NCBI GenBank assembly: GCA_030040935.1
Contig: JASHSG010000036.1
Location: forward strand, 1 to 41,972
Source: Acidobacteriaceae bacterium
GTDB taxonomy: Bacteria; Acidobacteriota; Terriglobia; Terriglobales; Acidobacteriaceae
Direction of reading: 5' to 3'
Length of the DNA stretch: 41,972 nt
The notes under the pieces were generated by a model. That model did no database searches and was not told where the DNA came from. It saw only the letters and a list, made by a program, of their open reading frames with translations. The position numbers and the translations under genes are program-made. Of the stretch, positions 1 through 41,972 are shown piece by piece. Positions within the stretch are counted from its first letter, which is position 1; each line of letters starts with the position of its first letter.

Positions 1-1
1 C

Positions 2-1114
2 GGCTACGGGAACCTGGTGAGCCGCGTGGTGAACATGGTGCACAAGTACTTCGGCGGAGTTGTGCCGGAGGCGGGCGCGGAGACGCCGGCTGAAGCTGCG
101 CTGCGAGCGAAAGCGGAAGCGGCGATCACGGCGTTCGGGCCGGCGTTCGATGAGCTCAATTTTTCTGAAGCGCTCAAGAGCCTGTGGCTGCTGGTTGCCG
201 AAACCGACGGTTACCTGACGGCCAATGCGCCCTGGAAAAAGCCGGCGGAACGATCGAATGAGGAACATGCGAAGCACCAGGCCAGAGTGCTGGCGACGGC
301 GGCGGAGGCGATTCAGGTGATTACGGCGCTGGCCTATCCGGTCGTGCCGGAAGCTGCGTCCAAGGTATGGCAGCAGCTTGGACTGGGCCAGCTGGCGGAA
401 GCTGCGAAAAAGGTGTTTCTGAAAGATCTTGCGTGGGGCGGATTGAAGGCGGGGACGAAGTTCGGCGAGCCCGCACCGCTGTTTCCGCGCGCTGAGAAAG
501 AAGCGATCGAACATATGCGGAGTCTTGAGGACGAAAACAGCCAAAGCGCGGTGGAATCCGCGGCCGGCGGAAGTGCAGTGGAAGATGCGAAGGTGCCAGT
601 TGCGGCGCAGAAGAAGGAAGCGGCTTCACCCGCGAGAATGGCTGCGCCAAGGACTCCGGCGGCGATGCTAAAGCCGCCGGCTGCGGCGGCTGCGACTCCG
701 GCGCCGCAAGCACTTCAGCGCGTTGCCACGAGCGAGGGTACGGCGGTTGCGCCACAAGCAGCGGCGGAGGTCGCCACTCATGGGCCGCAGCACATTACGA
801 TCGACGACTTTGCCAAGGTGGAGCTGCGCGTGGCGCAGATTCTGGTTGCCGAGCGCGTGCCCAAGGCCGACAAGCTGCTGCGGCTTGAGGTGGACTTGGG
901 GACAGAAAAGCGGCAGATTCTGGCAGGGATCGCTGAGCACTACGATCCGGAAAAACTGGTTGGGCGGAGAATCGTTATTGTTGCGAACCTGGCGCCGCGA
1001 AAGATGCGTGGACTCGAGTCAAATGGAATGCTGCTGGCGGCTTCGCTCGAGGGCGGCGCGCCCGTGCTTGCTGGGTTCCTCGAAGATGTTCCTCTTGGCG
1101 CGCGCCTCAAGTAG
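2..1114 (+). CDS. metG: Methionyl-tRNA synthetase, C-terminal part (5' truncated by window)
   Basis: This is the C-terminal 370 residues of methionyl-tRNA synthetase, the cytoplasmic enzyme that charges tRNA-Met. The reading frame is open from the first bases of the window, and its first residues ([13 protein letters not shown]) match the junction between catalytic and anticodon-binding domains in MetRS, so the Rossmann domain with HIGH/KMSKS lies outside the window. An alpha-helical anticodon-binding region follows. Next is a low-complexity Ala/Pro/Lys-rich linker (about nt 540-790), then a Trbp111/EMAPII-like OB-fold tRNA-binding domain (about nt 790-1111, with [22 protein letters not shown] and SNGMLLAAS). 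The appended OB domain is found in many bacterial MetRS and promotes dimerisation and tRNA binding. The linker is long and compositionally biased but in frame. Identification is secure; only the 5' end is missing. Confidence 0.95.
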
Positions 1115-1208
1115 GCGCTCCGCGCCTTTGGGCCTCGGACCAGATGCTAATCAGTCTTGAGCAGAGACCTCGTGCCAGCGACTAGCGAGCGGCTGCTCCA
1201 CGCAAGGG

Positions 1209-1293
1209 TGGTGCGGAAGGCGGGACTTGAACCCGCAAGCCTTTTGGGCGCCAGCTCCTAAGGCTGGTGTGTTTGCCATTTCACCACTTCCGC
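1209..1293 (-). tRNA. tRNA-Leu (anticodon UAG)
   Basis: On the minus strand the sequence folds as a class II tRNA. The 7-bp acceptor stem is GCGGAAG/CTTCCGC. The anticodon stem CCAGC/GCTGG encloses the loop CTTAGGA, which gives anticodon UAG and reads CUA/CUN leucine codons. A long variable arm and a T arm with GGTTCAAGT follow. The 3' ACCA is encoded in the DNA. The extra arm and anticodon together make the leucine assignment firm. The gene is oriented against metG and stands alone. Confidence 0.95.
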
Positions 1294-1328
1294 GCGGTGG
1301 GCAGCCTGGACAGGGCCCGGCCAATTCA

Positions 1329-1358
1329 AGTCTAGAGTCAAATTGCTGCAGGTGGCAA
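1329..1358 (-). promoter_or_regulatory. Candidate promoter of tRNA-Leu
   Basis: On the minus strand TTGCCA (1353-1358) and TAGACT (1329-1334) are separated by 18 bp. They are followed by about 35 bp before the mature tRNA 5' end at 1293. The boxes match the housekeeping sigma consensus at 5/6 and 4/6 positions. The call rests only on motif and position. Confidence 0.4.
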
Positions 1359-1420
1359 TGCGCATGCGGGTTCCCGCCTTGCTGGCTCGGCCTGCCCCGC
1401 GAACACCGCTGCTGCCGGCG

Positions 1421-1924
1421 TTATTTTGCGCTGCGCGCGAAACTGCCGCTCTTGCCACCCGATTTGGACTCGAGCCGTATATCTCGAATGACGATGGCCT
1501 TGTCGAGCGCCTTGGTCATGTCGTAGACGGTGAGCGCAGCAACGGCGGCGGCGGTGAGGGCTTCCATTTCAACGCCGGTGGGGCCGGTTGTGGAAGCAGA
1601 CGACGTGATGCGCACACCGCCGCGGACGATAACAGCCTCAACGTCGACGTGCGTGAGCACGAGGGGATGGCACATGGGGATAAGATCTGAGGTGCGCTTG
1701 GCGGCCTGAATGCCCGCGAGGCGCGCGACCTCAAGGGGATTGCCTTTACGGTTGGACGGCAGAGCCGCAATGACGGCTGTCGAGAGCTCGACAAAGGCGG
1801 ACGCGGTGGCGTTGCGGCGCGTGGACTGCTTGGAGCTGACATCGACCATGGAGGCCTGGCCGGATTGGCGGAAATGCGAGAGACGCGAGGGTTTGCTGTT
1901 TACGGGCTGCGAAGATTTCGGCAT
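1421..1924 (-). CDS. moaC: Cyclic pyranopterin monophosphate synthase MoaC
   Basis: This 167-residue protein is the size of MoaC, which with MoaA converts GTP to cyclic pyranopterin monophosphate in molybdenum cofactor synthesis in the cytoplasm. Family signatures are present in order: LSHFRQSGQASMVDVS near the N-terminus, ARLAGIQAAKRTSDLIPMCH in the middle, and TGVEMEALTAAAVAALTVYD followed by DKAIVI and KSGGKSG near the end. The start at 1924 is chosen because a strong GAGGAG Shine-Dalgarno lies 5 nt upstream on the minus strand. Longer readings run back into moeA. The gene begins 8 nt after the moeA stop, so the two are almost certainly co-transcribed (moeA then moaC). No moaA, moaD, moaE or mog is in view, so the rest of the pathway must be elsewhere. 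Confidence 0.95.
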   Translation of the reverse strand: MPKSSQPVNSKPSRLSHFRQSGQASMVDVSSKQSTRRNATASAFVELSTAVIAALPSNRKGNPLEVARLAGIQAAKRTSDLIPMCHPLVLTHVDVEAVIVRGGVRITSSASTTGPTGVEMEALTAAAVAALTVYDMTKALDKAIVIRDIRLESKSGGKSGSFARSAK

Positions 1925-1932
1925 AGAACTCC

Positions 1933-3267
1933 TCAGGGAAGCAGAATGCGGACAGTCGTGCCTGGGCGAAGGCGATGGGCGTCCTCGGGCACGGCCAGAA
2001 AACAGTTGGCGCGGGCCATAGCGGCCAGATCGCCCGAGCCCTGCCAGGGGACGAGCGCGACGGAAGGCTCGGAGCCGGCGAACGTGCACGTAGCGGGCAG
2101 AAAGCGCGTGAGGCCCGGTTTGGTTTTGACGTCTTCGGCGAGGTGCGCGAGCGCGAAGCGCGGGCCGAAATTCCGTCTCCCGGCGAGCGCGGCGATCAGA
2201 GGCGCGGCGAAGAGCAGGAAGGTGACGGCGGACGAGACAGGATTGCCGGGCAGCCCGAAGCAGTACTTCGTACGGCTCTCGTTTTGGGCGGGATTTGTAG
2301 AACCGCGGCGGAATTCAGCGAAGACCAGCGGCTTGCCGGGCTGGATGCGGACGCCGGTGAAGTGAAAGCGGGCTCCGGCGCGGATCAGTGCGGGCTCAAC
2401 GAGATCGAACTTGCCCGCGGAAACGCCTCCGGTGATGAGAAGAAGATCGGCGGCCCGAGCGCGGGCCAGTGCGGCATCGAGGGATTCGGCGGTGTCTCGG
2501 GCGATGGGCAGGATCCAAGGGTCGGCGCCGGCCGCGGTGACCATCGCGGCCAGCATGGCGCTCGATGAGTTTCGAATCTGGCTGGGACCGGGGGTTGAGC
2601 TGATGGGCACGAGCTCGTCGCCGGTGGAAAGGATGGCGACCCGCGGCCTGAGGAAGACCGGGAGCGAGTTCGAGCCGCAGGACGCGGCGAGAGCAATCTG
2701 TGCGGCGCCGATGAGGGAGCCGGGGGGGAGAAGTTTGTCGCCTTTGTGCGCCTGAGCGCCGCGGCCGACGATGTTCTCGCCTTTGCGAATCGTGCGCGAG
2801 GGCATAAGGCGGATGGCGCGGGCTGACGCGGCGCCGGATTCTTCGGCCGGTGCGCCAGATTCTATAGTGTGTTCCAGCATGATCACGGCATCGGCGCCCG
2901 AGGGTATGGGCGCGCCGGTCATGATCTCCCAGGCTGCGCCGCGCGGGAGCGGGCCGGAAGAAGCTTGCCCGGCGCGAGTTGTGCCGGCCACGCTGAGGGG
3001 ACGATGCGTGGAGGCTTCAGCGGCGCGGCAGGCGAATCCGTCGCGCGTAGAACGGGCAAACGGAGGCTGTTCGGCATCGGCAAGGAGGGGTTCGGCCAGC
3101 ACGCGGCCGATGGCCTGATTGAGCCTGACACGCTCGATGCCCGAACTACGCTGGCCAGTGTGAAGCCGGACGACTTTCGCGGCGCAGGAGGTGACCAGCG
3201 CGGCAGCCTCGTCGAAACCCGGCAGTGCGGGGCTGAACAATCTGGAGCTGAGGCGCGCCGGACTCAT
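1933..3267 (-). CDS. moeA: Molybdopterin molybdenumtransferase MoeA
   Basis: MoeA (444 residues, usual size about 400-440) inserts molybdate into adenylylated molybdopterin in the last step of Moco synthesis. Visible signatures are the PPFARSTRDGFA segment, the GAPIPSGADAVIMLEHT segment, STGDELV, the loop GGVSAGKFDLV of the MogA-like domain, and GLPGNPVSSAVTF, followed by the beta-barrel domain IV. The start at 3267 is chosen because the family homology begins just after it and an upstream extension would overlap the neighbouring TPR gene. No Shine-Dalgarno is visible, but TACAAT sits exactly 7 nt upstream of the ATG, so a leaderless transcript is likely. The gene lies 34 nt downstream of the TPR gene on the same strand and 8 nt upstream of moaC. 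Confidence 0.93.
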   Translation of the reverse strand: MSPARLSSRLFSPALPGFDEAAALVTSCAAKVVRLHTGQRSSGIERVRLNQAIGRVLAEPLLADAEQPPFARSTRDGFACRAAEASTHRPLSVAGTTRAGQASSGPLPRGAAWEIMTGAPIPSGADAVIMLEHTIESGAPAEESGAASARAIRLMPSRTIRKGENIVGRGAQAHKGDKLLPPGSLIGAAQIALAASCGSNSLPVFLRPRVAILSTGDELVPISSTPGPSQIRNSSSAMLAAMVTAAGADPWILPIARDTAESLDAALARARAADLLLITGGVSAGKFDLVEPALIRAGARFHFTGVRIQPGKPLVFAEFRRGSTNPAQNESRTKYCFGLPGNPVSSAVTFLLFAAPLIAALAGRRNFGPRFALAHLAEDVKTKPGLTRFLPATCTFAGSEPSVALVPWQGSGDLAAMARANCFLAVPEDAHRLRPGTTVRILLP

Positions 3268-3274
3268 GGAATGG

Positions 3275-3280
3275 ATTGTA
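3275..3280 (-). promoter_or_regulatory. Candidate -10 box giving a leaderless moeA transcript
   Basis: On the minus strand TACAAT is followed by 7 nt and then the moeA ATG, so transcription would start at or next to the A of the start codon. No Shine-Dalgarno is visible upstream of moeA, which fits leaderless initiation. No convincing -35 box is visible. Confidence 0.45.
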
Positions 3281-3301
3281 GAGGTTCGGAGAACCAGCGC
3301 G

Positions 3302-4579
3302 TTATGGCTGAGAGTCCGAATTGGCGGGAGTTGAAGTGGGCGAGGACGAGCGGGCTGGATCGGCAGAGGATGGCGCTGGGCCGGGGGGCACGATGTCTTC
3401 GCCTGCCCGCTCGAGAATGGCGGTAGCATCAGCGGCGTGGGGTCCGGTGGGGGCCAGCTGCAGGTACTTGCGAAAAGCATCGGCGCAACCCGGCGGCAAA
3501 ACCAACTTTTGGGTGTCGGGATCGACACGGGCGTCCTGGGCGAGGCCCACAGCTTTGATGTAGTAAAGGAGGGCCTGATCCGGATCTGCCTTTATGGCGA
3601 CACCAGCAGCGTCGATTTGCGCAGAAAAGTTCTTCGTCTCATAGAAGATCAGGGCTTGATTGCGGAGGTACATGGCGGCATTCGACGGATCGGCCTTTGC
3701 GGCGGCGTCAAATGCGGCATTGGCTTCGTCGACCAAAAGGGTCCGTGCATAGACCTCGCCCAAGCCGGCCTGGGCCGCGCCTATGACGTCTGGCCGAGGC
3801 GGATCGGCCTCTTGCCCAAGGTCGAGCGCCTTTTTGAAGTTGGCTTCCGCGTCCAGGTATTTCTCAAGCGCAGTTTCGGCGCGCGCCAGAGCGATCCAGA
3901 GCACAGGCTCGCCGGGATCTGCAGCTGCGTCCCTGGTCATCAGGGTTTCGATTTCGGCCAGCCTGGCATTCTCGATCTCAGCGGTCATTTCATCAACGTC
4001 GCCAGGGCTGGCGGCAGCGCCGAGGTTCTGCGCGGCAGTAACGCGCGCATCCTCCGCAGCATGGAAGTCAAGATTCACGATTCTCAGGTCGGCCTCGATG
4101 GCTGCGTTATCGCGTTTGGCGTCGGAGGCGGCCGCGACATTTGCCTCGGACAACTCATGTAACGCCCTTTGCTGGTCAGGCGAAAGCCTGGCAATGAACT
4201 CGGGGCGAGTCATATCCATGTCCTGCGCCGTATCCTGTCCCGCGACGATTTGGACACCGCTGATGTAATCGACGATTTTGCCTTGCGGCGTATCGGGCGC
4301 GCGGTAGACCACCATGTATTCACCCGGAGGCGCCTGACCGGAGTAGTCGCCCGAAGCCGCGACGGGAAAGTTGTAGCCTAGCGTTACTCCGCCGTCTACG
4401 GAGAGGCTGACCGTGCCGTCCTTCTGAGGCACTCCTGAAGGATTGATGACACGGCCGTGGATTCTGCCCAGGCCAGGGGCCGCCTGCGCTGAGGCGAACA
4501 GAAAGGGGGCGAAGAGCAGGCCAGCGAGGGCGGAGACGCTGGCCAAGGCCGAAAGGCGCGCCGGAATCCCAGAACTCAT
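3302..4579 (-). CDS. Secreted TPR protein with N-terminal carboxypeptidase-regulatory-like domain (paralogue 1)
   Basis: This 425-residue protein starts with a signal peptide (hydrophobic run ending near AQAAP, about residue 33). A carboxypeptidase-regulatory/Cna-B-like beta-sandwich follows at about 36-115 (GRIHGRVINPSG, GDYSGQAPPGEYMVVYRA). An alpha-helical middle comes next, then TPR-like helical pairs at about 220-390 (AQAGLGEVYART, ANAAFDAAAKADPSNAAMYL, ALLYYIKAVGLAQ). The C-terminal tail is Ser/Pro-rich. It is a tandem paralogue of the next gene upstream (4666-5883) and keeps the same domain order throughout. The likely location is the periplasm, and TPRs suggest a protein-binding role. 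No catalytic motif is seen and no substrate can be named. TACAAT 7 nt before the ATG and the absence of a Shine-Dalgarno suggest a leaderless start. Confidence 0.8.
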   Translation of the reverse strand: MSSGIPARLSALASVSALAGLLFAPFLFASAQAAPGLGRIHGRVINPSGVPQKDGTVSLSVDGGVTLGYNFPVAASGDYSGQAPPGEYMVVYRAPDTPQGKIVDYISGVQIVAGQDTAQDMDMTRPEFIARLSPDQQRALHELSEANVAAASDAKRDNAAIEADLRIVNLDFHAAEDARVTAAQNLGAAASPGDVDEMTAEIENARLAEIETLMTRDAAADPGEPVLWIALARAETALEKYLDAEANFKKALDLGQEADPPRPDVIGAAQAGLGEVYARTLLVDEANAAFDAAAKADPSNAAMYLRNQALIFYETKNFSAQIDAAGVAIKADPDQALLYYIKAVGLAQDARVDPDTQKLVLPPGCADAFRKYLQLAPTGPHAADATAILERAGEDIVPPGPAPSSADPARSSSPTSTPANSDSQP

Positions 4580-4586
4580 GCAATGA

Positions 4587-4592
4587 ATTGTA
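4587..4592 (-). promoter_or_regulatory. Candidate -10 box giving a leaderless transcript of the TPR gene
   Basis: On the minus strand TACAAT stands 7 nt upstream of the ATG at 4579, the same geometry as upstream of moeA. The two start regions also share surrounding sequence (TACAAT, 7 nt, ATGAGT). A strong terminator lies just upstream of this box, so the gene needs its own promoter. Confidence 0.45.
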
Positions 4593-4610
4593 GTGGGTGG
4601 CGATCTGCGA

Positions 4611-4640
4611 AAAAAGGCGCCCGCACGGCGGACGCCTTTT
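4611..4640 (-). terminator. Rho-independent terminator of the upstream TPR gene
   Basis: On the minus strand a 13-bp stem (AAAAGGCG-T-CCGC paired with GCGG-G-CGCCTTTT, one wobble) closes a 3-nt loop and is followed by a run of T. It lies 25-55 nt after the stop codon of the gene at 4666-5883. It separates that gene from its paralogue. Confidence 0.8.
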
Positions 4641-4665
4641 GTGGCAGCTCGTTCGAGCGGACCGC

Positions 4666-5883
4666 CTAATGGGACTTGGACGCCTTGTAGGAGGAGCTGA
4701 CCTTCTCTCCCGCCTGCTGCAAAATCCCGGCAACCTCGTTGGCATAGGCGCCGTCGGGTGCGAGCTCAAGATACTTCTCATAGGCCGCAACGCAATCGGG
4801 AGGCAAAACGATGCGCTGGGTCTTGGGATCGATGGTGGCGCTGGCGACCAAACCCTGGCCCTTGATGTAGTAGAGGATGGCCTGATTCGGGTCGATCTTG
4901 ATGGCCTCATCGGCTGCAGCCGCCTCGGCGGCGTTATTGTTTTCCTGATAGAAGATAACGGCCTCGTTTCTCAGGAAGAGGGGTGCGTCGGTTGGATCGG
5001 CCTTGGCAGCTGCGTCATAGGCAGCATTGGCCTCAGGAACCTTGCCTTGACGCGCGTAGATTTCGCCCAGGCCGGCGTTGGCCTGCCCAATCACGGCCAT
5101 CCGCGGTTTCTTCGAGGCGGACTCTAAATCAAGCGCCTTTTTGTAGGAGGCGATCGCGTCGTCGTAGTCCTTGAGCCCAGCCTGAGCAAACCCCAGGTTG
5201 ACCCACAGCAAAGCCTCGTCCGGCTTCAGCCCCGTGTCCTTGGTCATCAAGCTCTGGATGTCGGTGTATTTGGCAGTTTTAATTTCGTTGACCTTGGCGT
5301 CAAGATCGGCTTTTGAAGCATTGGGGCCGAGCTGCTGCGCCGCAGTCCCAGATGCGCCGTCCAGGTCTTTCTTGTCCTGACTAACAGCTCTCAGGTCGGC
5401 ATTCAGGGCGTTAATCAGCTGGTTCGCCTTGAGGGCCTCAGAATTCTGCTTCTTAAGTTCGTCGAGTTGCCTTTTTTCATCCGCAGTCATGTTGTTGATG
5501 TAGTCCTGCCGCGACATATCGTCGTCCTGATCGAGATCCTGTCCGGCGACAATTTTGATTCCGCGGATGGAGTCGACCATCTTCCCCTCGGGAGTGTCGG
5601 CCGCGCGATAGACCAGTGTGTACGTTCCGGGCTTTGCTTCGCCTGAATAGTTGCCTGTGGAATCAACCGGGAAAGTGAAGTCCAGAGTATGACCTCCATC
5701 GGTCGAGAGGCTAACCGTGCCACCCCCTTGGGGTTGGCCGGTCGGATTTATCACCTGGCCGTGGATCTTGCCCATTTTGTCGGAAGGCTGGGACGGAGCC
5801 TGTGCCGGAGCGGGCGGAGGAGCCAATGCGAGCAGGACCGGCAAAGCGGATAGACCCAGCAAAAGAGAAAAAACGCGTTTCAT
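4666..5883 (-). CDS. Secreted TPR protein with N-terminal carboxypeptidase-regulatory-like domain (paralogue 2)
   Basis: This 405-residue paralogue of the adjacent 3302-4579 gene has the same order: signal peptide (residues 1-27, ending APAQA), a Cna-B/carboxypeptidase-regulatory-like sandwich (GKIHGQVINPTGQPQ, GNYSGEAKPGTYTLVYRA), a charged alpha-helical segment, and TPR-like repeats (NLGFAQAGLKDYDDAIASYK, GLGEIYARQGKVPEANAAYD, ILYYIKGQGLVASA). The tail is short and Lys/Ser-rich, unlike the Pro/Ser tail of its neighbour. The start at 5883 is supported by AAGGAG with 5-nt spacing on the minus strand; a 19-codon longer reading has no ribosome site. A strong terminator follows the stop. Function is unknown; a periplasmic scaffold or binding role is plausible. 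Confidence 0.82.
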   Translation of the reverse strand: MKRVFSLLLGLSALPVLLALAPPPAPAQAPSQPSDKMGKIHGQVINPTGQPQGGGTVSLSTDGGHTLDFTFPVDSTGNYSGEAKPGTYTLVYRAADTPEGKMVDSIRGIKIVAGQDLDQDDDMSRQDYINNMTADEKRQLDELKKQNSEALKANQLINALNADLRAVSQDKKDLDGASGTAAQQLGPNASKADLDAKVNEIKTAKYTDIQSLMTKDTGLKPDEALLWVNLGFAQAGLKDYDDAIASYKKALDLESASKKPRMAVIGQANAGLGEIYARQGKVPEANAAYDAAAKADPTDAPLFLRNEAVIFYQENNNAAEAAAADEAIKIDPNQAILYYIKGQGLVASATIDPKTQRIVLPPDCVAAYEKYLELAPDGAYANEVAGILQQAGEKVSSSYKASKSH

Positions 5884-6425
5884 GTCATCTCCTTGAGAGG
5901 AGCGGGAGGGGTGCTGCCCGCAGTCTCTAAAAAAATTCAAATTACAAGTGCACAGCGGCAGACGAACTTAGGAAGCCGCCGGAAGACCGTCGAAACGATG
6001 GAGAGCAAGGAAAACCTCGCGACAGCCCAGACGCCGTTTTCCCAGCCGAGCGGACAGGTGCAAAGGCGCGTGTCAATGCCGCCCGGCATATTTCCAGCAA
6101 AACCAACGTTAAATCCAACCCAGCGCCCCGCACAAGGGGATTTGAGCGGTTCCACAATTTACGCGTCCCTTCTAAGCTCCTCCAGTGTCGCCATTTCCTC
6201 AAGAAATGCCACCCGGCGGTTGCGCTCCCGGGAAACTGCAATTTTGGAGGCACACAAAATCGGATCATCGAAAACGGGCAATGGAGATGACCGCGCCAAA
6301 CAATGCAGACGATGGTGGAGGCCGGCAGGCCAGAGACTTACCCAGAACGCCGTCCAACGCCTCGTGGATTAACGATTGCAATGGTAGTTCGTCAGCAGCG
6401 AGGCCGCGTGTGGCGCGGATCACAC
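5884..6425. other. Intergenic region between divergent genes, no gene seen
   Basis: This 542-bp stretch lies between the divergently oriented TPR gene and the GNAT gene. Open frames in it have no ribosome site and low-complexity Arg/Ser-rich translations, so none is called. An A-rich patch near 5924-5945 could belong to the promoter of the minus-strand gene, but no well-spaced pair of boxes was found. Confidence 0.6.
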
Positions 6426-6431
6426 TAGAAT
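6426..6431 (+). promoter_or_regulatory. Candidate -10 box giving a leaderless GNAT transcript
   Basis: TAGAAT is followed by 6 nt and then the ATG at 6438, so the transcript would begin at or close to the start codon. No Shine-Dalgarno lies upstream of the ATG. No clear -35 box is present. Confidence 0.42.
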
Positions 6432-6437
6432 TCTGGT

Positions 6438-6947
6438 ATGAGCATTGTGATTCGCAAGGCAACCGCCGAGGATGCGGTTCAGATTCTGGAGTTTGTTCGC
6501 GCGTTGGCAGCCTTTGAACGCGCACCGGATGCGGTGACGGCGACTGTGGAAGGCCTGATTCGAGATGGCTTCGGGCCGCATCCGTTTTTTGAATGCCTGA
6601 TTGCCCAATGCGACGGCCAGGCGGCGGGATTCGCATTTTATTTCTTCAACTACTCGACGTGGGCGGGACGGCCGGGCATCTACGTCGAGGATCTCTTTGT
6701 GCTGCCTGAGTACAGGAGGCTGGGTATCGGAAAGGGGTTGTTGAAGCGGGTGGCTGCGATTGCGCTGGAAAACGGCTGCCGGCGCCTGCAATGGGAGGTC
6801 CTGGACTGGAACACCCCCGCGATCGACTTTTATCGCGCCATGGGCGCCGAATTTCTGGATGAATGGCGGAATGTCCGCCTGAGCGGCGAGGCGCTGGATC
6901 GGCTGGCCACCTGCAGTGATCCAGGCGTTGCCGGCGCCGGACGATGA
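6438..6947 (+). CDS. GNAT family N-acetyltransferase (diamine/spermidine acetyltransferase-like)
   Basis: This 169-residue protein has the GNAT fold order. It opens with IRKATAEDAVQIL at the N-terminus. Strand 4 contains GIYVEDLFVLPEYRRLGIGK, including the acetyl-CoA pyrophosphate loop RRLGIG. The region WEVLDWNTPAIDFYRAMGA then matches the segment seen in diamine/spermidine N-acetyltransferase-type members. It would transfer an acetyl group from acetyl-CoA to an amine in the cytoplasm; the true acceptor cannot be read from the sequence. The start at 6438 fits the family N-terminus. The stop is 1 nt before the trmFO ATG chosen here, so the two genes are probably co-transcribed. Confidence 0.85.
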   Translation: MSIVIRKATAEDAVQILEFVRALAAFERAPDAVTATVEGLIRDGFGPHPFFECLIAQCDGQAAGFAFYFFNYSTWAGRPGIYVEDLFVLPEYRRLGIGKGLLKRVAAIALENGCRRLQWEVLDWNTPAIDFYRAMGAEFLDEWRNVRLSGEALDRLATCSDPGVAGAGR

Positions 6948-6948
6948 G

Positions 6949-8331
6949 ATGACGAGAATTCGCGTGATCGGAGCGGGATTGGCTGGGCCAGAGGCGGCGC
7001 TGACGGCCGCACGGCTGGGCTGCGAAGTCGATCTCTACGAGATGCGCGCGATCGTGCACGGCAAGCCTCGATTGACGCCAGCGCACCAGACCACGGAGTT
7101 CGGCGAGCTGGTGTGCTCGAATTCGCTGAAAAGCGAGTCGGAGAACACTGCGCCGTGGTTGCTGAAGCAGGAGATGCGGCGGGCGGGATCGACACTGATG
7201 CGAATCGCGGATGAGACAGCCGTGCCCGCCGGACATGCGCTGGCTGTGGATCGCGTGGAGTTTTCGCGCCGGATTACAGAGGCCATCGCTGCGCAAGCGA
7301 AGATTCGCGTAATCCGGGAAGAGGTGACAAGCCTAAGCCCGGGTTTGGTCGAGGGCCGGAACGGTGCGACGCACTGCACGATTGTGGCGACCGGGCCGCT
7401 CACGTCGGATGCGCTAAGCCGGGAGATTGAGCGGCTGGCGGGCTCCGGGCATCTCGCGTTTTACGATTCGATCTCGCCGATCGTTGAAGCCGAGTCGATC
7501 GAGATGAATCGCGTTTACTTTGCGGCCCGATGGGACAAGGGAACGGCGGATTATGTCAACTGTCCCATGGACCGCAGTGAGTATGAGCGGTTTTTGAATG
7601 CGCTGCTCGCGGCCGAGCCCGCAGAAGAAAAGGCGTGGGAAAAACTCGACTACTTCGAGGGCTGCCTTCCCATCGAGGAGCTGGCCAGGCGGGGGCGTGA
7701 CACCCTGCGCTTTGGTCCGATGAAGCCGGTGGGCCTGCGCGATCCGCGGACGGGCAAGACCCCGTGGGCGGTGGTGCAGTTGCGCAAGGAGAATCTGCGC
7801 GCCGACAGCTACAACCTGGTCGGATTCCAGAACCACTTGAAGTTTGGCGAGCAGGCGCGGGTGCTGCGGCTGATTCCGGGCCTCGAAAATGCGCGCTTCC
7901 TGCGCTACGGGCAGATTCACCGCAACACGTATATTTGTGCTCCAGCGCTCCTCGACCAATGCCTGCGCCTGAAAAGCGCTCCGGTAATCATGTTTGCCGG
8001 GCAGATTTGCGGGGTGGAGGGGTATACCGAGTCGATTGCGTCAGGCATGCTGGCGGGGATTTATGCGGCGGCCCTGTCGCGAGGCGAGGAACCTGTGCCC
8101 TTGCCGCGCGCGACGGCCCTTGGATCACTGGTTCACTACGTCACGCACGCGGATGCGAGGAGCTTTCAACCCGCCAACATCACCTTCGACTTGCTGGAGC
8201 CTTTGGACGATGAGACGCGGCGGCGAGTTCGGGACAAGAAGGAGCGGCACCGCGTGCAATGCGAGCGAGCGCTCGCGGCGTTTGAAGATTGGCGGGCGGC
8301 GACCGGGCATCCGGCATTGGAACCGCGCTAG
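6949..8331 (+). CDS. trmFO: tRNA (uracil-54-C5)-methyltransferase TrmFO (folate/FAD-dependent)
   Basis: TrmFO uses methylenetetrahydrofolate and FADH2 to make m5U54 in the T loop of tRNA. The 460-residue reading begins with the FAD-binding motif VIGAGLAGPEAA, followed by EFGELVCSNSLKSE with the conserved Cys (here Cys56). The second active-site Cys is in DYFEGCLPIEE (Cys239). RFGPMKPVGLRDP, LVGFQNHLKFGEQ and GQICGVEGYTES also match the family. The ATG at 6949 is preferred because it starts immediately before the FAD motif and 1 nt after the GNAT stop; a GTG at 6916 would add 11 residues overlapping the GNAT gene and cannot be excluded. Both tRNA genes in this window carry the T54-containing GGTTCAA or AGTTCAA T loop that would be its target. 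Confidence 0.95.
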   Translation: MTRIRVIGAGLAGPEAALTAARLGCEVDLYEMRAIVHGKPRLTPAHQTTEFGELVCSNSLKSESENTAPWLLKQEMRRAGSTLMRIADETAVPAGHALAVDRVEFSRRITEAIAAQAKIRVIREEVTSLSPGLVEGRNGATHCTIVATGPLTSDALSREIERLAGSGHLAFYDSISPIVEAESIEMNRVYFAARWDKGTADYVNCPMDRSEYERFLNALLAAEPAEEKAWEKLDYFEGCLPIEELARRGRDTLRFGPMKPVGLRDPRTGKTPWAVVQLRKENLRADSYNLVGFQNHLKFGEQARVLRLIPGLENARFLRYGQIHRNTYICAPALLDQCLRLKSAPVIMFAGQICGVEGYTESIASGMLAGIYAAALSRGEEPVPLPRATALGSLVHYVTHADARSFQPANITFDLLEPLDDETRRRVRDKKERHRVQCERALAAFEDWRAATGHPALEPR

Positions 8332-8382
8332 CAGAGTTTACGTACCTGTGTTTACGCTCGGCCCTCCCCCGAAAGGAATGTT

Positions 8383-9435
8383 ATGCAGCCCGTCACCGCA
8401 GTCGATTCCATTGCGCCTGCCATCGAGCGCACCAGGGAATTCCTCTTCAGGCCTTTCAAATGGAGCACCTATTTGAAGCTGGGGCTGGTGGCGATCATTA
8501 CTGAAGGACTGGGGGAAAACTTTCATTCGCCGCACCTGAGTCATGGTGAAGGAGGCGGCCGATTTCATGCAACGACGGCATTGCCGTCGTTCCACCCCGC
8601 CCCCGGTTCGATTGCGATTGTCGCGGCGTCTGTTGCGCTGGCAATTGTACTGTCGCTTTTTATTTTCTATCTGATCACGCGCCTGCGGTTCGCGTTTTTT
8701 TATTCGCTCGTTCACAGCGTGAAAGAGATCGGACCGGGGTGGCGGCTCTATCGAGCGCAGGCGTCGCGGTTTTTCCGGCTCAACATTGTTGTGGGAATCT
8801 GCTTCATGCTGCTGATGGCGCTGATGGCGCTTCCATTCGCAGCCGGATTCTGGCGGCTCTATCAATTGAGCCAGCAGGGCGGCCACCTGGAGATCGGACT
8901 CATGTTGGCCGTTATCTTGCCGTTGATTCCGATCGTCATTTTGCTGGCGGCCGCCTGCGTTCTGACCGATGTGATTCTGCGCGACTGGATGATGCCGCAT
9001 ATGGCGATGGACGACGCGACGGCGGGCGAAGCATGGCGGCAGGTGCGGGCGCGGATCACAGCCGAGAAGAAGCAATTCATTGTTTACGCGATCCTGCGCG
9101 TGGTTTTGCCGACGATCGCGGCGATCGGAGTGTTCCTGCTGCTCGCTCTTCCCGGGTTCATGCTGGCTGGCATTGTTGCGGCGATCGAGTTCGGTGTCTA
9201 CTCGGCGTTCTCAGGCGCGACCGGGGTATCGTGGCTGGTGGGCGTGGTTGTCGAGATATTCTTCGGCGTGGTGGCATTTGTCTTCGCGTTGTTGGCGAGC
9301 ATCTGCGTCGGTGGTCCTTTGAGCACGGGCGCCCGCGAGTATGCCCTGATCTTCTACGGCGGCCGTTACAAGACGCTCGGCGACGTTCTTTACCCGGCGC
9401 AGGCGATCGCCGGCGGATCGAGCCGGCCGGCCTGA
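8383..9435 (+). CDS. Polytopic inner-membrane protein of unknown function
   Basis: This 350-residue protein has an N-terminal amphipathic segment (ERTREFLFRPFKWSTYLKLG), a Gly/His-rich loop (about residues 45-75), and then about five to six hydrophobic helices (near 78-105, 130-158, 168-198, 228-262, 268-310). It ends in a conserved-looking short cytoplasmic tail (FYGGRYKTLGDVLYP). It resembles uncharacterised integral-membrane families common in Acidobacteriota, with no catalytic motif visible. The start is supported by AAAGGA 5-6 nt upstream of the ATG. It follows trmFO by 51 nt and precedes another envelope protein on the same strand. Function is not assigned. Confidence 0.75.
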   Translation: MQPVTAVDSIAPAIERTREFLFRPFKWSTYLKLGLVAIITEGLGENFHSPHLSHGEGGGRFHATTALPSFHPAPGSIAIVAASVALAIVLSLFIFYLITRLRFAFFYSLVHSVKEIGPGWRLYRAQASRFFRLNIVVGICFMLLMALMALPFAAGFWRLYQLSQQGGHLEIGLMLAVILPLIPIVILLAAACVLTDVILRDWMMPHMAMDDATAGEAWRQVRARITAEKKQFIVYAILRVVLPTIAAIGVFLLLALPGFMLAGIVAAIEFGVYSAFSGATGVSWLVGVVVEIFFGVVAFVFALLASICVGGPLSTGAREYALIFYGGRYKTLGDVLYPAQAIAGGSSRPA

Positions 9436-9555
9436 CGCGACCCCGAGAACACGACCTGGAACCTTTTCGCTTCCTCCCGTGTCGAAGAGAAGGAGCGTCA
9501 GCGACGCGGCCAGCGGCGCGTGAACGTGTACCCTGAAGGCTGGGGAAGCCGGCGA

Positions 9556-10785
9556 ATGAAGTGGAAGTTGATGACACGGAAGGCCATGCTTTTTGCGGGG
9601 CTCGCGTGTTGCGCGGTTCAGGCGCTTGGGCAGGGCGAGCAGCCAACGGAGGCAGAGAAGAAATCTGCGACGACGATCGTTCTGCCGCCCTCGCCAAAGG
9701 CGCTCCTACCTGACAGCTTCGACGGCTGGGTGACGACGGGACCATCCAAGGTCGTGACCGACGCGGTCGAGGTTGATCCGGCCAACGCGGCAGCCCTCAA
9801 AGAGTATGGGTTTAATGCCGCGGCGGTGGCCGACTACAAGCGCGAGAGCGAAACGCTCGGCATGCGCGCGCTGCGTTTCGATGACGCCAGCGGGGCTTAC
9901 GGCGCGTACACCTACTATCGCCAAAATGGCTGGCCCAGAGAAGAGATCGGGACGGGAGCGGCCTCGGACCACAATCGCGTTCTATTTTGGCAAGGGACGA
10001 CCGTGGTGGATGCGACGTTTTCGCGGATCGGACCGATGACGGCTGGAGAACTGCGCGAGATCGCGCACCAGCTTCCCGTGCCGACCGGAAACCGGGCGAT
10101 GATCCCGCCCATCCTCGCGAACCTTCCCAAAGCTCAACTGGACGGGCAGACGACGCACTACGCGGAGGGGCCGGCCGGCTACGCCGGATCGGGGGGTGTG
10201 CTGCCGCCGTCGCTGGTGGATTTCGACAAGGGCGCCGAAACGGTGACGGCCAATTACTCACTGACTTCAGGAGCGGCGACTTTGACCATCATTGACTACC
10301 CGACGCCACAGATCGCAGAGGCGCAGGAGGCGGCCATTCGCGCGTATCTGAAGGCCGGCAGCCAGGCGCAGCCGCCGTGGCCGAAGCCTTTGACCGACTC
10401 CGACCAGGCATCGCTGGAGGTGCGCCACAGTGGGCCCCTGGTGGCGTTGGTGAGCGGCGACGCGGTTCCCGACGACAGTCATCGGCTGCTCGAGTCAGTT
10501 CACTTCGAAGCCAGCTTGACGGGGATTCCGCAGCCTGTGGAATCAGAGGTGGAGAAGACCAGCAGGCTGCTGTTGGGGATTGCTGTGCTGACGTTGATCG
10601 GGGCGACCGCGGCAGTCGTGCTGGGAGGGTTCCTGGGCGGTGGGAGAGCCCTTTATCGCATGGCGCGCGGCAAACCGATCTCGTCGGTCTACGACGAGGA
10701 GTTTATTCATCTCGATTTGGCTGAGAAATGGGACGAAAGAATCGAAGTGGTTGAGGTCATTGAGAGACCGAATCCGGAAGGTTAA
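9556..10785 (+). CDS. Exported protein with one C-terminal transmembrane helix (DUF6599-like), function unknown
   Basis: This 409-residue protein has a signal peptide (MLFAGLACCAVQALGQ), an exported domain with the pattern LLPDSFDGWVTTG, LKEYGFNAAAVADYKRE, ASGAYGAYTYYR, and a hydrophobic helix near residues 337-362 (LLLGIAVLTLIGATAAVVLG). A short acidic cytoplasmic tail follows. This looks like the acidobacterial DUF6599 family, recalled from memory rather than searched. The start at 9556 is the first ATG that gives a normal signal peptide; a GTG at 9520 and an ATG at 9571 are alternatives, and no strong ribosome site discriminates. It may form an envelope unit with the preceding membrane protein (120-nt gap). 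Its biochemical role is unknown. Confidence 0.7.
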   Translation: MKWKLMTRKAMLFAGLACCAVQALGQGEQPTEAEKKSATTIVLPPSPKALLPDSFDGWVTTGPSKVVTDAVEVDPANAAALKEYGFNAAAVADYKRESETLGMRALRFDDASGAYGAYTYYRQNGWPREEIGTGAASDHNRVLFWQGTTVVDATFSRIGPMTAGELREIAHQLPVPTGNRAMIPPILANLPKAQLDGQTTHYAEGPAGYAGSGGVLPPSLVDFDKGAETVTANYSLTSGAATLTIIDYPTPQIAEAQEAAIRAYLKAGSQAQPPWPKPLTDSDQASLEVRHSGPLVALVSGDAVPDDSHRLLESVHFEASLTGIPQPVESEVEKTSRLLLGIAVLTLIGATAAVVLGGFLGGGRALYRMARGKPISSVYDEEFIHLDLAEKWDERIEVVEVIERPNPEG

Positions 10786-10959
10786 CGCTGCTCGGTCTCT
10801 GTGGAAAAAGGGACGCAAACCCGAAGAAACACTACGAAATCACGGGAAATGCCGGAGGATTTGAGGCGAATAATCAGCGAATAAAAGAACCCTCTGCGGC
10901 GCAGCGTTTTATTGTTAAAACATTGAAACACCAACACTTATTTTAACAAACATTTTCTC

Positions 10960-10988
10960 TTGACACTGCCTCCCCCCGCTCCTAGTAT
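10960..10988 (+). promoter_or_regulatory. Strong housekeeping-type promoter (TTGACA-17-TAGTAT)
   Basis: A perfect TTGACA at 10960-10965 is followed by 17 bp and TAGTAT at 10983-10988. An AT-rich stretch lies just upstream (10905-10960) and could act as an UP element. This is the best-matched promoter seen in the window. It is not followed by a credible protein gene but by a short structured sequence with a terminator. Confidence 0.8.
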
Positions 10989-10994
10989 GCAGCC

Positions 10995-11080
10995 AGAAAG
11001 TTCTGATGGGTTTGGCTCCGTTGGAACTATTCTCCCTGAGGAGAGAGCTGCCCTGTTGCCGGGCGGCTCTTTCCGTTTTT
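10995..11080 (+). ncRNA. Candidate small RNA gene (about 85 nt), unassigned
   Basis: Starting about 7 nt after the promoter -10 box, the sequence can form stem 1 (AGTTCT 10999-11004 with GGAACT 11023-11028), a small hairpin TCTCC/GGAGA (11031-11044) and a terminator-like stem (11042-11053 with 11061-11072). The last ends in a T-rich tail CCGTTTTT. The middle hairpin and the terminator share bases 11042-11044. No start codon with ribosome site follows on this strand, so this is a free-standing unit rather than an obvious leader. It does not match tmRNA, RNase P, SRP or 6S RNA as I know them. It could belong to a described acidobacterial RNA motif that I cannot identify without a search. Confidence 0.55.
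11042..11080 (+). terminator. Terminator of the candidate small RNA
   Basis: A 12-bp stem with two wobbles (AGAGAGCTGCCC / GGGCGGCTCTTT) and a 7-nt loop is followed by CCG and five T. The gap between stem and T-run makes it slightly imperfect. Confidence 0.6.
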
Positions 11081-11547
11081 GCGCCTGATTCGGCCGGCTT
11101 GCTTGAGTTCCGGGGCTCAGCCGGCACTGGCTTGGCCCATCGCCGGTCGGATTGTCCACGTTGCCAGGAATTGGCAGGGTCGACCGCGGCGAGAATTGGG
11201 TCTGCAGCGCCACAGGCCGAGCTTGAGGACGGAATGAGGCCGGGACCTCGCGCTTGGGACTTCTCGATGATCGCGGGTGAAATCGGGCGATCTGCAATCG
11301 CGCGCGCCCGATTGAGCTGGCCGGCAGCGACGAGGATGTGCGGGCCAGCCATCCCAATGAGCTAAAGACCCGGCAGCTCTTTCATTCTCGCGCGATTCGG
11401 GAATCATTCCCTGGGGCGCTCAATCCAGATTTCGATACCGCGCCGTCTCATCACTTCAGGTAGCTGCCGCGTTTCTCAGCTGTTTCGCAATCGCAGGGGA
11501 CAGTTTTTGGACCGAAGGCACACGTTCGAAGCTGCGCCGGGCGCGGC
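11081..11547. other. Intergenic region, no gene seen
   Basis: About 470 bp between the candidate small RNA and the tRNA-Thr promoter. Overlapping short open frames on both strands have biased Arg/Ser/Pro compositions and no ribosome sites, so none is called. Nothing else recognisable was found. Confidence 0.55.
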
Positions 11548-11576
11548 TTTACCTCGATTCGGCGCGACGATACAAT
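11548..11576 (+). promoter_or_regulatory. Promoter of tRNA-Thr
   Basis: TTTACC (11548-11553) and TACAAT (11571-11576) are spaced by 17 bp. They lie about 28 bp before the mature tRNA 5' end. Confidence 0.6.
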
Positions 11577-11603
11577 CGAAAAGCGGGACAAAGAGAAAAT
11601 CGA

Positions 11604-11679
11604 GCCGACGTAGCTCAGTTGGTAGAGCAGCTGATTCGTAATCAGCAGGTCGTCAGTTCAAGTCTGACCGTCGGCTCCA
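11604..11679 (+). tRNA. tRNA-Thr (anticodon CGU)
   Basis: A standard 76-nt tRNA including an encoded CCA. The acceptor stem is GCCGACG/CGTCGGC. The D arm contains AGTTGGTAGA. The anticodon stem GCTGA/TCAGC encloses the loop TTCGTAA, giving anticodon CGU for ACG codons. The T arm contains AGTTCAAGT. No integrase or att duplication was seen next to it. Confidence 0.96.
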
Positions 11680-11778
11680 GATTCGATCAGCGCAGAATCG
11701 CTGCTGGCCAGTTCGTCCGAACCCGCGCGTCGCGCAGCCGCCCTTCCAGATTAATTCATCGAATGCGGCGCACCTCAA

Positions 11779-14700
11779 TCAGTCGGGCACAACAAACAAG
11801 GTGATGGATTGCGCTGGGAACGTATAGTTGCCAATGGTACTCGTTGTGCTGCCTGCCGCGGGAGGCGTGACGCTGACGGCGGCCTCTTGCACGATTGCGG
11901 TCAGATTGGCATTGCTGTACTGGTACACCTGCGCGTTCGTGCCGGCCGTTGAAGTGAAGTTTTCCACGCTGATACTCGAGGTAAGTGAACCATAGGTCTT
12001 GTTGATGACGATCACGGTAATGGCGTTGTCGGAAGTTCGCTGTGCGCCGAAGACCGCGAGCTGCCCCTCGCCGTTGCCGGTTGATGCCGTGCTGGTTGCG
12101 TAAAGATATGTGTTGCCAAAGGTCGAGTCGTTCCCGTCGTAGTTGCGGTACATGGCAAAGGCGTAGTTCCCGGGACCCTGAGAACTGTAATTCGTAGTCG
12201 GCCAAAAGGCGCCCATACCCAGATTCTGACGCCCGAAGATTCCGAGTATGTCGGCCTGCACGACCGCGCCGTTGATCGATTCCAGGCCGCCGAAGTTGTA
12301 TTCGTCGATCGAGGTTTTCGTGCCCGGGTAATCGTTGGCGACCCACGTTTGCAGCATGGGAATCACTTGCGGAGCCTGTGCCGGCACGGTGCAACTGGAG
12401 GTGTAGTCCGGGTCGGTAATGTAGTTCGGCTGCTGATAACCGCCGTATGCCGGGGCTACAAAATTATCGGGGTCCTTATAGGTCGAGTCCCAGAAGACGC
12501 GCGTTCCATTCATGCGCTCGATTTGCTCCTGGGTGTCACCCGCCGTCGTAAAGGCCACTGAGTTGCCGCTGTTGACCGGATACTGGGGCGCAAAATAGCT
12601 GTGGACGTCAACATAATCGAGCAGCCGGATGCCATACTGCTGCGAATAGCTGTTGAATTGCTGCAGGTAGTACTCGATCATGGGCACGCCGCCGTGGGCC
12701 TCGCGGTCGATGGGATTACTCCATGGCTGGTAACACGGTCCTGAACTCCATCCGCTTTCGATGTCCTTCTTGGAATAAAAGTAGGCCCACCAGTAGTCAA
12801 TGACCGGCCCGCTGACCAGGGCTGTGGGATCGGCGGTCTTGATGGCCAAGGCAGTGCCAATTCCATTGTTGGTCACCTCATCGTAAGTGAAAGCGACCGG
12901 ATGGACATCACGATGCACTGCATCCCACCAGGTGGGCTCATTGTCGAGATCCCAGATGGCTACTCCATTGCCACTGGCGCCGCTGCCATATCCGGTCACG
13001 ATCGAGTTGACCCAGGCGCCCGGCCAGGTCCCATCGGCCCAGGTTCCTGTGACAGAGCCGGGGGCAGGCGCGCTCAAAATGCTCGGCGGGGCCTCCTGGG
13101 TGCTGGTGATTGCAGCAATCGTGTTGCTGCCGTACAGATCACAGCCGCCCGAAGATGAGCAACCGTTGGTCCCATCGGGATCAATACCGTCGCCGCAACT
13201 CCCGTTGTAGCTCTCCTGGCCCGGATAAGCTGTCTTGGTGAAGCTGCAGGCCCCGGAAACGCCGTTCGAAACCCAACCGAGCACCGGCACTGTGCCCAAG
13301 GCGGCGGATCCTGCTGCATCGACGGCTGGAAAGAACTGCGTGAAATTCTCACCGGTTCCGGAGTTGGGGAACATGAAGGCGGCGCCGTCGCCGTTTTCAA
13401 AGTAATAGTCCGAGGCGGAATTGGTCCATCCGTTTTGGTAGTTGTAGCGCGACGTGTCGTCGCCGCCCCAGCGCAGAATACCGGGATTGGCAACCTTTTC
13501 CGAGGCCGGATCCAGATCGTACGCATTCATCCCATAGACGTAGGGGCTGATGGTGTGCGGGTTTTCATTGGGGTTCGATGGCGTGCCTAGATCCACGGCC
13601 AGGGCCGGTCCGGCTGCCGTGACCGGTGGGCTCAACGTGACGGTCGCGCTGCCGCTTACGTTTGTGAATCCGGTCATCGTACTCGTGGCTGTAACGGTGA
13701 CGGTCGCCGGAGCCGGATACGGCGTGTTGTAAAGCCCCGCAGAACTGATGTCGCCCGGGCTCAGCGAGCTCCCAGTGGGAGCGGCCACCGACCAGGTGAC
13801 CCCGTCGCTGTAGCTGCCAGTGCCCTGCACCGTGGCCGTGAATTGCTGCTGCGTGCCAATGGTCGCTGTGGTGGGTGTCACGATAATCGAAGTAATTCCC
13901 GGCTGGTTGTAGTTCGCCGTTACCGTCGTATTTGCGCTGATGGTTAGATTGCAGACGGAGCCGCTCGATCCGCTCGTTGATGCGCATCCGCTCCAGGAGA
14001 CAAATGAATAAGTGTTATCGGTGAGAGCAGCGCTCAGTGCTATCTGCGTGCCACCGTAGTACGACAGCGTGAACGGCGTTGAACCGCCCGTCTTTGCGCT
14101 GTTGTCTGCCGGACTCGCAGTGATCGAAATGCCGCTCGAGGGTCCTGCCGAATCCACCGTCAGTATGTAGGCGGCAGGCGTGTTTACCGTTACCGATCCC
14201 AAACCGGTGGCGCTGGTGTACGTGGATGAACTCGCAGCGTCAGGTGTGTAGCTTCCGGTCAACTCATCCGTTCCGGTGGCCAGTGAGCTCGCCGGAATAT
14301 TGATCTGAGCGCTGCCGTTCACGAGTACAGTCGCGGACGGAGTGTCGTATCCGCCGCCGCTCAGCGTCACCGAGCCGGTCGGCGTGGGGGCGCCGGCGCC
14401 GCCGCTCACGGCGACCGTCACAGCCAATGGCTGATTCTCAGCGATGCTCGAAGCACCCGGAGTGACCGTCACAGTGGGAGTTGCCGGGTTCACCGTTACG
14501 CTCACCGAGCCCGTCACGATGTTGTAGTCGGTCGAGTCGGTGGGCGTAAAGGTCACGCTCTCGCCAGGTGTTCCGCCGCTGGGCACGATGGTGGATGTAG
14601 TCCATGCAAACGCTCCGGGTACTGACGCCATTCCGCCGCTCAATGTCGAAGATGCCAGCGTCTGGCCGTAAGTGATCGCGCTCGCCGCAGGCCACGCCGA

Positions 14701-15270
14701 CACCACCGGCGTAGCTTTGTTCACCGTCACACTCGCCGAGCCCACCACCGCGTTGTAATCCGTGGTGTCGGCGGGCGTGAAGGTCACGCTCTCGCTCGGA
14801 GTTCCGGCGCCGGGGGCCGTGGCGGGTGTCGTAAAGGCAAAGGTGCCCGCCGTTGACGCTGTTCCGCCGCTCAGTGTCGAAGATGCCAGCGTCTGGCCGT
14901 AGGTGATCGCGCTCGCCGCAGGCCACGCCGACACCGTCGGCATCGCCTTGTTCACGATCAGGCTCACCGAACCCACCACCGCGTTGTAATTGGCCGCGTC
15001 GGCGGGAGTGAAGGTCACACTCTCGCTGGGGGTCCCAGCGCCAGGCGCCGTTGCGGGCGTCGTCCAGGCAAACGTGCCGGATACCGATGCCGTGCCGCCG
15101 CTGAGTGTGGACGAAGCCAGCGTCTGGCCATAGGTGATTGCGCTGGCCGAAGGCCAAACAGAAACCGTCGGCGTGGTGATGGAAGCTGTGCCTCCGCCGC
15201 CGCATGCAGTGACCCATAGCAATGCCAGAAAACTCGACCAAAGCGCCGCTCGCCTTCTCTTCACGCTCAT
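11779..15270 (-). CDS. Secreted lipoprotein: Ig-like stalk plus GH44 glycoside hydrolase
   Basis: This 1163-residue protein begins with a lipoprotein signal (VTAC, Cys23). Three 77-residue MBG/Ig-like repeats follow at 34-264, then an Ig-like domain (265-363), an InlB-B-like segment with SWSGC (about 367-455), another Ig-like domain (about 459-547), the catalytic domain (about 556-1060) and a C-terminal beta-sandwich. The catalytic part matches GH44, which cuts beta-1,4-glucans and xyloglucan: LRWGGDDTSRYNYQNGW, the acid/base in WDLDNEPTWW (Glu778), DYVDVHSYF, and the nucleophile in SIDEYNF (Glu990). The start at 15270 is supported by AGAAGGA upstream and by the signal sequence. The likely location is the cell surface or periplasm, tethered by lipid with the repeats as a spacer. 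Substrate within GH44 is inferred from the family only. Confidence 0.9.
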   Translation of the reverse strand: MSVKRRRAALWSSFLALLWVTACGGGGTASITTPTVSVWPSASAITYGQTLASSTLSGGTASVSGTFAWTTPATAPGAGTPSESVTFTPADAANYNAVVGSVSLIVNKAMPTVSAWPAASAITYGQTLASSTLSGGTASTAGTFAFTTPATAPGAGTPSESVTFTPADTTDYNAVVGSASVTVNKATPVVSAWPAASAITYGQTLASSTLSGGMASVPGAFAWTTSTIVPSGGTPGESVTFTPTDSTDYNIVTGSVSVTVNPATPTVTVTPGASSIAENQPLAVTVAVSGGAGAPTPTGSVTLSGGGYDTPSATVLVNGSAQINIPASSLATGTDELTGSYTPDAASSSTYTSATGLGSVTVNTPAAYILTVDSAGPSSGISITASPADNSAKTGGSTPFTLSYYGGTQIALSAALTDNTYSFVSWSGCASTSGSSGSVCNLTISANTTVTANYNQPGITSIIVTPTTATIGTQQQFTATVQGTGSYSDGVTWSVAAPTGSSLSPGDISSAGLYNTPYPAPATVTVTATSTMTGFTNVSGSATVTLSPPVTAAGPALAVDLGTPSNPNENPHTISPYVYGMNAYDLDPASEKVANPGILRWGGDDTSRYNYQNGWTNSASDYYFENGDGAAFMFPNSGTGENFTQFFPAVDAAGSAALGTVPVLGWVSNGVSGACSFTKTAYPGQESYNGSCGDGIDPDGTNGCSSSGGCDLYGSNTIAAITSTQEAPPSILSAPAPGSVTGTWADGTWPGAWVNSIVTGYGSGASGNGVAIWDLDNEPTWWDAVHRDVHPVAFTYDEVTNNGIGTALAIKTADPTALVSGPVIDYWWAYFYSKKDIESGWSSGPCYQPWSNPIDREAHGGVPMIEYYLQQFNSYSQQYGIRLLDYVDVHSYFAPQYPVNSGNSVAFTTAGDTQEQIERMNGTRVFWDSTYKDPDNFVAPAYGGYQQPNYITDPDYTSSCTVPAQAPQVIPMLQTWVANDYPGTKTSIDEYNFGGLESINGAVVQADILGIFGRQNLGMGAFWPTTNYSSQGPGNYAFAMYRNYDGNDSTFGNTYLYATSTASTGNGEGQLAVFGAQRTSDNAITVIVINKTYGSLTSSISVENFTSTAGTNAQVYQYSNANLTAIVQEAAVSVTPPAAGSTTSTIGNYTFPAQSITLFVVPD
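14479..15171 (-). repeat. Three 231-bp tandem repeats (77-aa MBG/Ig-like modules) in the GH44 gene
   Basis: Residues 34-110, 111-187 and 188-264 of the GH44 protein are near-identical units with the pattern SAWP-ASAITYGQTLASS, SGGTAS, PSESVTFTP and DYN. The DNA period is exactly 231 bp. The same three-unit array occurs in the GH30 gene at 34688-35380. Confidence 0.9.
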
Positions 15271-15776
15271 TTTTGTCAGTCCTTCTCTCGTAATCGGCGC
15301 CCGGTTTTGCTTCTCTAGCCCCGGCCGAATTCTTTCCCCGGCCGCTCTGGCTGAATGCCGTACTGACGCGTCATCGCGCATGTGGCACAATCGGGCTTAA
15401 ACATGCTTGTCGTGCTTCTTGCCGAGGCTATGGATGTATAGTCGGACGGAATCCGGCTGGCATTCGTTAGAAATCAAGCCCAAGCCGATCTCGTTCCCGG
15501 TGCGCTTGCAAATACCTTGAATCAGCATCTTTTCGACGGCAGGCCCATTTTATGACTGGCTTGGTCGAACGCGAAACCATATGAGTTACGAAAGGCACAT
15601 GCGCGGAAAGCATGAGACCGGATCAGGAATCCTCGTAAGCCGCTCGACCATGCGCAAGGCGCCGTGCTTTTGAGGGAACGGAACCTGGATACCATCAATC
15701 GACTCACCCCGGGCCAACTTCATATCCGGCATAGTCCCTGCTTCAGGTTTGACTTTACGCATCAGAATTCAAGATC
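15271..15776. other. Intergenic region, no gene seen
   Basis: About 500 bp between the GH44 start and the terminator of the next minus-strand gene. It should contain the GH44 promoter, but I found no convincing pair of boxes. The short open frames lack ribosome sites. Confidence 0.5.
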
Positions 15777-15814
15777 AAAAAACCACGGCCTCTCCGTAAA
15801 AGAAGAGGCCGTGG
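15777..15814 (-). terminator. Rho-independent terminator of the 1475-aa propeller/Ig gene
   Basis: A perfect 11-bp stem (CCACGGCCTCT / AGAGGCCGTGG) with a 10-nt loop is followed on the minus strand by six T. It starts about 20 nt after the stop codon at 15836. Confidence 0.9.
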
Positions 15815-15835
15815 GAAGTTAGGAACCAATCCGGT

Positions 15836-16087
15836 TTACTGTTCGACGAACACCGAGATCGGCACCGTCTGGGTAACTCCGCCGCCAGTGGCCGTAATCG
15901 TCACGACGGTGTTGGTGCCCTTCGGCGGGGCCGGCGGTCCGTTATAGGCGCCGCAGCCGGAAAGCTGAATGGCCCCGATCACACCCGCGATCAGCACCAG
16001 AGCCAACATCAGACCGCGCCGTTTCTTCCAGCCAAAGAAGCACAGAGCAATTGCGAACGTTGCTCCAGCCGGGAGGAACGGGTTGGA
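15836..16087 (-). other. C-terminal helix-KKRR-helix-lipobox-tail module (copy A)
   Basis: These are the last 83 residues of the 1475-aa protein. Helix 1 is LPAGATFAIALCFFGW, followed by KKRR. Helix 2 is LMLALVLIAGVIGAI, ending in QLSGC with the Cys codon at 15953-15955. A 38-residue tail then ends VPISVFVEQ. It is the most divergent of three copies in the window. Confidence 0.7.
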
Positions 16088-19000
16088 ACGGTGTTGGAGA
16101 GACGCCGTGTTGCTGTCGGTGATCGTCAGGATAGTGCTGGTGGTCCCCGGCGGCGTTATGGTTGCGGGGTTGAAGACGAAGGTCACGCCTGACGGCGCAC
16201 CGCTGCTCGTGAAGGTGATGGGCACTGTGAATGCGGGGTTCGGCACGATCGTGATCGTGACGGTAGCAGAACTACCGGGCCCCACGGTTACTGAGGGTTG
16301 AGCCCCGATGGTGAAGTCAGGCGGTATCACCTGGAGGGTGTAGGTTGAGGCTCCACTCGCGCTGGGCGTATAACCCGCCAGCGTGGCAACAGCCGTGACG
16401 GTCACCGTGGCTGGATAGGTTTCAGCCGTGAGGGTAATGGCGCCCGCGTAAGTCTTGGCGGTTGAGCTGGTCAGCGGATTCGAGCCGTCCGTGGTGTAGA
16501 GGATGGCAGCGCCGGACGTAGAATCCGTGATGGTCGCGGTGTTCGACGTCCCGATGATCAGCGTGCTTCCGGTAGCTGGGCTGATTACCGGTGTTGCCAC
16601 TTGACCCAGCGGAGTTACAGCGACGGACCCCATGACCTGAGTCGCCGCCGCGTAATCGGCGTTGCCTGCCTGGTTAGCGTCGACCACGATGGTTCCCAGA
16701 CCGGTGGCGGTGAGAGTGCTACCGCTCAACGATCCGGCGCCCGCAGTGCTGGAGGCATCGAGTGTGAAGGTAACCGGGTTGCCGGACGCACCGCCGGTTG
16801 CCGACAGAGTTTCCGCCTTGCCGTAGCCGAGCGGAGTTGTCGGATTGAAGGTAATGGTCTGAGCGGCCTGGTTGACGACGATGGTACCGGTCACCGCGCC
16901 CGCAGCCAGGTAGTTAGCATTTCCAGCCTGACTCGCCGCGATCATGATTGTGCCGACTCCCGTAATGGTCAGGGTCGCGTTGTTCGTGCCGCTGAGGGTG
17001 CCAGGTCCGGACGTGAGAGAGAAGGTGACCGGATTGCCAGATCCACCACCGGACGCGCTCAGCGTGATCGGAGTGGTGCTGTAAGACACCGGTGAGGTCG
17101 GTTTGAAGGTGATCGTCTGCGGGGCCTGGGTGACGTCAATCGTGATCTGCACCTGAGGCGCGGCGGCATAGATCGGTGTGCCCGTCGTGGTGCCCGCCTG
17201 GTTGGCGTCGATGATCAGGGTACCCGCACCGGTGATGGTCAGGGTTGTCCCGTTGGTGCCGCTTACTGCCCCAACGCCCGCGGTACTTCCAGCGTCAACA
17301 CTGAACACGACCGGATTGCCGGAAGCGCCGCCGGTTGCCGACAACGTGTACGGGCCGCCGCCAAAGACGACCGGCGAAGTGATGCCGGCGAAGTCGGTGA
17401 TGGCCTGTGCGGTCGCGGCGCTGCCACTGACGGCGAAACCGCTGCCAGTGCTTCCGTTCACCGTGTCGTCCACGGTCAACGTGGATGAGACAGCGCCCGA
17501 AGCAGAGGCGGTGGGCGTGAAGGTGATGGTTGTCGGCAAGGATGAACCGCCGCCGAAGGTCAAGGCATCGCATCCGGCGGGCGCGGTCAAGGCGCCGGTG
17601 AACTCCGTGTCTCCGGAGGTGATGGTCAGCACCGGCGGATTGGTGCAGCCAAAGTCATCGAGCACCCAGACGTTGGTGGCCGTGGTTGGGGCCGCCGAAG
17701 AAGCCTGGCCAAGCACCGTCACCGAGCCAATGGCATTGAACGCCATCGTGTCGCTGCCGTTGTTGTAGCCGGCATAGTAGAAGTTGCCCTTGGTGTCAGA
17801 GGCGATCACCTTGGCGCCCGGTGCCGCGAGAGCAATCGGATTGGCCCATTCAAGGGTTCCTGAGTTGTTCAGGATTTCGTAGATGCCGGTGTACTGATCG
17901 GCAAAATACACATTGTTCTTTGAATCGATCGAAACCGCATCGATCTCGTTGTTGTACTTGCAAGGCGCCGCGGTGCAGACCGGTGTTTCGGTCTCGAGCA
18001 GCGTGGGAGCGGCCGCATAGCCCGTCGTCACCCCATTGAAGCCTGCGCTGGTGCTGGTTTTCAGCTCCTGCAGGTCAGAAGAGTGGCTGTAGGATGAGCC
18101 GCCTACGTCGATCAGGGAGTCGGTGAAGAATACATTGTCATTGGAATCGATGGAGATGGCGCCGACATAATACTGATCTGAAGCCGCATCGGAAGGAACC
18201 GTTTCGGCGTAGAGCAGGATCGGAGCCGTCGGCGTCGCACCGTAGAGGCAAGTCGGACCGCACTCAAGGATGGAGTACGGCTGGTTTGTAACGGTCGTCG
18301 AAGGCGACTCGTCGCTGGTGGTGATGAAGAGATTGCCATTCTTGTCGAAGTTAATGCCTGCGATACCAAAGGCAATCGTCCCATTGCCGACCACGATCTG
18401 GCAGATTCCCGCGTTGTCGGGCGCTACTCCATCGCCTTTGCAGGTGGGAGCGGCGGTGACTTGCGCGGCCGTGAAAGTGGGATAGGCTCCGCTGATAACG
18501 GGGAGCTTGATGATGGTATTGCCATATTCGTTTCCGGCGTAGGCATAGCCCGAGCTGTCAATGGCAACGGCGCCGACGCCGTTCAATGGCCCCAGATTCG
18601 CAACCACGGTGCCCGTGGAGGTGAACTGCTGGAGATCATTGCCATACGAGCTGCCTGCGAGGACGGCGCCCAACGTGGAGTTCAAGGCCATGGTGCCGCT
18701 ATCGGACGCATCCGCGCCGAAGACGCCGCCGCCCGTGAATGCCGCACCCCAGGTGTTCTGGCTAACCGAGGAGATGCTTCCGGCCTTGGCGATCACTGAA
18801 GACGAATCGCCCGACGCGGTGTCGTTCACCGTGAAACCGGTATAGGGCGTGACTCCGGTTGTCGGGGTGTAGGTGACAGTGACCGGGAACTCAGCAGCGG
18901 TTCCCAGAGATGATGAGCCGCAGGTACCCGCGCTGGCTGCAAATGGCGGATCCGGGACGGTGAACGTCAAAACGGCCGTGGAGCAAGGATCCGAGTTGTC

Positions 19001-20263
19001 CGCCACAAGAACCGTCGCCGTTGTTGCGGTTCCCGGGAACGACGGGCCGTCGAGCGATACATAGCCGACCGTGTCGGCGCCGCTGGTGTTAACTACGGTG
19101 GAGTAGCCCTCCACGTAGAAGTTGCCGTAGGTGTCTTTCTGCAGCAACTTCGTGCCCTGGTTGCTGATTGCGTAGATGCCTGCGGCGGTGGCTCCGGTTT
19201 TGCTGTTTGGGATACCGTAAATACCGGAGTTATCGAGGCCGATGTACACCTTGCCGTCCGATGGCGTTGGGTCGGCATATACCGCATCAATCTGATCGTC
19301 ATAGTTGCCGGGAGATGCGATAGTCAGGGTTTCGACCACTGTTGGCGCTGCCGTGAAACCAGTGGTTACGCCGTTGAATCCCGAGTTCGCAGTCGTGTCG
19401 ACGAGCATCTCGTTCAGGTGGGAGTCGATACTCTTGTTGCTGGTGTTGGCCAGAGCAGAATCGGTGAAGAAGAGGTTGCCCCAGGGGTCGATGGACATGC
19501 CGCCGACATAGAGCTGGCCGGTGGTACCCGGTGTGCTGGCGATGGGCTCCGCGTAGATAAGGACAGGGGCCGCGGTCGAGCCCGAAGCGGGATAAAGGCA
19601 CTTGGTCCCCGCCGCTTTGCACTCAAAAATTGAATAGGCCGGACCCACGCCGCCGGAATCACCCTGGTCGTCGGTGGCGAAGAACAGATCGTTGGCCGCG
19701 TCGAAGGTCATCGATTCCACACCGAAATAGCCGAGGGTCGATGATCCGAGTGATTTGATGATGCACTCTCCCGCGGTCTTGTCGGTGGCGGCCACGCCCG
19801 TGCAGGCGGGCAGCGCGCTGCCGCCAGAGCCGCTCGGATCGACGGTGTAGGTATAGGTTCCGTTGGTGTTCATCGGAATCTTTGCTACCACATTGGTAAA
19901 CTGGCCCGCCACATACAGAAAGTTATTGCTGTCAATGGCGACTGCGCCCGCGTTGGCGAAGGGTCCAACAACCGAGACCGCATAGCCGGGGCCGCTGAAC
20001 TGAATGATGTTGCCGCCATAGGTCTCGCTGGCCACGATAACGCCCATCGAGTTGATGCCCCAGGAGCCGCCCGCAGGAACGTCCCCTGCTAGAGCACCGC
20101 CATTCGGATAGGCCGTAAACCAAGTACTCTGGCTGACGATAATAGGGGCTGACGAGGCCGCGTTCGCGGCAGTCGCGAACAGGAAGATGGCCAGGATCGC
20201 GAGCAAAGCTACCACCGCGCCCCGCGACGCGTAACGCTCAAATTCCTTCAACTTCGTTTCCAT
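15836..20263 (-). CDS. Giant exported beta-propeller/Ig-like protein with C-terminal double-helix-lipobox module
   Basis: This 1475-residue protein starts with a long signal segment (AILAIFLFATAANA). Two related ~450-residue propeller-like copies follow (about 41-490 and 497-950; compare FNGVTTGFTAAPTVVETLT and FNGVTTGYAAAPTLLETET), with NHL-type strands such as GAVAIDSNNFLYVAG. Next come three MBG/Ig-like repeats (QTITFNPTTPLGYG type), a chitobiase-C-terminal-like domain (ATPVISPATGS, ILYTTDGSNP) and one more Ig-like domain. The last 83 residues form helix, KKRR, helix, LSGC, then a beta-rich tail. The start at 20263 is set by GGAGG upstream. No enzyme motif is seen. The likely role is surface binding or adhesion, inferred from architecture and the neighbouring glycosidases and receptor. 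Confidence 0.82.
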   Translation of the reverse strand: METKLKEFERYASRGAVVALLAILAIFLFATAANAASSAPIIVSQSTWFTAYPNGGALAGDVPAGGSWGINSMGVIVASETYGGNIIQFSGPGYAVSVVGPFANAGAVAIDSNNFLYVAGQFTNVVAKIPMNTNGTYTYTVDPSGSGGSALPACTGVAATDKTAGECIIKSLGSSTLGYFGVESMTFDAANDLFFATDDQGDSGGVGPAYSIFECKAAGTKCLYPASGSTAAPVLIYAEPIASTPGTTGQLYVGGMSIDPWGNLFFTDSALANTSNKSIDSHLNEMLVDTTANSGFNGVTTGFTAAPTVVETLTIASPGNYDDQIDAVYADPTPSDGKVYIGLDNSGIYGIPNSKTGATAAGIYAISNQGTKLLQKDTYGNFYVEGYSTVVNTSGADTVGYVSLDGPSFPGTATTATVLVADNSDPCSTAVLTFTVPDPPFAASAGTCGSSSLGTAAEFPVTVTYTPTTGVTPYTGFTVNDTASGDSSSVIAKAGSISSVSQNTWGAAFTGGGVFGADASDSGTMALNSTLGAVLAGSSYGNDLQQFTSTGTVVANLGPLNGVGAVAIDSSGYAYAGNEYGNTIIKLPVISGAYPTFTAAQVTAAPTCKGDGVAPDNAGICQIVVGNGTIAFGIAGINFDKNGNLFITTSDESPSTTVTNQPYSILECGPTCLYGATPTAPILLYAETVPSDAASDQYYVGAISIDSNDNVFFTDSLIDVGGSSYSHSSDLQELKTSTSAGFNGVTTGYAAAPTLLETETPVCTAAPCKYNNEIDAVSIDSKNNVYFADQYTGIYEILNNSGTLEWANPIALAAPGAKVIASDTKGNFYYAGYNNGSDTMAFNAIGSVTVLGQASSAAPTTATNVWVLDDFGCTNPPVLTITSGDTEFTGALTAPAGCDALTFGGGSSLPTTITFTPTASASGAVSSTLTVDDTVNGSTGSGFAVSGSAATAQAITDFAGITSPVVFGGGPYTLSATGGASGNPVVFSVDAGSTAGVGAVSGTNGTTLTITGAGTLIIDANQAGTTTGTPIYAAAPQVQITIDVTQAPQTITFKPTSPVSYSTTPITLSASGGGSGNPVTFSLTSGPGTLSGTNNATLTITGVGTIMIAASQAGNANYLAAGAVTGTIVVNQAAQTITFNPTTPLGYGKAETLSATGGASGNPVTFTLDASSTAGAGSLSGSTLTATGLGTIVVDANQAGNADYAAATQVMGSVAVTPLGQVATPVISPATGSTLIIGTSNTATITDSTSGAAILYTTDGSNPLTSSTAKTYAGAITLTAETYPATVTVTAVATLAGYTPSASGASTYTLQVIPPDFTIGAQPSVTVGPGSSATVTITIVPNPAFTVPITFTSSGAPSGVTFVFNPATITPPGTTSTILTITDSNTASLQHRSNPFLPAGATFAIALCFFGWKKRRGLMLALVLIAGVIGAIQLSGCGAYNGPPAPPKGTNTVVTITATGGGVTQTVPISVFVEQ
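17414..20143 (-). repeat. Internal duplication of a ~450-residue propeller-like unit
   Basis: Residues 41-490 (nt 18794-20143) and 497-950 (nt 17414-18775) share the order SQ-TW, GG(N/D)-QF, GAVAIDS, GFNGVTTG(F/Y)-AAPT, E-T, (Q/E)IDAV, GIY-I and an Ig-like segment ending in VDDT or VNDT. The copies are clearly related but diverged, so the duplication is old. Confidence 0.7.
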
Positions 20264-21484
20264 CACAAATCCTCCGGTGAAATGTCGTTTCAGATATGGG
20301 GGAACAGCAGTAGCGTTCCGCACGTTGACTCGATTCCTTGTCCTTACTCCCGATCCTTCCAGTAATGAGAAGGTTTGTGGCCTGACCCGGTGGACTCGGG
20401 AGTCCCAATTCCCCTGGGCTGAATCTTCAGCAAAATGTCATTACGAATAAGCCCATCCTCCTTGCGCGCCCAGTTCCGCTCCGTGAAAGTGATACGAGGA
20501 AACTTCAAACCTCATTGATCGCCCTAACATCGGCCCGCCTCTCCCTCCGACGATTTGCGCCGCTTCCGGGCAAAGCACCGATCAGGCAAGTTGGGTTCGG
20601 AGGCGCGGTTACCCACGCAGAACCGTGTCTGTTACCGCTCCCAGAGCGAGTCCGAGTATATTCGCAGCACACACCGATATTGGCGACCCCAGAACTACTG
20701 AAAGAAATGCGGAATTATATTCATACTCAAAAAGGCGGTTGTCAAGAGAATTCACGCAGTGGATTTCTCGCGATAGAAGCGGGCCGAGCCGGGAGTAAAT
20801 CGATTCCGGGCGAGAAGCGGCATCGCCCAGGGCCGGCAAACATCTTCCGGAACGTGGGGAGAAAGGCAACCCGACCGGAAAGGCCTTTTGACTTTGGCCA
20901 CCCCTGTCCAACCGCAGTTTGCGCTGGCGTAACCGCCGTGATGGTATCGCGACCGCTATACACAGCCCGGTTGTGCCGGCCGCCAGACTCGGTTCCGGCC
21001 TGGAGCGGCAGAAATTCAACGAATTCAGACAGGTTCATCGAAATAAACGATTAAGCACGGGGATAAAGAGCGACCATTTCCGTCCCGCAGGTTGACGCGC
21101 CCGTCGAGTGCGAAGCTTTTTGAATGGTTCCGGTCCCGGCGTTCCGGTAGTAACGGAGATGCATGAAGAGGTTAGCCTCAGGCTCTCGACGCGGATCCCG
21201 AAACTTCCCGGAAAAGCCAATCCAAAGCCGCAATGCCGATCGATCTTGATTTCCTTATCAGAGACTTTCTTCCGAGGATGGACGCGCCGGGGGAAATGGC
21301 GCGAGCTTTTCATTCGCTCCGCGCACGTTGCGCTGACTCACAGAGGTCACACGAAAGAGCGTGGCCGCGGCGAGGCGAATAAATGTGGCTAATGAAACTA
21401 AATCAATTTAATTCAGGCCATAATAGAATTCCAGACTTCCCGATATTGTGGCCAAAAGCGGTGCGCGAGATTCATAATTACCGC
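20264..21484. other. Long intergenic region between divergent genes, no gene called
   Basis: This region of about 1.2 kb (1.37 kb gene to gene) lies between the minus-strand propeller/Ig gene and the plus-strand TonB-dependent receptor. Several overlapping open frames of 60-180 codons exist, but their translations are low-complexity and none has a ribosome site, so none is called. An AT-rich patch near 20700-20745 holds promoter-like boxes for the minus strand, and AT-rich DNA near 21380-21540 holds one for the plus strand. GC-rich inverted segments at 20860-20990 could be structured RNA but match no riboswitch that I recognise. Confidence 0.5.
20714..20745 (-). promoter_or_regulatory. Candidate promoter toward the propeller/Ig gene
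   Basis: On the minus strand perfect TTGACA (20740-20745) and perfect TATAAT (20714-20719) occur, but with a 20-bp spacer, longer than the optimum of 17. If active, it would give a leader of about 440 nt before the ATG at 20263. Confidence 0.35.
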
Positions 21485-21514
21485 TTGACTATTCTCCACA
21501 GGGAGCCCCATAAT
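21485..21514 (+). promoter_or_regulatory. Candidate promoter of the TonB-dependent receptor
   Basis: TTGACT (21485-21490) and CATAAT (21509-21514) are spaced 18 bp, in AT-rich DNA. They lie about 125 bp before the receptor ATG, which implies a leader of about 118 nt. Confidence 0.5.
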
Positions 21515-21638
21515 TTGAACCCGATATTAACTTAGTGAAATTTGGGTCGATCTGGGGTCGTACGTTCTCGGGCGGTGTTATCGTTATCATCGCGCACCGA
21601 ATCTCGCAATATCAGGACAGCCAAGGGGGGTTGTTACG

Positions 21639-24600
21639 ATGAAGTCTTTTCCTGGATTCAAGCAGGCGTCCGCATGTTTGGGGCTGTTTCTCGCGGTGCT
21701 GCTGTTGTGGCAAATACCCGCCCAGGCACAGGAGACCACAGGCAGCGTATCGGGCGTTGTTCAGGATACGACAGGCGCGGTGATACCGAACGCTGTGGTG
21801 ACAGTCGTCGACCTGACCAACCAGTCGGAACGCAAGACCGTCAGCAATGGCACCGGAGAATTCGCCATCAACTCGATTCCGGCCGGGCTGCGTTATCAGG
21901 TGCGGGTGGAGATGAAGAACTTTTCACCGTGGCAGTCGCAGCCTTTTCCACTGCGGCCCGGCGATCGCGTGACTTTCACCGACATCCGCATGCAGGTGGC
22001 TCAGGCCGCTGAACAGATTACGGTCGAGGCGGCCAATACCCAATCGCTCAAGCCGCTGGATACGCCCGAGCGCAGCGATGTGATCACCGCCGAGGATCTG
22101 GACACGCTCGCCATCGTGGGCCGCGATGCCACGGAGCTGATTGAGATGCTGCCGGGGTTCGCAATGATCAGCAACCAAGTCAATAACCAGGCGCCAAATA
22201 CGGCTGTTTCGGGTTTGAGTGGTCCCACCGGCTCGTACTCTGCCAACGGCGCCGGGCCCACCGGACTGGCGACGGTGATGGATGGCGTCTCCATTCAGGA
22301 CATCGATACGAATGCCGGGACCGTGCAGCAGGTCAACTCCGACATGATCCAGGAGATCAAGGCCACGACGTCGACGTTCAGCGCCGAATACGCCAAGGGG
22401 CCGGCCGTGCTGAACGCAACCACCAAGGCAGGCACCTCCGCCTACCACGGCGAGGCCTACATGTATGCCCGCGATACGGTGTTCAACGCCAACGACTGGT
22501 ACAACAACTATCTGCAGCAGACGCGGCCCCCGGGCCGATATCTCTTTCCCGGCGGTCAGGTAGGTGGTCCGCTGTGGATTCCGGGCACTCAGTTCGGTCC
22601 GCACAACAGCAAGCTTTTCTTTTTCGCTGGCTATGAATATTACAACCAGAATTTCTGGTCGCAGACGCTCGGTTCGTGGGTACCCACCATGTCGGAGCGC
22701 AGTGGCGACTTCAGCGCAGCGTCATTGAATTCCGAACTGTGCGGCGCTCGTCCCGACGGCGGAGTGAACCTGGATGCCGTTTTGCCCATGTGTTATGCGG
22801 ATAACTACCTGCCTGGCGGGCAAACTGTGGCGGATGGCAACGTGAACGCATATGCCAATCCGAGCGGCGTGGCTCTGGTAAATTGGCTGCCGCTGCCGAA
22901 TGCCAATCCCTTCGTCAACGAGCAGGGTTACAACTATGTTCAGCAGGTGATCCAAACCCAGAATGGCACACAGTTTCACGCCCGCGTCGATTTCAACCTG
23001 AGCGACTACAACAAGTTCTATGCCACCTATGGCCGTCAGGCACAGATCACCGACGAGCCGGTTGCATGGGGATACGCGCCAAACAACTCAATGTTGTATC
23101 CCGGCCAGGTCACCTCGGGCGATATTTCGAACATATTCTCCCTCCATTATGTGCGGATCTTCGGCAGCAGCGTGACCAATGAAGCCAGTGCCTCGATGTC
23201 CTTTATCAGCGACCCGGCCAACATGGGCAACCCCACCGCTGTGAGCCGGTTCCACATGAACGACTACAACTGCAACAATGTGGCTGAGCGGGCGGCGGGG
23301 ACTTGTAACAATCCCGCCAGCGACAATTTCAACTATCTGGGCGAATACAAGAATAACTACGATTACTCAGTACCGGCGCTGTCGGACTACGGCTCTTTGG
23401 GCTATCCCAACATGCTGATGCCGGGCGGTTTCTACAACGACCAGGTCAAGATGAAGAAGGTCGTGCCTACCCTGGCCGATACAGTGAACTGGGTGAAGGG
23501 ACCGCACAGTCTCGCCTTTGGCTTATATGCCGAGCGGGGCATTCTCAACGGCGATGCAGACTACGCTGCCGCGTTCCCACAGGGAGAATACGACTTCACT
23601 CCAGGCAATGGATACTACGAGTACAACGGAACTCAGGGGTTGTCGTTCTACAACAGCAACTACATAGGCTGCGAAAATCCGGATCCGAACGGCACCAGCC
23701 GTCTGTCGGGCGCGGCGTATTTCGGCAGCTGCATCAATCCTGTGGCCATGATGTACATGGGCTACGCAGATTCCTTCACCCAGACGAACTTTTCGCCGAT
23801 CGTGGACATGCAGTACACCACGTTGTCTGGATTCGTGAACGACGCCTGGAAGCTTCACCGGCTCACATTGATGCTTGGCGGCCGTTTGGAACACCTTGGA
23901 CCATGGTTCGACCGCCATGGCAATGGCTTGGCTACCTTTTCTCCCTTCCTCTACAACAGCCAGTGCACGGGCCGCGACTGCAGCAGCGAGGCTCTGCCGG
24001 GAATCACATGGTACAAGGTCAATCTCGGCGTCCTGAACTCAGTGAATAAGCCGGCGTTGCTAGATTTCAGCCCGCGCGTGGGCGCCTCGTGGGATCTGTT
24101 CGGGACCAGCAAGACGGTGCTTCGCGGTGGATGGGGAATGTATCGCAACCAGGAGCCGTTTTCACCTTATGCGCTGGCGGCCGCCAGTGCCCAGGGTTAC
24201 AAAACGAGCCAGTCGCTCGGAATCCTGAGTTTCGATCTGGTCGACAACCAATCGCCCATCAATCCTCCCGATATCAACGTCTACACGCTTTCCAGCACCG
24301 ATAAGGTTCGCCCCCTCTATTACCAATTCAATGTGACCGTGGACCAGCGCCTGATGTGGAATTCGCTGATGGAGGTTGCCTACGTCGGTAGCGAGAACAC
24401 CAACCTGCCTACCTATAATCTGGGAGCCAGCGGGTACAACGGCGCATCCGACCTAAACGTGCTTCCCCTGGGCGCGTATTTCCAGCCCAGTTTCTCCATT
24501 TCCAATCTGCCGGCCTCGATCATCGAGCCCAATACGGGCGGTGACCTGAGCACCCTGACCACGGCGGAACAGGACTTCTACAGGACATATCCGTTCTACC

Positions 24601-25580
24601 AGCACATCTATTCGCTGAAACACGATTACTATTCGAATTACAACAGCCTGCAAGTGAGCTGGAACAAATCCACCGGCTTCGTGAGTTGGGGCGCGAACTA
24701 CACCTTCTCGAAGGACCTGGCCACGGCCGCGTCCTACAACAACGAACTGGCGGATCCCCTGAATCTGCGCAACGATTACAACCCGGCGCCGTTCGATCGC
24801 AGCCAGGTCTTCAACATCCACTATCTTGTCAACTTTGGACGCCGTTATACGGGCAGCAGCGCCCTCTTGTCCAAAGTCGTGAACGGTTGGCAGGTCTCCG
24901 GCATTTCTACCGTGCAGAGCGGCCCCGACCTGACTTCGGAGGAGGGCGAGAACTTCTCCTTTGGGTATGGAAATATTCAGGCAACTCAGCTCTATTTGCC
25001 ACAACAGGTCAATAGTCCAGGTCAATCCGCAAAGACCTGCGCAAACGTCTATGACATTTCGCCGGACAAGAACGGAAACACGTATTGCGTGACCAACATG
25101 AATCCGGTGGTTTGGCTGGGGACGCCGGATTATCTGTTGATGCCGACACTAAACTGCAACCCGTCGGGCGGAAGCGCGAAGAATCAGTTCATCCACGCGA
25201 CCTGCTTTGGGCTCCCGCTGCCGGGCAGCCCCACGACGGGCAATTATGCGCTCTCGGCGAATCCCAGCGGGCAGGGGCAGTACCGGCTTCCGTACATCCA
25301 CGGTCCCGCCTTCTCAAACCACAATGTGACGCTGATCAAGGACTTTTCGATGCGAGAAAGCCGAACCCTGGAATTCAAAGCCTCGGCGTTCAATTTCCTC
25401 AACCACCCGCTGGTTTCATTCAACAACAACGACAATTCGAATTTGAATCTCGGCAACCTGCTGGGAGCGGTTCCAGGCCAGGCTCTGACCGAGGCAATGC
25501 TGGGGCATAAGGATTTCGGAATTGCCAATGTGAAATACGGCTCGCGCCTGCTGGAATTCAGCGCAAAGTATTCGTTTTAG
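21639..25580 (+). CDS. TonB-dependent receptor, Oar-like, with N-terminal carboxypeptidase-regulatory-like domain
   Basis: This 1313-residue outer-membrane protein has a signal peptide (cleavage near AQA30-Q31) and a carboxypeptidase-regulatory-like domain at about 33-115 (GSVSGVVQDTTGAVIPNAVV). The plug follows at about 135-260 (GRDATELIEMLPGFAM, VMDGVSIQDIDT), then a very long beta-barrel ending in Phe (LLEFSAKYSF), as outer-membrane proteins do for BAM recognition. Such receptors take up oligosaccharides or siderophores using TonB energy, and acidobacterial genomes carry many. The start is supported by GGGGGG about 7-12 nt upstream. It heads a plus-strand series with two giant NHL/Ig genes. 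The ligand cannot be read, but flanking GH44, GH30 and GH2 enzymes point to plant polysaccharide fragments. No SusD-like gene is adjacent. Confidence 0.9.
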   Translation: MKSFPGFKQASACLGLFLAVLLLWQIPAQAQETTGSVSGVVQDTTGAVIPNAVVTVVDLTNQSERKTVSNGTGEFAINSIPAGLRYQVRVEMKNFSPWQSQPFPLRPGDRVTFTDIRMQVAQAAEQITVEAANTQSLKPLDTPERSDVITAEDLDTLAIVGRDATELIEMLPGFAMISNQVNNQAPNTAVSGLSGPTGSYSANGAGPTGLATVMDGVSIQDIDTNAGTVQQVNSDMIQEIKATTSTFSAEYAKGPAVLNATTKAGTSAYHGEAYMYARDTVFNANDWYNNYLQQTRPPGRYLFPGGQVGGPLWIPGTQFGPHNSKLFFFAGYEYYNQNFWSQTLGSWVPTMSERSGDFSAASLNSELCGARPDGGVNLDAVLPMCYADNYLPGGQTVADGNVNAYANPSGVALVNWLPLPNANPFVNEQGYNYVQQVIQTQNGTQFHARVDFNLSDYNKFYATYGRQAQITDEPVAWGYAPNNSMLYPGQVTSGDISNIFSLHYVRIFGSSVTNEASASMSFISDPANMGNPTAVSRFHMNDYNCNNVAERAAGTCNNPASDNFNYLGEYKNNYDYSVPALSDYGSLGYPNMLMPGGFYNDQVKMKKVVPTLADTVNWVKGPHSLAFGLYAERGILNGDADYAAAFPQGEYDFTPGNGYYEYNGTQGLSFYNSNYIGCENPDPNGTSRLSGAAYFGSCINPVAMMYMGYADSFTQTNFSPIVDMQYTTLSGFVNDAWKLHRLTLMLGGRLEHLGPWFDRHGNGLATFSPFLYNSQCTGRDCSSEALPGITWYKVNLGVLNSVNKPALLDFSPRVGASWDLFGTSKTVLRGGWGMYRNQEPFSPYALAAASAQGYKTSQSLGILSFDLVDNQSPINPPDINVYTLSSTDKVRPLYYQFNVTVDQRLMWNSLMEVAYVGSENTNLPTYNLGASGYNGASDLNVLPLGAYFQPSFSISNLPASIIEPNTGGDLSTLTTAEQDFYRTYPFYQHIYSLKHDYYSNYNSLQVSWNKSTGFVSWGANYTFSKDLATAASYNNELADPLNLRNDYNPAPFDRSQVFNIHYLVNFGRRYTGSSALLSKVVNGWQVSGISTVQSGPDLTSEEGENFSFGYGNIQATQLYLPQQVNSPGQSAKTCANVYDISPDKNGNTYCVTNMNPVVWLGTPDYLLMPTLNCNPSGGSAKNQFIHATCFGLPLPGSPTTGNYALSANPSGQGQYRLPYIHGPAFSNHNVTLIKDFSMRESRTLEFKASAFNFLNHPLVSFNNNDNSNLNLGNLLGAVPGQALTEAMLGHKDFGIANVKYGSRLLEFSAKYSF

Positions 25581-25766
25581 GTAGTCGCACCTGGTCCGGT
25601 GCGCCGCACGCCGGATCGCGTTTTGAAGCAGCTCCATCGCGGCGGGAATCGGGCCGGTTGTTTGGGATACGATAATGCCGCGCTCCGGAAGGGACGACTG
25701 CAAGATGCGGGCAGGCGGCTGGGCCGTTTGCAGCAATTCTGAATGAGATTGTTCGTGGAGAGTGTC

Positions 25767-28700
25767 ATGGTCATGGAGATGAGAACGTATTTTCGCCGGC
25801 TGGTCAGCGTTGGGGTCGGATTCCTGGGGGCGGCATTGATGTTGGGCGGGGCCGCGCGCGGACAGGCTCCGGCGGTATCCACGGGCTCGATTGTCAACAT
25901 CCCGTTCAGCACTACCTGGGGCCAGATCTATGTAATTCGCTTTTATAAGGGGAATGTTCTGGCGCTTGATTCAGGAGCCGGCGCCCTGTATCAGCTCTCC
26001 CCGGGCGCGACCTCATGGACAACGCTGTCTTCGGCCTCCAGCTCTTCACCGCTGGGCACCGGCGGCTACAACACAATCGGCATGGCGATCGATGCTGTGG
26101 GCAATCTCTATCTTGGGATTCGCTATCCGGTCGCTGCCGCCCCCAGTGCACTGTTCTGGCGCATTCCCTATGATTCCGCCAAGAACACCTGGGACGTCAC
26201 AACGAGCTACGCCTGGGGCAGCAACATTATCGACCCCAACAGTGGCGCAACAGTCGTCAGCGAGGGCGGCTCGGACTGGGTCGATTTCGTCAACAGCTCC
26301 AAGATGGACGGCAGCGGAACGCTCTACTGGGTTACGGAGAACCCCAACGAAATCTATACGGCTCCCGTCGATGCCTCAGGGAATGCGGACTTGCCCAATG
26401 GGGTGAACGCCAATTCCATCGTTACCGGTCTTGAGACCGATGGAGATTACCTGGCCGAAGACGTCAGCGGCAACATCTACCTGGTTGAAAACCATGCCGT
26501 AAAACCGGCAGCGCGCGTGCCGGGCATCTACTTCATTCCTGCCGGCACGTCGGGGATCGTGGGATCGGAGGGGAGCGCGGAGGCGCAGTTGATTCGAATC
26601 GATTCGAGCAGCAATCCGGTGGTGTATGCCGGCATAACGCTCGATGCTTACGGGAACATTTATGTGCCTTCGGAGGTGAACTCCAGCTATGGCGAGACAG
26701 TGGCGGGCATCTGGAAGATTCCGAACGAATGCGGGAGCGCGGCTGCGGTAAACAGCTCCTGCCTCCCCAATTTCAACGACATTTCCCTTTACGCTCCGGT
26801 TTCAAGCAACAACCCCGTATCCATCGATTCGCGCGGATACGTGTGGATCCCCACCTATCAGGATTGGAGCCCCAACGGGTCCGGACCCTATCCGAATCTG
26901 TATGCGATCGCTGTATGGGCTCCGGGATCCATCAATCTCGGCGCCGCGCCGACGGGCGCTGCGGGACCGGCGGGCAAGTTATTTATCGACTTCAACCAAC
27001 CCATCACTCCCGGCGGCATTCAATTTTCGCAACCGGGAACTGGCTCGGACTTCACTATCGCAACAACGGACCCCACTCCGCCAACGACTGCGCCGGCAAC
27101 TTCCCCGGCCTGCACGTCGGGAACCGCATATTCCGTCCAGAACATATGCCAGGTTTGGGTGGCGCTTGATGCGCGCAAACCCGGGGCCATCTCTGGCCAG
27201 CTCATGTTGCTGAACTCGAGCAATTCGCCCGTCGCTGGCAGCACTGTTTATCTGAGCGGCATCGGACAAGGCTCGGAGGCATCTTTGCTCTCTTTAGCGG
27301 CGCAGAGCACGGTTGCAGCCGGTCTTGATACGCCGGCGCAGGTGGCTGCCGATGCGGTGGGAGACACGTGGGTCGCCGACGCGGGCCTGCATCAGGTGCT
27401 GAAATTCAGCGCCGGCTCCACCACTGCGGTAGGCGCCCCCGTTGGGAAAAATCTCGTTGCGCCCACCGGAGTTGCCGTGGACGGATCTGGCGATTTGTAC
27501 ATCGCGGACTCGGGAAAGGTGATCGAGATTCCGTGGGTCAATGGAGCTCTCGACACTGCCGGTCAAACCACATTGGCCACAGGATTCGGAAGCGATCTGA
27601 ACCTGGCTGCAGACGGCGTCGGCAATGTTTATGTGGCTGATCCGAAGAATTCCCGTGTCGTCAAGATTCCCAGCCCCGAAACCGCGCAGTTGTACCCCGA
27701 CTTTGAAACCATACCCGCCACTTCCCTTTCCACGACCGTCACGATGGGCTCCGGATTCAGCGCACCTTCGGCAATTGCGACCGACAACTCCGGCGACTTG
27801 TTCGTTGCCGATGGCGCGAATCTCTATGAGATCACGCCGTGGGATGTCCAGACGGAGCTGCTGAACTCCCTGACCGGGCCGGTAACTGGCCTGGCAGTGG
27901 ATGCTTCAGGATCGGTGGACGTGGCACAGAGCGGCGGAGTTCTGCATATCCCCGCCATTGCAGGGGTTCTCAGCTTCAACAGCGCAAGTTCGCTGGATGA
28001 TTCTGTCATTGCCGCGCCCAATGGCGTGGCTCTCGATCAAGAGGGCAATCTGTACGTCACCGACATGACGAGCGGTACCCCGAATCTCTTCGAATTGAGC
28101 GCGAATGGGTTCGTGAATTTCGGTGTTGGCCTCACTCCCACCGTCCTTGCCGAGGAGGACGTGCCGGTGTTCAATATCGGCAATGAGAATCTGACGGTGA
28201 CCGGGACTCCGACCTTCAGTGGTCCCGATGCCAGCGATTTTTCTGTGACCACCCCGAGCGGTGGAACCCCTTGCGACACGACGGGCGCGACGCCCGTGGC
28301 CGCCGGCAATGCATGCACCATCGGAGCCGGCTTTACGCCGCCGCCGCCACCGGCGGGCGATATTTTGCCGATCACCTATTCCGGCGATACGATGACGATC
28401 CCAACCAATGCGGGCAACGTTGCGGGCGGCGATGTGTCTGCCGGACTGGAAGGCAGCGCGCTGGCCGGGCTTGAGGCGACCCAGGCGACCGTCTCACTGA
28501 ACCCCGCGACCACAACCTTCCCGGGCAGCACTGCCGTGACGGTGACAATTACTCCGGAGCCAGGCGGCGGCATAGATTATCCCACCAACGTGCCGTCGGG
28601 AACCGTGACTCTGACCCTGACCAGTACAGTCGCGGGCAGCACGCAGCCCCCGCTGGTTGAAACGGCTCAGGCCGCCGGGAATGACACCGGAACAACGGCG

Positions 28701-29726
28701 ACATTTACGCTGACCGGTATTCTTGGGGGCACCTACAACGTAACGGCAGCGTACGGGGGAAATCTCGCTCAATTGTTCCAGAAGAGCCAGAGCTCACCCG
28801 TACCCCTTACCGTTTCGCCGGCAGCGCCCACCATCTCGCTGCCCGAGCCCACGGGTGTCCAGCCGAACAGCCAGAACGGCGTTTACTATGTGCTGCTCCA
28901 CGGCGATACGACCCTTACCGCGAATGTTGCGTCCACGCTGGGAACGCCGACCGGCTTGGTCACATTTATGAACGGAACTACGGCAGTGGGTACCGCGGCG
29001 CCGGATGCAAACGGGAATGCGAGTCTCAACCTGGGCACCCTGGTAGCGGGCAACTACACCGTCACAGCCGTCTACAGTGGCGATCAGAACTTCGCTTCAG
29101 TGACCTCGCAAAGCGTCTCCTTCCAGGTGATCCCGGCGAGCGTATTGATCTGGGCCAACCCGACTTCGGTTTCGACCAAGGGAGGGACGCCGGTGTCGAG
29201 CACTCTCAGCCTGGAGTCGCTGGTCGGATTCACGGCCACCAACGGGGCCAACATCACATGCGACAACAGCACGATGCCGAACGATGCCGAATGCACGTTC
29301 AGTGTTCCTCAGCCTGACATTTGCGCGCCTACCGGTCAGGCGGGCAACACATGTTCCGGCATCACAACGACGGTCGTAACCATCAGCACCAACATTCCGG
29401 TGAATATCGGGAGCACGCAGCAGAACAGGTCTCGTACCTCTCCTCTTGTTCTGGCCGGCATTTTCGGACTTGGCCTGCTGGGACTGGGGCTGCGCAGAAG
29501 AGCGACCTTTAATCGATATCTCTTCGGCGCCATCAGCCTTGTGTTGTTCCTTACCGGTGCGGTCTTGGGCGTGAGCAGCTGCACCAACTCGGGTTACACC
29601 AAGACGCCGGCAGTTCCAACCTATACCACCCCGACCGGCACGTATAACGTGAGCATTATCGTCACCAATCCAGGGAACGGCACGCAAGAGTCATTGCCCT
29701 TCACCCTGGGGGTGACGATCCAATAG
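25767..29726 (+). CDS. Giant exported NHL-propeller/Ig-like protein with C-terminal double-helix-lipobox module
   Basis: This 1319-residue protein has a signal peptide (GVGFLGAALMLGGAARGQA) and an N-terminal propeller-like region. A run of NHL-type strands follows in the middle (GVAVDGSGDLYIADSG, ADGVGNVYVADPKNSRVVKI, IATDNSGDLFVADG). Next are a choice-of-anchor-D/ASH-like segment (FNIGNENLTVTGTPTFSG) and two Ig-like repeat domains of the type PSGTVTLTLTS and PTGLVTFMNGTTAVGTA. The last 95 residues are the helix-RRR-helix-Cys-tail module. The ATG at 25767 is chosen among four in-frame ATGs because GGAG lies 6 nt upstream. It follows the receptor by 186 nt and precedes a paralogue by 130 nt on the same strand. 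No catalytic motif is seen; a surface binding role is inferred. Confidence 0.85.
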   Translation: MVMEMRTYFRRLVSVGVGFLGAALMLGGAARGQAPAVSTGSIVNIPFSTTWGQIYVIRFYKGNVLALDSGAGALYQLSPGATSWTTLSSASSSSPLGTGGYNTIGMAIDAVGNLYLGIRYPVAAAPSALFWRIPYDSAKNTWDVTTSYAWGSNIIDPNSGATVVSEGGSDWVDFVNSSKMDGSGTLYWVTENPNEIYTAPVDASGNADLPNGVNANSIVTGLETDGDYLAEDVSGNIYLVENHAVKPAARVPGIYFIPAGTSGIVGSEGSAEAQLIRIDSSSNPVVYAGITLDAYGNIYVPSEVNSSYGETVAGIWKIPNECGSAAAVNSSCLPNFNDISLYAPVSSNNPVSIDSRGYVWIPTYQDWSPNGSGPYPNLYAIAVWAPGSINLGAAPTGAAGPAGKLFIDFNQPITPGGIQFSQPGTGSDFTIATTDPTPPTTAPATSPACTSGTAYSVQNICQVWVALDARKPGAISGQLMLLNSSNSPVAGSTVYLSGIGQGSEASLLSLAAQSTVAAGLDTPAQVAADAVGDTWVADAGLHQVLKFSAGSTTAVGAPVGKNLVAPTGVAVDGSGDLYIADSGKVIEIPWVNGALDTAGQTTLATGFGSDLNLAADGVGNVYVADPKNSRVVKIPSPETAQLYPDFETIPATSLSTTVTMGSGFSAPSAIATDNSGDLFVADGANLYEITPWDVQTELLNSLTGPVTGLAVDASGSVDVAQSGGVLHIPAIAGVLSFNSASSLDDSVIAAPNGVALDQEGNLYVTDMTSGTPNLFELSANGFVNFGVGLTPTVLAEEDVPVFNIGNENLTVTGTPTFSGPDASDFSVTTPSGGTPCDTTGATPVAAGNACTIGAGFTPPPPPAGDILPITYSGDTMTIPTNAGNVAGGDVSAGLEGSALAGLEATQATVSLNPATTTFPGSTAVTVTITPEPGGGIDYPTNVPSGTVTLTLTSTVAGSTQPPLVETAQAAGNDTGTTATFTLTGILGGTYNVTAAYGGNLAQLFQKSQSSPVPLTVSPAAPTISLPEPTGVQPNSQNGVYYVLLHGDTTLTANVASTLGTPTGLVTFMNGTTAVGTAAPDANGNASLNLGTLVAGNYTVTAVYSGDQNFASVTSQSVSFQVIPASVLIWANPTSVSTKGGTPVSSTLSLESLVGFTATNGANITCDNSTMPNDAECTFSVPQPDICAPTGQAGNTCSGITTTVVTISTNIPVNIGSTQQNRSRTSPLVLAGIFGLGLLGLGLRRRATFNRYLFGAISLVLFLTGAVLGVSSCTNSGYTKTPAVPTYTTPTGTYNVSIIVTNPGNGTQESLPFTLGVTIQ
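29439..29726 (+). other. C-terminal helix-RRR-helix-lipobox-tail module (copy B)
   Basis: These are the last 95 residues of the 1319-aa protein. Helix 1 is VLAGIFGLGLLGLGL, followed by RRR. Helix 2 is YLFGAISLVLFLTGAVLG, ending in VSSC with the Cys codon at 29580-29582. A 47-residue tail has PTGTYNVSIIVT and ends LPFTLGVTIQ. Helix 2 with its basic lead-in reads like a bacterial lipoprotein signal peptide. Confidence 0.8.
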
Positions 29727-29746
29727 GGAGTTTTTCAGAGCAGTCA

Positions 29747-29780
29747 GCTTTCGGAGGGCGCTCGGTGACCCTCCGGAAGC
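29747..29780 (+). other. Intercistronic hairpin between the two NHL/Ig genes
   Basis: GCTTTCGGAGGG (29747-29758) pairs with CCCTCCGGAAGC (29769-29780), a 12-bp stem with one wobble and a 10-nt loop. There is no T-run after it, so it is not a typical terminator. It may modulate read-through or protect the upstream mRNA end. Confidence 0.6.
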
Positions 29781-29856
29781 GCAGGAGATGCAGGTTTTCA
29801 TGCCGCGGTTTTACACAACGAGCAAGGTTGGTATGAGTCTTCCAGGGAGAAATATC

Positions 29857-32800
29857 ATGTTGAACAAACCATTCATTTCGCTGCGCCGGTTCTCGGAATG
29901 TGCGTTGACGATCTTGTTCCTCGCCGGAACCCTGTGCGCGGCGGCTCATGCGCAGGCTACGCCGACCATCGCGAGTTTCGCAACCGGGGTGAATCATAAT
30001 ACGGCTACGAAGCCCATCAGCCCGGGAAACATCGCGAACATCGCGACAGACAGTTTCGGCGACGTGCTCGCTGTGGATGATTCGAATGGTGCACTTTACG
30101 AGTTCCCCTTTGGCGGCGGAAATGCCAAAGTCCTTGTTCCCACCGGCGGTCTGGCCGGCGGCTCGGGCACGATTGTCACCCCGGGAATTGCCATCGATTC
30201 GGATAACAATCTCTATATTGAGGGCGGTACGTGCGTATTGATGTATCCCTACGACAGCGGGACCGCGACGTGGGATTTATTGGCGGCGCTTTCTAAAACC
30301 AACACATCCGCGGCCGTTTGCGGCGCGAGCGCGCCAACCTTCACCAATTTCGGAACCGGCGTGGTGGCTCTCGGTTTGGCGATCGGCAACACCAGCACTC
30401 CGAACGTCCTGGCTGGAACCACCTCCTCGACAGGCAACAGCATCGTGAGCATCCCCGTCACAGGAGCGTGGACGGCTCCAGTCGCAGGAGCGCCAACTGC
30501 CATCATCTCGGGCATGAAAGCGCCGGCAATCTCGGTTGCCGAGGATACAACCGGCAATATCTATTTCGTTGAGAGCGGTACCGGAGCTCTGCCAGGAGTT
30601 TACAAAATCCCCGCCGGACAAACAGGACTCACTTCGGATTCAGGCCTGGCGCGCATCGACCCCAGCTTGCCCAACGCCGACGGCGTGGCCGTGGACAGCC
30701 AGGGCAATATTTACTTCAGCGACAACCAGGAAGGTGTTTTCCTTCTTCCCGAGGGTGCCACGTCGAGCAGTTCCACTCTTCTGCTGACTTCGGTGACGGC
30801 GCAGGGTTCCGTGGCATCGTACGGTAACGGTTTCTTGTTCGTTCCGACGCAGCAAACGCTTTGGAATGGCGTGTCCGACGTTGCGATCGTCACCTTCGAC
30901 GCGGCAAATTTCGGTTCCGAGGCCATTGCGCCCGCCTCGCCCGTGCAAGGACAGGTAGTCTTCAGCTTCAATAGTTCCAACAGCATCACTCCGGGCACGA
31001 TTGAGGTGCTGGAGTCAGGCGACGCCAACCCCAATTTTGCGGCGGGGAGTGGCAGTAAAAGCCCGGCCTGCGTGACCATGGCGCAGGCTCCATCTACGGG
31101 CTCTCCCTTGCCCTACACGGCCCTGGAGTCCTGCACTGTCACCGTGTCCTTCTCTCCCAGCGCGACGGCCGGCGTCTCAGCCACTCTGGTCATGTTAGAC
31201 ACCAAAGGGAACCTGATCGCCTCCATTCCTCTGAATGGGATTGGGATAGGTGGAGCGGTTCAGGTGATGCCGCCGGCGCAGACGGCGATTGGCGGCGGTC
31301 TCATTTCGCCCCAGCAGATCGCCGTGGATTCCGGCGGCAACGTTTACGTGGCTGACTCTGGCCAGGGTGCCGTGGTGCATGTCTATCCGGGCGCCACAGC
31401 GACTTTCGTCGGCAAAAATTTGAAAGCGCCGACGGGAGTGGCCGTGGATGGAGCCGGCGATGTCTTCATCGCCGACAGCGGCAATGTCTACGAAGTGCCG
31501 GAAACCGCAAGCGGCTTGAATGCTGCTGGTCAAGTGACGCTGGCGACCGGTCTGGGCGCGCAAGTCGCGCTGGCTGCCGATGGTCTCGGCGATCTCTATG
31601 TGTCCGATGAGGACAACCAAAAGGTCTATGAGCTTGAGAATTTCAGCGCGGGCACAAATACCGGGCTGCCTCCGATACTCAACTCCGAAGACATAACCCT
31701 GACAGGAACCGCATTCAGCGGCGCGCCCTCTGCGATCGCGGTGGATTCGGCCAACAATCTCTATGTTGCGAACGGCGGCAGCGTGTACGAAGTCACTCCG
31801 ACCGGAACTCAGACCGCGGTTCTAAGCGGCCTGACCGGCGTGACAGACCTGGCGGTCGATCCCTCTGGTTCGATCTACATCACGGCGACGGGCGGAACAG
31901 TCCGTATTCCCAACGTGAGTGGGACGCTCAAGACAGCCAATGAGACGGCGGTGGCCAGCGGGGTGACCAAACCGACTTCCGTGGCCATGGATCTTCTGGG
32001 GAATGTCTACGTAACCGACGGGACTGCCCTGAACGTGAACGTGACCGAAGCCAGTGCGTCTCTCAACTTTGGTACGCTGACCGCCGACCCAACCACCAAG
32101 CCGGCGCCGCCGGGATCGTCCTCGTCGCAGGTCGTCACGCTTCTGAACTATGGGAATGCGCCCTTGGCGGTGACAGGCTACACAAGTACACCCGACGTCT
32201 TCGAGCCCGACTATTCGGAGACATCCGATACCTGTTCCGGCAATTCGATCGCGGTGAACTCGACCTGCACTGCAACCATCACCTTCAGTCCTGGTATCGG
32301 CGACGGCGGCGCGCTGACGGGAGAAGTTCTGGTTCAGGGTAACGTGGGCAATTCGCCCGTGGGAGTGAACGGTACCGGCGTGGCCCCAACGTTATCCAAT
32401 ACCGCGACCGCGATGGTTGCAAGCAGCAAAGGCACCATTGAAGGAGTTCCCGTCATGGTCACGGTTACTCCCACCGTGGCCGGCAATCCAACACCCACAG
32501 GAACGGTGACCCTTTCGATCGTTCCCGGCAGCAATGTTCCGCTTACCGATCCGACGAATTTTCAATATGAGATGAACGCGCAGGATCAGGTAGTGTATCC
32601 GCTCCAGGTGACGGAGCCGTACTCCGTTACGATGAGCCTGGTTGGCACAACAGGCGCGGCCCAGTTCGATCCAACGTTCTTCCCGATCGGAGCTTACACA
32701 TTTACGGCCAGGTACAACGGCGATCCGACCTATATCTACGAGCACTCCAGCAACGCGGCGGGGGTCTCAATCGCTACGGCGGTGCCGGTGACGTTGACGC

Positions 32801-34185
32801 AGCCTGCGGTCGCATCGATTACGGCCACTCAACCGCTTTATACGCTCCCCTGCACATCGGGATCCGGCGCCACGTGCACGACTGCATATAACTACGGGCA
32901 GCCTTCGAATAACCCTCCAGGCTATCTGGTACTGGCAGGGGGAAATGGCGCCCAGCAGCCGTACGACGGCTCAATAAATTCGTGGGGTTATATCTATCCT
33001 CTAACGGTCGCGTCTGACAGTGGCGATCCCATGATTGGCACAGCCGTGTACAGTAACGGAGCCCAAACCGGCTGGAACTACGGGGCTGTGAACTATGTCA
33101 CGACAAACGGGCAGTCTGCTTGCGGCAACGGCGCTGGAAGCAAATCCATTGTCAATCTGGACGATACCGGATCAGCGCCGCTTGATGTATCTTGCTTTGC
33201 CATCAATACGAACAACAATACGATCCCCGATATCATGACCTATTATTCGGTCACCCCCGAATATAGCGGAACTTATAACGATCTGGTGAGCGTCAATCCC
33301 AACTATGAGAATTCGAGCAATGGGCAAGCGGTTGGTTTCTGGGCGCTCAGCCACTCCATGGTGCAGATCGGCGCCAGCCCCGCTTCGGTCAATGTTGCCG
33401 CAGGATCCGCAGCATCGACGACGCTCACGATCAGCTCGATCCTGGGATACGGATATGCGGGGCGCACCTCGAACGGAGGCCCCGACAATAACTATTCGCT
33501 GCCACTGAGCCTGACGTGTCAGGGCTTGCCGGCATACGCCACGTGTTCCTTCAGCTATCCCGCGCCGAACCCTGCTGATCCGCAGGTGGCCGGCGCCGCA
33601 ACGCAATCGCCCTACCCGCCGATTCCGCCGAACCTGGTCGCGCTCGAATGCGCCCCGGGCAGCAGCCAGCAATACTGCGCCGTCGATGTAGGTCCTGTTG
33701 CCGGCGCCGTCAATGGATACGGGCTCTTCCATTCAGGGAACCAGAGTACGCCTTGCACTGCGGTCGACGGATGTCTCGGGCCGGGCACCGTGGTAATGAC
33801 CATTAACACCAATGTGTCTGTGGGAACCAGCACCTCAAAGCTCGCAAAAGACAAGGAAGGCGTCGCTTTCGCGGCCTTGTTCGGGCTGGGCCTGCTGGGG
33901 CTCACATTCCGCCGCAGAGTCTCGCGGATGAAAGGTTTGCTGGTGGTACTGTGTGTGCTGCTCTTTGGCGGCGCTTTCGCCACCCTTACCGCATGCAGCA
34001 CAACACAGCTGGGCACGGAATCTACAGCCGCGGTGACACCCGCCGGAAGTTACTGGGTCACCGTAACGGCCAAGCAGGCCGGCAGCATTCTGATTACCAC
34101 CACAAACGGCGGAATCGTGGTGGTCCAGGGCAACGGAGACCAGATGTCCCTGCCGTACACAGTGAATGTGACAGTGAGTCAGTAG
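29857..34185 (+). CDS. Giant exported NHL-propeller/Ig-like protein, paralogue with C-terminal double-helix-lipobox module
   Basis: This 1442-residue paralogue of the preceding gene has a signal peptide (LTILFLAGTLCAAAHAQ) and an N-terminal propeller-like region (NIATDSFGDVLAVDDSNGAL). NHL strands follow (IAVDSGGNVYVADSG, GVAVDGAGDVFIADSGNVYE, IAVDSANNLYVANGG), then a choice-of-anchor-D-like part (VVTLLNYGNAPLAVTGYTS, NSTCTATITFSPG) and Ig-like repeats (PTPTGTVTLSIVPGS). A Cys-containing region unlike the neighbour comes at about residues 970-1330, and the C-terminal module occupies the last 108 residues. The start at 29857 has GGGAG about 9 nt upstream and places the signal peptide correctly. 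It is likely in the same transcript series as the receptor and the upstream paralogue. Function is not assigned; no enzymatic motif is visible. Confidence 0.85.
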   Translation: MLNKPFISLRRFSECALTILFLAGTLCAAAHAQATPTIASFATGVNHNTATKPISPGNIANIATDSFGDVLAVDDSNGALYEFPFGGGNAKVLVPTGGLAGGSGTIVTPGIAIDSDNNLYIEGGTCVLMYPYDSGTATWDLLAALSKTNTSAAVCGASAPTFTNFGTGVVALGLAIGNTSTPNVLAGTTSSTGNSIVSIPVTGAWTAPVAGAPTAIISGMKAPAISVAEDTTGNIYFVESGTGALPGVYKIPAGQTGLTSDSGLARIDPSLPNADGVAVDSQGNIYFSDNQEGVFLLPEGATSSSSTLLLTSVTAQGSVASYGNGFLFVPTQQTLWNGVSDVAIVTFDAANFGSEAIAPASPVQGQVVFSFNSSNSITPGTIEVLESGDANPNFAAGSGSKSPACVTMAQAPSTGSPLPYTALESCTVTVSFSPSATAGVSATLVMLDTKGNLIASIPLNGIGIGGAVQVMPPAQTAIGGGLISPQQIAVDSGGNVYVADSGQGAVVHVYPGATATFVGKNLKAPTGVAVDGAGDVFIADSGNVYEVPETASGLNAAGQVTLATGLGAQVALAADGLGDLYVSDEDNQKVYELENFSAGTNTGLPPILNSEDITLTGTAFSGAPSAIAVDSANNLYVANGGSVYEVTPTGTQTAVLSGLTGVTDLAVDPSGSIYITATGGTVRIPNVSGTLKTANETAVASGVTKPTSVAMDLLGNVYVTDGTALNVNVTEASASLNFGTLTADPTTKPAPPGSSSSQVVTLLNYGNAPLAVTGYTSTPDVFEPDYSETSDTCSGNSIAVNSTCTATITFSPGIGDGGALTGEVLVQGNVGNSPVGVNGTGVAPTLSNTATAMVASSKGTIEGVPVMVTVTPTVAGNPTPTGTVTLSIVPGSNVPLTDPTNFQYEMNAQDQVVYPLQVTEPYSVTMSLVGTTGAAQFDPTFFPIGAYTFTARYNGDPTYIYEHSSNAAGVSIATAVPVTLTQPAVASITATQPLYTLPCTSGSGATCTTAYNYGQPSNNPPGYLVLAGGNGAQQPYDGSINSWGYIYPLTVASDSGDPMIGTAVYSNGAQTGWNYGAVNYVTTNGQSACGNGAGSKSIVNLDDTGSAPLDVSCFAINTNNNTIPDIMTYYSVTPEYSGTYNDLVSVNPNYENSSNGQAVGFWALSHSMVQIGASPASVNVAAGSAASTTLTISSILGYGYAGRTSNGGPDNNYSLPLSLTCQGLPAYATCSFSYPAPNPADPQVAGAATQSPYPPIPPNLVALECAPGSSQQYCAVDVGPVAGAVNGYGLFHSGNQSTPCTAVDGCLGPGTVVMTINTNVSVGTSTSKLAKDKEGVAFAALFGLGLLGLTFRRRVSRMKGLLVVLCVLLFGGAFATLTACSTTQLGTESTAAVTPAGSYWVTVTAKQAGSILITTTNGGIVVVQGNGDQMSLPYTVNVTVSQ
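33859..34185 (+). other. C-terminal helix-RRR-helix-lipobox-tail module (copy C)
   Basis: These are the last 108 residues of the 1442-aa protein. Helix 1 is VAFAALFGLGLLGLTF, followed by RRRVSRMK. Helix 2 is LLVVLCVLLFGGAFA, ending in LTAC with the Cys codon at 33994-33996. A 62-residue tail has PAGSYWVTVTA and ends LPYTVNVTVSQ. Compared with copy B the tail carries a ~15-residue insertion. Confidence 0.8.
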
Positions 34186-34543
34186 GAGATAGGCTGAAGC
34201 GCAGAGCGGGCGGGAACCAGGCTCTTCTCCTGCCAGATTGATGTTGGAAGGGGGCATATTGGCTCCGCCCAACAACCTTTCCAGGCTCCATCGAATGCGG
34301 GAAAGACCCTGGCGCCGCGACAGAATATCAGCGACGGTATAGAGATGTTTGAGTTCGGCGGCAGATGTCGTTGCGCAGTCAAGTAAATTGATTTAGGATG
34401 GGCTGTCCGCTAAAGACCCAGCACGATCCGCACCTGGCGTGGCGCACCCGGACCAAGCGCAACGAGATCCCGGGACGTACGAATTAAGGACTGCACGCTC
34501 AGCGCACGCGCAAGTTAGTTCCACGGCTCCGCCTGGCTGTAAG
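34186..34543. other. Intergenic region upstream of the GH30 gene
   Basis: This stretch of about 360 bp has no credible gene. A weak promoter-like pair TTGCGC-17-TAGGAT occurs near 34371-34400, and no clear terminator follows the upstream gene. Confidence 0.5.
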
Positions 34544-34578
34544 TTGGAATGGCCGGCTTAGCCGTCTAAGTATTCCAA
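34544..34578 (+). promoter_or_regulatory. Hairpin abutting the GH30 ribosome-binding site
   Basis: TTGGAAT (34544-34550) pairs perfectly with ATTCCAA (34572-34578), with a smaller CGGCTTAGCCG palindrome inside. The last two paired bases overlap the AAGGAGAGG Shine-Dalgarno of the GH30 gene. It could tune translation, but no known riboswitch is recognised. Confidence 0.45.
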
Positions 34579-34588
34579 GGAGAGGTCA

Positions 34589-37381
34589 ATGATGCGATTT
34601 CGAATGGCTTGGTGCCTGATGTGTGCGGCCCTGGTGCTTGCAGGATGCGGCGGCGGGAATTCAAACACCACAACGACCAAGACCACCCCCAGTGTCTCGG
34701 CATGGCCGACGGCGAGCTCGATTACCTACGGCCAGACGCTGGCATCGTCGACATTGACCGGCGGCACGGCTTCAGTAGCCGGCGCATTTGCTTTCACGAC
34801 CCCCACAACTGCTCCGGGCGCAGGATCCCCCAGCGAGAGCGTGACCTTTACGCCTACCGACACGACTGACTACACCACTGTCACGGGAAGTGTGACCGTG
34901 ACGGTGAACAAGGCGACGCCAACCGTTTCGGCATGGCCGACGGCGAGCGCGATCACTTACGGCCAAACGCTGGCGGCATCGACGCTGAGCGGCGGAACAG
35001 CGTCTACGGCCGGCGCCTTTGCCTTTACCACGCCCGCCACGGCCCCGGGCGCGGGAACTCCCAGCGAGAGCGTAACCTTTACGCCAACCGACTCGGCCGA
35101 TTACAACTCCATGGCGGGCAATGTGACCGTGACGGTGAATAAAGCGACGCCGACGGTTTCGGCATGGCCCACGGCGAGCGCGATCACCTCCGGCCAGACG
35201 CTGGCTTCGTCGACACTGACCGGAGGCACGGCATCGGTGCCGGGTGCTTTCTCCTGGACGACGCCGACCACGACCCCCGCTACGGGGACCGACAGCGAGA
35301 GCGTGACCTTCACGCCTACCGACTCGACCGACTACAACACGGTCGTTGGCATGGTGAGTGTGACGGTGAACACGAATACTCCGACAGTGACCGCGGTTAC
35401 GCCTGCCAGCGCGAGCACAGGCGCCGCGGTGACAGCCGCCCTGACCGCAACCTTCAGCGAGGCGATGAATGCGTCGACCATCAGCACCGCGACATTCCTC
35501 CTGCAGGCCCAGGGAAGCTCGACCGGCGTCGCGGGCGCAGTCAGCTACAGCGCCGGCACGATGACGGCCACGTTTACGCCGACGGCTAATCTCGCTTACA
35601 GCACGATGTACACGGCGACCATCACCATCGGCGCTCAGAACTCAACGGGAACAGCGCTGGCCGCAAATTACGTGTGGAGCTTTACCACGGAGGCTGCGCC
35701 GGCTCCCACTGTTACGGCCACCGTGCCGGCGAGCGGCGCAACAGGCGTGAATGTGGCCAACGCTCTGACGGCTACCTTCAGCCAGCCGATGAACTCGTCG
35801 ACGATTACCTCCTCTACGTTTACGGTGGCCACAACCAGCGGCAACACACCTGTTTCAGGGACGGTAACTTACAACAGCGGCACTTCGACGGCAACCTTTA
35901 CACCGTCGGCCCTGGCCGCCAGCACCTCCTACACGGCAACCATCACCACGGGCGCAACAAGCTCCGCCGGGGCCGCGCTTGCCGCCAACTACGTTTGGAC
36001 CTTCACGACCGGCGTGCCCGCGAACCAGGTCACCGTGGACTTTGGAACGACCTATCAGACTATCCAGGGGTTCGGCGGATCGACGGCGTGGCTTGGACAA
36101 ATGCCCGCGGCCGTGGCCAAGGCCCTTTTCAGCCCAACCAGCGGACTCGGCCTGAGCATCCTGCGCGTGCGCATCGATCCCACAGGCACCGCATCGGGCG
36201 GAGGTAATAGCGGGGATCCATTTGAAACCGGCGAGTGGGACTATGAGGCGGCCAACGGTGCGGAAGCCGTCGCCAACAACCCCAACGCCGTTGTCTTTGC
36301 GACTCCCTGGACCCCGCCGGCCATGTGGAAGCTCGCCGGCACCAGTACGACCGTCAGCGGTGCAACGTTTAACGAGGCGCTCTACAGCGGCGGCTGCAGC
36401 CCTTCCGGTGTTGACGAAAGCGGGACTGCCGGAGGCTACTGCGGCGGATACCTCGATCCCAACCACTACGCCGACTATGCCAACTATCTCGAGGATTTCG
36501 TCAGCTTTTTCAATACGACGAATGGTTTCAATCTCTACGCCATCTCGATGCAGAACGAGCCAGAGGAGAATGTCGACTATGAGTCCTGCGTCTGGACTCC
36601 CGCCCAGATGGATGCCTGGGTAGCCGGCAACGCCTCCACCATCACTTCGGACCCATACTCCACGAAACTGATTATGCCGGAGTCGGACGACTTCAACCCC
36701 GTGGATGCCTCAACGACTTTGAGCGACGTGAATGCGGAGGGCAAAGTCAGCATTATTGGCGGCCACATTTATGAGACATTGTTTGGCGGCTCGATTGCGC
36801 CCTACTCCATCCCTGCGGGCGATACGCCAAAAGCGCTCTGGATGACCGAATTTGGCCCGTTGAGCAGCGCGGCGCTCACATGGAGCCAGGCAGTGACGAC
36901 CTATGCCCCGACGATTCATAACTCCCTGGTCACCGGCCAATATAACGCTTATGTCTGGTGGGGAATTTTCGGCGAATCCACGGGCAGTTGCGCAACCGCC
37001 GCCGGCACTTGCGGCCTGGTTGACGACAGCGGAACACTTCAGGTACCGGGCTACATGATCGGCCAGTACTCGAAGTTCATTGCGCCTGGCTCGGTGCGCG
37101 TGTCGGCGACTGCAATCCCAGTCGCTGGAGTTTATGTTTCGGCGTTCATGAGCAGCTCGCCGTCGCATTACACGATCGTGGCCATCAACACCAATTCGAG
37201 CGCGGAGAGCCTGGCCTTCACCCTGGATGTCAACGGCAACCCAACCTCGAGCGTGACCTCATTGACGCCAACGGAGAGCACGTCGAGCGCGGGGCTGGCA
37301 GCGCAACCGGTGGTCACCGTGTCGGGCGGGCTGTTCGACTACACGCTTCCCGCGCAGAGCATCGTCACGTTCTATCAATAG
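34589..37381 (+). CDS. Secreted lipoprotein: Ig-like stalk plus GH30 glycoside hydrolase
   Basis: This 930-residue protein has a lipoprotein signal (VLAGC, Cys20). Three 77-residue MBG/Ig-like repeats follow at 34-264, then two SbsA-type Ig-like domains (about 265-366 and 371-475; TPASASTGAAVTAALTATFS), a GH30-like (beta/alpha)8 domain (about 480-840) and a C-terminal beta-sandwich. Family motifs are QTIQGFGGSTAWLG, the acid/base in ISMQNEPEENVDYESCVWTP (Glu657), and the nucleophile in LWMTEFG (Glu754). GH30 includes xylanases, glucuronoxylanases and glucosidases. The N-terminal GFGGSTAW and compact MQNEP region suggest a xylan-type enzyme, but the subfamily is not proven. AAGGAGAGG lies just upstream of the ATG. 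The stalk has the same register as in the GH44 protein. Confidence 0.9.
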   Translation: MMRFRMAWCLMCAALVLAGCGGGNSNTTTTKTTPSVSAWPTASSITYGQTLASSTLTGGTASVAGAFAFTTPTTAPGAGSPSESVTFTPTDTTDYTTVTGSVTVTVNKATPTVSAWPTASAITYGQTLAASTLSGGTASTAGAFAFTTPATAPGAGTPSESVTFTPTDSADYNSMAGNVTVTVNKATPTVSAWPTASAITSGQTLASSTLTGGTASVPGAFSWTTPTTTPATGTDSESVTFTPTDSTDYNTVVGMVSVTVNTNTPTVTAVTPASASTGAAVTAALTATFSEAMNASTISTATFLLQAQGSSTGVAGAVSYSAGTMTATFTPTANLAYSTMYTATITIGAQNSTGTALAANYVWSFTTEAAPAPTVTATVPASGATGVNVANALTATFSQPMNSSTITSSTFTVATTSGNTPVSGTVTYNSGTSTATFTPSALAASTSYTATITTGATSSAGAALAANYVWTFTTGVPANQVTVDFGTTYQTIQGFGGSTAWLGQMPAAVAKALFSPTSGLGLSILRVRIDPTGTASGGGNSGDPFETGEWDYEAANGAEAVANNPNAVVFATPWTPPAMWKLAGTSTTVSGATFNEALYSGGCSPSGVDESGTAGGYCGGYLDPNHYADYANYLEDFVSFFNTTNGFNLYAISMQNEPEENVDYESCVWTPAQMDAWVAGNASTITSDPYSTKLIMPESDDFNPVDASTTLSDVNAEGKVSIIGGHIYETLFGGSIAPYSIPAGDTPKALWMTEFGPLSSAALTWSQAVTTYAPTIHNSLVTGQYNAYVWWGIFGESTGSCATAAGTCGLVDDSGTLQVPGYMIGQYSKFIAPGSVRVSATAIPVAGVYVSAFMSSSPSHYTIVAINTNSSAESLAFTLDVNGNPTSSVTSLTPTESTSSAGLAAQPVVTVSGGLFDYTLPAQSIVTFYQ
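34688..35380 (+). repeat. Three 231-bp tandem repeats (77-aa MBG/Ig-like modules) in the GH30 gene
   Basis: Residues 34-110, 111-187 and 188-264 are near-identical units, with the same residue boundaries as in the GH44 protein. Unit 2 of both proteins shares long identical stretches such as GAGTPSESVTFTP and SAITYGQTLA. The DNA period is 231 bp. Confidence 0.9.
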
Positions 37382-37406
37382 AGCGGGCTCGACGGGCAGA
37401 GGGCTT

Positions 37407-38339
37407 TCAAAGTGCCGCGTTCTTGACCAGCGTGGATTTCCCGGGATCGAGGGGTCCGTTTCCCATGCGGAACGCCGCCACTCCACAGCCGACGAGCGCG
37501 GCCTTGTCCTTGAGCTCGGAGACACGCAGCTCGACGGACAAATCGCCGATCTGGGCCTCCACGGCGGGCAGGAAGAGATTGGCCGCTCGCGAGATGCCAC
37601 CACCCAGTACGACCACTTCAGCGTGAAAATCAGCGAGCCTCGTCCCAATGACTACGCCAAGATGCCGGCCGAACTCGCTGAAGGCCTGCTGCGCGGCATG
37701 ATCGGAAGGTGCGGCCGCCGCCAGGTCGACGACTTCTTTCTTCTTTCCCGTACGGCGTTCGTAATTCCCAACGATGGCTCTCGACGAGATAAAATCCTCC
37801 ACGATTCCGCCCTCGTAAGGAAGATTCCAAATCTCACCGCCCGGGGGCACGCCCGCCCCTGTGGTGGCGAGATGGCCGTCGATCGCAAATGCCGAGCCGA
37901 TTCCCGTCCCCAGTGTGAGCCCCACGACGCGGCGAAATCCACGCGCGGCTCCGGCGCCGATCTCGCCCAGCAGATATGCATCCGCATCGTTGAGAAAGCG
38001 AACCTGCGCCAGCTCGAAGCCGAAACGCTCGGCTAAGCCGCGGCGCAGATCGACCTTATAGAGGTAAGGCAGCTTGTGCTGCATCAGGCTCACGCCGGCC
38101 TGGAGATCGAATGGTCCGGGCACGGCGAGCATCGCTCCCATCATCTCGCCGCTGCCGCTGCCGGCCTTCATTCCCAGCTCATGGAGGAGATCGAGGAAAG
38201 CGCTTGAACTGGAAGCGGCTGAGTGGGGCGCACTGAAGACGGGACCGAGGCGAAAGTCGGCAGCGTAGCAAATCGCAGCGGCGACATGGCTGCCGCCCAC
38301 ATCGAACGCTAGCACACAGCTTTCCGCATGGTCGGCCAT
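37407..38339 (-). CDS. ROK family sugar kinase lacking the usual zinc-binding motif
   Basis: This 310-residue cytoplasmic protein has the ROK order: phosphate-1 motif AFDVGGSHVAAA (residues 11-22), substrate/catalytic motif FLNDADAYLLGE with Asp118, the GLTLGTGIGSAF loop (about 140-151), and VVVLGGGIS near the C-terminus (243-249). It would phosphorylate a hexose such as glucose, or act as a related kinase. The CxCGxxGC zinc motif is absent, and the GExGH sequence reads GEIWN (168-172). Related zinc-less ROK proteins exist, so the sugar is uncertain. No N-terminal HTH is present, so it is not an NagC/Mlc-type repressor. The start at 38339 is the ATG just before the phosphate motif; its ribosome site is weak. 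It converges with the GH30 gene and diverges from GH2. Confidence 0.87.
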   Translation of the reverse strand: MADHAESCVLAFDVGGSHVAAAICYAADFRLGPVFSAPHSAASSSSAFLDLLHELGMKAGSGSGEMMGAMLAVPGPFDLQAGVSLMQHKLPYLYKVDLRRGLAERFGFELAQVRFLNDADAYLLGEIGAGAARGFRRVVGLTLGTGIGSAFAIDGHLATTGAGVPPGGEIWNLPYEGGIVEDFISSRAIVGNYERRTGKKKEVVDLAAAAPSDHAAQQAFSEFGRHLGVVIGTRLADFHAEVVVLGGGISRAANLFLPAVEAQIGDLSVELRVSELKDKAALVGCGVAAFRMGNGPLDPGKSTLVKNAAL

Positions 38340-38355
38340 CGCGAACACCGAACAC

Positions 38356-38389
38356 CTCAAACGACATCGTCATTTCCATGCCGTTTGAG
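38356..38389. promoter_or_regulatory. Inverted repeat upstream of the ROK kinase gene
   Basis: CTCAAACG (38356-38363) and CGTTTGAG (38382-38389) form a perfect 8-bp inverted repeat with an 18-bp spacer, starting 17 bp upstream of the kinase ATG. It could be a pair of operator half-sites or a leader hairpin. Confidence 0.4.
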
Positions 38390-38554
38390 ATTGTTACCAT
38401 TTGTATCACAGCGAGCGGTGAAGAGCCGGAGATTTTTCAGCGAAAATCTGCCCCGTTACGAAGAAAATCTGCGACAGTTCTGGCCCGATGCCGCTATGAT
38501 GGTCCCCGGCTTCCCCCGCTGATAGTTCCCTGCTTATGCGGACTGGCAGTCTCA

Positions 38555-38576
38555 TTTTGATAACGTTATCCCAAAG
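38555..38576. promoter_or_regulatory. LacI-family-type operator candidate
   Basis: The core GATAACGTTATC (38559-38570) is a perfect 12-bp palindrome with the central CG typical of LacI/GalR operators. It lies 97 bp upstream of the GH2 start in the divergent ROK/GH2 intergenic region. No LacI-type regulator gene is within the window. Confidence 0.55.
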
Positions 38577-38667
38577 GACCTGAAGCTGGTCGATACAACC
38601 TCGGACGCATGAAAATCGAACTGAGGCCTTTGCGCTTTGCTTCGCCCGTTCTATAGGATGGTTTGCC

Positions 38668-41600
38668 ATGCCTAAGCATTCCTCATTCCTTTGTGAACCC
38701 AGACTGCAGCTCGCGAGGGTTCTGGTTGCACTGGTTGCAACCGGGACCTTCATCCATGCGCAGGGAGCAGCAGCGCCCACTGCAGCTTATGGTCCGTTCA
38801 ATGCGGATTTTCTTGCCGATGGTCCCGGGTTGAACAAGACGCTGTCTCCCGCGACTTCGCTGGACGGCATTTCAGCTGTGGCAATGGATGGCCAGGGATC
38901 GGGCCAGCCCGCGATGCAGGATCCGATCCTTGCGGGCCGCGCTTCGTGGACACTCGTCTTTTGGTTTGAATCGCCTGAGCCAACGCAGGGCACGATTTTG
39001 CTGGCCGGCATTGGCGATCCTGCCGCGGAGGATGCGCGCTTTATCGGAATCAAGGACGACCGGCTGGCGCTCTGGCTGGGGCGCGCAGGAAACTCCCCCG
39101 GATTTGTGGAATCTGCTGCCGGCAATCGAACGCTGAGCGAAGCAAAGTGGCACCTGGCTGTCGCCGCCAGTGATGGCGGCCGCGTCGTGCTCTATGCCGA
39201 TGGCCGCGAGGCAGCCTCGCGCACGCTTGCGCAAGGCAGTGTTACAGCGGTTATGGAGATGGCGCCTCCGCCGCTGGCGGGCGTCGCAGAAGGTCATTTC
39301 GGCGGAAGAATCGCTGCGTTGAGGATTTTCCGCGCTACATTGACGGCCGATCAAGTGAAAGCCATGGCTGCCGCGCCGCCGGACTTCAGCGAACCAACTT
39401 ATGAGGAAGCTTCCGCACACTGGCCAGTTCAAACGCGCGGGCAGGCTGGATACAGCGCGCCGCAGGATCCATCGACGCTGCCCGAGGGTAAGGGCGGAAT
39501 TCAAAAACCTGTGGCTAAACCGCTCGGCGATGCGGACCTTCATTGCGAGCTGAAGGGTGAGAATCCATGGCGGCTCACTGGCGGATGGAAGCTGCAGGCG
39601 GCGCCGCAAGTAAAAGCAACCGGCGAGGAGATTTCGAAGCCCGGTTTTGCCGACAAGGACTGGCTCGCGGCCACGGTGCCGGGTACGGTGCTGACCACAA
39701 TGATCGACCGCGGCATCTATCCGGATCCCGATTACGGGCTCAACAATCTCGCCATTCCCGAAAGTCTTGCTCATCAGGATTATTGGTATCGCGTGGATTT
39801 CAAGATGCCCGCCGCGGCGCGCGGGCGCAGGCTGAAACTTACGTTTGGAGGCGTGAATTACGCCGCCGAGGTTTGGATGAATGGGAAGAAACTCGGTGGA
39901 TTCAAGGGCGCCTTTCTGCGCGGGACATTTGACGTATCAGACGTTGCCGCAGGTGAGAATGCATTGGCAGTGCGTGTCTCGCCGCCACCGCACCCAGGTG
40001 TTCCTAACGAGGAATCGCTCAGGGGCGGTCCCGGCGAGAACGGCGGAATGGAGGTGCTGGATGGCCCAACCTTCGCCGCCGCGGAAGGATGGGATTGGAT
40101 TCCAGGCATTCGCGACCGCGACACGGGCATCTGGCAGGACGTGACGCTCAAGGCGACCGGACCTGTCGAGATCGGCGATCCAAATGTGATTACGACTTTA
40201 CCGAAGTCTGACAGGAGCGAGGCCGACATTGAGATTGAAGCACCGCTGACGAACGCAGGCGGAATAGCGATCGACGGCGAGCTGACGGCCGCTTTTGACG
40301 ACGTAAAGGTAACGAAACGGGTGCATTTAACTTCCGGCGAAACGGTGGTTCGGCTGGAGCCGGCGGAATTCGCGGCGCTCAAAGTCCAGCAGCCGCGGCT
40401 TTGGTGGCCCAATGGGTACGGCGATCCCGCGCTGCACACGCTAAGCGTTTCGTTTGCCGCAGAGGGTAAGATCAGCGCCGCAACACAGATTCAATTTGGA
40501 ATGAGAGAGGTGAGCTACGAGCTTTCGCTCTTCGACGGGTCAGGGCATCTTCAACGCGTGGAGCTGCTGCCCAGCCGTACGCACGATGAGGCGCTGCCGC
40601 TGATCGACGGAACGCATCAAGGCATTCGACAGATTTTCGACTGGACACCGAATCAAGTGCCGCCCGGACAAACGTTGCCGGACTGGATGCTGCACTCCTG
40701 GGTGCAAACGCTGGAACCTGAGGCAGCAAGCTCGCCGTCGATTCGGCCGGTTGCCGGCGGTTGGCCCGGAACGGACCTGGTCATCAAAGTGAACGGCGTC
40801 CGCATTGCCGCGCGCGGCGGCAACTGGGGCATGGACGACATGCTGAAGCGCGTGAGCAGGGAGCACCTGGAGCCATATTTCCGCCTGCATCGCGACGCGC
40901 ACGTGAACATGATCCGCAACTGGATGGGCCAGAACACGGAAGAGAGTTTTTACGCGCTGGCCGACAAATACGGGCTGATGGTGTGGAACGATTTTTGGGA
41001 TTCGACGGAGAACTACAACCTGGAAGCTGAAGATCCCGCGCTGTTCCTCGAAAATGCGCGGGACACGATTCTGCGCTACCGGCATCATCCATCGATTGTG
41101 GTGTGGTGCGGGCGCAACGAGGGCGTGCCTCAGCCCGCAATCAACGGCGGGCTGGCAGATTTGGTGCGGACCCTCGACCACACGCGCTATTACACAGGCA
41201 GCTCGAATCAGGTGAACCTGCGCAATTCGGGGCCTTATCAGCTTCAGCCGCTTGAAACTTATTACCGGATTAATCGCGGGTTCAGCGTTGAGCTCGGCAT
41301 TCCGAGCGTGCCTACACTGGAGAGCCTGAAGTCCTTCATCCCTGAAGCGGATCGGTGGCCGATCTCGGACACTTGGGCCTATCACGACTGGCATCAGAGC
41401 GGAAACGGAGCGGTGCAGCCGTTCATCGAGACCATGGAAACCGAATTCGGCGCACCCTCGAGTCTGGAGGACTTCGAGCGCAAGGCGCAGATGATCGATT
41501 ATGCCGGCCATCGAGCCATCTTCGAAGGGTTCGCTGCGCATCTGTGGCAGCCCAACTCGGCGCGCATGATCTGGATGACGCAACCTTCATGGCCAAGCAT

Positions 41601-41972
41601 GGAGTGGAACTTTCTGAGCTGGGACTACGACACGCAATCAAGTTTCTACGCAACCGAAAAGGCCTGCGAACCGATTCATGCGCAGCTCGATCTGACGGAT
41701 GGATCGGTGGACCTGATCAATCTCGGAGCCGCGCAAACCCTAAACGTGCGCACGCTCGTAGTCGGCCTGGACAGCAAGACGCTGAGCGATCATACCAGCC
41801 AGGTTCAGGCCGCAGCCGATGACCGCACTCCCGTGACGAAACTCGATTTGGCGACGTTGGCCGCAGGTCACACCGTTTTTGTAAGGCTCGTGGTCAGCGA
41901 TGCAACCGGCTCGGCGGTGAGCGACAACTTTTATTGGTGGGCCGCGGACGAAGCAAGCTTCCGCGAGCTGAA
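38668..41972 (+). CDS. Glycoside hydrolase family 2 protein with N-terminal LamG-like domain (3' truncated by window)
   Basis: The reading is open from the ATG at 38668 to the window end (1101 residues, incomplete). It starts with a signal peptide (ARVLVALVATGTFIHAQ). A LamG/concanavalin-like domain follows (about 70-235; WTLVFWFES, KWHLAVAASDGGRVVLYADG), then the GH2 sugar-binding jelly roll (about 298-460; NPWRLTGGWKL, QDYWYRVDF), an Ig-like GH2 domain with QQPRLWWPNGYG, and the catalytic barrel. The acid/base Glu818 is in VWCGRNEG and the probable nucleophile Glu875 in FSVELGIPS. KAQMIDYAGHRAIFEGF and MIWMTQPSWPSMEW resemble exo-beta-glucosaminidase or beta-mannosidase-like members of GH2. 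Exact specificity is uncertain. AGGA about 9 nt upstream supports the start. It likely acts outside the cytoplasm. Confidence 0.88.
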   Translation, partial: MPKHSSFLCEPRLQLARVLVALVATGTFIHAQGAAAPTAAYGPFNADFLADGPGLNKTLSPATSLDGISAVAMDGQGSGQPAMQDPILAGRASWTLVFWFESPEPTQGTILLAGIGDPAAEDARFIGIKDDRLALWLGRAGNSPGFVESAAGNRTLSEAKWHLAVAASDGGRVVLYADGREAASRTLAQGSVTAVMEMAPPPLAGVAEGHFGGRIAALRIFRATLTADQVKAMAAAPPDFSEPTYEEASAHWPVQTRGQAGYSAPQDPSTLPEGKGGIQKPVAKPLGDADLHCELKGENPWRLTGGWKLQAAPQVKATGEEISKPGFADKDWLAATVPGTVLTTMIDRGIYPDPDYGLNNLAIPESLAHQDYWYRVDFKMPAAARGRRLKLTFGGVNYAAEVWMNGKKLGGFKGAFLRGTFDVSDVAAGENALAVRVSPPPHPGVPNEESLRGGPGENGGMEVLDGPTFAAAEGWDWIPGIRDRDTGIWQDVTLKATGPVEIGDPNVITTLPKSDRSEADIEIEAPLTNAGGIAIDGELTAAFDDVKVTKRVHLTSGETVVRLEPAEFAALKVQQPRLWWPNGYGDPALHTLSVSFAAEGKISAATQIQFGMREVSYELSLFDGSGHLQRVELLPSRTHDEALPLIDGTHQGIRQIFDWTPNQVPPGQTLPDWMLHSWVQTLEPEAASSPSIRPVAGGWPGTDLVIKVNGVRIAARGGNWGMDDMLKRVSREHLEPYFRLHRDAHVNMIRNWMGQNTEESFYALADKYGLMVWNDFWDSTENYNLEAEDPALFLENARDTILRYRHHPSIVVWCGRNEGVPQPAINGGLADLVRTLDHTRYYTGSSNQVNLRNSGPYQLQPLETYYRINRGFSVELGIPSVPTLESLKSFIPEADRWPISDTWAYHDWHQSGNGAVQPFIETMETEFGAPSSLEDFERKAQMIDYAGHRAIFEGFAAHLWQPNSARMIWMTQPSWPSMEWNFLSWDYDTQSSFYATEKACEPIHAQLDLTDGSVDLINLGAAQTLNVRTLVVGLDSKTLSDHTSQVQAAADDRTPVTKLDLATLAAGHTVFVRLVVSDATGSAVSDNFYWWAADEASFREL

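Follow-up and report, generated by a model that had tools for sequence, protein, structure and literature searches.

Trans-encoded type I antitoxins are RNAs that hold down a very small protein (PMC8309996), and C-rich small RNAs are known from Firmicutes, where they include RsaE/RoxS (PMC4409812, PMC8216469). Candidate noncoding RNAs from Acidobacteria include Acido-1 (RF01686) and Acido-Lenti-1 (RF01687), both listed as non-cis-regulatory (PMC2864571). Here, we report from comparative sequence analysis a small RNA (sRNA) gene of an Acidobacteriaceae bacterium and its predicted target, the mRNA of a Lys/Ala-rich micropeptide. Acidobacteriota are among the most abundant soil phyla.

The sRNA lies in a 41,972-nucleotide stretch of DNA (the window). 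Features of the locus, in window coordinates, are as follows.

9520..10785, + strand: DUF6599 gene (PF20244, 421 aa; Pfam E value, 3.4e-25), the conserved upstream neighbor of the sRNA.
10960..10988, + strand: sigma-70-type promoter TTGACA-17-TAGTAT (TTGACA, 10960-10965; 17-nt spacer; TAGTAT, 10983-10988), 10/12 consensus, with an AT-rich stretch upstream (~10915-10959).
10995..11080, + strand: small RNA, ~86 nt, with ends inferred from the -10 box (5') and the T run (3').
10995..11033, + strand: hairpin 1, AGAAAGUUCUGAUGG / CCGUUGGAAC-U-A-UUCU, whose bulged A (window 11029) is A35 of the sRNA.
11027..11037, + strand: seed/linker CUAUUCUCCCU, which complements AGGGAGAAUAG at the ribosome-binding site of the micropeptide gene.
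11040..11080, + strand: terminator hairpin and T run (14-pair stem at 11040-11074, then GTTTTT).
11604..11679, + strand: tRNA-Thr(CGT) (ARAGORN), a frequent downstream neighbor of the sRNA.

Like antitoxins of the IstR-1/tisB type, the sRNA is separately encoded with its own promoter and terminator, belongs to a conserved chromosomal pair, and pairs (here in silico) with an mRNA for a very small protein, in its 5' region. Unlike that type, the predicted pairing covers the Shine-Dalgarno sequence itself, and the peptide (12 to 24 aa) is polycationic and Lys/Ala-rich rather than a hydrophobic membrane peptide; type I toxins are small, hydrophobic, and usually membrane proteins, and these micropeptides are ~80% Lys plus Ala, without a hydrophobic stretch. 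With RsaE/RoxS, the sRNA shares an exposed C-rich motif (CUCCC) aimed at Shine-Dalgarno sequences; the resemblance is confined to that motif, the phylum is different, there is no covariance-model match, and one dominant conserved target was found in place of a metabolic regulon. Since the peptide is not hydrophobic and Rfam gave no match, the sRNA belongs, by the tests made, to neither the type I antitoxins nor RsaE/RoxS. The composition of the target peptide, with AKKAPAKK-type repeats, is like that of bacterial histone H1-like K/A-rich proteins (Hc2/HctB, AlgP), from which it differs in its length of only 12 to 24 residues and in the lack of a Pfam match for the short form.

An earlier reading of the DNA (here called the sequence-only reading) had left it between a new small RNA and a described acidobacterial motif. 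The second option found no support, as the Acido-1 and Acido-Lenti-1 models match neither the window nor 20 divergent homologous loci, even at an E value of ≤5. The first agrees with the covariance search: against Rfam 15, the window gave no match at gathering score, its weak matches (E value, ≤5) included no bacterial family, and among the 20 divergent loci, no family was found at the RNA above chance. A divergent 6S RNA (RF00013) was ruled out, because in this genome the 6S model matches on a different contig (C158). In the open-access literature searched, no paper describes the sRNA or DUF6599 or gives any Acidobacteriota sRNA a target, and Acidobacteria are absent from the main text of genome-wide RNA discovery papers; these negatives support the novelty of the sRNA without proving it.

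The sequence-only reading had called the promoter the best of the window; its 10/12 score held, and it is joint best of the 42 kb, tied with TTGACT-18-CATAAT at 21485. The terminator-like hairpin with a T-tail is present as described, and the first clear feature downstream of it is the tRNA at 11604, with no protein gene starting nearby. Folding of positions 10993-11080 gave -43.7 kcal/mol versus -26.6 ± 3.2 kcal/mol for shuffled sequences (z, -5.4; 0/200 equally stable). Three stems had been proposed, of which hairpin 1 and the terminator appear in the minimum-energy fold, whereas the third (TTCTCC/GGAGAG), though it can be drawn, lacks conservation. The window sRNA has a covariance model hit of 95.6 bits. 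In a model-fitted alignment of 68 diverse sequences, 98.5% of cells were paired and 15 of 28 pairs (79 cells) carried double compensatory changes, a level reached by none of 500 shuffles and destroyed when the partner was slid by one to three columns. An unfitted alignment of 71 sequences still held 9 pairs with double changes (0/500 shuffles as good). Hairpin 1 (98.0% of cells paired) has compensatory double changes in 6 pairs, and the terminator stem has double changes in 9 of its 13. By contrast, the mutually exclusive second hairpin, which had been suggested as a possible switch against the terminator, was not supported: across the 71 sequences, 72.5% of its cells were paired, no more than in slid registers, with zero double changes. 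What stands is the central claim of a free-standing ~85-nt RNA behind a strong promoter, with its own promoter, a stable fold, and conserved stems.

A BLAST search recovered the element, including its promoter, at 85 to 95% identity in 32 of 35 same-genus genomes, with one further copy interrupted by an assembly gap. Within the genus, the transcript is nearly invariant, and the spacer and the regions upstream of the promoter and after the terminator diverge. A gapped pattern run over a named genome collection gave at least 118 matches; among the matches listed, all records were Acidobacteriota (Acidobacteriaceae, Granulicella, Edaphobacter, Terracidiphilus, Acidicapsa, "Ca. Sulfotelmatobacter," and others). 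Because such a pattern fixes two motifs, covariance models were built instead. Model R1 found the sRNA in 71 of the 74 genomes sampled from the window's family; across 396 genomes of the phylum, it gave nothing convincing outside that family. A second model (R2), whose training set included divergent members, added two families of the same class (f7 and f8), and homologues in five more (f2 to f6) were placed by synteny and promoter. In these other Terriglobia families, the same position downstream of DUF6599 carries a promoter of the TTGAC(A) type as well as a short hairpin, a stretch of the UUCUCC type, and a terminator, followed at some loci by tRNA-Thr. Two copies per assembly were seen in G015 (L012/L035) and G003 (L014/L036), which could be true paralogues or mixed bins.

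DUF6599 lies directly upstream on the same strand at 114 of 131 unique near loci and at 41 of 46 divergent loci, a synteny that independently confirms the distant members. Of the five divergent exceptions, four (L228, L229, L232, and L233; 30 to 36 bits) were rejected as chance model matches, being without DUF6599 upstream and matching in the terminator part only. Downstream, tRNA-Thr(CGT) follows on the same strand at 78 of the 143 loci with enough sequence; otherwise, the genes vary in family and strand, which argues against a leader. Conservation of promoter and stems in relatives, the check proposed with the sequence-only reading, came out decisively in its favor: TTGACA and a -10 box are retained in all 129 unique copies, and the stems are kept with compensatory changes. 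The promoter, the covarying terminator stem, and the lack of downstream gene conservation are the marks of an independent gene; those of a riboswitch or attenuator (a downstream gene and mutually exclusive structures, both conserved) were not found. As judged from these comparisons, positions 10960-11080 are a real, previously uncatalogued sRNA gene of the class Terriglobia.

The linker CUAUUCUCCCU, which is exposed and varies very little, forms a perfect complement to AGGGAGAAUAG, the ribosome-binding site of a gene for a Lys/Ala-rich micropeptide of 12 to 24 residues (MATKKAAKKAPAKKAAKKK...). In six same-genus genomes, the linker complement AGGGAGAATA occurs at 31 sites, six of which belong to the sRNA genes; among the rest, a single gene was matched in all six genomes, always at the ribosome-binding site, in the context ...AGGGAGAATAGGcaaATGGCAACCAAG..., encoding MATKKAAKKAPAKKAAKKAAKKK or close variants. 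The same-genus target gene carries a TTGACA/TATAC promoter of its own, along with an inverted repeat resembling a terminator. In the genome studied, the target lies outside the window (contig C120:12079-12088; peptide, MATKKAKKPAKKAKKPAKKAAKKK). A search on coding starts only, used to avoid conditioning retrieval on the complement, found the exact complement in 12 of 14 K/A-rich open reading frames (ORFs) of ≤30 residues, 2 to 7 nt before the ATG, and in 0 of 1,641 other start-codon windows. The two without it are second copies (L319 in G142 and L325 in G672; MATKKKAKKKKH and MATKKKAAKKKKKK), and the same genomes hold another copy with the complement.

Family-wide, GGGAGAAYAG within 12 nt of ATGGC was found in 62 of 74 genomes, versus 5 hits for a reversed control pattern. 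This pattern, by which most target genes were retrieved, forces 9 of 10 complementary bases, so that the unbiased evidence consists of the C/T position and the 12/14 retrieval only. A standard linker together with a short K/A-rich product was confirmed in 58 family genomes (pattern matches minus non-peptide ORFs, plus three same-genus genomes). With the few patterns searched, the exact short target was absent from 14 sampled sRNA-bearing genomes of the family (9/9 of genus g24, 3/4 of genus g22, G306, and G081). Cofolding pairs CUAUUCUCCCU with AGGGAGAAUAG at exactly the predicted bases (-93.6 versus -72.2 kcal/mol apart); if duplex energy is the sole criterion, 0.8% of other start windows pair equally well. 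Target pairing requires the opening of four linker bases that take part in the foot of hairpin 1, and the predicted fold of the target 5' untranslated region has two hairpins that leave the Shine-Dalgarno sequence free. A second contact, between the loop (UUUGCC) and the target (GGCAAA), was set aside as a suggestion only, as the target bases vary elsewhere and the genome studied has UUUGGC / GGAAAA.

The two partners covary at the one variable position of the pairing: sRNA A35 occurs with target U in 55/55 genomes and G35 with target C in 3/3, with no exception among the 58. The three G-C genomes (G408, G415, and G635) are placed apart in a maximum-likelihood tree of one gene, DUF6599, on which the sRNA label requires three changes, as does the target label, with at least two forced by well-supported branches. 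Genus g22 has changed its linker to CUGCCUCCCAUAG, and in one of its members (G683), CUAUGaGAGGC, one mismatch from the new complement, precedes two K/A-rich ORFs. The base after CCCU pairs with the base before AGGG in 38 of 58 genomes, a weak signal that follows lineage. No target match was found in two genomes in which the sRNA locus is missing (G655) or decayed (G617), and G170 keeps the target without the sRNA where its contig ends shortly after DUF6599. In genus g225, only a decayed sRNA locus or none stands between DUF6599 and tRNA-Thr (L238 in G617 and L244 in G655).

Close pairs of micropeptide genes differ 204, 95, and 1,125 times at codon positions 1, 2, and 3, respectively, with 952 synonymous and 249 replacement codon differences; this bias and synonymous excess indicate that the micropeptide is real and under coding selection. 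Pfam gave no match for the short micropeptide, and a longer K/A-rich paralogue has a sub-threshold HC2 match (E value, 0.021). Because the composition is like that of histone H1-like tails, our guess by analogy is that the micropeptide most likely binds DNA, RNA, or polyphosphate and is perhaps harmful in excess. Longer Lys/Ala-rich paralogues (48 to 130 aa, MATKKASKKSATKKSPAKKTTAKK...) were also seen (L320, L350, L331, L340, and L341, in genomes G282, G237, G107, and G683), and their start regions are partly complementary to the sRNA linker (e.g., CAGGGAGAAGTAGTT in g24), which suggests that the sRNA may have a wider regulon of H1-like proteins. Gene calling with a length cutoff usually misses peptides of 12 to 24 residues, and the present finding exposes a conserved Lys/Ala family of them.

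We propose that the RNA is a trans-acting base-pairing sRNA that blocks translation of the polycationic micropeptide. Transcription would run from its own housekeeping-type promoter to a terminator that it carries itself. Through the pyrimidine-rich linker at the base of hairpin 1, the sRNA would pair over 10 to 11 bp with the Shine-Dalgarno region, and ribosome binding would be blocked, so that the histone-tail-like micropeptide is kept off. Pairing of sRNAs over the Shine-Dalgarno sequence is an established block to initiation for many sRNAs, and such a block would be the natural outcome here, because the predicted pairing covers the Shine-Dalgarno sequence and stops a few bases before the ATG. 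Hfq (PF17209) is encoded in 21/21 genomes, including the one studied, and the sRNA is possibly Hfq dependent. We give this reading a probability of roughly 0.8; promoter, structure, conservation, complementarity, coevolution, and coding selection on the peptide were computed, and we infer transcription, repression rather than activation, help by Hfq, and the action of the peptide. A class-wide sRNA gene thus comes with a specific predicted target, in a pairing backed by coevolution over about three separate changes, and that coevolution makes the mechanism testable by a one-base swap. Tentatively, the two genes could form a new kind of chromosomal RNA-antitoxin-like pair in Acidobacteriota, in which the class-wide sRNA mainly restrains a polycationic, histone-tail-like micropeptide that, when released (for example, in dormancy or starvation), would condense nucleic acid or polyphosphate or be toxic.

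Translational block of the micropeptide has one competitor with some claim, although we regard it as unlikely: the micropeptide mRNA could be a sponge that titrates the sRNA, the real regulon being other mRNAs with GGGAGAA-type Shine-Dalgarno sequences. The linker's UUCUCC is generically anti-Shine-Dalgarno (GGGAGAA occurs in 15/1,641 other start windows), C-rich sRNAs are known to have RNA sponges (RoxS, PMC8216469), and the short target mRNA has a promoter-like site of its own (TTGAC...TATA) in 36 of 37 target genes with enough upstream sequence. Strong coding selection on the micropeptide ORF speaks against a mere sponge, as does the full 10-mer, which in all six same-genus genomes lies at the ribosome-binding site of this gene only; a sponge would, moreover, be compatible with repression of the micropeptide. 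Less probable still is an RNA that acts through a protein by binding or sequestering it, with incidental complementarity to the micropeptide mRNA; both strands of lower hairpin 1 are indeed nearly invariant, beyond the needs of pairing alone, but this would leave the A35/G35 and g22 coevolution and the 12/14 coding-only retrieval unexplained, and the polymerase-binding 6S RNA sits elsewhere in the genome. A cis-acting leader or attenuator, suggested by a terminator hairpin after a structured region and by the alternative hairpin that can be drawn in the window to compete with it for control of a downstream gene, has practically no probability, since that hairpin is not conserved, whereas hairpin 1 and the terminator are, and the downstream genes differ between loci, which together point to a free-standing trans-acting RNA.

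Elsewhere in the window, a DUF7544 protein of unknown function (8383-9435, + strand) adjoins DUF6599, and a 1,203-aa protein (11779-15390, - strand) combines Ig-like repeats with a glycoside hydrolase family 44 domain. Clustered at 15836-20323 (- strand), 25743-29726 (+ strand), and 29788-34185 (+ strand) are the genes for three very large proteins, rich in repeats and probably secreted, and amid them lies a 1,313-aa ORF (21639-25580) that is outer-membrane receptor-like.

Follow-up and report, generated by a model that had tools for sequence, protein, structure and literature searches.

We analyzed the 41,972 nucleotides of a contig from an Acidobacteriaceae soil bacterium (hereafter, the window), which contain three large genes designated genes 1, 2, and 3 (proteins P0001, P0002, and P0003). 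All three genes were translated, and the positions of the module that they share at their C termini were re-read (Table 1). In each protein, the module consists of a first hydrophobic helix (TM1), a basic cluster (KKRR in gene 1 and RRR in genes 2 and 3), a second hydrophobic helix (TM2), a lipobox Cys, and a short beta tail, and the gene and module placement given in a preliminary description proved exact to the base. The tails extend 38, 47, and 62 residues past the Cys in genes 1, 2, and 3, respectively. The three N termini are ordinary signal peptides, none of which carries a lipobox.

Table 1. Genes and module features in the window
Feature	Position	Strand	Basis
Gene 1 (1475 aa): Sec/SPI-type N-terminal signal, repetitive beta-rich body, Ig-like repeats, C-terminal split-Ig hairpin module	15836..20263	-	
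Gene 1 N-terminal signal peptide (...FATAANA), without lipobox	20156..20263	-	sequence
Gene 1 last Ig repeat, strands A-E, ahead of hairpin	16115..16315	-	AlphaFold, pLDDT 93-96 in most blocks
Gene 1 membrane hairpin TM1 - KKRR - TM2	15962..16063	-	sequence + AlphaFold
Gene 1 lipobox Cys (LSGC)	15953..15955	-	sequence
Gene 1 tail, predicted strands F and G (final two) of the same Ig domain	15845..15913	-	AlphaFold pLDDT 96 + hairpin-excised profile
Gene 2 (1319 aa): NHL propeller, Big_3_5 Ig repeats, C-terminal module	25767..29726	+	domain matches
Gene 2 N-terminal signal peptide (...AARGQA), without lipobox	25767..25868	+	sequence
Gene 2 NF058595 match, entire split module	29364..29714	+	genome profile scan, E 2.1e-9
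Gene 2 TM1 - RRR - TM2 - VSSC	29445..29582 (Cys codon 29580-29582)	+	sequence
Gene 2 tail including final two strands	29583..29723	+	sequence
Gene 3 (1442 aa): NHL/SBBP propeller, Ig repeats, C-terminal module	29857..34185	+	domain matches
Gene 3 N-terminal signal peptide (...AAAHAQA), end without lipobox	29857..29958	+	sequence
Gene 3 NF058595 match	33787..34104	+	genome profile scan, E 1.7e-10
Gene 3 TM1 - RRR - TM2 - LTAC	33859..33996 (Cys codon 33994-33996)	+	sequence
Gene 3 tail, above usual length, insertion between its two strands	33997..34182	+	sequence

The neighbors of the hairpin genes in the window encode a TonB-dependent receptor-like protein as well as GH44, GH2, and ROK proteins, a neighborhood that suggests polysaccharide use and that we take as context only. 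The receptor-like gene (positions 21639-25580, + strand) adjoins the hairpin genes and encodes an outer membrane protein with a carboxypeptidase-regulatory domain (OMP_b-brl_4, Plug). Two neighbors, the GH44 protein (11779-15390, - strand) and a protein that resembles a GH30-type enzyme by eye (34589-37381, + strand), have ordinary N-terminal lipoboxes (VTACGGGG and LAGCGGG, respectively) and no C-terminal hairpin. Within the window, an N-terminal lipobox and the hairpin never occur in one protein.

The module corresponds to NCBIfam NF058595 (invert_tail, "lipo-invert putative C-terminal anchoring domain"), for which the function is listed as "putative" and whose C-terminal location with hairpin and Cys is that of the window modules. 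In a profile scan of the genome, the three window modules scored 38.9, 39.0, and 42.6 bits, all above the cut-off of 37 bits. hmmscan of the full-length proteins against NF058595 gave lower values, below the cut-off, for P0002 (32.6 bits, E 8e-8) and P0003 (36.1 bits, E 7e-9) and no match for P0001; thus, the membership of the window modules is near the cut-off. Across this incomplete genome, the scan recovered 13 modules or fragments and a weak 14th match. As the latter is the N-terminal lipoprotein signal of the neighboring gene at 34589, the combination of TM2 and Cys resembles such a signal to the profile. The NCBI curators' independent choice of "lipo" in the name agrees with the lipoprotein-signal reading. 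The suggestion that the hairpin might be an undescribed anchor therefore falls, since NF058595 already names it: the module is a named, uncharacterized domain, and the idea of a lipo anchor is not new. A literature search for the "lipo-invert" name or for the arrangement yielded no relevant paper. The new finding is that the hairpin interrupts the last Ig-like repeat.

The distribution of the module was evaluated in a sample of the phylum comprising 297 genomes (31 Acidobacteriaceae and 266 others) at a threshold of E<=1e-7. The module was present in all 31 Acidobacteriaceae genomes, usually in about 10 copies each; per-genome matches ranged from at least 2 to at least 14, with the best 14 candidates per genome scored. 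Outside the family, 7 of the 266 genomes had a single match, which was strong in two. A second profile, constructed for this analysis, again detected the module in 31/31 family genomes and gave weaker candidate matches beyond the family. The named loci with the module are nearly all from Acidobacteriota metagenome-assembled genomes, and a match is also carried by plasmid NC_015057.1 of Granulicella tundricola. Strong single copies beyond the family were seen on contigs G216:C4 and G272:C7 (L059 and L066) and at L193, one contig being labelled Aminicenantes. Modules were also seen at L191 and L203, whose contigs, assigned to Rhodanobacteraceae and Gammaproteobacteria bins, may be misbinned Acidobacteriota.

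The cargo of the module includes S8 subtilases, kumamolisin-type proteases, and propellers of the NHL, SBBP, FG-GAP, and BNR types. Given this diversity, the module is a putative anchor of general use and does not belong to any single propeller family. Nor is it restricted to NHL propellers: proteases and other propellers are found among the cargo, and of the window proteins, P0002 and P0003 match NHL in Pfam but P0001 does not.

Sequence conservation was measured on 93 modules that had been collected with a profile that includes the Cys. In this set, the Cys was present in 93/93 modules and formed the most conserved column (4.32 bits). Poor conservation of this residue had been named in advance as a possible refutation; the residue was invariant and held as well in the Cys-blind search described below. 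Position -1 was G, A, or S in 91/93 modules and position +1 was Gly in 65/93, and an uncharged run of 14 to 22 residues (mode, 17) separated the basic cluster from the Cys in 90/93. A Gly/Ser tether lies downstream of the Cys, Asp is absent among the listed residues directly after it, and 34 to 75 residues remain from the Cys (counted) to the end. These properties fit the proposal that helix 2 and its basic lead-in are a lipoprotein signal. The proposed likeness of helix 1 to a C-terminal sorting signal found no such backing, as no motif was conserved in or before TM1 across the 93 modules (<=1.6 bits). The terminal Gln, present in all three window proteins, is a preference (47/93 modules) and not a fixed feature.

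In order to obtain a search blind to the Cys and the hairpin, we removed the hairpin from 18 modules and built a profile, A1, from the flanks only, with which 31 genomes were searched. A1 matched many uninterrupted repeats over all 100 of its positions, often in tandem. Among the 150 matches listed, 113 ended at positions 97 to 100, 30 ended at positions 72 to 81, and 7 ended in between; the break at positions 72 to 81 is where terminal copies are interrupted. We then read onward 20 truncated matches from genomes that had given no sequence to A1, the sole test free of the bias of a Cys-containing profile. In 19 of the 20 cases, the sequence continued into two hydrophobic stretches, [GAS]C, and a tail at the protein end; the exception was L165, the end of which is lost. 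Because A1 finds whole tandem repeats while terminal copies break at the hairpin, the tail is not an independent element. Instead, it is formed by the final two strands of the last Ig-like repeat, the hairpin lying between strand E and strand F. In place of a free-standing element, the tail is the end of an Ig-like domain that begins with strands ahead of the hairpin.

Structure prediction supports the assignment of the tail to an Ig-like fold, as its final two strands. In the AlphaFold model of a window module, the strands ahead of the hairpin mostly had pLDDT values of 93 to 96 and the tail strands 96, with lower values in the hairpin; in a consensus-like relative, both halves of the Ig domain reached 97 to 98. 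The weak spots of the models are the hairpin (confidence, 62 to 83) and a pTM of 0.65 to 0.67. In Foldseek, single Ig-like domains aligned to the models on both sides of the hairpin gap, with matches to HYDIN (2e6j, TMt 0.58), a sialidase (1eut, TMq 0.47), and the S-layer protein SbsC; as the E values are weak (mostly >1e-3), these matches indicate the fold class and no specific relative. Together, the full-length A1 matches and the predicted fold make the hairpin-free domain homologous to uninterrupted Ig-like repeats.

Some individual frames deserve mention. In L228:2-1126, inspection by eye places an FN3-like domain after the lipobox Cys and ahead of the final two Ig strands; such a natural domain insertion within the tail linker is to be expected if this linker is exposed. 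A 66-residue frame with a lipobox, L009:1486-1683 (G000:C127:7900-8082), was considered as a standalone tail gene and rejected because it lacks both a good start codon and a partner gene; it is probably a decayed gene fragment. L224 and L229, short frames with no recognizable Ig part upstream, were left out.

We consider it fairly probable that the module anchors the protein to the membrane at its C terminus by means of a lipoprotein-signal hairpin placed in the E-F loop of the final Ig-like repeat, with processing by Lgt and LspA leaving the tail clamped non-covalently. According to this proposal, the ordinary N-terminal signal peptide would export the protein, TM1 would act as a stop-transfer segment, the basic loop would remain in the cytoplasm, and TM2 would restart transfer and bring the tail out. 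Given the N-terminal signal, the two helices, and the basic loop, the positive-inside rule would expose the sequences on either side of the hairpin at the outer surface of the inner membrane. They could fold together there, the tail returning to the Ig domain to form its strands F and G. The Cys would then sit where TM2 ends on the outer side, in the position and orientation required by Lgt and LspA. These general enzymes would read TM2 as a type II signal, diacylating the Cys and cutting on its amino side. The tail would become a small lipoprotein held in the Ig domain by strand pairing and, provided that the complex persists, the large chain would be tethered at its C-terminal end. LspA was found as a single copy in each of the 21 relatives searched (21/21), which leaves no candidate for a dedicated paralogue, so the general enzyme would act. 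In a crude scan, the recognizable N termini of other carriers were SPI-like and not lipoboxes; thus, these carriers would have no other lipid anchor. The broader proposal, that LspA frees a lipoprotein of about 40 residues, clamped by strand complementation, and that this split-domain lipid anchor holds about 10 large exported proteins per Acidobacteriaceae genome, is more tentative, and we place its chances slightly below even.

A point against the Lgt/LspA-processed anchor is that TM1, the loop, and TM2 would stay on the large chain after a cut at the Cys, which makes the lipid seem redundant. Removal of these helices as well would give the lipid a role, but TM1 has no motif in its vicinity that hints at a second cut. 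Two helices would suffice to hold the protein, and the hairpin could be an uncleaved anchor under the last Ig domain, its Cys perhaps lipidated by Lgt or otherwise important but not followed by an LspA cut. The similar lengths of TM1 and TM2 (about 19 and 17 uncharged residues) are consistent with such an arrangement, in which the split Ig domain would remain covalent and stable. However, a plain hairpin has no use for an invariant Cys, the small residue at -1 (91/93), the Gly at +1, or the Gly/Ser tether, and we regard this explanation as rather unlikely. Still less probable, in our opinion, is a sorting process with two cuts, by LspA at the Cys and by another intramembrane protease that removes TM1, after which the lipid on the tail alone would hold the protein and Lol would move it to the outer membrane. 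TM1 followed by Arg does resemble the tripartite C-terminal signals, and the lack of Asp among the listed residues after the Cys would, by the E. coli rule, allow export through Lol, but the absence of a conserved motif in or before TM1 sets the module apart from PEP-CTERM, GlyGly-CTERM, and MYXO-CTERM. As short hydrophobic and Ser/Thr-rich sequences readily converge, chance hydrophobic C termini or unrelated TM segments were also weighed. This explanation is refuted, with practically no likelihood left to it: the preliminary description had argued that repetition speaks against chance, and this is borne out by the invariant Cys, by profile E values that reach 6e-28, and by the presence of the module in 31/31 family genomes against 0/14 control genomes with NF058595 at E<=1e-7.

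Altogether, the earlier observation is confirmed and its interpretation is partly supported. If the cleavage proposed for the Lgt/LspA-processed anchor is real, an internal type II signal combined with strand complementation in cis would constitute a route of C-terminal lipid anchoring that we found described in no paper, and would account for the retention of many large propeller and protease proteins by Acidobacteriaceae. The split Ig repeat makes a two-part, non-covalent anchor concrete and testable by standard lipoprotein methods.

Among known systems, NF058595 is the same module, its profile covering strand E, TM1, the basic loop, TM2, the Cys, and the tail; the split of the Ig repeat comes from the present analysis and is not mentioned in the visible text of the model. 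The classical bacterial lipoprotein signal read by Lgt and LspA shares with the module a basic n-region, a hydrophobic run, a [LVA][ST][GAS]C lipobox with its invariant Cys and small residue at -1, and a Gly/Ser tether, and LspA is present in the organism. However, the classical signal is N-terminal, whereas the signal described here is internal, near the C terminus, and behind a stop-transfer helix. A comparison with N-terminal lipoproteins by regular expression mostly caught unrelated Cys residues and serves as background only. MYXO-CTERM, the myxosortase substrate, likewise combines an invariant C-terminal Cys, a TM helix, and an Arg cluster, with a proposed role in the lipid anchoring of large surface proteins (PMC11980579). 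There, the Cys lies ahead of a single TM, no lipobox is defined, and the Arg cluster is the last element of the protein (PMC11980579), whereas here the order and topology are reversed, a lipobox is present, and the Cys stands behind a second TM and is followed by the tail in place of an Arg-rich terminus (34 to 75 residues remain, Cys counted). The GlyGly-CTERM/rhombosortase and PEP-CTERM/exosortase systems resemble the TM1 part of the module, a hydrophobic helix and a basic cluster near the C terminus, but here the chain runs on through a second helix and no conserved motif precedes TM1. In donor-strand complementation of pilus subunits (Caf1/Caf1M), an Ig-like fold is completed by strands of a separate chain; 1z9s was listed by Foldseek as one of many Ig-like matches. 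The likeness to donor-strand complementation holds if the tail is cut, with the difference that both parts here come from one gene and would complement each other in cis.
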